Origin: Dysidea avara
Lineage: Eukaryota; Porifera; Demospongiae; Dictyoceratida; Dysideidae
Direction: 5' to 3'
Assembly (NCBI RefSeq): GCF_963678975.1
Contig: NC_089278.1
Coordinates: 14,737,959-14,801,958 of the forward strand
Length of the DNA stretch: 64,000 bases
Shown: piece after piece, positions 1 through 64,000 of the stretch
Layout of the letters: each line of letters begins with the position of its first letter
Position numbering within the stretch: position 1 is the stretch's first letter
Notes under the pieces: generated by a model
The model's database searches: none
Seen by the model: only the letters and a program-made list of their open reading frames with translations
Told to the model about the DNA's origin: nothing
Translations under genes and position numbers: made by a program

Positions 1-229
1 ACTACATGTTTCCAATGAATGTTCTATTAGAGTAATTAGCTGACTGCTCTATTAGAGTATCTCGATCTTGTACACCTCCAATACTGATCCGGGTCCTTGT
101 TGCATAAACTTTAGCATAAATCCACTGATAATACCTTGGAAAGATGTTTATAAGATGGTTTTATGAGTATTTGTATTATTAGTGATCATATAATTTAGCT
201 AATATGCTAAGACAAAATTTCATTATAAT

Positions 230-900
230 TCTCAGCATCATATAAGTTGATCAAGTAAAGCCTAAATATGAAGGCTGAAGCCCCCCCTGCATCCACCCCT
301 GCTTGATATGGTTAGGTTTCCAAATCACTGAACAGGACATAACTTGCGATCTCACTAAGGAAATATACAAAGTTCTCTTGGCTGTCACTGTTTGATGCTT
401 GCTAAAGCTGAGATGGAGCAGTCCTAGCATTCTGTAGGTCTTAGGGATTATGTTTTGTAGTGTTGATCCCAAGATAGGTCTGATGATATTATAATACTGA
501 GATTTTTATGTGAACTATTTGTTAAAACCTGTGTGTCACTGAGCTATTTTGTAATTAGTGACTCGGATGACTTTTGCATTAATATAGGTGGACACTCTTT
601 TTTGGATTAAAGAACATATTATATCTCGTACTCCACAAAGTTGCTGAGTCTAAATCATTTTGAAACAGTGAAATATCTCCAGGACTACAAACAGTATTAT
701 AAATCTTGGTGTCGTCAATGAATAGTAAAGTTTTACTGATGGTAACACAAGATGGAAAATCATTCATGTAAATAATGAAGAGTAGGGGTCCCAAAATACT
801 TCCTTGGGGAACCCCAGATAGAACCGGCAAGGGGGTAAATAATGACTGACTGCATGCCAAAGCTGTATAGCTACATTGGTTAGTTATACATAGCTGCAAT
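230..900 (-). mobile_element. Non-LTR retrotransposon (LINE) reverse-transcriptase relic
   Basis: Two minus-strand coding fragments belong to one degraded LINE. The segment 899 to 579 contains the reverse-transcriptase signature GVPQGSILGPLLFIIYMND followed by the catalytic-type box LLFIDDTKIY, where the usual FADD reads FIDD. The segment 472 to 251 matches the region after the palm (LYISLVRSQVMSCSVIWKPN, normally ..SLVRS.L.YCS.VW.P). The reading frame is broken between the two parts, and the endonuclease and 3' end are not visible. The copy is probably dead. The clade cannot be decided by eye; CR1/Jockey-like is likely. Confidence 0.8.
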
Positions 901-1059
901 CACATGATTTACTCTATATAGCTAGAGATAGTATTTTATTGTATACATGTACTTGTAGCTACTGTTTTATTAAACTGATGCTATAGCTACATAGCCAAAT
1001 CACAGCACAGTTTAGCAGTTATAGTTAGCACTAAAATTTTGTTTTTGTACATTAGCGAT

Positions 1060-1122
1060 TTACCCAATGGGTTTTGCTAATCAATAATAATAAAATAATA
1101 ATAATAATAATAATAATAGTTG
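1060..1122. repeat. (AAT)n tract, possible retroelement 3' tail
   Basis: A run of AAT units (about 1,081-1,121) follows a sequence reading ACCCAATGGGTTTTGCTAATC. This resembles the simple-repeat tail at the 3' end of some LINEs or SINEs on the plus strand. No coding sequence is linked to it, so it could also be a plain microsatellite. Confidence 0.5.
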
Positions 1123-1264
1123 AATGCCATGGCTTGATTTCCTCCAACAACATGTATAATTATAGTATTAGTTGTATATAGAGGTATATGGCTAGCTATG
1201 ATTATTAAAAGTGCATGCGCGCCTATGCTAACACTATACGTACGTTGCATGCACATGACTTTAT

Positions 1265-1412
1265 AAAGGGGAAACATATTACCCGGGGAAACACATATCA
1301 CTGTGACTTGTAGGTCGCTAGCGAGTTAGTGATATGTGTGCGGGGAAACACGGATCCCTAGGGATATGTGTGCGGGAAACACGTTACCCGGGGAAACATA
1401 TATCACTGTGAC
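1265..1412. repeat. Interleaved direct and inverted short repeats
   Basis: Two near-identical 30-bp direct repeats lie at 1,278-1,307 and 1,383-1,412 (core TTACCCGGGGAAACA.ATATC). Between them, at about 1,327-1,352 and 1,361-1,383, are two copies of GATATGTGTGCGGG(G)AAACAC, partly the inverse of the first unit. The block falls in what would be intron 1 of the partial receptor gene. Its role is unknown. Confidence 0.6.
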
Positions 1413-1705
1413 ACCGCCCCTGGATAGCTACTAGCGTAACCGACGGGAAGCCGGATATAGTTGTAGCTTAAACATGAGCGGCCACGAGTGATTTGCCACA
1501 GGCACGAGTCCCGCAAAAAATGCCTTCTAATGTTTACATCCCCAGAATGCTGAAGCAGAAACATCTACAAGGTAGCTAGCTGTTGTCACGTGAAATCGCT
1601 GGAAGGGTCTCACCTTTTCGACCCTCACCCGGCACATATTTCAACCACTACTATAGCTATACAAAAAGTGTATGCACAGTGATTATACAAATCGTGTACA
1701 CGCAC

Positions 1706-1757
1706 CTTGTTTGAGAAGAAAGAGAACAAAGATTGTGAAAGCACTGCAAACGCCCAT
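1706..1757 (-). CDS. First exon (signal peptide) of a receptor-cluster gene, partial
   Basis: The ATG at 1,757 opens a 52-nt exon encoding MGVCSAFTIFVLFLLKQ plus one extra base. It is followed directly by a GTGCGT splice donor, so the intron is phase 1. The peptide is a typical secretory signal (short polar start, then a hydrophobic run). The exon has the same length and phase as the first exon of the large Ig/FN3 receptor gene (MSSCRGFVVFVLLLIKQ at 18,419-18,470), and the two upstream regions share a conserved block. The remaining exons must lie left of base 1, so the domain content is unknown. By position and orientation it is the third member of a tandem minus-strand cluster. I infer an Ig/FN3-type receptor, but only the signal exon is actually seen. 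Confidence 0.6.
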
Positions 1758-1819
1758 CCTTCCAAGGGAGAGATCACGCGACGACGTTTCATGATACTAC
1801 CGCACACAGGTATATAGGA

Positions 1820-1870
1820 TTTATGATGCAATCGAGAAATGAAAACGAAAGTTGTTTACAGGAAACCACA
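1820..1870 (-). promoter_or_regulatory. Conserved upstream block of receptor genes (copy 1)
   Basis: About 50 bp, beginning 63 nt upstream of the ATG at 1,757, matches 18,591-18,640 upstream of the large receptor gene. The shared core on the plus strand is TTTATGATGCAATC followed by GTTTACAGGAA. The second part contains a forkhead-like TGTTTAC next to an Ets-like AGGAA. Conservation is seen directly; factor binding is inference. Confidence 0.5.
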
Positions 1871-3630
1871 AACTCCACAAAATATTTAATAAAGGATACG
1901 AATGAATAGAATTATCATAACTAGCTCCTGCATGCATGGGCAGCATGGCTAACATCATCTTTTTGTTATTTTGATGGTATGAAAGTGGTGACCTTTAGCT
2001 ATTCGAATGTCACCATGGTTTAATATTTCTGCTATACATTACCAAAACAGCCAAAGGTGCTTTAAACTTTGAATAGTTATAGCTACTGTGTATCCACTGT
2101 TGAAAACTCACTGATCAGTTGGACTAAAGCTAGATGGCACTATATAGAGATATATATCAGCAAGGGTTCTTTGGCTGCTAAAATTGCTAAACTACTAACC
2201 AAATTGTAGTTTGCAAACCCCAAACATAATCCAAACAATTTTGTACCAATCTCTATGGTTCCTGAGTTGCAAAGATTCTGGAGAAGTTTGTGACTCAGCA
2301 ATTAAGTTGAAATCCATCAACTTAGTTGTTATCAGTGTGCATGCTTATTTACTGAACATATTGCCAGACTCATGGTCTATTTTACTTGGGGGCTGGTATA
2401 CATGGCCAGTTCACTGGGTCTGTCACTGTTTTTAATTTGGTATACATGAATGATATGTCTTCTCAGGGTCAACATGATGATGATACCATATAAGACAGCA
2501 TGACTATTTTAAAGGCTTCCAGGTACCACCTCACACTCAGATGAAGTGGTTTTAGTTTGTGGAATTGATGCTTTTAGTTTGGTTTATTTTGTATGATGGC
2601 CATTGTGGACAACTTACTTTGCCTTGGGATTTGTGCTAAAGGTTATGCAAGAATGGAATACTGCATGAATCAGTGCTGGAAGGGCACAAGATCGGTAGTA
2701 ATAGAGCAATCGCCTAACTACTCTAATAGAACATTCAACAGAATTATAGAAGTTGGTCCTGTTAATTCAACATGTCCTCATTACACATTATCTATATGCA
2801 ATCAAGAGCATGAGTCTATCTGAAATGCCTTCACCATTTACTGATGTACCTATTTGTACAGTATCTTAATGATAGTCAGAGTATCCTATTCAAGTACACA
2901 TGTCCTGCAAAGTAGGAAATTAGGAACCACACTGACTTTGATTCAGACTACGGATAGTTTGTGGCTGGTGTCTCTTTACCTCACAATTATATGTAGTCTT
3001 GTTTCCAGGTAGCACAGTAAGTCCCAAGTTGCTGCATGACAGATTCATCATTCATCAGGTTTGCTGATAGAAATGATTTTCCACCATCAGTGATACATTG
3101 CTGCATACACTACTGATTTAATGTTTATCTCCAGTATGTCATCTATGGCTCAGTATTTTGTGTATGCACATAGTGTGTACACATCAATGTGACATTACCA
3201 CACCACTGATGTACTGACACTTAGCTACCAGTGGCCCCATATTGCCTTGATTTGGGATAACGTTCTGTTTGTGCTGGCCTTCACAAACACCATATTATGC
3301 ACACTTCTTGACTGAATCATCTTCAGAAACATCTCACACCTACAACATATATATACCACTATAGCTCTGTGTAACTGAGCTGCTTTTTATTTGTTTTAGT
3401 ATTGTGATTTTCTGATACCAGTTAAACACCCTTGCATGTGTATCATTTCCATGGCATACACACTGCTTTGAATACTGGCAGTGGCACTGTTTATACATGC
3501 CCTATGGGTAGGTTGTCATGTTGGTGTATGTAATTGGTTGTATGTGACCCGATTATAGGTATAAGTATAATACAAATACGTACTATACTCAACTGTACAA
3601 TTTACGATGCAGCAATACATTAGAGTACAG
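1871..3630. other. Intergenic, no gene recognised
   Basis: This lies between the 3' end of the large receptor gene (stop at 3,631) and the upstream block of the next cluster gene. It holds one pair of the dispersed ACTCTAATAGARCA motif at about 2,698-2,740. Otherwise there is no coding or structural signal I can support. Confidence 0.5.
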
Positions 3631-6600
3631 CTACCTATATTCACTATCTTCCATGTTACGTTCAGACGTAACATATGAAGGGTTGTCACTCATGTCCATT
3701 TTACTCATAGTACCATAGGCAGGATTAGGTATGATCGTGTCTTTTCCTATTCCATCAGTGGCAACATGTACTACACGCCTGCTATCATTCACATCTTCAT
3801 AAATTGCTTCATCACAATCATTGTTTTGTTTTGTGGTAACAGAATACCTCACTTGATCCACACTTTTCTTAGTGTTGTTAAAATCATATCTATCAACAGA
3901 TCATAGAGCAGTATATACATCATTGTGCAAGTACTCGATCCTTACCTAGCTTTCTTCCTCTGCATCATACAGAATACATTGACCAATGCAGATATCACAA
4001 ACCCAATGACAAACACAGCTAGTAGAGTGGCCACAGCAGTGACAGGACTGTTATCGCACTCACCATATTGAGGGAATCGATGTATTGTAACTGAAACACA
4101 AACAAACATTCACAGTACAGTAAGCTCTATGTGAACCTCACCATTGGTATGGAACTCAATAGCCATGCTGTTGGCATACTACATAAAGATTACATATAAC
4201 AGAGATACACAAATACTACAACACAGTAGTTACCAGTTCATCAGCAGTGTGTGCTCTCACCACTACAACATGTGTAGTGTTAGCTGTTAGTGGAACACTA
4301 ATGTAATCTACTCCTCCGTAACTTGACCTACTCCCATCCCCCAATTCATAAGAGTATGGATAACTGATAATATTACTGACTGCCACTATACCACTAATGT
4401 ACCCGTACGATTGTCCATTATCACTGGCTACATCTGCAACTTCTTCATTGTACTGGGAGCTCACATTATACAGTAATAAACCCATGTAGTCTCTTTGAAC
4501 AATTATAGTATAGTACCTGTGTGGCCAGTACAATGTACAACTGGCCTGTAGCTCACTGTACCTTACTGTATGTCTCCATTAATGTTTGATGTCTCATATA
4601 TTATCAAACTAGCAGTGGTGTCTGTGGTGTCAGTCACTTGTGGGGTGGGTGGATCCGGAGGAACTACATATTATAGACAGTCAACAAAATAATGATGGTA
4701 AACAGATATAAAGGTGATTACCATCAGGCAAGGTAGTTATTGATAACTCTGCTATGTCACCAGGTCCCACACTGGTATAGGCTACCACACTAAACTGATG
4801 TTGTGTGCCTGGGAATAGTTCAGTGAAGTCAATTGAGTAAGTGATATCATTGGTAGCAGTCACATCCATTATGTCATAGTCATCAAACAGTTCCATTGCT
4901 CCAGTAGACTGGTTCAGGTACGTCTTGCTAACATTATAAAATACCTATGTAGGGAAACAGAGGACAGTAATTAACAGTTTGATGGTCTGTGCAAAACACA
5001 AATGTCTTCTAATTCTTAGCTGTCATAAGCCCCCATAGTCTGGAAGGTTTGGTGGGATCAGACAAGTCACCCACTTTTAGTGGTCCACAATTCTGCACAT
5101 ATAGAGTAGTCAACTACTCTAATATAACAATCACTCTATCCAATGCACTACATATGTGACATAATTTTAAGAAGTGTTGAAATATCACAAAAGAGTATAA
5201 CTGTACCACATCAAACCCACAAAGTTCACCAGAGAAAGCCCAATAAAAATTTTGAAGGTATGGGCCTTGATTGCTTAGTTCTAGTTCCATTCTACTTACT
5301 GTATATTCAATGATGAATCCATTGGGAGGATCAGGTCTTTGCCATGTGACACCAATATCAAATTTGGTGACATTCAAACTGCTCAGGGCACGAGGAGCAC
5401 TTGGAACTACACAAGAACACACACAGAGTGGGGCATGCATTACAATAACCTATCACATCAACACAGACTATAGCTAGCATTACCTCCTTCAGCAGTAGTA
5501 CCAACTGTTGCTGTTGATCGATCACCAATCAATTCCACTCCATTAAATATCGCCACAGCTGATACTTGAATCATGTATGTTACTGATCCATTGAGGTTAG
5601 TTAGTGTACCAGGAGACTCATTAAAGTTTGCTGTAAATTCTCCATCTTCTACAAGTTGTCTCTTCCTTGTACCCTCCATAATGGGACCATAGGTATTATT
5701 AACTGGCAAATAGAAAACAATGTAATAACTGATGACTCCATTGGGTACATAGGGCTCCATCCAGCTAACAGCTAACATTGAAGATGACAATCTTGACTGT
5801 ACTGTGACGTTAGAAACAGGATCAGGAGCTGTGGAATTTTTACAGTATTAAAATTTGTAAAACTGCTTTACTGAACAGCTTACCTTGTGGAAGTGTGGTC
5901 ACATTTACAGAATCACTAAACGGTCCTCCTCCCAAATAAGTATATGCTCTTATGTTAAGAGTGTAGAAGGTGTTGGGAGATAAACTTTCAATAGCCACTA
6001 TCAATGTGTCACTGCTACTAACATTTTGTCCACTATATGATGTGTCATTAGCTTCCCTATATTGTAGTTCATATTGTGTTATCACACCATTGGGAGTACT
6101 GGGTACTGTCCATGATATCACCAAATATCTAGCACCGATATCATCAACTGTCAGCAACTGAGGAGCTGAACTGGGAACTGTAAGTAATTACATATATAAG
6201 TATACACCATGATTTGTGCAATAAAAAAATAATATGTATTCACAAGGTATAGTCAAACACTCTCACCATCTTGTCCTGATAATCCAAGCACAGGATCACT
6301 GAATGGTCCAGTTCCATTAATATTACTAGCAGCTACTTCTATTGAGTAGTTAACATAAGCCACTAATCCTGATATCAGTGATGACAAGTTGTCACCATTC
6401 ACTACACTCGTCACTTCTACTTCACCACTACCCACTCTACTGTATCTGATCATATATCCAGTGAGGTCACCATTAACATGTTCTACTAGTGGTCTACTGT
6501 ATCTCACTAATAACATTGCTGGATCAACACCAGTTAGGTTGATGTCTTGTGGGGGACCATCAGGAACTACATGTATATAGAACACATCATATTGTGCGGC

Positions 6601-8072
6601 ATGCAATAGTACATTTAAATTATTCTAACATACTAGGTATTAGTTTTGTGACTGCTTACAGTGGCAGATGAGCACCTGCTAGGCTTCAAAATGGATGAGG
6701 CCAAACATTGAACATGTTGTATGGAAAGGCAAAGCTGTAGTAAGGCACACACAGTGTTGGGAAAGTTACTTTTTAAAAGTAACTAGTTACATATTACATA
6801 TTACTTGCAACTGAACTATTTAGTTACAGTTACACATTACCCATAAAATAAAGTAACTATAATAATATTACATATTATATTACTTTGTGTCCACAGCCTT
6901 AAGCTGTCATGTGTGAAACTACCACCTTATCACGTGACATGATTGCATTGTTGGACAATGTGCAAATCTTGGTTATAAGTAAGGAGCTGGTGAATAAGCT
7001 TCATTCAGTAGGCTACATTACTTCGTTGTGGCTTGGCATTACTCAGTGGATTATTAATGAGATTAGTAACTTCATTACTCGTAGTAATAATATTACATAA
7101 TATTAGATTCGTTACAGTAACTATATTACTTAGGTAACGCGTTACATTTGTAAGTAAAGTAACTTGAGTTATATTACTTGTTTCTACAGCACATTTCGTT
7201 ATATTACTTAGATACCACAAAAGCAATATCATTACATAACACGTTACATAAGTAACATGTTACTCCCAACACTGGGCACACATGATTGAAATAAAATGTG
7301 ATTTCTCTATTAGGACCTTCACACAGCATCACGATATCATGTAGTACTAAAATTCTCTTAATTCAAGCTCAGTATCTTGGTTAACAAAGCAGCGGCCAAT
7401 GGTAGCTACACCAAGATCGCTGTACTTATCTTTATGCACAATTGCTTACCATCTGACCAAGTCATCACTCTTACTTGAACACTTAAAGGACCAGCCACTC
7501 CACCAAAATCAGCTTGTACTCTGATGTCATAACTCACAAACTCTTCCAGATCATTAATGGTGTGTACAGTTGTTGAAGATGTTGCAGTACCATCACTGGC
7601 AAACTCCTCCACTGCATCATAAGATAAAACGTAACCACTTATCAAGTCGGCATTAGCTGGGGGTGGATCCCATCTCACCACAACAATACGAGCTGATGTC
7701 ACCTCAACAACAACATTTATAGGAGCACCATCTGTAGGTGATTCATATCCAATAATCACATATTAAATTTCTTACATGTTTGTTGGGAGATTTCAGAAGA
7801 ATAGTTTCCATCCCCAACTCTGGTAGATGCCCTCACTCTCAACTGATACTCAGTGTCAACATCTAATCCACTTACAGTGTACATTAGTGTAGTAGCAGAT
7901 AATGTTACACTAGTGTATGATGAGTCAACAGATCTCCTGTACTCCATCATGTATTGTGTGATGATACCATTGGCTGGATCAGGTGACATCCATGATAAAC
8001 TAACTGCACTATCATTAACACCATCTACTGTCAATGATCTTGGTACACTTGGTACTATAATGGTATATATAT

Positions 8073-8115
<43 letters not shown>

Positions 8116-11100
8116 TATACAATTAGGCAGTTATCACACAGTACACTATACTGTATAGTAGAGACCATGAAAGTTTGGGTTGAGTCCTACCAAAAAATTT
8201 CCCAAAAACTAGCTTTTTTGTTTATATGACTGAGTTTTCTGCTGACTGACCGACCAACTGACTGACTGAATGACCGACTGACTGACTGACTGACTGACTG
8301 ACTGACTGACTGACCAACAGACCAACCAACTGACTGACTGATGTCTTCAGATCAGCATTACTCAATAACAGCTACAGCTATGGGCTTGATTTTGTCACTA
8401 GTAAACACAACAGGTGCCTTTTGGCATTCCGCTGTATGTGTCCTCCTTTGTGTCCCATTTCCTTTCACTGATGTACATTTTCCATTAGTGATTTGATTGA
8501 TTGCACAGGCACTTTTATTCTTCTTTTGAAATGCTGTGCAACATGCCAAAAACACTTTTCAGTAATTGATGCATGTAGAACAACATTTTTTAATGCAGTA
8601 TGTGTGGGTTTAATTATATTGCAAAAAAGCAAATAAACTAGAACAAGGAATATTAGGTATCGTAGAAACAAAAAGTATCAATATAAAGCAGAGGAGGATG
8701 CCTACACCTGCAGATATATACTATTGGACATTTAATCCATATACTACTTTAGCATGTATTGATGACTGAAGCAGATTGGTATATCTACAGGTGTAGGCAA
8801 CCTCCCTTGCTCCACTACTTTGTATTTCTACGTTCCCTAAAATTCTTAAATTTTGTTTACTTCTATATACTATTTTGCAAAATAACAAATACTTTCATGC
8901 CTATATTAGTACAACCAAATACACTGAATGTAATAATGATTCATAATCAAATCCTTACCATCTTGTCCTGATAATCCAAACACAGGATCACTGAATGGTC
9001 CAGTTCCATTAATATTATTAGCAGCTACTTCTATTGAGTAGTTAACATAAGCCACTAATCCTGATATCAGTGATGACAAGTTGTCACCATTCACTACACT
9101 CATCACTTCTACTTCACCACTACCCACTCTACTGTATCTGATCATATATCCAGTGAGGTCACCATTAACATGTTCTACTAGTGGTCTACTGTATCTCACT
9201 GATAACATTGCTGGATCAACACCAGTTAGGTTGATGTCTTGTGGGGGACCATCAGGAACTGAAAACAACAAGCATGTAACAGTTAAGCCTACAGCTTAAA
9301 CTATAAGGTTGTCATGTTGGTTGTCGTACAAGAAAATTCACATAAAAATCAACCAATGAACAATGAAAGGCAAGCAGACACTGGTATCTTATTAGCAATT
9401 GTGATATCATCTCACAAATGAAAGAAACTGTAACCAACTTGAGATTGACTGTATGCAGAAGAAAATTGCCTTATTATAATTAACCAAGACAGTTGTAATT
9501 TTTCAATACAGAGAAATCGATATACTTACATATAACGTACACTTTATAATTCTGACAACTCATGACTTACCAGATGATAAGGTCATTATTGATACTACTT
9601 GACTAGGGGCTCCCAATGTTTCACCAAACATAGCTTGTATTGTTATACGATAAGTGGAAAACTCTTCTGGTAGGTCTATTGTAGCACTTCTCATTGTCAC
9701 TGTCACATTTCCATCATTCACAAAAGTCTCCACACCATCATAATACACAATATAACTAGTGACCATGTCAGCATCAACTGGTGGTGGATCCCATGTTACC
9801 ATTACTCTACTAGGTGACTGTTGTATCATCACCATCACATTTGTAGGTGTTGTACCCTCTGAAATAGTATAAGAAGTAGTTAGTAAAGACTGATAAGTGA
9901 TGGTGTATTGTAAAGGTATATAGTTACCGTATAACAACAAAATTAATATTGGCGAAACTAATATTTGGCGATTTGCTATAAAATTGCAGTTGGCGAAACT
10001 TTAATTTGGCAAAATGCTCTTACTGAAAAATTGGAGGTGCACGTGAGTGGTATAAGGACAAAGTGTGCATGTTGTAGTGTATGATCCTTTTGTGCTGAAA
10101 TGTTATGGATTCAATCACTGCATGCACCAGTCTGGTCTAGTTGCTTTTATGACTGAACCGGGTCTGGATCTTTAAAGAACATCTGGATCCTGCAAATTTT
10201 TTGTGGGACACACCCACTTATCAGGATTGTTTGGCATACGTAGAGCCTCACCCATTTATCAATGTCTGCACATGAATTCATGTCTGTTGCTATCTGTAAG
10301 CTTACGTGGAGCCACGCCCACTAATCAAGTATGAGGTCTAGTCTAGTCCGTAAGCCACACCCATTTGCATGCTAGAACCGTGCTAACTTACCAATAAGGT
10401 GTGTCAACTAAATAAGGTGTGTCTACGAAGTCATACTTGGTTTGTGAAACCTGTTTCAACAACTGCCATCAAAAGCTTGGACTATGCTAGGACATAAGGT
10501 ATGAAAATAATATTTGACGAAATCTAAATTTGGTGGTTTAGTGACAAATCACTAATTCGCCAAATTTAGTTCACCATCAAATTTATTTGATATACGGTAT
10601 ATGATCCTCTGGTCTATTCAATAGTGCATAAAACTATTAATTTAAAATGATTCGAGTGATAAAAGTAGTGAAACAAGAGATGATAGTAGTTATGAGGGAA
10701 AATCCCAACTTGCCATTGTAGCAATGTGAGAAATCCCTAAATTGGCATGTTTTCACCACCTTTTCAATGCCAAAGTAGAGATTTTACCACATTGTCACAG
10801 GATTTTCCTTCATAACCCATTGTTGCTTGTTTCACTACTTTTTATCGCTGGAACCCTATTTTTTTTAAAAAGTAATAATTTTATTGCACTAGTTATCAAG
10901 TTTTTTTGTTTAGTATAATTATAAAATATACATGTGGCTGTATTAGAGTATCTCGATCTCGCTGCAGCAGATTAAACTAGGGGGTGTGGTACAGTACCCT
11001 GTTTGATACGGAGCTAGAGGCATGGCCTTAGTACTGATTATTAGAGGTATGGTGGTATATTCTGATTGTTTAAGAGGTGTGGTTCATTGCAATCATTTAT

Positions 11101-14100
11101 AAACCCAGCTTAGCTTCTACCCAATATTGCAAGATATACCACATCACCTCAAATAATTTCATAGTGTCTAACATGATGTTCCCCTTTGAGGACAGTGTCA
11201 ATATGGAAAATTAATGCCTTGGTATGGTTTCCTGATATGAAGAAAACAACCATTTAATGAAAGATAAAAGTAATAGCAAAGTGCAGGAAACAGACATTTG
11301 CCAGAACCACAAAAGATATATCCCACTCATGAGTTTGCTATTGGTTGTGGTGTAAAACGGTGGCTATGTGCTGCTTCATTGCCTGAGACTGTGATCAGGC
11401 AGTACCAAAATATGGTTTTTTTAAGACCATTCTGTAAAAGTGATTTTTGTCATCTAAGATATTTCTAAGATGGCTTTTAGACACTGCATTTTTAGCATCA
11501 TTTTAGGGAGAACCCTACTAAATAGCTTTACCGTACTGTTTGATTGGATAAAACCAATGGCTGCATTAGAATCATAACCAATTGCAAGCACCAGTGGTCT
11601 AGCACAAGCAAAGCATAATCATGGCATTGCTTTACCACATATGGATGTTAACCATACTAGCCTGGGTTGCTAGTTTTCTGACCTCTTTTGTTGTCAGTAT
11701 ACAAAATTTTAGCTTCTATTAAACACATGCATATTGCAGAGGTTATGGCATGACCAGGAGCTCATCGAATCCTATAGTGTGTAACTCCATACACTACCAA
11801 TACTACTGGCAAAATTCAAACATGGCGTCCAGTGTTACTATGTATATAATTGATTACATCATTCTTACACTGACACAACAGGGATTTACACTGAATGGGC
11901 TGCTACTCCATCATCTTATGTGAAGGTAGCAAAGCTGGAAGATTGTAGAGTCGAAGGTAAAGCTTGGAATGGTCAAGCAGAGTAATTTTGTGTGATTAGT
12001 GCAACTGTAGAAAGTCTGTAGAAAGCCTGAACTTCATTCCATAGCTTTACTTCATTGTAGCAGAAATGTGACATGCTTGAGTATGCGCATCCGCATAATA
12101 TCCTAATTTGAAATATTTTTTAAGTAGTACATGGCAGCCATGTTTGAATTTCGCTGTTTACAGAGTTACATGCTCCCTCGTCCATAGAGTTTGATGCACT
12201 CCTGGAGTGACTTTGTATGGTTCACTGAATACTCAGGTGTTCAAATAGAAGCTGAAAAGTCTGTACAACATTGCCTTTTTCAATCAGTCAAGGTGTTTGT
12301 GGCTCTAATTTCTTGAGATAACTAATGCATTATCCATTAACTTGTATGACAAATACTGTCACTCAAAATTACCCTCCATTAGCTGGGAGCAGATGAAAAC
12401 TATCATGCTGAGCAAAACAATGGGGATAGAGCTGGTATTTACAACCTGCATGGTGCCGATATACAGTATTTTATCCATCATTGTTAGGAATTTAATTCTA
12501 TAGCATTGTAAGTGATAAGACAATATACCTGTTTCTTGAGTAACTAAATCAGTAAATGGTCCATCCCCAACACTGGTAGATGCCCTCACTCTGAACTGAT
12601 ACTCAGTGTCAACATCTAATCCGCTTACAGTGTACATTAGTGTAGTAGCAGATAATGTTACACTAGTGTATGATGAGTCAACAGATCTCCTGTACTCCAT
12701 CATGTATTGTGTGATGATACCATTGGATGGATTAGGCGACATCCATGATAAACTAACTGTACTATCATTAACACCATCTACTGTCAGTGATCTTGGTACA
12801 GTCGGTACTATAAAACAATAAAGTCAACTAAATATTTTACAACAGAGTAAAACAACATACTATCTTGTCCAGATAGTGATGTTAATGAACTACTGAATGG
12901 TCCAGTTCCATCACTGTTTACAGCAGCCACTTGTACTGTATATTGCACATATGTAGTTAGTCCAGTTAGAGTATATGAGGTGGAGCTGGTGGATACAGTT
13001 GATGTGCTTCTTCCAACTTGTCCATAACGTATCTGATAACCTGTCAGTGGTCCATTGTGGTCAATCTCTGGTGGCTGCTGCCATGTTACTCTGAGAGATG
13101 ATGGGTCAACAGCCATAACTGTAACACTCTGTGGTGGTGAACTAGGTGCTATGGAAATATCAATATACAAAATAATACACTGATAATACTTACCAGCTGT
13201 AAGTGTTGTAGCCATTGCATCACCAACTGCAGTAGTATATACATCACTGTTTCCTATAGCTCTGACTGAAAATCTATACCCAGTGTTCTCTTCTAAGTCA
13301 GTGAAGTCCACACTGGATTGACTACCACCACTGACCTCTAAATATCCGACATAGTCAAATGATAGCAAATAACTGAGTATACGATAGCGAATGGCACCAA
13401 ATGTGGATGGTGTCCAAGTAACTCGAATGCTACGAGACCCCAATGTTGTTGCTCCAACATTAGAAGGTAACGTTGGACCTATAATGACACAAGTCATGTA
13501 CTGTATATGATTGTGACCTGATTTGAAACCCAACCACTTTTGGCACAAAAACAAATTTTAAAACAATAAGGGGTAAAATGGAGGTAACTTCGTCACTGGG
13601 GTAACTTCATGAATTCCAACTTAGTTGGGCTGTAGCTCCTAAACTGTTTAATGAAATTATTTGGAAATTTCTAGCTACTCTGTGGTTTTACAACAACATG
13701 ATTTGATTGAAGTAGCATAGCACGACTTTGCTTGAAAAACTTCAGTTCCATACCAAAACTTTGTTATAGCTGAATCTCTAGCCATTTCTTCAAGTGCAAC
13801 ACTTGTAATCTTAGTTCTCATAATCAACAATCAACAATTGCATAAATAAGCCCTCCTCGAGTACAATTGAATGATTGCACATTGAAATTGTCTTGAAACC
13901 ACCTGAGGAAAATGTTTTGCAGCCAAATTAAGGAGTTGTCTGCTTCTCTAGCATGTTTTCTAACAAGCCATTTAGGTAAGTAAGACTGTTTTCTTGCAGA
14001 TTGATGGTCTTGCTGGGTTGCTGTCAGAAATTCATGATGTTGTCCCATATGTGATTTTTTAACACTGCCAGATATTTTTATTTATTTATTTATTTATTAT

Positions 14101-17100
14101 TGATACTTTGCAGACCTCCACTAGGGAGTATAAAGCACAGATACACACAAGAGAACATACATAAGCACAAAGTATACAACGTTTTAGCCTATAGCTGGGT
14201 TAATACAAAAATAGTCTACAATTCTTTTCTTAAAGTCATCTATATTGCTTGCTTCAATTGCAGTAGCTGGGAGGCTGTTCCATATTTTAATAGTGGCAGG
14301 AAAAAATGAGTGAGAATAAACGTTTAAGTGAGCTGACACCTGTCTGAATCTTTCCCTCTTGTACATGTAGTTATTGACATAGGAAGGTGGTGGCTGGGAA
14401 TGGAAATTTCATTATGCAAAATTTTAAATAGCATGATAACCTGCGAGATTTCTCACCTACATTCCAAAGATGTCTATCCAAGTGAGTTCAACATCCCTGT
14501 GACGCTAGACGTAAAGCCATAATCACCGGTCACAGATCTTGCAGCTCTACGCTGCACTGATTCAACTAAATTAATGTTTGTATTCGTAAACGGTGACCAC
14601 ACAACACTAGAATATTCCACATCAGTTTGTGCCATATAAAATCTGTGGCTATGTCAAATCACTCACAATTTGGCATGCACAGACTACATAAACACATGTT
14701 ACCTGTAGCCAAGTTTAGTTGCAATCAGTTTTGTTGATGGTGGTAAGTTATGAACACGAACACAAAATATTCACAGAGATACCTCCATAGCCTACTACTA
14801 GTATAACGACATTACTTGCCCAACAATTTCACACTAGATTTATCACTCTGTTTCTGAAACAATCATCCTATTTGTGTAAAATCCTATAATTCTTCTACAG
14901 TATTGATAAGACTGGAGTCAATGCTATGGGATTATCCTTCTTTGCAAACCTGTAGTATGTACTCTTATACTATTAGAGAGAATGCAGTTTGATCTGAGAC
15001 TACCCCAGTCCATTTTAAAACCAGCTAGTCTGTGCCCAGCTCCTACCCTCTACTCCAATGTGAGCACATATGACAGTATTTATCGGCGAATGTACACTGT
15101 ACCCAAAACATAGGTTTTACAATATCAGGTGGCAATTGCTTAACAAGTTAAAACACTACAGACACTTAAAGTTTGGTCATTCCCCAGTTCCCATTTTCCT
15201 AGAATTTTATTTACCCCACTACTCACACACTACTTCATTTCATCATTGTATTATATAACAGGTTTGAAGTCAGTGCATGCTCATATGACACATGACCATG
15301 ATAGAATGCATTATACACACAACATGGTGTATACCTACCTACTTGAAGTGTTATACTTGCACTATCACTACCAAGCAGGTTAGATACAGTACAAGTCCAT
15401 GTTCCAGTATGGTAGCTTTGTGCACTGCTGATAGTATATGTGCTACGATATACTGCACTGGAAGAAGTGTAAGTCTCAGCAGTTGTAGTGCCACTACCAT
15501 ACGTAGACCCATCTTGTCCCCAAGTGAATGAGTCAGGGACAGAACCTCGTGATCTACAAGTTAGTGACACTGAAACACCAGCATCAGTATTAATGTGAGA
15601 TGGTGATGGAGTGTCTATTGTTGGAGATGCTAAGAAATAAGCAGGCAGGTTGAAACCTGTGAATCAACAATAAACTAAACTCACTTCTTGAACTTGCATA
15701 GACATTTAGTGTTAGAGTCTGTGTATTAACAGAGCCACCTGCAACAGTCATACACTCATAAACACCTTCCTCAGAAGTTGTAAATGAGCTGCCACATCGA
15801 TAGAGGTCATTAGATCCAATATAACCTTCACTAACACTGGAGCCACGTGTCTCTACTGGGGCACCAGATGAACAACTTTGATCAACAGGTAGTTGGGAGC
15901 CATCACGAAACCATCCACCAAGAAATGAATTAATACCAGCAGTACCAGGAGGTTCTCCAGTGACACAGCGAGCAATTACACCAGGTGAGCCTGGCTCGAT
16001 TACATATCCATTGTTTGGAATAACATTTGCAGAATTAAGTGCATTACTACCTCCAATCAGTGCAGTTCCTAGAGAATGAAGCAATAAAGTTAATGATGCA
16101 CAAATTTGAAATCAAATTCTTACCAGATATGGTGATTGTAATTGAACTGCTTGTTACAGTTATGGTTTGAAAAAAGTTAACAGTAAACCTTGCTCTACAT
16201 CTCAGACTATCAATAGCATCCTCTGCTCTAAGATTAGTACCAGTGACTCTCCGTGATGCCTGACCATGTGGGAAACAAGCAGGATTTCCACCATTATAAT
16301 CACTAGTCTGGAAACATTCATCAGTTATCCAGCTATACGAAACTGAACCAGATGGACTTGGTGACACCACACATGTAAGAGTAAGACTGCTAAACAGTGG
16401 GTATGTTGACAAAGATGGGTTTCTCTCAATATAGGCCGTATACTGAGCATCAGTGTCTAAAAATACATAACCTACTTTAAAACTTAGCTATACATGTATA
16501 GTGTACGTATAGTATAACAAAAAATGAAAAATTTGAAATTTTATAAGTTAGTAAGATCACAATCTGAAGTACTAATTGCTTTATCCATAGTGCATGTAAT
16601 AGCATTAGCTCCATCACTATAACTAGAATCTTGTAAAACAACTAGATAGCACAAACTATACACTACAACTCATACAGGCATACTATTAGGATACATCATA
16701 CAGTATGTTGTTACACCACACAAGTTTTATAATTACCATAGAAACCTATAATGTACCTGCTAGCTATAATAGGCAACAATAAAGCCACTGATACCTGTGA
16801 ATGAATACCTTGCACTGTGAAGTGGAGGACAAAGGTATGTCCATGATGTGTGCATTGTGCCTACTGCAGGAGACACATGTCAGGTGAAAAAAGCAAGACC
16901 ATATATAGTATTTGAGTTACATTATTATGAAGGCATCAGACAGTCTGTTAGTCAGTCATTAGAAACCTTAAAAATTTTGTAGTAACTTATTGGAACACAT
17001 TTTGGGTTACATTGAAAGTACATTTGATACTACTGTACTGTATGATGATCTAACTCTATGGTCACACAGAACTAAGTCAGTTAACCAGCTTTAACCCATA

Positions 17101-18470
17101 TATGTATTAAATACTAAGTTGCATTTGATATAGTATTGAGACACATAGTAATGTGCTAAAATAGGTGGCATGCCACACCATCCAGTTAACAACTTTCATT
17201 CATCCATGCTCAAATGGGACACGTGCGAACACCTTCCAGTTTTGGTAACCTACATTCCAAATTTGCTCTAAAATACAAGTCCTCAAAGTAATGCACCTTC
17301 TCATTTCACAGACTTACGAAATCACAATAAAACATATAAGACGCACTTAATAGAGGTTTAAGGGAAAATTGCAGCATCAACTTTCATTGAAAAACATATG
17401 CAGAGTTTTGAATAATTACTGATGCAAAATAGAGGTTGGTTTGATAACCAGTAAATAGGAATAACTGTGAAATTGCTCACTTTTTGATAATTTAAAGATA
17501 ATCTGCAGGGGCAGCTCCAGAGGGATTTCTGATGTTTCCAGAAACCGGTCAAGTGTATTTAAGCAGCTAAAAGTATATTTAGCATTGATTTTGCAAAGGC
17601 ATAAGACGTTCAAATCGAGATACTCTAATAAAGCAGTCAATCACTCTAATAAAGCAGTCACAGTGAGAACTGAGAAGTAGAGTAGCAAGGTATAGCTATA
17701 AATAAGGATTTTATGTACTTTATCAGTTTATTATAGTTAGTGGAGGGCAGTTATTCTCAGCAGGCAGTTCAGTACCTCTTTTTTTCTTTCTTTTTTTTTT
17801 TTTTGGTCCGAGTTCACCAAAAGTCTATAGCTATATGCTCCTGATCAGAAACCAGTCACCAATATCCTGGAGCCACCTATGATCTGACCTCGACTGTGGT
17901 ATAGGCTCTAACAGAACAGTCAACAAATCAAGTAAGTGCTATAGTCATCAGTAGGGGAATTCTAAGGGCTCCAATGGAACAGCCGTCAGCCATCCTAATA
18001 GAAGAGTCTTCTCGTAGAATCAGTTCGCATTTGCCCAGACCAATTTTGGATGCCAAAAATATTCGGCCTTGGTCAACCAAAATCGGTCCGGCCGGACCGA
18101 TTTCACCCGGACCTCCGTGACAGGACACACACAGCCACGAATAGGGTAATTTTATAACTATCCTTTTAAGGACGTACGGATCATGGATAAAACGCGATCA
18201 AACATACAGTGTAGTGTGTGATAAGAAAGCTGTTGTGATCGTGTTTTATCGATGATCCGGACCGGTCCTACAATGTTCCCACCATGAAGCCATAGCCTCC
18301 TTTTCCATTAATCAACCACTCCCTCTAATGACGTACGTTATCTTGAGCACGCAATCAACACATACGTAGCTACATGGTGTGTAATAGTTATTCAGGACAG
18401 GTAAGCTACTTCTTTTACCTTGCTTGATAAGCAACAGAACGAAGACGACAAAACCTCTGCAACTGCTCAT
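3631..18470 (-). CDS. Large single-pass receptor: signal peptide, 3 Ig, 11 FN3, membrane helix, tyrosine-rich tail
   Basis: I built 21 exons, all phase-compatible, giving 1,707 residues: 18419-18470 (signal peptide); 16124-16456, 15685-16068 and 15339-15629 (Ig-like, with paired Cys and WTCTV/YECM patterns); 13194-13478, 12861-13148, 12529-12807, 9571-9858, 8959-9258, 7776-8054, 7450-7731, 6267-6566, 5884-6177, 5484-5828 and 5300-5406+4722-4944 (FN3); 4567-4663+4234-4516 (juxtamembrane domain resembling that of receptor tyrosine phosphatases); 4142-4178; 3946-4090 (membrane helix, about residues 1597-1621, then RKK); 3631-3862 (tail). FN3 hallmarks are the early Trp (SWMSP, VTWDPP) and the late Tyr with VRA. 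Almost every domain exon is phase 1-1. The tail carries YEDV, NPAY (1677-1680), NPSY (1691-1694) and a final EYR. NPxY motifs in other receptors recruit PTB adaptors; binding here is inferred. No kinase or phosphatase domain is present. The ligand is unknown. Exon choice is strong from frame; an extra Ig exon in the 2-kb first intron is possible. Confidence 0.85.
6744..7282. mobile_element. hAT-type non-autonomous DNA transposon with 8-bp target duplication
   Basis: The element at 6,752-7,274 starts CAGTGTTGGGAAAGTTAC and ends with the inverse GTTACTCCCAACACTG. It is flanked on both sides by the identical 8-mer GGCACACA (6,744-6,751 and 7,275-7,282). An 8-bp duplication and CAGTGTTGGG ends are typical of hAT-derived MITEs. 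The inside is AT-rich, full of TTAC/GTAA units, and has no transposase. It sits in an FN3-FN3 intron of the large receptor gene. Confidence 0.9.
8060..8115. repeat. (TA)n(TG)n microsatellite
   Basis: Alternating TATATA followed by TGTGTG lies just upstream (in minus-strand terms) of the FN3-6 exon, in an intron. Confidence 0.9.
8135..8575 (+). repeat. Fragment of the GACT-rich composite repeat family
   Basis: It begins with ACTGTATAGTAGAGACCAT, has a (GACT)n tract at about 8,240-8,340, then GATGTCTTCAGATCAGC and GGGCTTGATTTTGTCAC. These landmarks recur in the same order at 53,404-54,100 and, inverted, at 20,410-21,079. It is a diverged, shorter copy in an intron of the large receptor gene. 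Confidence 0.7.
8693..8806. mobile_element. Short foldback element (copy 1)
   Basis: The left arm GATGCCTACACCTGCAGATA is answered by the inverted right arm TATCTACAGGTGTAGGCAAC. A second copy with the same arms is at 42,309-42,412. It is about 110 bp, non-coding, and looks like a small inverted-repeat MITE. Confidence 0.65.
9925..10599. mobile_element. TA-flanked inverted-repeat element, 671 bp
   Basis: The element at 9,927-10,597 has ends CCGTATAACAACAAAATTAA and, inverted, CCGTATATCAAATAAATTTG. Both arms continue with TTTGGCGAA-type repeats. It is flanked by TA on both sides, as for Tc1/mariner-type or similar MITEs. No transposase is visible. It lies in the intron between FN3-3 and FN3-4 of the large receptor gene. 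Confidence 0.75.
10600..12520. other. Intron sequence without recognised genes
   Basis: This is the remainder of the long intron between FN3-4 and FN3-3. It contains one minus-oriented copy of the dispersed motif (ATTAGAGTATCTCGATC, about 10,943-10,962) and otherwise only scattered low-complexity sequence. No exon-like frame with splice signals was found. Confidence 0.5.
14078..14640 (-). mobile_element. 5'-truncated LINE, C-terminal end plus (TAAA)n tail
   Basis: On the minus strand, 14,366-14,184 encodes YSHSFFPATIKIWNSLPATA followed by IEASNIDDFKKRI. This is the stereotyped C-terminus of many LINE reverse-transcriptase proteins. Downstream on the same strand, at 14,100-14,079, is a (TAAA)n tract as expected for a 3' tail. 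Sequence up to about 14,640 continues the same open-frame remnants. It is inserted in the intron between the Ig-like and FN3 exons of the large receptor gene. Confidence 0.75.
16800..16985 (-). repeat. Diverged fragment of the GACT-rich composite repeat
   Basis: GAAGGCATCAGACAGTCTGT followed by TAGTCAGTCATTAG resembles the minus-oriented copy at 20,800-20,880. It lies in the first intron of the large receptor gene. Confidence 0.45.
16990..18415. other. First intron of the large receptor gene
   Basis: No Ig- or FN3-like exon with splice sites could be found here. A tandem pair of the dispersed motif is clear at 17,617-17,660 (GAGATACTCTAATAAAGCAG, then a second copy). The stretch 18,040-18,120 contains short inverted pieces around CCGGCCGGACCGA. 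Confidence 0.5.
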
Positions 18471-18530
18471 TCTTTTCCGGTCAACAAGTCACGTGGCTAC
18501 AATGTAGCACGTAGCATTGTTCCGGATACT

Positions 18531-18581
18531 TTGGCGCAGCCGCCCCTTCGATTCTAATCGAAGGGGCGGCCGCACCAGAGG
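18531..18581. repeat. GC-rich near-perfect palindrome in a promoter region
   Basis: The arms 18,539-18,553 (GCCGCCCCTTCGATT) and 18,556-18,570 are perfect inverses with a 2-bp spacer. They extend outward imperfectly for about 8 more bases. The palindrome lies about 70-110 bp upstream of the receptor ATG at 18,470 and interrupts the spacing seen at the paralogous gene. It could be a tiny foldback element or a regulatory hairpin. Confidence 0.75.
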
Positions 18582-18590
18582 GACATGAGT

Positions 18591-18640
18591 TTTATGATGC
18601 AATCAATTGCAAAACGAAAACTGTTTACAGGAAGTCACAA
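18591..18640 (-). promoter_or_regulatory. Conserved upstream block of receptor genes (copy 2)
   Basis: This matches 1,820-1,870: TTTATGATGCAATCAA, then ACGAAAACTGTTTACAGGAA. It lies 121 nt upstream of the ATG, against 63 nt in the other gene; the palindrome accounts for most of the difference. A GTCACGTG E-box lies nearby at 18,488-18,495. A shared promoter or 5' UTR element is inferred from conservation between paralogues. Confidence 0.5.
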
Positions 18641-18959
18641 GATGTGCATCATCTACGAATTTTTCAACGAACGAGATGATCATAACCAAACCAGTGGGCA
18701 TATTAGGTAGCTAGCTATTTTTTTATCCATCAACGTCAGATAAAATAGCTCTCAGTCACATGCAATATAAACTGAAGAATACAACTATTATTTTTTTCCT
18801 AGGCTAGATGGACTGCCCTTGCCTACCACCCACAGCACTGGCTGTCAAGTACTGGACAGCTGGAGGGTACCATCAGCTGAAGGATACATCTACAAGTTAA
18901 CTAGCTAGACCAAGTTAAGTTACTGCAGGCAAAGATTATTCTTGAATTACAAACAATTG

Positions 18960-21727
18960 TTAATTTTCATATTCATAAATGTCATCGTTCACTTTGCTTT
19001 CATGGCTCATGTAGAATTCAGGGTTACTGTATGCAGTGGTGACCTTTATGCTATCACCATATGATGGGTTAGGTACAATAGCAACACCATCTGCACTCTC
19101 ATAAATTGGGTCTGATGACCACTTCACTGCTGCTAGGTTTCCATCATATACCACCTTAGCTTGATCACCACTTGACCTATAAGTGATAACCAAATAAATA
19201 GCAACTTTATTAATTCTTACCTCATCTTTTTCCATTGGAAAGCAAAGTAGATATTGATAGAAAAAGAGATGACAAATCCGATGATGAACAAAATAAGCAC
19301 CATTGACAGGCCAACAGCAATGACTGCATCGTAACAACTTCTTGCGCCAGATTGTGTACCCCCGCTTGTTTCAGCAGTCAATGCCACTAGGAGAGGACAA
19401 CACACCTTAAGTGAGTTATACAACACACTACAAGTTGCCCATGCATATAGCTATTAACTATAACATTTTATTGAGAACAAGCATGTAGTTTGATATTAGA
19501 CAGAAGGGATCACTAGCTTCCTTTTAGTTACAATCTCTAACAATCATATGTCAATTTCTGAATTAAGCCATGGATGTTGAAATTCAAAGTGATTATGATT
19601 TTTGGTGCTGGTCAGGGAGTAGCTAAGCAGTGTGTACATTGAGTAGTTTGATGCAGCTGACATTTTATGTGTCTTAATCTTTGAAGATTTAGCAGGATTT
19701 GCTATAAGAGGGTCAGTACATTGTGCAACTGTACAGCTTTACAAATATCATGGCCTGTATACACGTGATAATGTATGGCTGTACACAAGCTGTGTGAGAT
19801 GAGTCAAATACCTTTTGATCTGTGGGGATAATGAGTAACAGTTGAGCAGCACAAGCGTTACCAAACTGGACAGCATATACATCTATACAGTCATGCATAT
19901 ACTATATAAAATTCTAATCCAACATCTATACCAGCTTCATAATCTTTTTTGTACACTTAACAGCCATTTTGCACTCATCATTAAATATTTATTTAAACAA
20001 AATGCTGTGACCTGATTGGTAATGCAATTGTGGTTGCAACACAAACATTGCTAATATCATCTGCATGCCTGAATGGTATAAAAGGGTTGACAGTGTATAC
20101 AAGAGAATACATAGCTAATGCCAATAAAGCAGTGTTGCCAAGTACCTAAGGTACAAGTAGCAAAAAAAATAGGAATTTTCAACTAGAGTAGGGACCATAA
20201 AAGATAACAAAAAGTACTGAAAAAAGTTGGAGTAGTGCATGATGTTAAATGCAATAAGAAATGTTATATCCCTACTGTGCATTTCCATTATGGTATTGTT
20301 TACTGTGATTTAATATCGTGCACTACTCCAACTTGTTTCAGTACTTTTTATTGATATGCTATAGTCCCTATTCTAGTTGAAAATTCCAATTTTTTTTTGT
20401 GTACTTGTCTGTTAATCTTTTTGTAAAAAAAAATTATTGTGACTGGTGAACCCACGCATACCGCATCAAAGGAAAGAATGGCGCCACACGCCACAACTAT
20501 CAATTATTGTCTGAAAAGTGAAGTATCCATTACACTTCATTGTTAACAAATCCATTATACAGCATTGTGAAACAAGAACTGTTCGAAAAGCACCTCTGCA
20601 ATCAAAGTAGCCACTATGAAAAATACAGACGATTTCCATTACGAAAGGAAGTCATCATGCACTACCGCCAAATTAACACCTTTTGCTGTTAGCAAAGATG
20701 AATGGAACACAAAGGAGGACACTGGTAAGTCCATGAAGAATACATTGTAAGTACTGCGGTATGCCAAAAGGTACATGTCCGGCTGAAGTGACATCAAACA
20801 GTGAAAAAATCAAGCCCGTAGCCTTGGCCATTATCAAGTTATGCTTGTCTTAAGGCATCAGTCAGTCAGTCAGCCACTAGAAAATTCAGTTTAATAAAAA
20901 AATTCATAGCAAGCAACTTGTTGAAAGCATTTCCGTCGATCTGAAGGCTTGTTTGGGCTTAGTTTTACCTATAAACAATACTGGCATTGTTGTCAGGGAA
21001 AATTGAGGCTGATTTTTGGGTGATGTTTTTTCATGGACCACGCCCAAACCTTAGTGGTCTCTACTATCATACTGTAAAACTAATAGTTGTCCACTAGCTA
21101 CCTCAGTACGTGCCACTGATTTCGCTGCCTGAAATGGTATATAGGAGGGGCAGTCCATCTAGACTGCTTGTTTTTTTTGTTTGCTTTGTTTTTACTGTGA
21201 AAACTTCACAAACAGAAGAATATACACAGATATAATATAATAAATAATGTTAGCTATTGATTGCAAAATAATAGTTACGTAGCAGAGATTTGAATATGTC
21301 AGTGTTTTCCGCTTCAAAGATGTAGCGAGGTAGTACGTCCAATGAAACTGAACAATACAGAGTATCTCTTTCAGGATATAACTAGCCTTTGTGACTTTTC
21401 AACTGTAGTAGTATGCCACTTAAGTTTGTTTTTTTTTTGTTCCACAACTGATTTGCACTGGCGGTTGCCACACTCACACTACTGTGTACGAGATCGTGGT
21501 ATCGTGCATCATTATCATCAATCGTTTCCTTGCACAACCTTACAACCGAAGGAAAGATTCTTTTATCCCTCAATGCTGAATGATCAATACGCTAACTACG
21601 CCCTCCGGCCTCGTCTCAGTGACGCACAAACAGACCCAAATACATACGTACCTTGTGCTGAGAAAATATGTATAAGTGCGAATATCATCAGAAGATTACT
21701 ATTCAAGTTTCTGTTTGTGTATCCCAT
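18960..21727 (-). CDS. Short tyrosine-tailed membrane protein, 'headless' paralogue of the large receptor
   Basis: Three phase-matched exons give 152 residues: 21652-21727 (signal peptide MGYTNRNLNSNLLMIFALIH..SAQ, donor GTACGT, phase 1); 19221-19386 (about 20 extracellular residues with one Cys at 43, then a membrane helix at about 46-70 and WKK); 18960-19176 (tail). The helix exon aligns with that of the large receptor (both have IGFVIS, then N and a basic stop) and has the same start and end phases. The tail shares DG..I.PNP(A/S)YG with it and holds seven tyrosines (91, 106, 120, 130, 136, 148, 150), including NPSY at 117-120 and YSNP at 130-133. No Ig or FN3 exon is visible in the 2.3-kb first intron, which holds a composite repeat. 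It may be an adaptor-like signalling chain or a decayed receptor. Linking exon 1 to the rest rests on phase and position only. Confidence 0.65.
20149..21079 (-). mobile_element. Composite repeat with terminal foldback (copy in minus orientation)
   Basis: The 20,149-20,407 part is a foldback: AGGAATTTTCAACTAG and its inverse flank long arms containing GTTATATCCCTACTGTGC. Next comes a region with ACGCATACCGCATCAAAGGA, then GGCATCAGTCAGTCAGTCAG, ending at GGTCTCTACTATCATACTG. The same order of landmarks, inverted, is found at 53,404-54,391. No open frame is convincing. It lies in the first intron of the short receptor gene. Class unknown. Confidence 0.75.
21190..21560 (-). mobile_element. Possible LINE C-terminal relic
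   Basis: On the minus strand, the frame after 21,380 reads RDTLYCSVSLDVLPRYIFEA then ENTDIFKSLLRNYYFAIN. This resembles the end of LINE proteins (NSLP....EA.N...FK..L). A run of T on the plus strand (21,171-21,178) could be a tail. Weak, by-eye match. Confidence 0.35.
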
Positions 21728-22509
21728 TCCGAAGTACTCCTGCCAGGTTGCCTCCTTCTTCACAAGGTCACGTGCTCGAAGAAAAATCAACAGGAAATGA
21801 AGAAACCGGAAATGGGTAATCACGCCGGGTTCAGTGAGGCGTTTCTTTGACCTTGGATCGAGCCTTGGATGGCCTGGAAGACGAGTGACTGTACTTGCTG
21901 AATGCCAGAATGAGCCGCGATACACACAACTCAACACTTTATTACCTGCTTAAACAGCAAATCAGTCTTCACCGATTCAGCTTAAGATATAACGACGCTA
22001 CAGTGTTTGCAACCCCTAGAAAAGTACGTGAGTTCCGTGTACAGTATGAATTTGTATTAAACCAACTCTGTACTATGACATTGAAAATTGGGAGGTAGGA
22101 TCCTTTAGCAGCTGGCTTAAGCGCGGAAACTAGGCTTGAGCGGTTTTGCAGTGCATCATGGTAGATCATGGCCGGCCAGTAGAGGATTTTTTGTTTAGTT
22201 TTGTTTAGCTCCCCTCCCCCCTTCTGAAAATAAAGCTAAAGGCAACACAGCCACTGGACACAGATTTTTCTTTACTGGGGGAGTAATGTATCCAGGCAGC
22301 ACAGAGTTGTGAATTCTCCACATCAGTGGCAAATCACTAACAATAAATGATGTACAAAAGTAACAGTAGTAGAACTATGTATATTATATTGCATTGTATA
22401 AGGAACTGTAAGTTGCCATACTTTTTACATCACCACTCATAATATCGCTGTAGCCAGTGTCTAGTGATGTCATTCACTCTTGGCTCTATATCAATGCCTC
22501 GTGTGCTAC

Positions 22510-22905
22510 ACGTACAGTAGGCCTGTGAATCGGTTATGCAATAGTCGGTTAATCAATCGGATATTGTTGAGGGTGATTGATAATCGGGCTATGTATACAA
22601 CAACCAATTATACAATTGGATCACATGACCACAGAATTGTTTACAATTTTGGTCATGAAGAATGCACTAAAGTGAGCAAGGAGGCTGTTTATTGTTTGTT
22701 TGTTAGGAATTACACATCACAAAGCCACTCTTTCCCCTTACTTCTTATGTCAAACAGCACATTTGATTAAGAAAACACTGTTAATGTACAAAATGACAAT
22801 GAAAATGTAAAAATAAGCATTAAGCCAATTAATCGGTTAATCAATCGGTTATAGGGAGCCAATAATCGGTTATGTACATTTGGTCCAGATCACAGCTCTA
22901 CTACA
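22510..22905. repeat. AATCGGTTA-containing repeat, possible MITE
   Basis: TAGGCCTGTGAATCGGTTA at the left and AATCGGTTA units at 22,831-22,870 near the right, ending with CAGATCACAGCTCTA, suggest inverted ends (TAG.NCTGTGA). The flanks CTACAC.. are similar but not identical, so a target duplication is not proven. Confidence 0.4.
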
Positions 22906-23212
22906 CAGTGGTAACTGTAATCTGAAAATTGCTGCTCTGCATGTCATAGCTAAATCAGTTCTTTTAAATGTCAAAAATTAACTGAAGTTGCATAAGTCAC
23001 CGGCACTCTTAAAATATGGGATGATTTCTGATGCTTACTGAGAAGCTAGTTTGAGTTGTGTTACCAGCTGGCCAAGTTGTGTTACTGTTTTAAGACTAAG
23101 GTATATAAAGAGGAAATTTGATATACCCAATCATAAGACTCAGGCTTAAGTTTGTGGCCAACAATGATATATTTAACCAAAAGAAGAAAAAAATTGCTGA
23201 TACATGACTCAC

Positions 23213-23290
23213 CATCTATATTCTTGATGGCCTTGAGAAGTATTGTAGAGGCTACATGATGCAGCACTGTTTGGTTACTATTATTCACTC
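23213..23290 (-). CDS. Candidate orphan exon (26 codons, phase 1-1)
   Basis: On the minus strand, an acceptor (GTCTGCAG) opens a frame GVNNSNQTVLHHVASTIL, then LKAIKNID, closed by a strong GTGAGT donor. It has two N-glycosylation sequons (NNS, NQT). It lies upstream of the short receptor's first exon and could belong to another gene on the minus strand. I do not recognise the domain, and neighbouring exons were not found. Confidence 0.3.
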
Positions 23291-23929
23291 CTGCAGACAC
23301 TCAATTGATTGTTAAGGCTTACAACCTACACTTGTAACACCATGCAGTCATTTTACAAGCAACCAAATATTAACAACAAGCAATCTACTTTCTCCAATGG
23401 TCACTTCAGAGGCTATTTGCACCTTTATATATACATGTATTATGGTGTGTATATGTGCAAGCTCCTTGTGGTACTACAATTGCACAGTACAGCTGAATTT
23501 TATGCCAGGACTGGGAGAGTGAATGTCTCTGGTGTACTATGATTTCAACATATAACAATTAGTACAATGAAACAGTAACTCATTAGAAATACTACATGTG
23601 TGTATAGTGTAGCTACATCTGCAAATCAACAACTAATCCTCTCATACAAATTTAATGCCTGCAAATAGCTAGCTACAGTGCAGTGTGTATGTTGCATGTA
23701 TCCAAGTATATAATACAGGCAAAGTACAATGAAAAGGACATTTTTGTGTGTCCCACTTGGTTGATATATATATAGTAGAATATTTCTCTACTGAACAATC
23801 TTCTGCTGATCTTGTTTTCTTATGAGAATTATGTAGAAAGAACCTCAAGGCCGCTCTTCATTTTTGTATGGCCAAGTCTTGAAGGGATTCACTATTTCTT
23901 CCTAGGAGGCCAGCTATACTGTTTTGCAG

Positions 23930-26900
23930 TTGTTAAATTTGGAGAGACATTTATAGTGCCTTCAGAAACCCATTACACACATTTCAAACCAGCACAAGTA
24001 AGACACTCAGAACAAATTGTGGAAGTCATAATATAGACTCTGTACAGCCTTTATTTCTCATATACTGGCTGGTTACCTACTCTAGTATAGTAGTCTTGTA
24101 CTTTAATAAAACAGTGCAGTGCACTTTAGAGTAAATAGTCAGTATAGGCAACTAAAATAGCCCATCCTTTTATATACTTAGACTTAAACCATACTGTGGC
24201 ATTTATACTGTGATGTTGTGAACTATTGCTACTGCTAGAGACTATTTATGAATAATTTTCTTGGGGTAAGATTTCCAGAAGCCAGGTAAGCAAAGATTGA
24301 TATACCCTAATAGAGCAATCACCCTAATATAATAGTCAGTTATTTATTAACATGATTTTGATGGACTGCTGAAAATGCTCTCAAATTCAACTTCAGATGA
24401 TGAAATTTTCCTAGAGGAGCATGCCCCAAGACTCCCTTATATTACATGTTTTGCATGCTAGTGTGCTTACACTAATGTGTAGTGTATGCTTTCCATTCTA
24501 CATAATTTCAACTATAAAACTATGTAGCTAGGCCCAAGTCTGGAGTGGAAACCAGTCGTCGAATTCCTGGAGTCATCCATGCTTTCTTTCAACTTGAAAT
24601 GACTTGCAATATACTTATTCAATGAAACTCAGTCGAAATTAATATCAACCTTCATCTCAGAAGGCTAAATGTTTTTTCTTTATTAGGGGGCCTAGATAAA
24701 GCATGCCAAGTGTGCTTTGTATGCTGTACTAATTGTATCAACCAGTCACCACTTTTCTTAGCACGACAAGCCAATATTACAGACAAATAATTCTTGTCTC
24801 TATACTGGTAAGTTGCTCACCTAATAAGATGTGAATCAGTGCTGATAAACTTGGACAATTTTTTTTACACTCTCCAGGGGTGTAGGGAGGAGGAGTGGTT
24901 TCCAAGGGTTTTAGAAACCCTCCTATTGAATTTTAGGTTCCTCAGGTTTCAGCAAGAACAGCTTGACTGCACGAAAATCAATGAGTAACAGCATGCAGTA
25001 TAGTACAACAATTTATAGTAATGTGAAGCTATCTTTCAGGGAATGATGTACAGATGGGTCATAAACCCTCATTCATATCAATATCCATGTATTTACAGAT
25101 TTGTTTTGTTGTTGTATTTCTAGACCAGGATTATAGTCACATAGCTGTGTCCCAGGAAGTTATACAAAATATGAACTATCACAATATTGCTTCATCCATA
25201 ATCTGTTGCATTTTGTACATCAAGATCTCATTGGCTGGGTGCTACACCCCTAAAAACCCACTGCTGGTAACTTATTGTTGCTGTTGTAAACCACCTTGAA
25301 AAATCCTCCCTGCATCCGGTAACTATTGAGCCAGGTAACTGTTTTCACCTTAAATGTGGCTCATGAAAATCTTAGATGTTAATTTTGTGTTTTAATTATC
25401 AATCTCTCATTTCACTGTTAACATAATACTACAACAAACCTTTTATTGATACGGAAATTAAAGTGTATTTTGTAGTTCACCATAATTTCCATAAAGTTGG
25501 CAAGTCAAACTCTTAAAAACTTTGAACAACATTACCTGGACACAATTGATACTACACTATAAAGTTTAAAAGAAATATGGCAAGTAGAAATGAGATACCT
25601 TACTAACCACAAGATCAATGCTAAGCACTCTTAGAGTCTTTGTTTATAGATTACCTGCCTTTCCTCTTACTATCTGAGTGTGACACTACGTTGATTCACA
25701 GAAATGGGCATGTAAAAACAACTTGGCTGTTCAAAAATGTATATCTACGAAATTAACTAGCAACCGAAAGAGCTGTTATCCAGGAATAAATGATGCGACT
25801 AACAAGCATTTTATGCTGGACCTTTTGTCATTGATTCATGTTGCATTTTTCTGTTAGACTGTTATAGTGATTTGATTTTTGAAAAGTTGGCCAAATTAAG
25901 AGATAAAGGATTTAATTTGGAATGCAGCAAGACGTAATGTAAAACATTTGACAAAGGGTCCAATGTAAAGTCTTTGTTGGTTGTGTTACTTATGTTCTTG
26001 ACATTCCAGCTAGATATTAGTTGACAGTTACTGTTACTTTCATAGAAGTACCTTTTACATCATATATATGGTACAGGCAGTGAAGGTATATCATTCAGGA
26101 GAATACAAGCATAATAGAGTTGTACAGGTTATCAGATCAGTAATCAGTATAGAAGCTGATAAGTAGCTGTTTTTACCATAATTGGAAATCAGTTGTAATG
26201 GGCTGTGGCCAGCAGATTATTAGTCTATTCAGCTTCAGCAGCTGCAGTACCACTGGAGGGCTGGTGTCAAAGGCTCTAGCACGTTTTGTTTATGTTTTGT
26301 ACTAACCACAATAACAAACAATGATGGTTGGAACCCTAGCCCACTTGTCTGACGAGCAACTGAGTTGAGGTAAGTGCACAACCTCACAGCATTGGCTTTA
26401 TTAGTTGTTACTTTTAGTGGAGTATGCACGAGTGTAACGTGTTGGCTATCGGTAAAATATATTGGATATCGATTTTGCCTAAAAGTGGAATCAGTACAAC
26501 ACTAATAGCAAATGTAAAGGGTTTTACCTCAATGCAATTCTCACATGTGCATGTACAGTCATGGTTCTCTATCTACATTGTATCCTGTAATAAAATACAC
26601 CCATATTTATGCTCCAAAAGAAGTGAAGGTAGACAATGAAATACTCTAATTGAACAGTCATTTTACATTCAGGTGTTTGGATAACAAAGCTCACTTGAAT
26701 AGGTCTGCAATGAATGGGTTTGCTAGTCTGAGCAGACTTGAAAGTTTGAGCACAGAGTTGGTTGAATTGTTGAGCACAAAACTCAGCCTAGGCTTAAACC
26801 TGGGAGCCCAAGTGCGAGGTTAAGATACTATTGACTGATAGTGCTACTTTAAGGTCTAAAAATTTTGAAGAGACAAAGATTCACTTTTCATGGTTTTATC

Positions 26901-28188
26901 AAATCCACAAAATATCAAAGTTACAAACTCAATGTACTGCATTTTTTATGCATACACCCTCAAAATATTTTAACAAACCTAAAACCAAAGAATCCCTCAA
27001 AAGTTTCTGCCTATAACAATAGATCATTCACTCTATTATAGTAGACAATTATGAGAGTATACCGTAGGCTCTGGTTATTACTTATTAAGTACTATTGAAA
27101 TAACTACCATATGATACGAAATTTTGGGAGAAATTATTTTGGCAATGTCACTCTAGATAGAACTTGGCAGATTATAATTTGGTGAATGCTTGTATCATTT
27201 AGCTCACTAAAAATTAGACAAGAACGTTTTAGCAAATATCATGTTCACCGAATTTGCCTCCCACCAAATTTTGTATTGTATGGTATCTGCATGCTGTAAT
27301 AAATCATCATCATTCTGTTTCTCAGTTTAGTTGGCATGTGTTGTCTGTCACTTATAGTGGATAAGATGGTGGATTTTTGTGTCCTGTCGGATTCTGGCAA
27401 CAGCCTATGCAGTTGTTTGGTTAATAGCATATGTTATCAACAGATCAATTAGTAAAGAAAGAGGTGGCAAAACTTTCATTTTCTTGTCTGTGTGGGCATA
27501 CATCACATTTGTCATTACTCATATTCTGATCACAACAATTACCTGCAAGTATTACATTGGAGTGTGGTGGAGTAGTAGGAATAATGACTCATCAACTAAC
27601 ACATCTACTATAATGGATTACATGGTAAAGATCTTGTGGGTACTCTATACCATCACAATTACTACTAGTTTCATGGTCACAGTTGGGTACTATACTACAG
27701 TTGACCCTGACTTTGATGACTTTGATGTGTACTCTCTGCACATACATGGGATCAATTTGATCATCGTGATCATTGACCTTGTGATGGCTAGGATCCCCGT
27801 TATGTTATTACACTTTTATGCTCCAATGGTGTACTCATTAGTTTACATTGTGTTTACTGGTGTGTACGCAGCAAGTGGTGGCACTGATCACAAAGAAAGA
27901 GACTATATCTATGCTGCATTAGATTATCGAAATGAATTGGGCAGTTCCATTGGGTGGGCTATCTTATTGGTTTTACTCACATTTATAGTTCACTGTATAT
28001 TCACTCTGATACTATTAGTAAGGGATTACGTAGCATTGAGGTATAACTGTTGTTGGTATAAGTGTGCAGTGTGGCAGGTAAGAGAAGATGAAGTAGAAAT
28101 GGGGTCCACAGGTAATCCTTCAGTATCGGCTTTCATCAATTCCTCAGCCTTATCCCCACACAGTGGAAGTGAAGTGACATCATTGTAG
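23930..28188 (+). CDS. Rolling-stone-like multi-pass membrane protein
   Basis: The main exon, 27,358-28,188 (277 codons to TAG), starts after CACTTATAG with WIRWWIFVSCRILATAYAVV. It shows about six hydrophobic segments. The family-like stretch HGINLIIVIIDLVMARIPVM, then LLHFYAPMVYSLVYIVFTGV and AASGGTDH..YIY, matches the conserved core of rolling stone proteins (D.....RIP..LLH...P..Y..VY..F...Y...GGT). Drosophila rost is linked to myoblast fusion; the function in sponges is unknown. A short upstream exon at 23,930-23,997 (acceptor GTTTTGCAG, donor GTAAGA) reads VKFGETFIVPSETHYTHFKPAQ. It joins in phase 0 to give ..FKPAQW, similar to the family's pre-membrane F..SQW. The start codon was not found, so the 5' end is incomplete, and the short exon is less certain than the main one. 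Confidence 0.75.
24875..25318. mobile_element. Degenerate GGGGCGTAG-end element
   Basis: The left end CAGGGGTGTAGGGAGG and right end GAAAAATCCTCCCTGCATCC resemble the ends of the elements at 51,648-52,493 and 61,137-62,285. It is diverged, so the borders are approximate. It lies in the long intron of the rolling-stone-like gene. Confidence 0.45.
27105..27285. mobile_element. TA-flanked 177-bp MITE
   Basis: The element at 27,107-27,283 has ends CCATATGATACGAAATTTTG and, inverted, CCATACAATACAAAATTTGG, bordered by TA on each side. Upstream, at 27,058-27,078, is a lone end TACCGTAGGCTCTGGTTATT of the type seen at 41,220. It sits just before the main rolling-stone-like exon. Confidence 0.7.
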
Positions 28189-30060
28189 TTAGGCTACACT
28201 GCACACATGATTATACTCAGTGTAATGTAATGTATTTGTATATATGCTTCTTCATATGTCACTACTGTATATACATATTATCCCACTATAGACTTGTACA
28301 TATCCCTGCATTTAATTGTATTATTCTGTCATTGATTCATATTCACTTACATGTCATCATTGTATTTACACAAGTATAAACTGATGGAGAGTGTTAGCTA
28401 GGAAAGGCTAGAAGCTTTGAAGTTTCCATCATTGAAATATCAAAGATGCAGAGGTGGCATGATAACCCCATATATAATTTAATGCACAACAAGCATGATG
28501 TAGATTTTTATAACTTCTTTACCCTTTCAACTAACCCTTAGAGGTCACGATTTAAAACTATTTAAATTACGGTCAAGATGAGATATTAGGAAGAATTCAT
28601 TTAATATATCAATAATTTCCTGGGGGGGGGGGGAGGTCAATGCAGTTACAACAAATGATTTCAAGAACAATTTTGATAGGCTAAATTCTCGTATTATGCA
28701 TTATAAGTAATAACTATACTTGTAAGGTAAGGTGCAGGCTGTATATATGCCTTTTAAATAATAATACAGGGGCATGTTTAAATTTCAGAAACCCCTCTGA
28801 AATTTTAACTTGAGGGCTTGCAGCAGGAACACCATGCACGCAGAATAGTACAGCTACGTACAGTATAATAGGAAGCTTACATTTATTTTGGCTCAAACAC
28901 GGATTAAGAGAGAGCATTTTTAAAATCCTATACATAAAGATTGAGATACTCTAATAGAGCAGTCAGATTTACTAGAACATTCATAACGCAATTTCAAAAT
29001 TAGCATTAATGAATAATATAATTTATAATGAATGAAATGTAATACTGTCAGCTAAATCTTGAGGTTTAATTTGGATCGCTACAACGTCTGGCCAGCCATA
29101 TAAAGACATAATTATATTGAAAATAGTTTATACCATCCATGAAATCATAAAATTATAGACTAGCTAGGTATAGGAGTCACTTTGTTTCCTAGATTTTGGT
29201 AATCATATAATATTAATATTATAGGCTGCTCCCATGGTCTAATGAGAACTGTCATCATGTTGCTATAGTTGACATCCTTCATAATGCAGACAGCACTACT
29301 CAACTTGTTATCATTTCCCCTCTGCTTTGTGCAGGGTGGCCACTGCATGCTGGCTGCAAACACCTCAACACTCATGCACACATTATGTGTGAGACACATT
29401 TGTTATCTCATTCATGCATGCATGGTCTTAGCTATAATTGTAATTTACATGGTGCACTTGCAATTCATATAGCAAAATCCTCTCGTGTGACCAAGTATAG
29501 TGCTCTAATAGCTAGACACAGAGAGAAGCAACAAGTTACTGATAAATGTGACAGGATTTGCAAAAAAGTACGGCCTTTTCCACACATTCTACATGCCAGC
29601 ACTAGTGAAACAACACCATATTCCTTAGCTATACTGATTAACTAGCTCTTGGTTCACAAGATCAGAACAAGTGCAACCAGATACTGTACCTGCACTTATA
29701 GAAAATTTCAGGCAATTAGCTTTAAATTAAGCAATGTATGAAGCTTCAAAGTTCAAAAAGGGTCAAATCGCAAATCTGGTCAGGAAAAAAAACTAACACA
29801 GTACGTCTGAAAAAATTACATTTTTTTCCTGTGCAGATTATGTCATGCACTAAACTTAGCTAGCTCAGATAACCGAATCTCATTCACTCAGTCACAGGTG
29901 TCTTGGTATGGTAGAATGTTTATGGAGTCAGTATCTCAGTGAGGACAAAGCGGACTCTCAGTCTGGCCTTCAGCATATAGCTCATTTACTGGATAATTTC
30001 CCATCTGATATAGTGTTGGATTGCTAGTGTGATTCTAGTAGGTGTATCTTTTAATGATCA
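28189..30060. other. Intergenic, 3' flank and repeats
   Basis: The probable 3' UTR of the rolling-stone-like gene is followed by a G homopolymer (28,622-28,634) and a clear dispersed-motif copy (GAGATACTCTAATAGAGCAG at 28,945). The stretch 28,770-28,830 (CAGAAACCCCTCTGAAATTT) resembles parts of the repeats at 24,920 and 51,790. No gene found. Confidence 0.5.
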
Positions 30061-30084
30061 CATGATGCAGAGTAACTGGAGTTT

Positions 30085-30168
30085 TTCTGTATCCGGATAT
30101 ATCCGGTAGGTTGATGCGCGTTAAATTGGATATGTCGTTATTATTTCCCCTGGCAACAAGCGGAGAAG
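30085..30168 (+). promoter_or_regulatory. Promoter region of the KIAA2012-like gene
   Basis: It contains the self-complementary ATCCGGATATATCCGG (about 30,092-30,107) and, about 20 bp before the ATG, CCCCTGGCAACAAG. The latter includes a half-site like that bound by RFX factors (GGCAAC). Assignment of factors is inference only. Confidence 0.3.
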
Positions 30169-33100
30169 ATGTACGACTACTCGAACGACTCCCCAGTGTT
30201 GTCTGTGATCGCCAGGGGTAGAGGACTATTAGAAGGTGGAGTGGAACTAGACTGTATCGATACCGGAACTGCTTTCTCCATTTCGGTAAGTGAAAATAGC
30301 CGCCACTGTCCTTTGTATGGTTTTGGTCTTGGTGTTGGCACGTTATTTAGTGTTGAGAGCCCCACCCTATTGCTAGTTGATCGCTAAGAATCCCTTTGTT
30401 GACAGGGCAGGTACTAACCCGCTGTTTCAAAATTTTTCTTTATTGTTTAGCAAAATACTTAATCACTAGTCTAGCCCTTGAGCACAAAAATTTTAATCGA
30501 CAAAATGTAACTGTTGATATCCTAACCCTGTTTTAGTGTTCACATGTGACTGAGTTGGTTTTCAATCAAATTTAGTTTTTAGCTGCATGTATACCATTCA
30601 TGGAGCAGCAAGTACAAGAGCTCTGTTTGCTTAAATAATATCATGTACAGTCATCTCTTAAGATGTTACATGCAGAATTTTAAATTTGTGAAATTGTCAT
30701 CTTGTGAGAAAATCATTTAGCCCACATGCTTATATCATGTATGTTGTATACTATTTTGTACAGGGTAAGCCATTTCTAGAGTCAACACCAACCGGTAGTG
30801 GGAGATCATGTAAACCACTACGGACTCGGAAGTTGGCACTACCTAAAACATATGTTACGAGGTGAGTGAATTAGGTGTACACTAGAACCTGTTAATGTGG
30901 ACACTTGAGGAATATTATCTACAAAATCCCAAACACTTAGTTGAGGTCCTAAAGTATCTCTTAGTATGGAAAATCAAGACACTTTGTAAGTATGTATTTA
31001 GTTGTTGAGTATGAGATTCACCATAAAAAAGACACTATCGGTTTAGTGTAGTACATGTTAACTGCTTATAGGAGGGGAGCTATGGTGCTATTCACGGCAC
31101 CTGAGGACATGGTGGTTGGACAGGCTTGTAAAATATCAGAGAGAGAAGCCACACCCAAGCAACATTATCAGATGCCAGAAGAGGTGTTAGCAAGATTGAG
31201 CACCACCAAAACGTTGAAGCAAGATGTACTTGACTACGATGTTACTAAGGTTGTTGCTATGGTGAATATGTACTGAACATTACTTGTGTTATTTGCTCTG
31301 TGATGAGTATGTGTAGTGTTTATACATGCAGGTATGTGTGTGGTGTAGTGCAAGGTAGTGTGCTACATTAATGTGTGCATCAGCCATAATTTTGTTTAGT
31401 GTTTTATTGTAATTTATTGAATACGGTATACCCCATCAGCAATACCATGATGAAGCCAGTGATATGGAACTGATAACTCAACCTGGTCACTTCACTAATG
31501 TCTACCTGGATAGCCTACAAAGATCCACTCGGTATGTATGGACACCTGTCATTGTCTGTTTGTAGTAGTTGTGCCTGTCCTTTAGGCGATCAAAGATGGA
31601 GATGCAGGACTGTGAAATTGAAGATATTGAAGTTGGTGAGTGTTCATGTGTACAGTACATTAGGAGGCATATTGGTGGGCTTTACCATTTCCTCCCATAT
31701 ACGGTAGGGTGAGAACAGTGCATGATTTGCAAAAACTTTGATCATTATTTGCAGACTCTATACTCTGTGTAATGTACATGCATGTATTACATTGCATCAC
31801 ATAAAATTCTGTAAGGGATGCGTGTTTGCATGTTGAAAGAAATTACAAAATCTTTAAGCAGTTTTAGAGTACTTCTTATGTTTGTCATATCCTATAGTTG
31901 TCCTATAGTGTCCACATTAGCAGGTTTTTATTTAACACACTGTAGCAGTGGACATGACAAGAGACGTAGTAATGGTGGATGAAGATAAACTACCTACTGA
32001 TGGTAGAGACTCTGGAATTGGCCAGTCAGCAGCTAGCAGCAGTATTCCTTCTGTTGTGGTTGACTCTTCCAGTGAGGCCACCAGTCGTGTGCAGTCTGGT
32101 CTGTCTAAACTACACAATGAAGGTAGCTTATGTTGTTGTATAAGGTGTTTATATGTTAGTGACTAGTGTAGTTTTGGTGACAAATTTCTTTAAATCGTTA
32201 CAAATATTTGGCCAAACACAATCATATTGTTTGGTACATTTTATCAACAAAAAACATTTTAGAATGATGGACCAAATTTGGATGATTATTTCCATCACTA
32301 TAGCTGTTGACTGGTGTTGTTGTCAAATGTGTTTACAATCAATATCACCTGGTGATAATATGAAGCTGGTGTGTTATTGATGGAGGTCAAAGAAGTGTTA
32401 ATTTGTTGTCCTTTTAATGTTAGTAGAACTTGTCAATTGTTGATCTTGTTGATGTTGTCTCTTTGAGGAGTGTGAGTAATCTCAAACATCATCACTAGGA
32501 GTAATTGTTACACCTATATAGTCCAGAAGAGCCATCACAGCTTTGAAACATTTTGGAACTTGTAGACACTTGAGGACACCCAGAACCCTACCTTCACATA
32601 CATCACTTCCCTCCTTAATCAAAAAAGTTTTTTTTGTAAATTTGATTGGATACATGCAGCCGAAGACGTAACCTCTGTGTTAGCCATACAGTGTGTAATA
32701 TAGTGAGCCTACCTGCAGCTCTACTGGAAGCGAAATAATTCTCCAGAATCCATTTTAGTTCAACAAAATTACTATTGTTTCTCAATGAATAATTGATTAG
32801 GTTAACAACTGTATCTCACCTTTTAAGGATTGCCCACTGTTTATAAAGATTGTACAGAGCATCTAAATGTATTTACTTAAGGAATGTTCAATGAAGGCTG
32901 ATGTCACAGAAAAAATATTTCAAGAAGGCAATTGTTGACCATTTGAGAAATAAATATTTTTGTGGGTGTAGGGGGCTAGCCCACAAATATTTAACTATCA
33001 GATTTTATAATATCATCACCTGTACTTTACATGTGGTTAAATCAAGAGTTCATAAGTATGAACTCTTTGGTTAAATGTTCTATATGCTTGATGTGCTCTT

Positions 33101-35660
33101 GCTACTTTCTGACCACAATAGATCCAAAACATAGCTTCGTGTATGTGACCTCATTAATAGGACCACCTCATTATAGTGACCATATCAAGTAGGTCCCAAA
33201 CATAGATAAGGTTTACTTCAAGACATTTTTAAATTAAGATCACAGTGACCCGGGCGTCGGTACCATTCCTATATCGGTAGAGACCATGAACTCTTTACAA
33301 GCCACTACAGAATAATACAAAGTAAAGGCTAAATTTCTCTTTAGGACCAGTGTTGAAACCTCCAGGGATGTCCCAATATGTGCAGTGTTATGTGGTATTT
33401 ATTCACAGCAGACAGCAGTGTGGCCACTCCTGCTACTGCTACTAATGATATTATGAACTTGTTGAAGACACAAATCACAAACACTGCAGCCAGCAGGGAT
33501 AAAACATCAAAGGTTATTACAATAGCTTTGTGTGTTACATATGATCAACAGTATGTACTGTAATAATTTAAGTAGCAATATAGTGTGTGCACACTCATGC
33601 ACACAAACTGCATGCATGTACATTGTCCGTCTTCATGTGTGGTATGTTTCAATGTCTTTGAATTCTTTAGTCAGTAATGTGGGATATAGTGATACATTTC
33701 TTAGGTTGCTGTTTCATCCTTTGATGATATAAATTGAAAAGTTTCTGTGGTTGGTCTTGTCTATATGTGCTAATCACTCAGTGCACAGATCTCTTTTAAA
33801 CACATTAGAATTGTGCTACCATGCACTGTCCTTTTGAGTGGTGCTACATAGCCTGTGTAGCAAGAGCTAGCGACCACACACTATTACTTTAGCTGGTTAG
33901 GTATGCTAGTGTAGCAAGCTCAAGTACTCTAGAAATGCAGAGAGTTTTGGAGAGATATGATGTAAGTTCTGATCATTAGTTCTGTGTGCTGTAGACTCAA
34001 CAGTTGTGTGGAATAGCTAGCTAATTTGTGTAAAGTAATGCCCAAGAAAATTAGCTGCAGAGAATACTGACGTATGTACCGTATTTATCCATTTATCCGT
34101 GTTAAAAACCGCCGGTCCTAAATGAAGGTCAGGGGGCGCGCTACCTCAACAAGGTCAGGGAGCATGCGCTACCTTAACAAGGCAGGGGGCACACTACCTC
34201 AACAAGGTTTTGTAGATTACAATAGCTTAATTTGTAGAACATGGCTTACTACAACTAATGAAACTTGTGACTTGTCTTAACTGATGTCAACAGCAGCTGC
34301 TACAAGGACAAACAAGATGTTTCAGCTGGTTCACGAGCAGACTCCCAGAATACGATACACTATTACAAAATGGGACATAGACAAGTGTCTTGTGTCCTTA
34401 TAATATAAGTGAGGTGTCCTGATATCAGAAGTGTGTACTAATACAAAAGGGACCATGGGTAAGCTATGAACTAGCCAAGTGATGACAATCTTAATGTTAT
34501 ACACTTATCCAAGTCACTAACCTCATTTGTGTGTGTACTTGCAGACAAAGAAATCAAAGCCTACATTAACCAAACCACCTACTAGCAAGTCTCCTAGTAA
34601 GAAGCCAGACATCAGTGACTCTAGGAAGAAGACTCCAAAGAAAACCACTAAAAAGGCACCAACACAGAAGCGCAAGTCCTCAACAACAGACAAGAACAAA
34701 GGTACTGTTCTACAAGCAGTTGAACTTTCTGACGAAGTCACTAAATCAATGAATAATGATACAAAGACTGACCAGTACAGTGAGCCTGTCAGCTTCTTAC
34801 AGCAACAAGACAAGGTTTCAACAAGTCCTCATAAAATGAGAGAAGCATCGGCAAATGCTGACCGTAGGCGTGCGATGGTGGAACAAAAACGACTGGAAAA
34901 GAAACGGCTTGAAGAGGAACGACTACTCAAAGAGAAAGAAAACCAGCTACTTCAAGAACAAATAGAAAGACAAAAACTAGAACTAAAGCAGCAGCAAGAG
35001 TTGATGGAAGGACTGAACAATGACAGTCACCAGGATGGACAGCAGTTTAAATACGTCACACCTGGGCAAGTAGCTCAGTTGGGCGAGCTGGAGAGATTAC
35101 AAGTGAGACAGGGAGGACTTGAACTGTCAGCAGACGATGAAGCATTAGTTAACAAAGAGACTAAATCACAAGATGAACTACAAGAGATGATTAGGAGAGC
35201 AAAAGAACTAGAAGCTACATACGCAATTGAACAGGAAGAAAAGGAGAGAAGGATGAGAATAAAAGAGGTAACCCCCAATATGTACTTTTGATAGATAATT
35301 ATTGTACTAAATTTGAAACTAAACCTTCAAACTATGCTTTTCAGTATTTGCAACACACCTTGTTCATGTCATTACAACAAATGATTTTGTTTTCAGGAGG
35401 AAGAGAGAAAGAGACGTGAAAAGGAATTGATAGCTGAAGAAGCAAGGAGACGTGAAATGGAGAACGACTTACGAAGACACCTCGAGGAGGAACAGAAGAA
35501 AAGAGAAGAACACAACAGAAGGATGAACATGGACTTGCTAAGCTTCAGAATAGGACAAGGCATCTCACGGCCTTGGACATACAGTTATTTTCAATACGTA
35601 CCAGTTAAGGACACTAGTAAAAAGAGCACAAAGAAAAAAGTTCGCACTAAAAGAAAATAG
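30169..35660 (+). CDS. KIAA2012-like coiled-coil protein
   Basis: Nine phase-consistent exons give about 602 residues: 30169-30285, 30764-30861, 31072-31261 (or ending at 31249), 31440-31531, 31586-31635, 31949-32122, 33412-33512, 34545-35267 and 35397-35660. The N-terminus (MYDYSNDSPVLSVIARGRG) leads to ALPKTYVTRRGAMVLFTAPE. From memory this resembles the LPKTFSTRKGALILYS segment near the start of vertebrate KIAA2012. The middle is Ser/Thr-rich and probably disordered. The exon at 34,545 begins with a Lys-rich stretch (KPPTSKSPSKKP), then long charged heptads (VEQKRLEKKRLEEERLLKEK) typical of a coiled coil, continuing into the last exon (EERKRREKELIAEEARRREM). The end is basic (KKSTKKKVRTKRK). 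Function is unknown. Two donors (GTTGTT or GTGAAT after exon 3; GTTATT after exon 7) are unusual, so those boundaries are less sure. Confidence in a real gene is high; in the family name, moderate. Confidence 0.7.
34125..34208. repeat. Minisatellite, three ~27-bp units
   Basis: Three tandem units of AAGGTCAGGGGGCGCGCTAC followed by CTCAAC, with small differences, lie in an intron of the KIAA2012-like gene. Confidence 0.8.
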
Positions 35661-37020
35661 AAGACTCTATTTTGTGTATATTTTTAAAGAGCACTATTTT
35701 TATTAAGACACAATAAAAATATACCCACCTCTGCAACAAATAGTGTACATAAAGAGTGTTGGTACAAGTGTGGAGGGTTGTACATTGATATAGTGAGACC
35801 TGCCACTTGCTAATGGTAGATCCAGGGAGTTGGTAAAAGGGGAGTGTACCCCCCTCCCCCAAGAAGCTAAAGGTATTTTATGTGTTTCAGGACTGAAACT
35901 TGTGATGTAGTGGTATGTAATAAAAATTATCCTTTCTAAGTGGACTGCATTTATGGGCCTAATCATACACAAGGGACCAAGTGCATTTAATTTGCAAGCC
36001 AAGTCTTAATGATACCACATACAGTGACTGTTCTATTAGATTATTTTGACAGACTACTCCATTAGAGTCTTGTTCTTTTGTAAGAAATTTTTGTTTTGTA
36101 TTCTTTTGGCGGGGAACACACCTCCCTCTGGATCCACCACTGACAAAAGTAACTACAACTTCATTATATAATAAGGCTAGCACTGTTACATCAAAGGGTA
36201 CTGATTGCAGTGGGGGGGGGGGGGGGGCAGATCCTGTCAACAAAAGGGTACCACAATTTTAGTTTAAACTGCTTTTTTTCTGGTTTAGGAGTGAGTGGCA
36301 ATTTTCTTATAATCCAAATACAAACTGGCAGATGTAACAGTATTGTTATGGTAACTAAAGGGTATTCGATCAGGGTTCAGCTTGAAAGCTTAGTCACGTC
36401 AGCATGTCATAGGCATGCTGTATAGCAAAATGAAAAACACTATAAGAGAAACCTTACTTTTATCGATGTTGCATGTGGTGACCATTCTATCAGAGTATTT
36501 GACTAAAGTATCTCAAATTTTCAATCTAGGATGGCACTAGGATTCTAAGGTAAAGAAGGGTGCAGCCAGTACACCCACTCCAGAGGTTTAGAGTAGCTAC
36601 CATCATTCTGGTTTCTTGTTTCTTTACATCTTATCACTGGAGCCCAACTTCATTTTTAAATTACTAATTTGCACTATATTAACTTTAAAAAGTGCTCCAT
36701 GCAGTAAGATGGAACAACTGAAACTTTGGTCATTTTTGGGTAGACTAACAGTGACATTATTGTACCAGGTTCAGTTACCAAACTAGGGAACAATTTCCTA
36801 ATGCAGTTTCAAGTTGATAACTACATAGCCACTGTCATGGCTTCAGGGCTCCATTAGTTGACAACTAAGTGATTATGGTCACCATGTGCAGTACTTGGTC
36901 ATGTGTCATCAGTGACATGTGTCATCAGTGACATGTGACTGCTAACAACTCAACACCAAATAGTTATTGCAGTGACACACCATGTTAGCACTAACACTCA
37001 GATATCATGTCTTTACTATT
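35661..37020. other. Intergenic, repeat remnants
   Basis: The probable 3' UTR ends near 35,715 (AATAAA at about 35,712). Remnants of an inverted pair around 35,820 (GATCCAGGGAGTTGG) and 36,125 (CTCTGGATCCACCACTG) follow. Other content is a G homopolymer at 36,211-36,228, diverged copies of the dispersed motif at about 36,030-36,066 and 36,482-36,525, and TGTCATCAGTGACATG duplicated at about 36,903-36,938. No gene. Confidence 0.5.
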
Positions 37021-37021
37021 T

Positions 37022-37965
37022 CAATCTTTTTATTTTATTATTATTACTGTCAACTTCGCAAGCAAAGACTTTACACGGGGGGGATTTATGCAATTACAAT
37101 TGATTAATTTGATTCTTAAATTGTTCAATAGAGGTAATTTACTAATTACTAATTTCTTTGAAGTGATTAGGTAAGTTATTCCAGATATTACAAGCATTAG
37201 GTCAGAACGAGTGCTGATAAGTGTCTGTTCTTGCAAATGGAACTAATATATTATTCGCGTGAGATCTTCTTGTGATGGTGGATTCTGCTGTTGTTGTGGT
37301 ATTAGATGAAATGATGTCACTACATGTCAAGTTATGAATGATCTTAAAAAGGAAGCACAAACGGGAGTTATGTCTATGAGTATCTAGTTGTTACTGCTAG
37401 TACGATAAAAATTGTTTGTAACAAACCTTGTAGCTCTTCGATTAATCTTCTCTAAGTCTCTTCTTTGCCATGGCAACCAAATGATACTTGCATATTCTAA
37501 TTGTGGTCGGACAAAGGAAAACTAGGCAGTTTCTTTAAGGTGTTGATTATTTAAGATTTCTTCTTAGGAAGGACAAGGTACGGCTGGCTTTAACAGTAAT
37601 ATTGTGTATATGTTTGGACCACTTAAGATCTGATTGTATAGTAATGCCCAGGTACTTACAATTCTCAACTATTTGTAACGGAGTGTCGTGCAGGTAATAG
37701 TCAGATATTACCTTGTGTTTTGTGGCTCTAGTGACTTTTAAGACATGACATTTAGGTATGCTAAATTTAAGTAGCCAGGTACTTTCCCATAATTGTAAGG
37801 ATTGCAAGTCTTCTTGGAGTTGTTGTACATCACTTACTGACATGATCTCCTTATATAATATAATGTCATCCGCAGAGGCGGATTTTACTGTGCTTTATAT
37901 TGTCAACAACATCATTCATGTAGATTATAAATAGTATAGGGCCCAATTGACCTGGTGATTATAAT
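37022..37965 (-). mobile_element. Degraded LINE reverse transcriptase with (AAT)n tail
   Basis: On the minus strand, 37,950-37,890 gives LGPILFIIYMND. After a frameshift, CADDIILYKEI supplies the catalytic ADD. The segment 37,843-37,547 reads QLQEDLQSLQLWESTWLLKF.., then CKYLGITIQSDLKWSKHI, the post-palm region of LINE proteins. Around 37,200-37,130 a frame-broken end reads NACNIWNNLPNHFKEISN. The minus-strand 3' end runs into AAT repeats at about 37,050-37,030. Stop codons and frameshifts show it is inactive. Confidence 0.85.
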
Positions 37966-38064
37966 ATTCCAGGTTCAACCCAACATAGGCGTATTACCTG
38001 TGAACCCAGTAACCGATACTGCTCTTTATGCCATTGCTTCTGCCTACCCGACTCATTACATAGC

Positions 38065-38125
38065 TCTCGTGCCCAGACCTCTCCGCCCCCACACAAAACG
38101 GAAAAAAAGCGGTCTGGGCACGAGA
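38065..38125. repeat. Hairpin with 15-bp perfect arms
   Basis: The arms TCTCGTGCCCAGACC (38,065-38,079) and its exact inverse (38,111-38,125) flank a 31-bp loop. It looks like a very short foldback element just upstream of the DAPP1-like gene. Confidence 0.75.
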
Positions 38126-38475
38126 CTAGCATTCACCTATACAGCATAGCATTGACACAACTGCACACACATATCTACCATACTTTGCTATAAATTATCT
38201 ACACGTTCTGCGTTGTGCCGAGATATTGTGCTAAACATATGCACGAGATTCACGGGGAGATTCACGAGATTGTTTCTTTTTGTTTCGTGTACACCGAGGC
38301 GTACACGCATTGTTTGTTTCTTTTTGTTTCGTGCACGCGCATATAGAAATATTTTACTGAACTATAAAGGTGTGTCGTTTGGCCTATGGCCAGTGGGGGA
38401 GGCGAAATCATACTTAAACCACTTTCTGAGGATGTAGACAATCTCAACATCTCACCATCTAACTCAAAAGACAAA

Positions 38476-41400
38476 ATGGCTGACCCGATGATGGACTTAG
38501 AGTGAGCACGTTGTTTATAACATGTGTTGATATGGTCATAGATCCTTTATGGTATGAGGCATGTCAGCACTCGCGTTAGCACATTTGGTTCAGCCGTTAT
38601 GATTTATATTAAAAAGCTGAAAAAAGACAAATAGCAGACCTTGCATAATTATAGTAGTTTATGTAAAATTTCCACGCGCTGCCGCCACAAACTGTATTGG
38701 GCGAGGCTCTGGGCGCAACAAGTTAACAAGACTTCCTGGAGGTCAAAAGGTTTGGCTGGTTAGAACGCCTCAAAGTGAATGTGGCAAATTTTGTTGGCTT
38801 GTGATAGTGTGCTCATGTACATAGCTAGCTATAGTGTGTCTGAATTTCTGGAGACTGTAAGTTGTTGACAGTGTTGAGGTTCTGTAATAAATTAGTGCAT
38901 ACAAGCAAGTGATTTGGTCACATGTCAGGAGACAATAACACACTATGCAGCAATCAGTGTAGACAAGTTCAAGATGATGGGTGTCACATCACTCATATTG
39001 TGGCACTTGACTACGTACGACGTGCACTGTAAAATAATGGGACCAAGTTAGCTCAAACCAAAACTAAGGACTTGCTACTTATGTAGCCAAGTGTCACTGT
39101 GTGCTACGTGTTTATAGTTGACAATCAAAGGTGTTCGAAAGAGTTGAAGTCAGTAAAATCTCTTGTGTAGATCATAATGCAAGAATCTTGACCAGACTAT
39201 TTACTCATAATGATTACCATGTATGGATAGTTGGGATGGGCACGTGTGATGTGATCACCTTCTAATTGATGTGGTGTCAGTTGTCTTTAAATGGAGGAGT
39301 GGTTGGGCCATGTGTGTGTATAGAGTGGGCATGTTATGTCCTTAAAACTCACTGGTTAAATGTCTGCAAGCCATCACAGCATTTAAGAATGACTGAACTG
39401 CTCTGGTATACTTTTAGGTGACTTACAGTAATGCTTGGAATTTTTATTATATGCACATTCAGTAAACTGATGTTTCCAAGTAGCAGCAATGATACATACA
39501 CTTTTTACAATATCCATACCATATGAACATTTCTATTAAGCAATTTTATAACCACCAAAAATTCCTTTCAGTTCTACACGTAAAACATGGTAAATGTTAT
39601 GTCTTCCTACCATAGTCTTTGTATAAGCTTTGGGGACACATCATTATAGTTTTCATGCTGTTATAAGGTACTACTAGAGTTTTTCTTGCATGTTAACAAA
39701 GTCAAACCTCAAGGGTTCTGTCCTTCAAAAAATCTATTACTATTCGTATAATCTCTTATAATAGTTGGTTCCATCCTCACTTATCAAGACATGCTGCAGA
39801 CTGTATGTTGATTGACAATGCTCCTGAGGGAAGCTATCTGCTTCGTCCTTCAAATGATGGCGAATATGCTCTGTCAGTCAAGTAAGTTATTAGCAGTGAC
39901 AGATGTTACTTCATTTCTATTTGGACAATGTAGTTACTGTGTGTTAGCAGGTTTCTAATTCTATTGTTGTGGTATGTAATATTCTAGGCAGTGTACATGG
40001 CCTTGCTAATCCTGTTACAACAGTGTATTAGTGCGTGAAACTTCTTTAGTGAGGAAATACTCCCTCCGTAATAAGGTCAATTATTTTGATCCCAACAGGT
40101 TCGGCTTCATACACTTTTTACCTCTGACAATCTCTTTTATGGTCAAACACGGACCAGTTCCACTATATAGCTAGGTAATGAAATGACCAGGGTAATATTT
40201 TATGTCACGATTTTCGTAGGATGTCAGCATCTGTGCAGCATGTTCATCTTCACCACACCAAGGATGGCTACAAGTTTGGCCAGAGCGCTTTCAACTCTGT
40301 CAAAGAACTAAGGAGACATTTTGAAGTGGAGAAACCAGTCATAGGTGGAGAATCAGGTATGACTTGCTGTGTATTTGGAACAATCTTTTGCCCTGTGAAT
40401 TCTTAAATATTTTTAGATTGAGTGCATAGAAAGTATTCCACTTGTTGTGGCTCCTAATTCTTCTAGGCTGCATGTTACCAGAGAATCAAATCACCACTAG
40501 GGTCTGAGATTTTTTCTGTGTTCAACAAAAATATTCTGATTTATGTCCCTAGTGAGATTGGTAGTAGATATAATAGTGATGTGCCTTAGATGAGTCTTAT
40601 AATTATAGTAGTATTTAGCCATTGAAGTTGTATTGGTTGAGTAACAAAGTCTGAATAATTTTGAAATTGTAACTGTGTAGCACTACTTTATTTTATCACC
40701 ATGTGTATTAGCTAAAGCATATAATCCTTCACTACAGAGTCTTTGCTTGCGATTTTTATATGATGCAATGGAATCTCCCCTATTCCAGTCACCTTTGGGC
40801 CAAAATGTGGCTATAGCCAGGTCACCTTGTGTAGAAATGGCGCATTTGGATTATTGCAATAGCCAGGTGACTATACAATGATCTGATTAGACAGGTGTCA
40901 CTGTACTAAAAATGCATGCAATATCCAGTTAAGAAGTGTTAGTACATATTTGTAGTAGAAGTTGGTACCACCTATACAATGCATGTTATCATATGGTACG
41001 ATAGTACTGTATATTAGGGATCACGAAGGTTTGGGCTTTTCTGGCCCCCTTAAAACCAGCCTCACAATACCTTCATGGCACCTTGGTTAGGTATATCCAA
41101 ATCCAACAGTCTGACTAACTGATGTCTTCAGACAAGCGTAAATCACAACTAAGGCTACGGGTTTGATTTTTTCACTGTTTGACGCCCAACAGGTACCTTT
41201 TAGCAAATACCATGGTACATACCGTAGACTCTGGTTATTAGGCGCACATGGTTATCAAGTGCATCATAGATAATAGACACCCCATACTGGATTGGAAACT
41301 TCTAAGCACCACCTAATCTATCCGCGCTTTGCGCCCCTTATACTGTCTGTACACAGTACCGGGAGTAGATTTTATAAGAACATGTTTTGCTTACTGGTGA

Positions 41401-43352
41401 GTAGTAAACTTGGAATATGGAATATAAGGTTTGGCCTATTCATAGTGGGTGTACTGATGTGTATTAGCTAGAAGTTTGACAAGCACGAAAGGTTGATACG
41501 AGAGGCGGGATTTGTGAACTTGACTAAACTGGAGCGAATATACCATGAAACACATACCAGTACATGTAGCATTAGTTAGTAATAAGCATCAGCCTTAAAC
41601 TAGACTTGTTCACCCCGCCATTTTCACAAACATGTTCAAATACTTTTTATACGGAAAGTGCCTATACCAGTGGTAGGCCAATCGCCACCCAAGAAACAAT
41701 CTACTAAACTTACTAGTTAAAGCAACCGAGTTGTATCCAGACAGTAAAACAGAATCTTCGAATGAAAAAGAGTGTTTGAAAACTTCAGGCGCAAAACGCA
41801 GATAAAACCATAGTTTTGTATGGGCACTATATGTGTGCTTCCAATCCAGGTAGGGTTGTCTATTATCTATGAGTGCATATTGCCTGTTAAGTACATATGG
41901 TATACTTGTGCTAGACACCTGTTTGTTAAGCGCTTATGGTTGAAATCGCCTCTGCAACCTCGTACTACATAGAATTGTAGCAAAAAAATTGTCAGAATGA
42001 ATCAGACATGTCACAGTACACTTGATGCCTCGCCAGGCCCATGTCTAGCAGATACTACCGTCTGTAATAACTATAGCTGTAGCTACCTGACTTCTAAGGA
42101 TTTCTGTTTCCACGACTGAAGCAGACTATTTACTGGTGTTCAAATCGCTTGAAAAATGTAGTGGGCACAACTAATGCCCTCCTAGCAGAAATTCCTTATC
42201 GTAATTTATAAGCACATGCACTTAACAAGCATAGTAAATTTCACAAATAATTCCTCCTAAAGTTATAAGCGCATGCGCCTAATAACCAGAGTCTACGGTA
42301 GTGAAACAAGGGAGGTCACCTATAGACCTGAAGATATATTCAGTCATGGGTATAGACTGAAGTAGGGATTAAATGTCCACTAGTATATCTGCAGGTGTAA
42401 GTGACCTCCCACTTTTTCTTTGATCCCTAATCAAACTTGAAATTCCTAAATTTTCCTTGTAGTTGTATGTATTTCTGGATACCTGCTGAGATTTTGGTAC
42501 TTTTTCCTGTGAAGGATCTGATAGGCCTCCTTTTAGGAAATGCTGGTATACAGGTCTTCCTACTAGTAGTACAGTAATTGTAGTAGAGGTAGTTGTCCAA
42601 TTACCAAGCCAGCCGCAGTGCTAGAAATAACAGGCAACATGCATTTAGCCAACACATTTTTAATAGTGAAGCCATTAAGACTTTTCCAAATTCTAAATTT
42701 TATCTTGTTTTCTAATACTGATCAACGATCTATAAACGTGATTATTGTTCTACCACCTGACCACACCTTTAGTACACCAGTAGTTATGTTTGGGACCAAC
42801 TTGATATGGTCACTATAATGAGGTGATCTTATTATGAGGTCATCGAAGCACTACACCTTAGCTATGGTTGAGACCTACTCGACATAGTCGTTTTTATGAG
42901 GTGGTCTTATTAATGAGGTCATGATGCTGTAAAATGATTGCTGGCTATGTATGTTTTTACTGCAGTTGCAATTGGTTCTGCACAATTGTACATGGTATGT
43001 CATTATTATATGAAATCACTAACAGGTCTCTCTTCCCTATAGGTATTACTGTTCACCTGAAGTTTCCTTACTCTCGGAATTGTGATGAAGAACACTTATA
43101 CCTTGACATTGTCACCCACACAGTGACAAGGTTGACAGACAGAGGAGCTCAGTATGCCTCAATGAAACGTCCTGAACCTGCACAGTCTGTTGCATTTCCG
43201 GTTAGTAATGTTACATTGTACGAGTTGTTTTGTTATACCACTCAAAGTTATTCTGCACCTAACAACTCAAAATTCATCAGGCTTATTACTTTTGATGTGG
43301 TACATTTCTATAGTAGTGCATAAGTCTAAAATACAAACACAAGATACACCCA

Positions 43353-43442
<90 letters not shown>

Positions 43443-46318
43443 CACACACTTATTTACATACAATGAGTAAGGCCACAAAAAGTTAACTATGTGTTTGTTA
43501 TACCGCACAGTCGTCAATCAAATTATTGCATTTATTGAGCTTGTAAACATCCTTTTTATGTTAAACTGCTCAAGCTTCAAGTACATTTGATTAAACAATC
43601 CACGCTTGCATATGCTGTATGGTATACACATCTGTTAAGGTTATCACTTTTCTTACTCAGATTTCCTCAAGAGAAGGCTATCTCACTAAAGTTGGCAGAA
43701 TGCGTAAGGTAATGACTTTAGTATATAGCTATTGTGACTGATTAGAGAAAAAGGATCTTCCACACATATCCAATTCTATGAACTCATAACTTATATTTCA
43801 AGAAACATACAAGTTACTTTCTCCACCCATTAAACTACGTTGTTACTCACATTTACCACTGACCAAATTTCAAGTCAGTGACATTTTCCAACCTGAAGTT
43901 GTCAAAGTTGGTAAATTGTATGTGTGTGGAAGACCCCTTTTCACAAATCCAGTCACATACTGTATAACAGGAATGTTTCGCGGAAGAAAACATTTGCAAA
44001 TTTCACAATTTTAGATGCATTTGCGAATGTTTTCTTGCTAAATTTTTTCTACAATTAAGAAACCTTTTTTTTTTTCATGGATCAATTGATGCAGCATTCA
44101 TACGAGTACATAAGCGGGTAGCTACTCACTGTGCTACTCGCTAAGCTGCGTGACAGTATAGCCAGTGAGGCACAAGACCATTTGATTCAAATTCGAATGG
44201 CAGAGATGCAAACTTAAGTGACAGTGGAAAAAGTCAGTGCTACTCATGCAAGAGAAATGGGGTAAATATAATTGCAGCCCAGCGATTCACTGTGCCAGAA
44301 TGGCATGTCTTCTTGGCCTCAGTTTTAGTGCCACCCCCAAGGCTAGGTGCCTATCGTCCACATTCATTATCATTCCTATTTCTCCAGCAAAGTAGCAATC
44401 ATGCATGGCTACTAGTATGCGTAGTACGCAGCATGTCATATACTGTTGATTTTAGTTCTGTTTGAACATTCCGTCCACACCGCGAGTTATTCTGTGACAG
44501 TTTTTAAAAATAAGAAGCCATAAGAATATTTACAGATTCGTAACAACCGCTCACCAGAAATCAGTGTGACACTACAATACCACAGCTAAGGTTTTAGCTT
44601 TACCTCTAACGTAACATGGAACTTGTAATGCGGACGGAAGTGTTCAAACGGAACTGAAATCAACAGTAGTCGAGAGTTCCCTTATCCGTTGTAGGCACGC
44701 ACCCAATTATTTAATTACTTTATTCAATAAGTTGCGAACGTTTTCTCACAAATGAGAAAATAGTAGATCATTTGCAAATGTTTTCTTCCGCGAATCATTC
44801 CCGTTATACGATGTATAATTATGCCAAAGTGCATTACATTAAGTGCTTTTTTGCAGACCTCATTATTTAAAGTCCACCAATCACAACGTGTTGCCTTACA
44901 GTCAAAATTAGTTGATGTAGTTTTGTAGAGTATCAATATATTATTCCTCATAAAGAAACATCCATTGTTGCTTTCAATTAGATAGTCATAATTCTAATCA
45001 GCTCACAGCTCATTATGGCAATATTTATTCTCAATCATGTAACAAACATGTGACTGTTATTCAATGAAGTCATATTCTTGAACTATTAAGTTATAGTGCC
45101 GTAAATGATGAAAGTTTGGTGTGACGTTTGACAAATTTGATGAATCGAAGGAAATATGCCAAACTTTATGTGCCAATTTTCTCTATTTGTTCTCCATACA
45201 AATTCATCTAACTTTTATCCTCCAAGCTGCTTTGCTTGCTGGTTCACCAAATTTAAGTCATGCCAATTACTTTCGTCGTTTATAGTATATTTGATTATAG
45301 CAATAACCACCAGTTCTCTGGGCTCGCTACATTTAATTTACCATTTTCTCACACAGACTTGGAAAATTCGTTGGTTTGTTCTGAGAAATGACTATCTCTC
45401 TTACTACAAGAATCGACAGGTCAGTGTATGCCATATATGGTACATCAGTAGCTATTGCTGTCAGTGTGACTATGATATCACCATAGTATTCCACTAGTTA
45501 ATTGTCAGTGCATACATTTAATGACTACTTGCCATACAGTTCTGAGGGTCTACCAGTGACCTGCACTAGTAACGTTCACTTGTTATCCTAAATTACCTAC
45601 ATTTGTTAACTTTAGTTAGGCCATTTTTTTTACTTTAAAGCTGACTCTTTAAACTAAACTAAATATTGGAGCCAATTCTGTAATGGAGCACCTATAGTAC
45701 TAATGTTTGCATAACTACTTTATAGCAAATGAACTACTGGTATTACTAGTTACCATACAACACTTTATATCAGTTACTGCCATATTGAATGTGTTACAGG
45801 CTACAGAGCCTGTGAGAAAACTAAACTTGAAGGAAGCAACTGATGTGAAGATTGATCATACTAAAGGCAAACAAAATTGTATCAGGTAAGTTGACTGATG
45901 TGTGTATACTCTTAAACTCTCTAATAGAACAATCACTAGTTTGTGTTTGATATGTGGCAGAGCAGACTAATTTTTTGTATAGTTGCTTCTTACTATTTCA
46001 TTTAACACCATGGCCAGGCTGTATGCGATTTCAGACATGTGTGCCAACACATTTTGGCAACTCAGCTGAATTTCAATACTTTTTAATGGTAGCACTTTTG
46101 GACTTAAAGGAATGCCTCAAATATAGCTCCCATGTGTACAGTGTAATGTATTGTATTCATAAATGATGTATTTGTTCTTGTCTACTAGTATCACGTTCCC
46201 CTGGAGGACGTTCTACTTAATAGCGGACACACCTGAGGACTGTGACCAATGGCTATCACTGATAATGTCTAAAACAAGAAGACTTTCTATTGGTGATACT
46301 TTTTCAGAGAATGTATAA
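38476..46318 (+). CDS. DAPP1: DAPP1-like SH2-PH adaptor
   Basis: Eight phase-matched exons give 254 residues: 38476-38501, 39765-39881, 40220-40356, 43043-43200, 43661-43708, 45357-45419, 45800-45885 and 46189-46318. The SH2 domain (about residues 8-105) starts DWFHPHLSRHAADCML and has GSYLLRPS, where Arg36 is the phosphotyrosine-binding arginine. The PH domain (about 148-245) has GYLTKVGRMRKTWKIRWFVL with the basic K..K.R pattern typical of PtdIns(3,4,5)P3/PtdIns(3,4)P2 binders, and ends WRTFYLIADTPEDCDQWLSL. The order, length (human about 280 residues) and linker all match DAPP1/Bam32. Tyr113 (EEHLYLDIV) sits where vertebrate DAPP1 has its phosphorylated linker tyrosine. The family couples tyrosine-kinase and PI3-kinase signals at the plasma membrane. 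Introns 3 and 5 are loaded with repeats. The gene converges with the collagen gene. Confidence 0.92.
40985..41219 (+). repeat. Fragment of the GACT-rich composite repeat
   Basis: GTACGATAGTACTGTATATT, then GGTTTGGGC, GATGTCTTCAGACAAGCGTA and GGCTACGGGTTTGATTTTTT follow the order of landmarks in the 53,404 copy. It is truncated at the right by the TA-flanked element that begins at 41,222. It lies in an intron of the DAPP1-like gene. Confidence 0.75.
41220..42300. mobile_element. TA-flanked inverted-repeat DNA element, ~1.08 kb
   Basis: The element at 41,222-42,298 begins CCGTAGACTCTGGTTATTAG and ends with the exact inverse (CTAATAACCAGAGTCTACGG), with TA on both sides. It also has internal inverted pieces (ATAGATAATAGACA at 41,268 and its inverse near 41,860). 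A 102-codon minus-strand frame (41,918-41,610) has no recognisable transposase motif. It is likely a non-autonomous Tc1/mariner-type or related element in a DAPP1 intron. Confidence 0.85.
42309..42412. mobile_element. Short foldback element (copy 2)
   Basis: The arms GGAGGTCACCTATAGACCTG and, inverted, GGGAGGTCACTTACACCTGC match the family at 8,693-8,806. It abuts the right end of the TA-flanked element. Confidence 0.6.
43351..43441. repeat. (AC)n microsatellite
   Basis: About 45 AC units in an intron of the DAPP1-like gene. The open frames across it are artefacts. Confidence 0.97.
43963..44808. mobile_element. TA-flanked inverted-repeat element, 842 bp, carrying a nested one
   Basis: The element at 43,965-44,806 starts TAACAGGAATGTTTCGCGGA and ends with the near-inverse TTCCGCGAATCATTCCCGTTA. 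The arms continue into AAGAAAACATTTGCAAAT. TA is present on each side. A second element (44,443-44,666) is inserted inside it. No transposase is seen. It is in a DAPP1 intron. Confidence 0.85.
44441..44668. mobile_element. Nested TA-flanked MITE, 224 bp
   Basis: The element at 44,443-44,666 has ends CTGTTGATTTTAGTTCTGTT and, inverted, CTGTTGATTTCAGTTCCGTT, then TTGAACA..TCCGTCC in both arms, with TA on each side. It is wholly inside the 842-bp element and is therefore younger. Confidence 0.85.
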
Positions 46319-47270
46319 ATTTATTACTGTTATATATCTCATGTACATGTACTGCAATATTGTATATCATACTGCTCTGATAATATGGTCTAACAGTCTG
46401 TCTGAGTTATGGCTGGCGAGCAGTGAAGTACTTTTATCAATAGTACTCTTGCTTTGCTGTGGGGTGTGTAGTTTACTCTGTACTGCTTAGTGAATGTTGT
46501 GGACACGTATTTTTATTACACAGTAAAAAAAATAATGAAAGACATTTCATGTATCTAGCCTTGTGCTTGTTCTGGAACAGAATTAGATTACAAGATTTAT
46601 GTGGTTCTTCATAATTACCAGGGCTTGTATTTGGGTTAACTCTAGTTTTGGCTGTGCCATTGGCCCACCAGTATGCCAGTGTAAAGAATTTGTGTAATTA
46701 CTACAAGATATTTCATTGTGTGTATTTGTGGCAAGGAACTCCCTAGCAACAGATGTAATCAATCCAACCAGAATGACTGGTATTGAGATGAAAACAACAT
46801 CTATGATAGTATTCCTAGCACTGCCACTCATTATGCCATTTCTGCATTAATACTTTTATACATTTAAAATATTGACAAGTAAGAATACCTGTTAAGTATT
46901 GTGTATGTGAATGAGTTAACAAGACTGCATAACAAACCCTGCTGTGTTTAGTGTTTCATTTTTCAATTTAGTGTAGATATGCAGTTTTGAAATATTATAT
47001 GGTTTTGTGAGGACTGTGTTTTGTAGAGTTGTAAGCAGCTGGTGCTGATAGAAGGCTTCCTTTTCAGTTATAAAAAATAGTGAATGACGCAATATGGGAT
47101 AACTGTATTATTAACTCTTGCTAATATTCATTGAATAATCTAGAAAGACTTCAGACATAATTCTATGAGTTCTCTTGTTTGTGCTATGTCTTGCGTAGTA
47201 CAATATACAATTGTCACTATTTTTATGGTGGACAAGATCACCTAATATGAGGTTTACAGCAGCTGAAGAA
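46319..47270. other. 3' flanks of the two converging genes
   Basis: It holds the 3' UTRs of the DAPP1-like gene (plus) and the collagen gene (minus). An 82-codon minus-strand frame (46,831-46,583) has one hydrophobic stretch (VVFISIPVILVGLITSVA), but no supporting splice or family evidence. Confidence 0.5.
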
Positions 47271-50200
47271 TCACCTAGTGCAGACAGCACAAGATAGCTC
47301 ACTGTAGTCGTCATAAGGGGGACATGGGAGTGATCCACATTTTCCCTCCACAGGGTAGAACAGATATCCATCATAGTTTAATGCTGAACCAGCAATGGCC
47401 TTCAATTCGATGTCAACACAAGTGTACTGAGTTCTGAAGAAGTCATAGTAATTGGCCATCAGATATCCGTAGTATTCTCTAGTCCATCCACTGGGACAGA
47501 CATACTTGGCTGGGACCATGTAGACTGCGGAGCGCTGAGGTACATAGCAGACAGCACAGGGTACATCTAGGTCATCAACATTTCTAATGTCCACAATTGT
47601 TTCGTACTCTGCTCCATACATGTATGCTCTAAGGCTTCCATTGATCCTCTGGAGATAAATGGGGTCCTGAGGAAGGCATTGTGGATCACTGCCACCACCT
47701 CTGTGGTTGTAAAATGAGCCACCAGCTCTTCCGGTGTATACCGTTTCTGCAGTTAGTGGGCATCTATCGTGCCCCCATCTTACATAGACAGTTCCTCCAC
47801 CACTGGAGGCTTGATCACCATTGGTAATACCATTTTGACCTTTCTGTCCTTTGGTGCCAGTCAATCCTGTTGGTCCAATATCCCCCTTGTCTCCTTTGAT
47901 GCCCTCTTCCCCTTTAGCTCCCGAGTCTCCTTTAGGCCCTGGAGGTCCAATATCTCCTTTGGGTCCAGCACTCCCTGTTGGTCCTGGGTCACCTGCAGCA
48001 AAATTATAATAACTGTGTATTCACAGAACTGATAAGAGCTGACAATCACATTTGCATAGTTGATGCTCTTGTTGACTGCATGAGTTATGCTAATTTTGGG
48101 TGTTCTAATGAGCGGTGTTGTATGGGGATTATCAGTAGTATGAGACATGTGGATGGATTTGCTCTATTGTCCAAACCAGCTGTCTCCTTTGAGCTGCAGC
48201 CATGGATATTTTGTGACAGTTTGTAAGAGTGACGTGGTGAGTACATTGTCACTTAATTGAGTCTGTATTTCAGGACTGAATAATATATTTGTTTTAGTGC
48301 ATTGTTAATAAATCTAATTTCTTGCCATGACATTGTGAATGTAATATTACACAACTGTACTCTGTATACTGAACAGTATCAAAGCTATTGCTTAGGGACA
48401 TTAAAAGTAAAAGTCTGGATGCATCAATGTTTTAATCAGTCTGCTAATGTCTGGCAGGACGAATGTGGCAATGGCTCATGATCAAAGGTATTGTACTATT
48501 TACAAGTATAACTCGATTAATTCCTAAAGTTTCCCGATGATGTGTAGTTGATAAAAGAGGCTGAGCTACCATCTAGTTCCTACATCTATGTGCATGGTAT
48601 GTGAACCCTTTTACTCAACAATTTTTATGTGAAATATTACTCATATGAATGGGGTAAATCACAATCAATAATGTGATGTCATACATAACAGTTCATGAAG
48701 TCACAAAAGTTTTATACCCATCTAAATGGACTGTACACAACCACATTCATATCAGCACCAAACACAATGCACTGTCACAGCTACCTCTTACATACCTATT
48801 GTTCCATTTTCACCTTTCTCTCCCATGTCACCTTTTAATCCCATCTGTCCTGTTGTGCCGTTACTTCCCTTCTGTCCCATCTCACCCATTGTTCCATTAT
48901 CTCCCTTCTCTCCTTTATTTCCCATTGCTCCAATTTCTCCTTTGTCACCTTTGGGTCCAGTCTCCCCTATCGTTCCATTATTTCCCTTTTCACCTTTTAT
49001 TCCAGGACGACCTCTTGAACCAGCTCCTCTACTTCCTTTATTACCCTTTGGTCCTCTTCTGCCATTACCTCCTGATGCTCCCTGGATGCCCATTTCACCT
49101 TTCTCACCCATCAGTCCTGATGTGCCATTATTTCCCTTTTGTCCCATGTCTCCTTTGGGACCAACTTCTCCCATCGTCCCATTGTTTCCTTTCTGCCCCA
49201 TGTCTCCTTTTGTCCCAGTCTCTCCCGTTGTTCCATTATTTCCTTTTTCTCCTTTAATGCCCATAGTTCCCATTTCACCTTTATCTCCTTTTGGTCCTAC
49301 ATCTCCCATTGTTCCATTGTTTCCTTTCTGCCCCATGTCCCCTTTGGGACCAGTCTCTCCCATTGTTCCATTATTTCCTTTATCTCCTTTAATGCCCATA
49401 GTTCCCATTTCACCTTTATCTCCTTTTGGTCCTACATCTCCCATCATTCCATTGTTTCCTTTTTGCCCCACGTCTCCTTTAGGACCAGTCTCTCCCATCG
49501 TTCCATTATTTCCTGTCTGCCCCATATCTCCTTTGGGTCCAGACTCTCCCATAGTTCCCTTTTCTCCTCGTCGCCCAATGTTTCCCTTGGATCCTTTAGA
49601 TCCACTGCTTCCTCTTTGCCCCCTTGGACCTCTGGGTCCAGGTAGTCCATCTTGACATGTACAATTGTCAGCCTGTTTCTTGGCAATATGTCTAACTTCG
49701 TAGCTTGTATGGGTGTGGGACTAGAGGATAGCCAGTGGGCACATGTCAGTCATGAATATCAATGTGTGTACATTCCATAAATATATGGCTTTACAACTTC
49801 CCTACCATTAGTCAAGTTAGCTAGCTATATGCATGCTTTTCCCATTTTAAATGTCTACAACTTTAGAAGGACGTTTTTTAAACTTCATGGTCAATGTTCA
49901 AATTTTAATTTATCAGTATACATTTCATACCCCATGTAATATGAATACATGCTCACTGTGACACATCCTGAAATTGGCTAGACATGCAATGCAGCCTATA
50001 ATAAGATTAAAATCTTTGCAGAATTCTAATAATCTCTTCAATATACTGAAGTAATTGCAGCATTGCATATGTACTTACATAAAACTTATCAATTAGTCTA
50101 CTTCTACAGACATATATGGCTATCAATGATCACAATAGTATGCTGGTATAGGTGAATGCTATAATTGCTAGGTCTAATATTATTCCTTACTTCAATTTTC

Positions 50201-50364
50201 TCTTGCAACTTCAACAACAGTTCCCTGTCATGCTCTACTTGTTGTTGTAGTAGATCCAGTGATGATTGGAAGTACCAAGTCACACCAAACAGTAGAACTA
50301 GACTAACTATTGACAGTGCTAAACTTGTTCCCAACACAACATCCTTGCTGGGAGCTGCTAACAT
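47271..50364 (-). CDS. Type II membrane collagen with short-chain (C4-like) collagen C-terminal domain
   Basis: Three phase-matched exons give 606 residues. Exon 50191-50364 has a short cytosolic start (MLAAPSKD), one membrane helix (about 9-33, LGTSLALSIVSLVLLFGVTW) and a short coiled coil (LDLLQQQVEHDRELLLKLQE). Exon 48796-49720 has a juxtamembrane CTC pair, then about 290 residues of unbroken Gly-X-Y. Exon 47271-47992 has more Gly-X-Y, then a 170-residue Cys-rich domain beginning GGGTVYVRWGHDRCPLTAET, with GRAGGSFYNHRGGG and CLPQDP. This last domain matches sponge short-chain collagen C4 as I recall it (..AVYVRWGR..CP....VY.G.AGGS.Y.H.GGG). Orientation (N-in helix, no signal peptide) predicts a cell-surface collagen with the trimer outside. 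KGEKG/KGDKG triplets suit lysine hydroxylation, and repeated NNGT gives N-glycosylation sequons. The long plus-strand frame over exon 2 is an antisense artefact. Confidence 0.9.
49140..49530 (-). repeat. 135-bp tandem repeat inside the collagen exon
   Basis: On the minus strand, a 45-residue block (ETGPKGDVGQKGNNG, MMGDVGPKGDKGEMG, TMGIKGDKGNNGTMG) is repeated almost exactly about 2.5 times. It is an in-frame multiple of the Gly-X-Y triplet, evidence of recent internal duplication. Confidence 0.85.
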
Positions 50365-50399
50365 TGTGTCTACTAACTGCTAATGGTTGTGTGACAATG

Positions 50400-51640
50400 G
50401 ACAGCTGTTAGACCACAGAAAATGTTCTTGTTCAACATAATTGTACTGTTTACTTTGAGGGTGTTGTGTAGCAACCGTTTAACTTGTGGAGCTTCTGTGC
50501 ATGATATTTCTGAGAAAATATTTGTGTAAAATAGTTAGCCAGTTTGATTAAATTCAAAGTTCAAAACTTATTATCTACTTTACCAGTTAGGCACTGGACT
50601 TATGCAGCAAGAGCTCAGGTTACTGGTAGTACTGGTGAAGGATGAGCGTCAATTGAGTCAGTGCTAATTGCAGGTGCCTAAAGATAGTAGTTAATCAACA
50701 ACATACAAGAAGTCCCACATGTTGTATAGGTTGAATGCAAAGGGACTTCCAGATCCCAGGCTGTGTGGCACCATTGACACTTGTCTAGATTACCAAGTTG
50801 TCTAGTGATTAAGTCATCACCTGGTATAGATCTAGGATATACAGCTGATTGTGCCCTTGGCAGTGGGAAAGTAACTGCCAAGTCCTCACTGAGGTATTAG
50901 GAATTGCACATAGATCACAATGACGATGCCTGGCACCATTTTGGTGGTTTTCTGCTTTCGCAGTGCAGGAGGGTGATTGTTACCATTGGCAGACATATAA
51001 TTAAGCTGCTCAGTTAAACTGTGGTCTTAATATACAGGATTAGAAAACTTCTCTTTGTATACCTGGGGCAATGGTAGCAGGTTCAGACACTTGTTTATGT
51101 CATAATTATTGGTATCAGCTATCATTTGAAAAATTACTGTCAGCATAATTAACATAATTTGCAGACACAAAATAAAACGTTTTTGAAATTTTATTTATAT
51201 TTTACCAAAAAATTTATAATTAAAATCATTATATCCACTCTCTGTCTATGAAGGTAATCAGCATGCTTAAATAATTTTACAGTGATAATTGTAATGTATG
51301 TATGCTATATGCATTATGAACATTGCCTTACAATGTATCATTTCAACCTAGTGCCCTAGTGAGTTAAGTTCTAGACATCTTAGGGATGGCTACATTTTTT
51401 AGATGGCCACCATGTTTCTGTTACCAACTATCCTAATAGGACATACAGTGCTATGTACTCTAATAAAACAATCACAATCGATTCAGAAAGTTTGGCCAGT
51501 ACTGTAGAACAAGCTTTAATGCAGAACATCCAATTGAACATGCTCAGCAGTTACCTTACATTATATAGTGTAGCTATGTTGATCTGAAACTCCATTGAAT
51601 GGTGATGGGATGACACAGTGACATATTGCTGAAGAGAGTA
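50400..51640. other. Intergenic, nothing recognised
   Basis: This is upstream of the collagen gene. It contains one dispersed-motif copy (TACTCTAATAAAACAATCAC, about 51,456). No gene, RNA or clear element. Confidence 0.5.
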
Positions 51641-51642
51641 TT

Positions 51643-52498
51643 AAATGCAGGGGCGTAGGGAGGGGGGTTCCGGGGGGTCCAGGAACTCCCCCCTGTAAAA
51701 TTTAGACTTGATCCTAACACACCATTTAGTGTGGCAGGACAAAATGAGTGAGTAATATAGCAGTGGCGGATCTAGAGGGGTTTCTGAGGGTTCGACAGAA
51801 ACCCCCTTTTAAAAATCCTAGAATCCGCCACTGTATAGCACAGCACAACAATTGATAAAGCTTGCATTCATCTCTCAGAGAAGGATTTACAGAGGTAACA
51901 TGAGCCCTAGGCCTCTTCAAAACTTGTTAAAAAGATCGATATAGTCTAATAGAGCAGTCAGGTATATACTCTAATAGAACATGCATGTAAATATATCCAT
52001 GTCCATATGAATTTTTCAGACATTCTAACATTAAATGCAAAACTTAGCATGACCTTATACTGCTATAGCTTTGGTGTGCAGTGTTTAAAGATATAGAGCT
52101 CCAGTAATTTATCACTTGTGTTATGCAAAATGAATTCATGCTATGCATATTTGTATAGTTATATTGTTTTGATTGTAAGTTATTCCATTTATATCAGTGG
52201 ATTCATGGCTCATACCACAGTGAGATAACTATCACTTACAGATTACTATGTGTCTCTATATATGTGTTATGCTGTCTGTTTCCACTAGGTGGCTTTATCT
52301 AGTACTACCTTCATCCCAGGGGCACTTATATGCATTATAATTAATGTACTTTTTGCATAAAATATAGCAATTTGCTGAGTTTTGATTCATTAAAATATTG
52401 AAAGTCTCTCAGCGGCTGGCCCCAGACCCCTGCTTCTGGTAATTCAATGCTGCTGCTGGAACCCCCCTTCAAAAAATCCTGGCTACGCCCCTGAAATG
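51643..52498. mobile_element. Inverted-repeat element with GGGGCGTAG ends and 5-bp target duplication
   Basis: The element at 51,648-52,493 starts CAGGGGCGTAGGGAGGGGGG and ends with the inverse form GGCTACGCCCCTG. Just before that end is CCCCCCTTCAAAAAATCCTG. The 5-mer AAATG flanks both sides (51,643-51,647 and 52,494-52,498). It encloses a smaller foldback at 51,761-51,835 and a pair of dispersed-motif copies at about 51,943-51,982. It is non-coding. Confidence 0.75.
51761..51835. repeat. 75-bp foldback nested in the element
   Basis: CAGTGGCGGATCTAG at the left and CTAGAATCCGCCACTG at the right are inverse arms. GGGGTTTCTG and CAGAAACCCCC form an inner pair. Confidence 0.75.
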
Positions 52499-53400
52499 GT
52501 GAAGTATTTGGTAGAAGATAAAGGAAAGCCCCAACTAAATGGAATAATATAAGGAGTGGAACTGAGAAGTGGGGGTCTCCATATAGACTCTAGAGAGATG
52601 GCATTTTATAGTAAAGTAGCTTAGCATCAAATTTTGAAATCGTTACAGAATCAATGGATGCCAAATATAATTCAATTGGAAAACTAAGTGCATTTCACTC
52701 CATATTCATGGGGCCACTTGTTGGCCATTTTGTTTTTTTAAGTTAAGCCCACACATAGTTAGGTATGGTGGGTAGCTACCCCTTCTAAAATTGATAAGTA
52801 CACCATAAAGAACTTGTGTGCCAAAAATGGTGCTTTTATCCACCCTGTAACAATTTTGCTAAGCTACTTCACTAGTATACATACATGCTTACAAAAATAT
52901 ATGCACATCTGTAAACCAGTACAATGGATGCTGGATGGCAAACATACATGTACATACACAGTGATACAGTAATGCTCACATAGCTACACTTGCACACAAA
53001 AATAATATTATGCATACACTGTAACAAACATACACAGACACACACAGACACACACACACACACATATATGTACACGCACACACACACACACACACACACG
53101 GACAAATTACACCATTAACCAGTAGAAATAGCAAAATATGTATGCATGCATGGACTTGACCTAATGGTCCAAAATTCTTCCTTTTCTTTAGTAGTACATT
53201 GTCCTCCTTAAATATCTCAGTACTATTCATTATCCATACACACTCTGTATAATGCATTGGATTCTCTGAAATATAGTTTATTGTTATCTTGGGTCTCAAA
53301 GCCAACATGAAACACACCTACACCTTTTACCATCTTCCTTCACCATAATATATATATATATCTGATATGATACAGGTGGATAAAAGAATCCACTATTGAT
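52499..53400. repeat. Low-complexity region with (CA)n microsatellite
   Basis: (CA)n lies at about 53,033-53,099, interrupted by TATATG, and a short (TA)n at 53,346-53,361. There is no gene; frames across the CA tract are artefacts. Confidence 0.8.
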
Positions 53401-53403
53401 GAC

Positions 53404-54391
53404 TATCATACAGTACGATAGTACTGTATAGTAGGGACCACAAAGGTGTAGGCGTGGCCCACGAAAAAAACATCACCCAAACACCAGCCTCAATTTTCCT
53501 TTTTTGGTGACAATGAGGCAGTAGCTATTGGTTAGGTAAAACTAAGCCCATCAGACCTACACAAAATGCTTTTAGCAAGCTGCTATGAAATTTTTTTTTA
53601 CAAAATATTATTAAACAGAGTTTTCTACTGACTGACTGGCTGACTGGCTGACTGGCTGACTGATGCCTTCAAACAAGCGTAACTCAATAACAGCTAAGGC
53701 TACGGGCTTGATTTTTTCATTCGACATCGCTTCGGCCCAAGAGGTGGCATACTGCAGTACATACAATGCATTCTTCATGGACTTACCAGTGTCCTCTTTT
53801 GTGCCCCATTCATCTTAGCTGACAGTGGAAGGTGTCGATTTGGTAGTAGCACGTGATGGCTTCCCTTCATAACAGCAATCATCTGTATTTTTCATAGTGG
53901 CTACTTTGATTGCAGAGGTGCTTTTCGAACAGTTCTTGATTTATAATGCTGTATAATGGGTTAGTTGAACACAGCTGATAACGAAGTATAATGGATACTT
54001 CACTTTTCAGACAATAATTGGTAGCTGGGGAGCACGATGCCATTTCTTTTGATGCGGTATGCATGGGTTCACCCTGCAGTCATAATAATTTTATTTTACA
54101 AAAAAAGTTAACAAACAAGTACACAAAAAATGGAATTTTCAACTAGAATGGAGACCATAGCACACCGTTTAATAGTACTGAATCAAGCTGGAGTAATGCA
54201 CGATATTAAATCACAGTAAAACAATAAGAAGTGTTATATCCCTACTGTGCTCAAGATACCATAAGAAGAGCACAGTAGGGATATAACACTTCTTATTGTT
54301 TTACTGTGATTTAATATCATGCACTATATTATATACTCCAGCTTGCTTCAGTACTTTTTATTGATGTGCTAATTCCATTTTTTGTGTACTT
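53404..54391 (+). mobile_element. Composite repeat with terminal foldback (copy in plus orientation)
   Basis: It starts ACAGTACGATAGTACTGTAT and AGTAGGGACCACAAAGG, has a CTGACTGGCTGACTGG tract (about 53,620-53,662), then GGCTACGGGCTTGATTTTTT, and ends with a 275-bp foldback (54,117-54,391). In the foldback, ATTAAATCACAGTAAAAC and GTTATATCCCTACTGTGC are followed by their inverses. It is the same arrangement as 20,149-21,079, inverted. Confidence 0.8.
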
Positions 54392-54399
54392 ATATAGTA

Positions 54400-57300
54400 A
54401 TAATTTACAGTACAGTATGGCTATAGTAGTAAAACATGCCACATAATTAAATAGATGTCTTAGGGCATATAAAAATAATAACATACCATAAATTTTGTAA
54501 GTGATACTATGAGGCTGATAATCCTGACCAAACAACAGCACATTTTCATTCACATTAGTGCACAACTACTGAATACAGCTTATATAATATGTAGTTACTA
54601 CCGGTACATTAGTAATCAATGAGTTCCTGATTGATAGTTGAAGTCAGTTTAAGGTGGGAAGACCACAAAGGCCATGTATTGGTAGTACAGAAACAGAACC
54701 CAGTTGCACATTCTATACAGAGCCCAATAGTGGACACTGATAGCTACATGTACATAGCTATACTCATTGAGTGTACAATTTGTGTTGTATGTGAGTTGTC
54801 TTTAAGGCTGTGACAGATGACCTAATGTAATTTACAAGACAGGATAAGATTAAGAAAATAAATTATGACCTACAAATACTTCACAATGTTTATGAGCTCG
54901 TGTAAACTCTGACACATGTATGTATACACATGACCACATACACAAATACATATGTACCCATGGAATTTTTAAGAAAAGTTTTTGAAAATTTGATGTTATA
55001 GAGGATAAAGTCTGGAGGTATGCTTCTTGCTGTGATTATAAACCTTCCTAGTTCATAAAACATCTCTATGGTATAGGCATGCCTCCCTACACATACGACT
55101 CTTGCACCACACTTGGCTCTATGTCATTACAACACTGAGAACAAACCTTGACTGACCACAGATATATGTATACAAAACCTACAACTGAACAGGACATAAA
55201 CTGGGTGGCTGATTGAGGTATTGTCAGTGCCATAGACATTCCACTTGTGTCCATAATAAATCCTGGGTATGCATATTAGAATATTAAAGTACACATACAT
55301 ACTAATTCTCTGACTATATATCAGGTCAATACATAACTGAAAAGATGATGAGTTGTGTTCTGCTTTAAGCGTAACATCATAATGGTTGGTGTTGTTGCAA
55401 AACAAAAATAATACAATGTTTTTTGTAGTAGAATTGGAAATGTTCGTATGTATTGCGCAAGTTACTAGCATTCATCTGGAAGCCACGGTTGGTGATGAGT
55501 GACATTAGCTCTTGCCAAGTTGAAATATCCTCAGCTGCTGCTGTAGTGACTCAGTGCCCTATACTAAAACTGTGGCTTGAGTATGACTGCAAGGAAACCA
55601 GCTGAACTTGCTGTAGTGGGTAGTGAACAGTCTAATAAATTCTTTACATCAAATCTTATCACCGTAAGAAATATGCCTAAATACAGAGAAGTATATTATA
55701 TGTATATATAGTGTACAGATTATCAGCTTAAGCTTCATTAATTCATTTGCACCCTTTAAACTAGTTTGTGTATGTGCTATGAGAACAAAATAACACACCA
55801 CCTATAATAGTAATATTTTAACTGAGTAATTCACATCAGACTGTAAACAAACATAAACATACCCCAAAAAAGACTGTACACAACATTCTCACTAGCTATA
55901 ATGTTTGCTCACACAATCAGTGGAGTTCATAATGAAGTCTTTGAAGTAACTGCCTCGAGTTTGTCACTGAGTTCCATAATGCTGAATAGCTATACATCCA
56001 CATTAGATCTGTCAGACATGGCTTGATAGTCCACTGTACAGTAATGTAGAGGTTCCATCAATTATGTATTGTAAAGGCCTCAGTTGTATCTACTAACATA
56101 CATACTGTAGATCTGCATTAGATTTAATATGGCCACACATCCATATCAAATGGAAATATGTAGCACACCTGTACATATTAAACACTTACATGCCTGTCTT
56201 TTGCATTAGATGTCCACACTGCTACCTAGCGTGCACTGTACAAGTGTACATAGCTACAACCACAATGAACATGCATGGTTATGTAACATGGCATATTTAG
56301 GGATATCCACGCCAAGTACACTGCCATGCAGTAATACAGTCATAAGTATGAAGACCTGTGAGGAAGATATTCCTGTAAATGTGCACAGCAAGTTAAATTT
56401 CAATCAAATCTAATCTGAATGTTATAGAAAAAATCCCAGGCTAGCGGTGAGACCACATGTAGTCTAGGCATGTACCATAGGAGCCACAGCCACTAAGATC
56501 CCAAATTTTCCTGCTCTGTCTTCTTATCAGCAAAAGGCTTTGTCATGTTTCCCACTAGCTATAGGGACTAGGCCTGAACTGGTACTAGTCTTCAATGTGG
56601 CTTACATGCAAGTCCTGCACTGAGTTCACCATATTGATTCTGAGTAAATTGTGATTAATATCAGTAAGTTTAGGATTATGTACATGAAACTACTCTAACA
56701 GTATTTATAGATTAACATTCAGCATCAATTTTTCTTCACATTTCGCACAGTATGTAGCTATACCTATTAAGGGAAATGTACCAATACACATGTACTTTTA
56801 TCTATTCATGTAGCATAACAAATCGCACTAGATGGTAATCTAGACTGTGTTGCTAGCACATACACTGGGATGACAAGGACATGAGTGTGGTCTATAACTG
56901 TATTAAAGGTGTGTGTGTCCTCAGACAATCACCACCAATTAACTATGAAAGGATTAAAACAATGACTCAGTAATGATTCAGTATTTATTAACAGCAGTAC
57001 AAATAGTAGGATCAGTGTCTCTGTGATATGTACATATGCCAATACTATATGCAGTATTAGAGTATGTACTGAGATGTTTAGTGAATATGTGTCTACTGAA
57101 AAGTGTACCTTTCTGTGATATGTCACTTAGGCTATATACACATTTCACTACTGTGTGTGAGCTAGCTCTTGCATTATGCATGATTGTTTTGCTGAACTGG
57201 CAAACATATAGACAATCTGCAAATAATAAAAATAGAAAAGATAAGGTTTGTGTTTACAAATTTATAAGAATATCAGTTTTAAGAACTTTCACATTTGAAC

Positions 57301-57560
57301 ATGTACTATTATTATCAACTCAGCGTATCACACACACCTGTGATTATAGCTATATGCTGTATTTGTACTACAGTCACGAATTATTTCAATAACATTAACA
57401 AGTAATTTCCAGTCTGCAAGCAGCTGTGCATGGCTTCCAATTTGATTGGTGATGTTTTGGTGATTCTGACTTATTATAGCTTTTGCTTGTGCTGAGAACT
57501 AAATAAACTGTTGGTTTCTGTGTGATTTGAAATCTGCAATTATCATAGCTCAACACACAC
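54400..57560. other. Long intergenic region, no gene recognised
   Basis: I found no exon with supporting splice sites or family signal here on either strand. It is plain AT-rich sequence apart from the TA/CA-rich stretches. Confidence 0.5.
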
Positions 57561-57578
57561 ATTCACTACTTCTGCAGT

Positions 57579-57588
57579 GTATATAAAG
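57579..57588 (+). promoter_or_regulatory. TATA box of the Calx-beta gene
   Basis: TATATAAAGA lies about 78 bp upstream of the ATG at 57,665, a spacing that leaves a short 5' UTR. Confidence 0.6.
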
Positions 57589-57664
57589 ACCAGCTGCAAG
57601 CCTCCAACCTCAGTTGAGTGAATTTCTCCAAGGAGCAGAAACTATATCTTGTAGAGAACCAAAG

Positions 57665-59434
57665 ATGCTGCGACTTTTAGCTATTGTGTGTCTATTTACT
57701 GTCATAGTAGCAGCTCCTAGCAATGAAGTTGCTGAGAAACACACTATTGAAAGTGAGTATTGCTTATAAAAGCATTGCTGCATATCTTGTTGTGTACAGT
57801 TAATTTGAGCATATTTTTTTCTATTACAGAACGAGACTGTGAGTCACTAACTGTTGTGGATGATTGTGTGGTTTAGTTGTTGCACAAGATACACTTGTGA
57901 CATATATACGTAACTTCTAATGTTCACATAGTGTTTTTTAAACTTACAGTTACTGTTGAAATCTCACTGTTTGCATCCAAAGAGAAGTATGCAGAGAATG
58001 AAGAAGTAGTTAATGTCACCATTAGATTAGACTCAGAGCTCCCAGAAGGAGTAAACGAAATCCCCATCAATTACACAACTGCTGATGGAACAGCCAGTAA
58101 GTCATGGGTTATCAATCAATCTAGTTGGTCCTCCAGTTGTATAATATTTTATGCATGCTAGCTAACCCATAGACTGATACCCCAATGGCTGATTAGGTGC
58201 TTATTAGTTGGCATGCATAGCATAAATCATAATATTTTCCTTTATTCAGAGGCTGGCGAAGACTATCATCCAGTGTATGGGACCATCAAGTTCACTAAAT
58301 ATGTCAGATTGTACATCATCACAATCTACCTCATTGACAACCCATATCATGAGTTCAGTGAGTTCTTCAGTTTCTGGTTGAAGAACCTGATCTGTTGTCC
58401 TATCCTGAAACCTGATCACATCTCCATCTATATCTATGATGATGAATATAGTAAGACTCCAACATTATCACTATTAGCAATATTTAATATAATTATTTGC
58501 TTGCAGTTTCTCAAGGTGACCCTCACTTCTCAGTTCCACTCCTCGCTGGGGAAAAGTTGTGCTATTCCATTCAGGGATATGCTGGGCTTCCCTTTAACCT
58601 GATCTCCAGCAAACATCTCACCATTAATGCTCTCTTTATTGACAGCATCAATGATGCTACTGAGGCTACATGGATCGGAAAACTAGCAATCATACCACGC
58701 AATGTTAAGGCTCAACCAATCATTTTCGATTCAGTTAGTCAGGAAGTGAAGATGGAGGGAAACATGCAGGGACAGTTCAAGGCATCTGCACTTCACCAGA
58801 TCATCATCAATGGAAGTGACGTTTCTGTCAAGTTCACTAGGGGCTTGATCAAACAGTTTGGCAATGCTGTTGTAAAAGTGATTTTTACTGAGCCTAGAGC
58901 CATCTTTGATGTGACCTTCTTCAGCAATCATCTTGATGTGGCCTGGCAAATGCAGGAGAGTGCTCTCCAAAACTCACATGGCCTCATGGGTATGTAAATA
59001 GTTACAGTGAAGTCACAAAAGTACTTACAATGTTATTGTATAGAAGCCAATTCTAGACACAAAATGGTATATTTGGTAGTAGGCTTGGTGTTTGTTTGTG
59101 GTATACACAACTCATATTGAGCATTTTGTGTTGCCTGGTCACTGGATGCATAACAACAACATTTACCATACAATGATGTCACTACACAGGTCAATTTATG
59201 GTGAAGGGAGTTGAGATAGACAAAACAAGAAATATCATGATCCGTCCAGGACAAGAGCCAGTCCCAGTTGTGCAGTCAGTCAACTGGTTGGATGGTAATG
59301 AAGACAAGGCTACAACCAGATGTTGGAGGGCAATGAATACTGGTAACCAAGGTGAAGGATTGATCCAAGGATCAGTGCTTGACTACTATGTCAAAGAAAT
59401 CACCAACGGAGAGTTCACCTTCAAGCAGGCTTAA
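57665..59434 (+). CDS. Small secreted protein: Calx-beta plus ITIH_C-like domain
   Basis: Six exons, all phase 1, give 390 residues: 57665-57752 (signal peptide MLRLLAIVCLFTVIVAA), 57830-57838 (9-nt microexon), 57950-58096, 58250-58450, 58507-58989 and 59190-59434. Residues about 33-148 form a Calx-beta domain: FTVEISLFASKEKYAENE, INYTTADGTA joined across an intron to KAGEDYHPVYGTIKF, and acidic loops (IDNPYHEFSEFF) expected to bind calcium. Residues about 150-370 start QGDPHFSVPLLAGEKLCYSI and include HGLMGQF. This is the pattern of the C-terminal domain of inter-alpha-trypsin-inhibitor heavy chains (DPHF...LCFNI...GLLGQF), here without the VIT and vWA domains; a vWD-like relative is the alternative. 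No membrane helix is present. Calx-beta domains are also the main unit of sponge aggregation factors, so a role in matrix or cell adhesion is inferred. The whole gene fits in 1.8 kb. Confidence 0.85.
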
Positions 59435-60880
59435 AGTGACTAGATTAAACAAACATTCAACATGTTTTATTGTATTTTATCTATATAAGCTGTGCCTGGT
59501 GCACAATTGTTTTAACCTGACATTGTATTGCATGTATCGAAGAGACATTTTAATATATTATCATGTTCGTTTTAATTAACTAAGCTGCTACTCATGAGTG
59601 TGTTATAGTCATCTATATACAAGGTCTATACAGTATTGCTAAATGTCATAGCTATGTAGTGTTGTCCATTTAAAAAAAAATAGTCTTCCAGCAGAGTCTT
59701 CCAGGAGCTGATGTTGTAATACATTTTAAGGTTTTATTACTGTCACATGGGCTCACAACACTTTGAATTCGATATAAAGTAAAACACATTTTTTTTTTAT
59801 CAATGAGTTATGTGTAGTACCACCTCCCCCTGCATGGGTAGCTAACTCAGAATTAACACTGAGATCATTGGAGACAGGAAAGATGTATTGCATGAATTAA
59901 ATGCATTTCACTGCATGGGAGTTGTAGTTACAATTCAGTCACTTTATATTTGGCCTCAATTACCAACTTTGGGTGTATAGAGAGGGACATGATTAAAGGC
60001 TTGCAAAACACCCTTATAGCATATGCCTTAATTGGCATAATGATTGCCTGTGTATAGATTTCTTTATGGTCATTACTAACTTTGCTGGTATTATTGTCGT
60101 GTATGATGCCTTCAGCACTGATGGCATGTACAATAAGCCATAGATTTAATTTACTTATTAAGGGCATTGACAGGATGCATGTTTGTACACTGACACAAGT
60201 TTGCTGTGTTTCTTGTGTAGTACATGCTGCTCTGTACTGTACCGTGATGTTATGCACTGTGTGTGTACATGTTTGTGTGTGTATGCATGCATGTGTGTAT
60301 GTATGTGTGTGAGCGAGCAAGTGCGCTACTCTGTGCGTGTTGCGTGTGTGTGGAGTGAGTGAGCAAGCAAGAAAGTTAGCTATTGTGTGTGTGTGTGTGG
60401 TTAAATGTAGCGAATTCCCCTGATTATGTAGTGTATCGGATGGTTACGACCTTGTCCTTAGCTTGAAATGGCTCCTGTGGTAATCCTTTGTGGCCTTATC
60501 CAGACTTTATTTGTAAATTGTGGCTTTAAAATATAGGTAACTAAAATTTAACAGCTTATGTCAATATCAAATCAGATATCATTTTAATGTTTAAATGACC
60601 ACAGTATGGATTCAGAGCTTGAAATACCTTTGCCTGTATGCAATGTGGTATTATTGCTTCAACCCATACTAATTGTATTGGAATTATAAATTAAATTGCC
60701 AGGTGTAAACAGCACTGAGCATATTCTGGTTTTCATAGATAATATCTATGCTAATATTAGGTGGCTGATAACTTTTGATGCTATTATATAGCAGCAAAAG
60801 TCTATTCACTGCTGTGCTGTGTTGCCTTATATTTACATTCCCATGTCTTCAATACATTGTTCTCTCTTGAATCATAATAG
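59435..60880. other. 3' flank and (GT)-rich region
   Basis: This is the 3' UTR of the Calx-beta gene and then sequence with scattered GTGTGT tracts (60,255-60,400). No gene recognised. Confidence 0.5.
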
Positions 60881-60887
60881 TCTTATG

Positions 60888-61058
60888 ACCATTGAAAATT
60901 AGCAGTGTGTCTGGCCATATTCTGCTCCCTACAGAAGGTCCTGTTGTACTTAACGTACACTGCACCATTGGCAAAGCTGCTCTCAAATGGTGTTGACTGT
61001 TTATCATTGTACAGATTGTCCCACTGATCTCTGCGAAGCAAGTATCCAATAGCCCAGT
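60888..61058 (-). CDS. Candidate terminal exon or relic, unrecognised
   Basis: On the minus strand, after TTAAG at about 61,059, a frame reads DDWAIGYLLRRDQWDNLYND, then KQSTPFESSFANGAVYVKYN and RTFCREQNMARHTANFQWS, and stops. The residue mix (Trp, Tyr, Cys, Arg) looks protein-like. I do not recognise the family and no partner exon is secure, so it may be a degenerate fragment. Confidence 0.25.
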
Positions 61059-61136
61059 CATCTTAAGGTTTGCCTTCACAACATCACACTCACACATGCA
61101 CACACACACGTACATACATGCATGCACACACACACA

Positions 61137-62285
61137 CAGGGGCGTAGCCAGGATAATTTTGAAGGGGGTTCGGATTTAAAGTGGCCGAATGCGAGCGGCC
61201 GAATGTCTTAAGGGGAAGGCCTGCCATGGGTGCTTCCCCTCGACCATGTTTGAACGAAAATGATGCATACACAAAATGTGCCCTTAGCCTTAGGCAGTAA
61301 CATAGAAAGGTGTTTGTGCATCTAACTAGCTAAAACCTACACACTGCTGTTTATGCAGCTTATAGAAACTATAAACCTATTGTAATCTTCACTTCCAGAC
61401 AGCATACTGACAGCCAACTTCAATTTCCTAGCACACGGAAGCCCTCCACACTCGAGTCCGGCCCTTAGTTGGCAATACTTCTTTCCAGCTATATACATTA
61501 TTCTCGGCCGGTCCTCCTGTTGATGGTCAATAACTTCAGACTTGGCTTGTACTCCAATATGTTCGAGACATCACGTGACAACAACATGTAATAAATAAAA
61601 CATTTCATCAGGTAAATATACATCAACAATAGTTCGTGCTTACCTGACACATGTATAACACGACCACTAAGTTTAGCAGCTGCTGCCTTAAGCTTGTAAT
61701 ATGCCTCAACCAACCACTGAACCAGAGATGCCAACCTCTGAACAATTTTAGGAGTGAGACCTCAAACACTACCAGCAGTGTGGACCAGATTCAAGTGCAG
61801 CTCCAGGATTTTTGGTAGTGAAGACCAAAAAAAAAAAAAAAAAAAAAAAGGTCGTCGCATGTTCTAAGCACAGGTCTGCCCAATTTTAAGCACAGGGCTA
61901 ATTACGAAGCAGATCAGGCGTGAGAAATGCGTGAGAACTAAGCTGAAAGAGTGAGAAACAGAGGGTTAGGCGTGAGAGCGTGAGATTACTAGCCAAAGAG
62001 TGAGACTCACGCCTAATGCGTGAGAGTTGGCATGTCTGCTGAACAGTCCTTCGCCATTTCACCCCCGCCATTCATCACGTGCGCAATTGATCACGTGATG
62101 CAATAGATATGATTTGCATGGTTCAGCATTAATGTGATGTGACCCTCAAGAGTAGTACAGAGTGCCAGTTGGAAAGTAGCTACCGGAGAGCTCCAGGGCT
62201 GTAAGATGTGGTGTGATTTTTAATTTAAAAAAAAATCTGCTTCTGAAAGGGGGGTTCGTCCGAACCCCCCCTGCCTACGCCCTTG
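61137..62285. mobile_element. Inverted-repeat element with GGGGCGTAG ends (1.15 kb) in a CA repeat
   Basis: The left end CAGGGGCGTAGCCAGGATAA and the right end, inverted, CAAGGGCGTAGGCAGGGGG, are both followed by GGGGGTTCGGA. The flanks on both sides are CA repeats (61,080-61,136 and 62,286-62,312), so a target duplication cannot be read. It belongs with the element at 51,648. A second element is nested in it at 61,723-62,038. Confidence 0.75.
61717..62044. mobile_element. Nested element with CAGAGATGCCAAC ends
   Basis: The element at 61,723-62,038 starts CAGAGATGCCAACC and ends with the inverse GTTGGCATGTCTG. CTGAAC is directly repeated on both sides (61,717-61,722 and 62,039-62,044). It contains a poly(A) run (61,828-61,849) and tandem GCGTGAGA-like units (about 61,918-62,028). 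It is probably a hAT-like MITE, although only 6 bp of duplication are visible. Confidence 0.7.
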
Positions 62286-62339
62286 CACACACAACACACA
62301 CACACACACATACGTACACACATTTTTTTCCAAAACAAT

Positions 62340-62580
62340 TACAGTACCCAGGGAAATACCCCAGTTAGTCATAGGCTGGTTTTGGGATCAAAGTACAAAA
62401 AGAAGTAAAATCCACAAAACAGCCAAGCTAAAAAAGATACAGCCTTAAAAAGCCTGGGTGAAAAAGTTGTGAAATCAAAGGCGGCAGCCACTTTTTAATG
62501 ATGTTAATGTTCGATCCCTACCTTTGATTTCACAACTTTTTCACCAAGGATTTTTTTCAGCTTGGCTGGTTTTGTGTGGA
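62340..62580. mobile_element. Foldback element, tandem copy 1
   Basis: AGTTGTGAAATCAAAGGCGG and its inverse CCTTTGATTTCACAACTTTT form the inner arms. AACAGCCAAGCT and AGCTTGGCTG form the outer arms. The same organisation recurs at 62,885-63,180. Confidence 0.75.
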
Positions 62581-62825
62581 TAATTTCATAGAACATTCTA
62601 TGTGTATTCTATTAGTTCTCAAAAAATGTGCACTCTATTAGAGTAGTAGAATAATATTACCAAATATTGAAGTAAACCACACGCAAACACACACACACAG
62701 TAAATCTACCAATGGAAGTTCTAGAGTGTTCTAGAACTTCTACATACGTTCTATTAAAAGTCCTCAAAAATGTGTGCTATATTACCAAATATTGAAAATG
62801 TGCAATACAATACATATGTAAGTCC
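62580..62825. repeat. Spacer with duplicated short segments
   Basis: TTCTATTAGTTCTCAAAAAA and TTCTATTAAAAGTCCTCAAAAA, each followed within about 70 bp by ATATTACCAAATATTGAA, form two copies of one unit. One dispersed-motif copy (CTCTATTAGAGTAGTAGAAT) lies at about 62,633. Confidence 0.6.
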
Positions 62826-62884
62826 ATCTTCAATGATCATCATTGTGTCTGTATAGATAAGAAGAAATGTGAGTAAAAGCAAAC

Positions 62885-63185
62885 CCCAAACTCAGCCATA
62901 GGCTGGTTTTGGACCAAAGTACAAAAAGAAGTGAAACCCACACAAAAACAGCCAAGCTGTAACAAAAAATGGTGTTGCCTTCAAAAATCCTGGGTGAAAA
63001 AGGTTGTGAAATCAAAGGTGGTGGCAAAGAAATGGCTGCAATGATGTTAATGCTATATAATAATGGTTGTGAGCATTATTAAGCATTAATATCATTGCAG
63101 CCATTTCTTGGCCACCACTTTTGATTTCACAACTTTTTTTCACCCAGGCTTTTTGAAGCCGCACCATTTTTTTCACAGCTTGTGC
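62885..63185. mobile_element. Foldback element, tandem copy 2
   Basis: GTTGTGAAATCAAAGGTGGT and AAGAAATGGCTGCAATGATG are answered by their inverses at 63,090-63,135. The outer part CATAGGCTGGTTTTGGACCA repeats that of copy 1. It is about 300 bp and non-coding. Confidence 0.75.
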
Positions 63186-64000
63186 AGATATAGTTATCTA
63201 TAAGGAGTTTGACCACACATGGTTGAGGAATTAATATCTGCATGTATATAGTTTTGATCCTATGCTTAGTGCAAGCTGGTCAGGGGTGGATACAAGTGGA
63301 AGGGCACAAACAGGCTAAGTTGTATGTCAGTGGCTGGGGGTGGTGAATTAAAAGCTGTTTAAAAGGCTGTAAATGCCTTACACATCAGCAACATGATAAT
63401 TATGTTTATAGGCACTTAGTATGTACGAAGGTACTGGGTGACAATTTGACAGCTGCTTTGATATATATATATATATATATATGACAGCTGCCTTGATAGT
63501 TTGACTTTGGTTTCAGGTGACTATGCATATTTATATAAATTGATTTAACACTTCAATCAAAAGAATTATGGCTCATCCAAAGGGGGGAGCACTTGCCTCA
63601 AATGCCCCATCCTGGATCCGCCTGGAAAAGTTCTCTTAGTTATTTACTCATGTGTGCTAAGATGAATTATGTTAACTCATGAAAGCTGTATGCAACAATC
63701 AGGGATGGATTTAGAAGGTGCTTAGGATGCTGAAGTACACCCTCTCTCCTTCTGCAGTGTATTAACTAGGTACTAGGTAACTAGGTAACTTGGTAACACT
63801 AGGTAACTAGTGAAAGCTGCAAGCGTAATTAAGTAAAATATAAAAACAGCAATAGCTATTTTAGGAAATATGATTTGTAGCAAGTTTTAGACCACATGGC
63901 TTTCTGTAACCCCCCTTGTAGATCCCTAGGGAGGAAATTAATTTAAAAAAATAAATATAGTAAACGGACCTCTGTATGCCTTATATCATATTATCATATC
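63186..64000. other. Window end, no gene recognised
   Basis: It contains a (TA)n tract (63,461-63,482) and tandem CTAGGTAACT units (about 63,765-63,810). No exon or RNA gene is supported. Confidence 0.5.

Follow-up and report, generated by a model that had tools for sequence, protein, structure and literature searches.

Immunoglobulin (Ig) receptors and adhesion molecules are known from the sponge Geodia, and adaptors of the DAP12/CD3-zeta type combine a tiny outer part, with a Cys at the membrane, and a tyrosine tail. In the vertebrate paired receptors SIGLEC11 and SIGLEC16, which are encoded by neighboring genes, the ectodomain exons underwent patchy gene conversion and the tails were not homogenized, according to the accessible part of PMC5701461. 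The accessible parts of two further papers describe the Alr family of Hydractinia, with 41 Ig superfamily members in the allorecognition complex (PMC11999971, PMC12065747) and ITAM/ITIM-type motifs in the candidates (PMC12065747).

The stretch of DNA analyzed here (the window; 64,000 nucleotides from the sponge Dysidea avara) and the sequence to its left contain three genes, A, B, and C, that we interpret, with a probability of about 0.55, as one family of single-pass surface receptors in which B and C are homogenized sisters resembling vertebrate paired receptors. A first-pass annotation of the window had reported three minus-strand signal exons; each lies where it was placed, starts with ATG, and, by eye, encodes a hydrophobic leader; all three end in phase 1 and are followed by a GT donor. 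The gene models are as follows.

Gene A
21652..21727, minus strand: exon 1, ATG, signal peptide, phase 1 end
19221..19386, minus strand: exon 2, outer stub of ~20 aa with SCYD, helix IGFVISFSINI, phases 1 and 2
18960..19176, minus strand: exon 3, tyrosine tail (IYES, VPNPSYG, NPEFY, DIYEYEN) and stop

Gene B
18419..18470, minus strand: E1, signal peptide, phase 1
16124..16456, minus strand: E2, Ig-like domain 1, no Pfam match at 0.01
15685..16068, minus strand: E3, Ig-like domain 2, four-cysteine type
15339..15629, minus strand: E4, Ig domain 3, Pfam I-set
13478-13194 and 13148-12861, minus strand: E5-E6, FN3 1-2
12529..12807, minus strand: E7, FN3 3, near-identical to E10 in its first 248 nt and unlike it in the last 31 nt
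9571..9858, minus strand: E8, FN3 4, partner of E11 at only 43% aa identity
8959..9258, minus strand: E9, FN3 5, partner of E12
7776..8054, minus strand: E10, FN3 6, partner of E7
7450..7731, minus strand: E11, FN3 7, partner of E8
6267..6566, minus strand: E12, FN3 8, partner of E9
6177-5884, 5828-5484, and 5406-5300 + 4944-4722, minus strand: E13-E16, FN3 9-11, the last split over two exons
4663-4567, 4516-4234, and 4178-4142, minus strand: E17-E19, membrane-proximal domain
3946..4090, minus strand: E20, GECD, membrane helix IGFVISALVNV, phases 1 and 2
3631..3889, minus strand: E21, tail (EAIYEDV, DTIIPNPAYGTMS, NPSYV, EYR) and stop

Gene C
1706..1757, minus strand: exon 1, signal peptide, phase 1
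C7:14732467-14714208, left of the window: the remaining 20 exons, read from the genome

The predicted product of gene B is a 1716-aa receptor with three Ig-like domains, 11 FN3 domains, a membrane-proximal domain, a helix and a tail, and all 20 introns of the model run from GT to AG. E4 places it in the Ig superfamily (I-set, 1.4e-10, 41.5 bits against a curated cut-off of 23.7); E2 and E3 fall below the curated Pfam Ig threshold, and the C5 homologue of E2 matches Ig_2 at 2.2e-7. The main exon of the membrane-proximal domain has homologues on C5 and C9, and a PDB sequence search with the domain found no match. Looking left of base 1 for the ectodomain of the third gene, as the first-pass annotation had advised, we found a complete and intact gene C with all 21 exons of B in the same layout (1555 of 1697 aligned whole-protein residues the same, 91.6%). 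A tblastn search with the B exons at E 0.001 gave no additional family members in the 34 kb to the left of gene C.

The A and B helix exons had been called homologous, and indeed both encode IGFVIS and have the same phases, 1 at the start and 2 at the end; the tails have a motif in common as well (PNPSYG in A, PNPAYG in B). The resemblance exceeds chance: when the helix and tail of B were searched against the whole window with composition correction off, those of A gave the one strong match besides B itself, at 2.2e-6, with 0.32 for the next in line, and pairwise BLASTP of the two gave an E value of 7e-11. The proposal of tandem paralogues with common signal, helix, and tail modules is borne out for A, B, and C.

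As far as the partial sources go, B and C resemble SIGLEC11/SIGLEC16 in being adjacent genes with ectodomain exons homogenized in patches and tails spared, and the CEACAM and CD300 pairs are further vertebrate paired receptors with this likeness. Unlike those receptors, to which they are likened by description and not by sequence, B and C do not differ in the tyrosine motifs of their tails, and they have an Ig plus FN3 ectodomain. With Hydractinia Alr, again by description rather than sequence and from partly accessible texts, the locus shares clustered Ig receptors, tyrosine motifs and an early-branching animal host, and differs in the NPxY-type blocks and 11-FN3 stalk of B and C. R3 receptor tyrosine phosphatases (PMC5336234, in its accessible part; Pfam PF18861, PTP_tm) also have an FN3 array, and the membrane-proximal family matches PTP_tm weakly (two of four sequences, best E 0.01, gene B's own sequence not among them); unlike them, gene B has no phosphatase domain in a Pfam scan of the whole protein. 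The Geodia Ig receptors and adhesion molecules (PMC11999971) and the sponge aggregation factors (PMC5450542, PMC11999971, PMC12065747) are similar by description, in the parts of these papers that are accessible, in their Ig-like domains and sponge cell-surface setting; unlike the Geodia receptors, genes A and B have no kinase domain.

The tails of B and C both keep EAIYEDV, DTIIPNPAYGTMS, and NPSYV, so there is no indication that the two send opposite signals. Within the tyrosine blocks (25 codons), 16 codons are identical, nine are silently different, and none is replaced, compared with 12, three, and 31 in the rest of the tail (Fisher p 3.9e-7); because the blocks were picked after their conservation had been noticed, the absence of replacements and the p value overstate the case, although the nine silent differences in 25 codons still hold. 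Amino acids were kept while silent sites changed in YEDV, I-P-N-P-A-Y-G-T-M, and N-P-S-Y. The consensus for an ITAM or ITIM is a YxxL/I pair or [SIVL]xYxx[IVL], and the A, B, and C tails, read by eye, contain no ITAM and no strict ITIM. The helix motif IS..[IV]N[IV] is present in 7 of 11 family rows, and helix-tail relatives, also placed in our tree, are found on C5 and C1.

Differences between B and C are spread very unevenly over the exons: chi2 is 214.6, and none of 1000 shuffles exceeds 43.5. At the gene ends dS is 0.72 for E1 (11 sites), 0.31 for E20, and 0.85 for E21; inside, it is 0.19 for Ig1-2, 0.03 for Ig3, 0.073 for FN3, and 0.093 for the membrane-proximal domain, and the core itself is not uniform, with single exons ranging from 0 (E19) to 0.17-0.19 (E5, E15). 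B and C are thus neighboring paralogues with highly similar ectodomains and diverged tails, as in paired receptors (dS 0.03-0.19 in the ectodomain groups versus 0.85 in the tail exon). The alignment covers only 78 of 1962 nt in intron 1 and 71 nt in the 1.5-kb 5′ flanks, and neither intron 20 nor the 1-kb 3′ flanks align at all. The flanks do contain one pair of homologous boxes, 78% identical over 74 aligned columns, a score reached by none of 200 shuffles:

18570..18640, minus strand: box in the 5′ flank of gene B, with its homologue at gene C
1800..1871, minus strand: 5′ flank box of gene C, counterpart of the gene B box

On this sequence evidence, the 5′ ends, first introns, helices, and tails of B and C diverged earlier than the core; the ectodomain core is far younger than the gene ends, which is best explained by patchy gene conversion. 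The homogenization was not a single clean event, since five introns of the young region (I3, I4, I7, I8, and I19) cannot be aligned between B and C (the others are 76.5-100% identical where aligned). The longest identical tract, 172 nt, is weak evidence, being reached in 34 of 2000 shuffles. The common set of 21 exons and 92% identity could also have suggested a single gene whose two haplotypes the assembly placed end to end as B and C; we rejected this highly improbable explanation on the divergent ends (dS 0.7-0.85), introns and flanks, and both genes lie on the same 39-Mb contig.

The FN3 exons provide a second case of local homogenization. Within each of B and C, identity is 96-99% between E9 and E12 and over most of E7 and E10. 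In gene B, E9 and E12 differ at four of 300 nt, none of them synonymous, and the E9/E12 copies of the two genes are 1.0-3.4% apart, the next best copy in the genome being 76% identical. The first 248 nt of E7 and E10 contain 10 differences in B and eight in C, and their last 31 nt contain 12 sites that separate the exons. The intervening E8 and E11 differ at 39.8% of aligned nucleotides in B and at 38.7% in C, and the introns flanking the E7/E10 and E9/E12 pairs do not align, i.e. are unrelated. Judged by this pattern, E7/E10 and E9/E12 are products of exon-bounded gene conversion and offer a clean natural example of conversion halting at exon edges.

Genes B and C could also be ordinary adhesion receptors, tandem Ig-FN3 duplicates with no recognition or pairing role whose uneven divergence reflects relaxed ends. 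We consider this a serious possibility but lean against it. Adhesion receptors can also have FN3 stalks and NPxY-type tails, which favors such a role, as does the overall dN/dS of 0.39 between B and C. However, exon-bounded near-identity together with unrelated introns requires conversion, and relaxation is no explanation, since synonymous divergence is itself uneven (0.03 to 0.85 by group). The ratio is below 1 in every grouped region (0.30 for Ig1-2, 0.33 for FN3), E6 being the only single exon with dN above dS, on eight changes; the Ig1-2 value, a whole-domain average for one gene pair, gives no sign of positive selection on the recognition domain. Diversifying selection is therefore not seen in B versus C, and the first-pass annotation's picture of constant ends with a variable ectodomain is reversed in this pair, where the same 21 exons have diverged ends.

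Genome-wide, that same picture fares better: like helix-tail or tail modules join unlike ectodomains, namely none (A), Ig-like only (C5:4.77 Mb), FN3 (C5:5.474 Mb), and Ig plus FN3 (B and C). The Ig2-type (E3-like) domain occurs in at least 150 exons, B and C included, of which 149 lack a stop and 117 lie in groups of three or more with neighbors within 250 kb; near-identical recent copies are found on C3 and C5. A Pfam scan recognized none of 11 Ig2-type exons, pattern-based scans of viral and prokaryote collections found no relatives, and a structure prediction for E3 from one sequence was meaningless (mean pLDDT 32.9). The titles and abstract openings consulted, which cover few subscription papers, do not mention these genes or an expansion of the domain in sponges. 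The family would escape domain-count surveys and yields a list of candidates for recognition genes that can be put to the test; the recognition receptors of sponges remain unsettled, and the list bears on them.

The clustering, the recent copies, and the like tails on unlike ectodomains are what would be expected of a diversifying allorecognition or non-self family, with constant signaling ends and ectodomains diversified through selection and exchange. We nevertheless regard this as doubtful: B and C have one ectodomain in common and dN/dS below 1 in all grouped regions, and when fetched Ig2 exons were compared within clusters (32 pairs), dN/dS was below 1 in 20 pairs and above 1 in four (1.35-1.64, 9-11 changes against two), all four involving one copy, L054; the other eight pairs lack synonymous changes. 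It is similarly an unlikely idea that an early-branching animal has a large, clustered, Pfam-invisible four-cysteine Ig-type family, some of its members with NPxY-type tails, in which exon-bounded conversion maintains neighboring receptors as pairs that have the ectodomain in common but not the tail, together with a partner gene that lacks an ectodomain. If true, it would place paired-receptor logic outside vertebrates and provide self/non-self recognition in sponges with a concrete candidate family.

Under our preferred reading, of B and C as homogenized sisters, the ectodomain might use an Ig tip projected by the FN3 stalk to bind a ligand on a surface or in the matrix, or else an identical molecule on an adjacent cell. 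Helix contacts (the conserved IS..[VI]N) and the membrane-near cysteine may promote dimerization, and a tyrosine kinase would phosphorylate the tail, to which adaptors with PTB and SH2 domains would then be recruited. The two receptors could in this way turn one ligand into outputs that differ in control or wiring, like vertebrate paired receptors; if B and C are such a pair, displaying one ectodomain on receptors with different tails would not be a vertebrate specialty.

Gene A, which encodes a predicted stub of 152 aa made up of signal, helix, and tyrosine tail with ~20 residues outside the membrane, might be an ectodomain-less signaling partner or a regulator of dimerization. It resembles DAP12/CD3-zeta adaptors in its tiny outer part, Cys at the membrane and tyrosine tail, and differs, by inspection, in having no ITAM and no charged mid-helix residue. 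Ectodomain exons concealed in its introns were ruled out, as the gene A span holds no recognizable ectodomain exon (best B-exon match besides helix and tail, E 0.028). Its position within the receptor family is uncertain, given its long branch in the tree. To the right of gene A, the B exons match nothing below E 0.08; one C5 Ig-like query matches positions 23358-23507 of the window with an E value of 0.001.

In our sequence-based models, three paralogous receptor genes follow one another head to tail along the minus strand, with A rightmost, then B, then C. Their exon structures are predicted, as are their signal peptides and membrane topology.

Receptor gene models in the window
21727-18960, minus: gene A, 3 exons, 152 residues (leader, ~20 outer residues, helix, tail)
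18470-3631, minus: gene B, 21 exons (E1-E21), 1716 residues
1757-1706, minus: signal exon of gene C, the sole part of that gene inside the window

Each of gene B's 20 introns (I1-I20) has GT..AG ends, and the 13 exons E2-E14 are phase 1-1. E2, E3 and E4 carry the Ig-like domains Ig1, Ig2 and Ig3. Pfam recognizes one I-set domain and 11 FN3 stretches (whole-protein E 1.7e-129), one per exon in E5-E14 and the eleventh split between E15 and E16 (E 6.5e-10 when searched alone). The further, membrane-proximal domain of E17-E19, unrecognized by Pfam, precedes the helix (E20) and tail (E21) exons. Intron 4 is 1860 nt long in gene B vs 214 nt in gene C; a piece inside it in B (14653-14187, minus) and a second at 899-582, minus, resemble reverse-transcriptase elements by eye. 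Upstream of gene B's ATG, a palindrome-like box (18529-18580) matches itself in reverse over 52 nt at 85%.

The first-pass annotation had pointed left of base 1 for the rest of the third gene, and reading C7:14680001-14740000 (genome of 550.8 Mb in 108 contigs; the window is C7:14737959-14801958) revealed a complete second B-type gene there, with B's exons matched in order on the same strand. Built with B's exon edges, gene C has a 5094-nt open frame with a single terminal stop, and 1555 of 1697 aligned residues are identical between the two proteins. Gene B exon queries found no additional member in the 34 kb beyond it (E 0.001).

This similarity is unevenly spread. Synonymous divergence (dS) between B and C is 0.72 in the signal exon (11 sites only), 0.19 in Ig1-2, 0.03 in Ig3, 0.073 in FN3, 0.093 in the membrane-proximal domain, 0.31 in the helix exon and 0.85 in the tail exon, and individual core exons range from 0 (E19) up to 0.17-0.19 (E5, E15). 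Nucleotide differences per exon run from 0/37 (E19) to 41/206 (E21), an unevenness with chi2 214.6 vs a maximum of 43.5 among 1000 shuffles. Intron 1 is alignable over 78 of 1962 nt, and intron 20 and the 3′ flanks show no alignment. The 5′ flanks share a box (78% over 74 columns; score reached by 0 of 200 shuffles) to which gene A's 5′ region shows no resemblance, its scores against B and C being reached by 41 and 198 of 200 shuffles. Because the differences are uneven and the flanks and introns 1 and 20 mostly unalignable, the B/C core is, as judged from these sequences, younger than the gene ends. Introns I2, I5, I6 and I9-I18 are 76.5-100% identical where aligned, some just partly. A single clean event is made less likely by I3, I4, I7, I8 and I19, which lie inside the young part and do not align, and by the longest identical coding tract, equalled in 34 of 2000 shuffles; patchy gene conversion between B and C is the best-supported reading.

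The B and C tails differ strongly overall. In three blocks, EAIYEDV, DTIIPNPAYGTMS and NPSYV, 16 codons are identical, 9 silently changed and none replaced, whereas outside them 12 are identical, 3 silently changed and 31 replaced (Fisher p 3.9e-7, overstated, the blocks having been picked for looking conserved). Nine silent changes without a replacement point to constraint on the blocks, and also rule out an alignment artefact as the source of the high tail dS. Parts of the blocks recur in A and on contigs C5 and C1. I-P-N-P-A-Y conforms to the PTB consensus and Y-G-T-M to that of PI3-kinase SH2 domains, which makes them candidate binding sites. Among 13 tails compared (A, B, C and ten from loci matched by gene B's helix-tail), all have NPxY and 11 have at least two copies, a partly circular count since the query was of NPxY type. 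One tail, at C5:5210329-5210718, has four NPAYGTT repeats in tandem.

Receptors of this type would bind a ligand and be phosphorylated on their tails, with A a possible partner. Keeping one ectodomain on two tails, a feature described for SIGLEC11/SIGLEC16 (PMC5701461), B and C may work like paired receptors. We do not claim membership, which would call for opposite signaling, and both tails keep the same motifs.

Conversion has also marked the FN3 stalk (E5-E16) within each gene. Best matches among its exons have a period of three (E6/E9/E12; E7/E10/E13; E8/E11), so that the stalk probably grew by copying of three-exon units. The exons E9 and E12 have 4 differences in 300 nt in gene B and 7 in gene C, and 3 to 10 when compared across the genes; genome-wide, these four exons stand isolated at 98-100%, with the next best at 76%. 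E7 and E10 show 10 differences in B and 8 in C over their first 248 nt and then diverge abruptly, 12 of the 13 sites that separate them in both genes falling within the last 31 nt. In gene B, near-identity between E9 and E12 stops at the exon plus its AG and GT; between E7 and E10 it begins 6 nt ahead of the exon. The introns flanking both pairs do not align in B or C. Between the converted pairs, E8 and E11 differ at 111 of 279 aligned nt in B and 108 in C, vs just 14 and 12 differences when each is compared between genes. The break near nt 248, common to B and C, suggests that the E7/E10 conversion predates the last B-C exchange.

Relatives lie on other contigs. Of 17 places matched by gene B's helix-tail (E up to 10), four are exons of B and C themselves; gene A's matched itself and two weak places on C5. 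A C5 tail query gave 37 matches at E up to 1, counted as 34 loci (C1 20, C5 11, C7 2, C4 1), 19 of them below 0.01. A tree of nine helix-tail rows groups B and C together (97/97) and sets C1 apart from A, B, C and C5 (100/99); A's branch is long. At C5:4.77 Mb, a helix and tail are preceded by homologues of Ig1-Ig3 along with two further Ig-like exons, and a search for B-type FN3 gave no match (E 0.01); at C5:5.474 Mb, homologues of E9, E13, E14 and E15 precede a tail, the helix exon not being located. The exons at each place presumably belong to one gene. Long retroelement-like frames, identified by eye, adjoin an NPxY-tail receptor at C5:5224000-5232600. The membrane-proximal exon has 14 matches (C7 2, C9 1, C5 11), the weakest of which contains stops (E 0.3). 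At C5:5712601-5716000, its homologue precedes a helix-like exon rich in glycine and Ig-like frames (domains by eye), and since no NPxY tail was found in the 3.4 kb read, the domain may also serve other receptors.

Ig2-type exons number at least 150, a count of exons, not genes: all 150 scored of 189 candidates match at 9.2e-7 or below, B's and C's included, and 149 lack a stop. Contig C5 has 81 of them, C3 18 and C7 16, and 117 belong to clusters of at least three. RC..GLGP and EGVYxC are largely common to 20 fetched copies and B's, and four cysteines are invariant in 11 aligned rows, for which Pfam gave nothing below 0.08. A profile search of the PDB gave nine matches (E 0.14-0.74), eight to Ig-type proteins and one to a phage tail protein, at most a hint of an Ig-type fold; one-sequence prediction gave a mean pLDDT of 32.9, without a usable fold. 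Constant signaling ends with a variable ectodomain in a tandem array, the layout expected at first pass, holds in part at the family level and fails for B and C, with their similar ectodomains and older ends. The Ig1-Ig2-Ig3 cassette exons at C3:36810001-36815000 sit in a tandem unit of ~3.2 kb, and two adjoining units are 96.8% identical; the 5 kb read there showed neither a helix nor a tail exon. Is it a multi-cassette ectodomain, a set of alternative cassettes or small genes?

Upstream of gene A on the opposite strand, 23358-23507 (plus) weakly matches a C5 Ig-like exon (E 0.001, composition correction off). Two other features were recorded.

Other features of the window
27358-28188, plus: membrane protein, Pfam Rost (rolling stone), E 4.6e-13
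47271-49720, minus: reading frames with collagen repeats (PF01391; 47274-48020 at E 3e-9)

Within the latter, 48788-49720 (minus) shows long Gly-X-Y repeats by eye.
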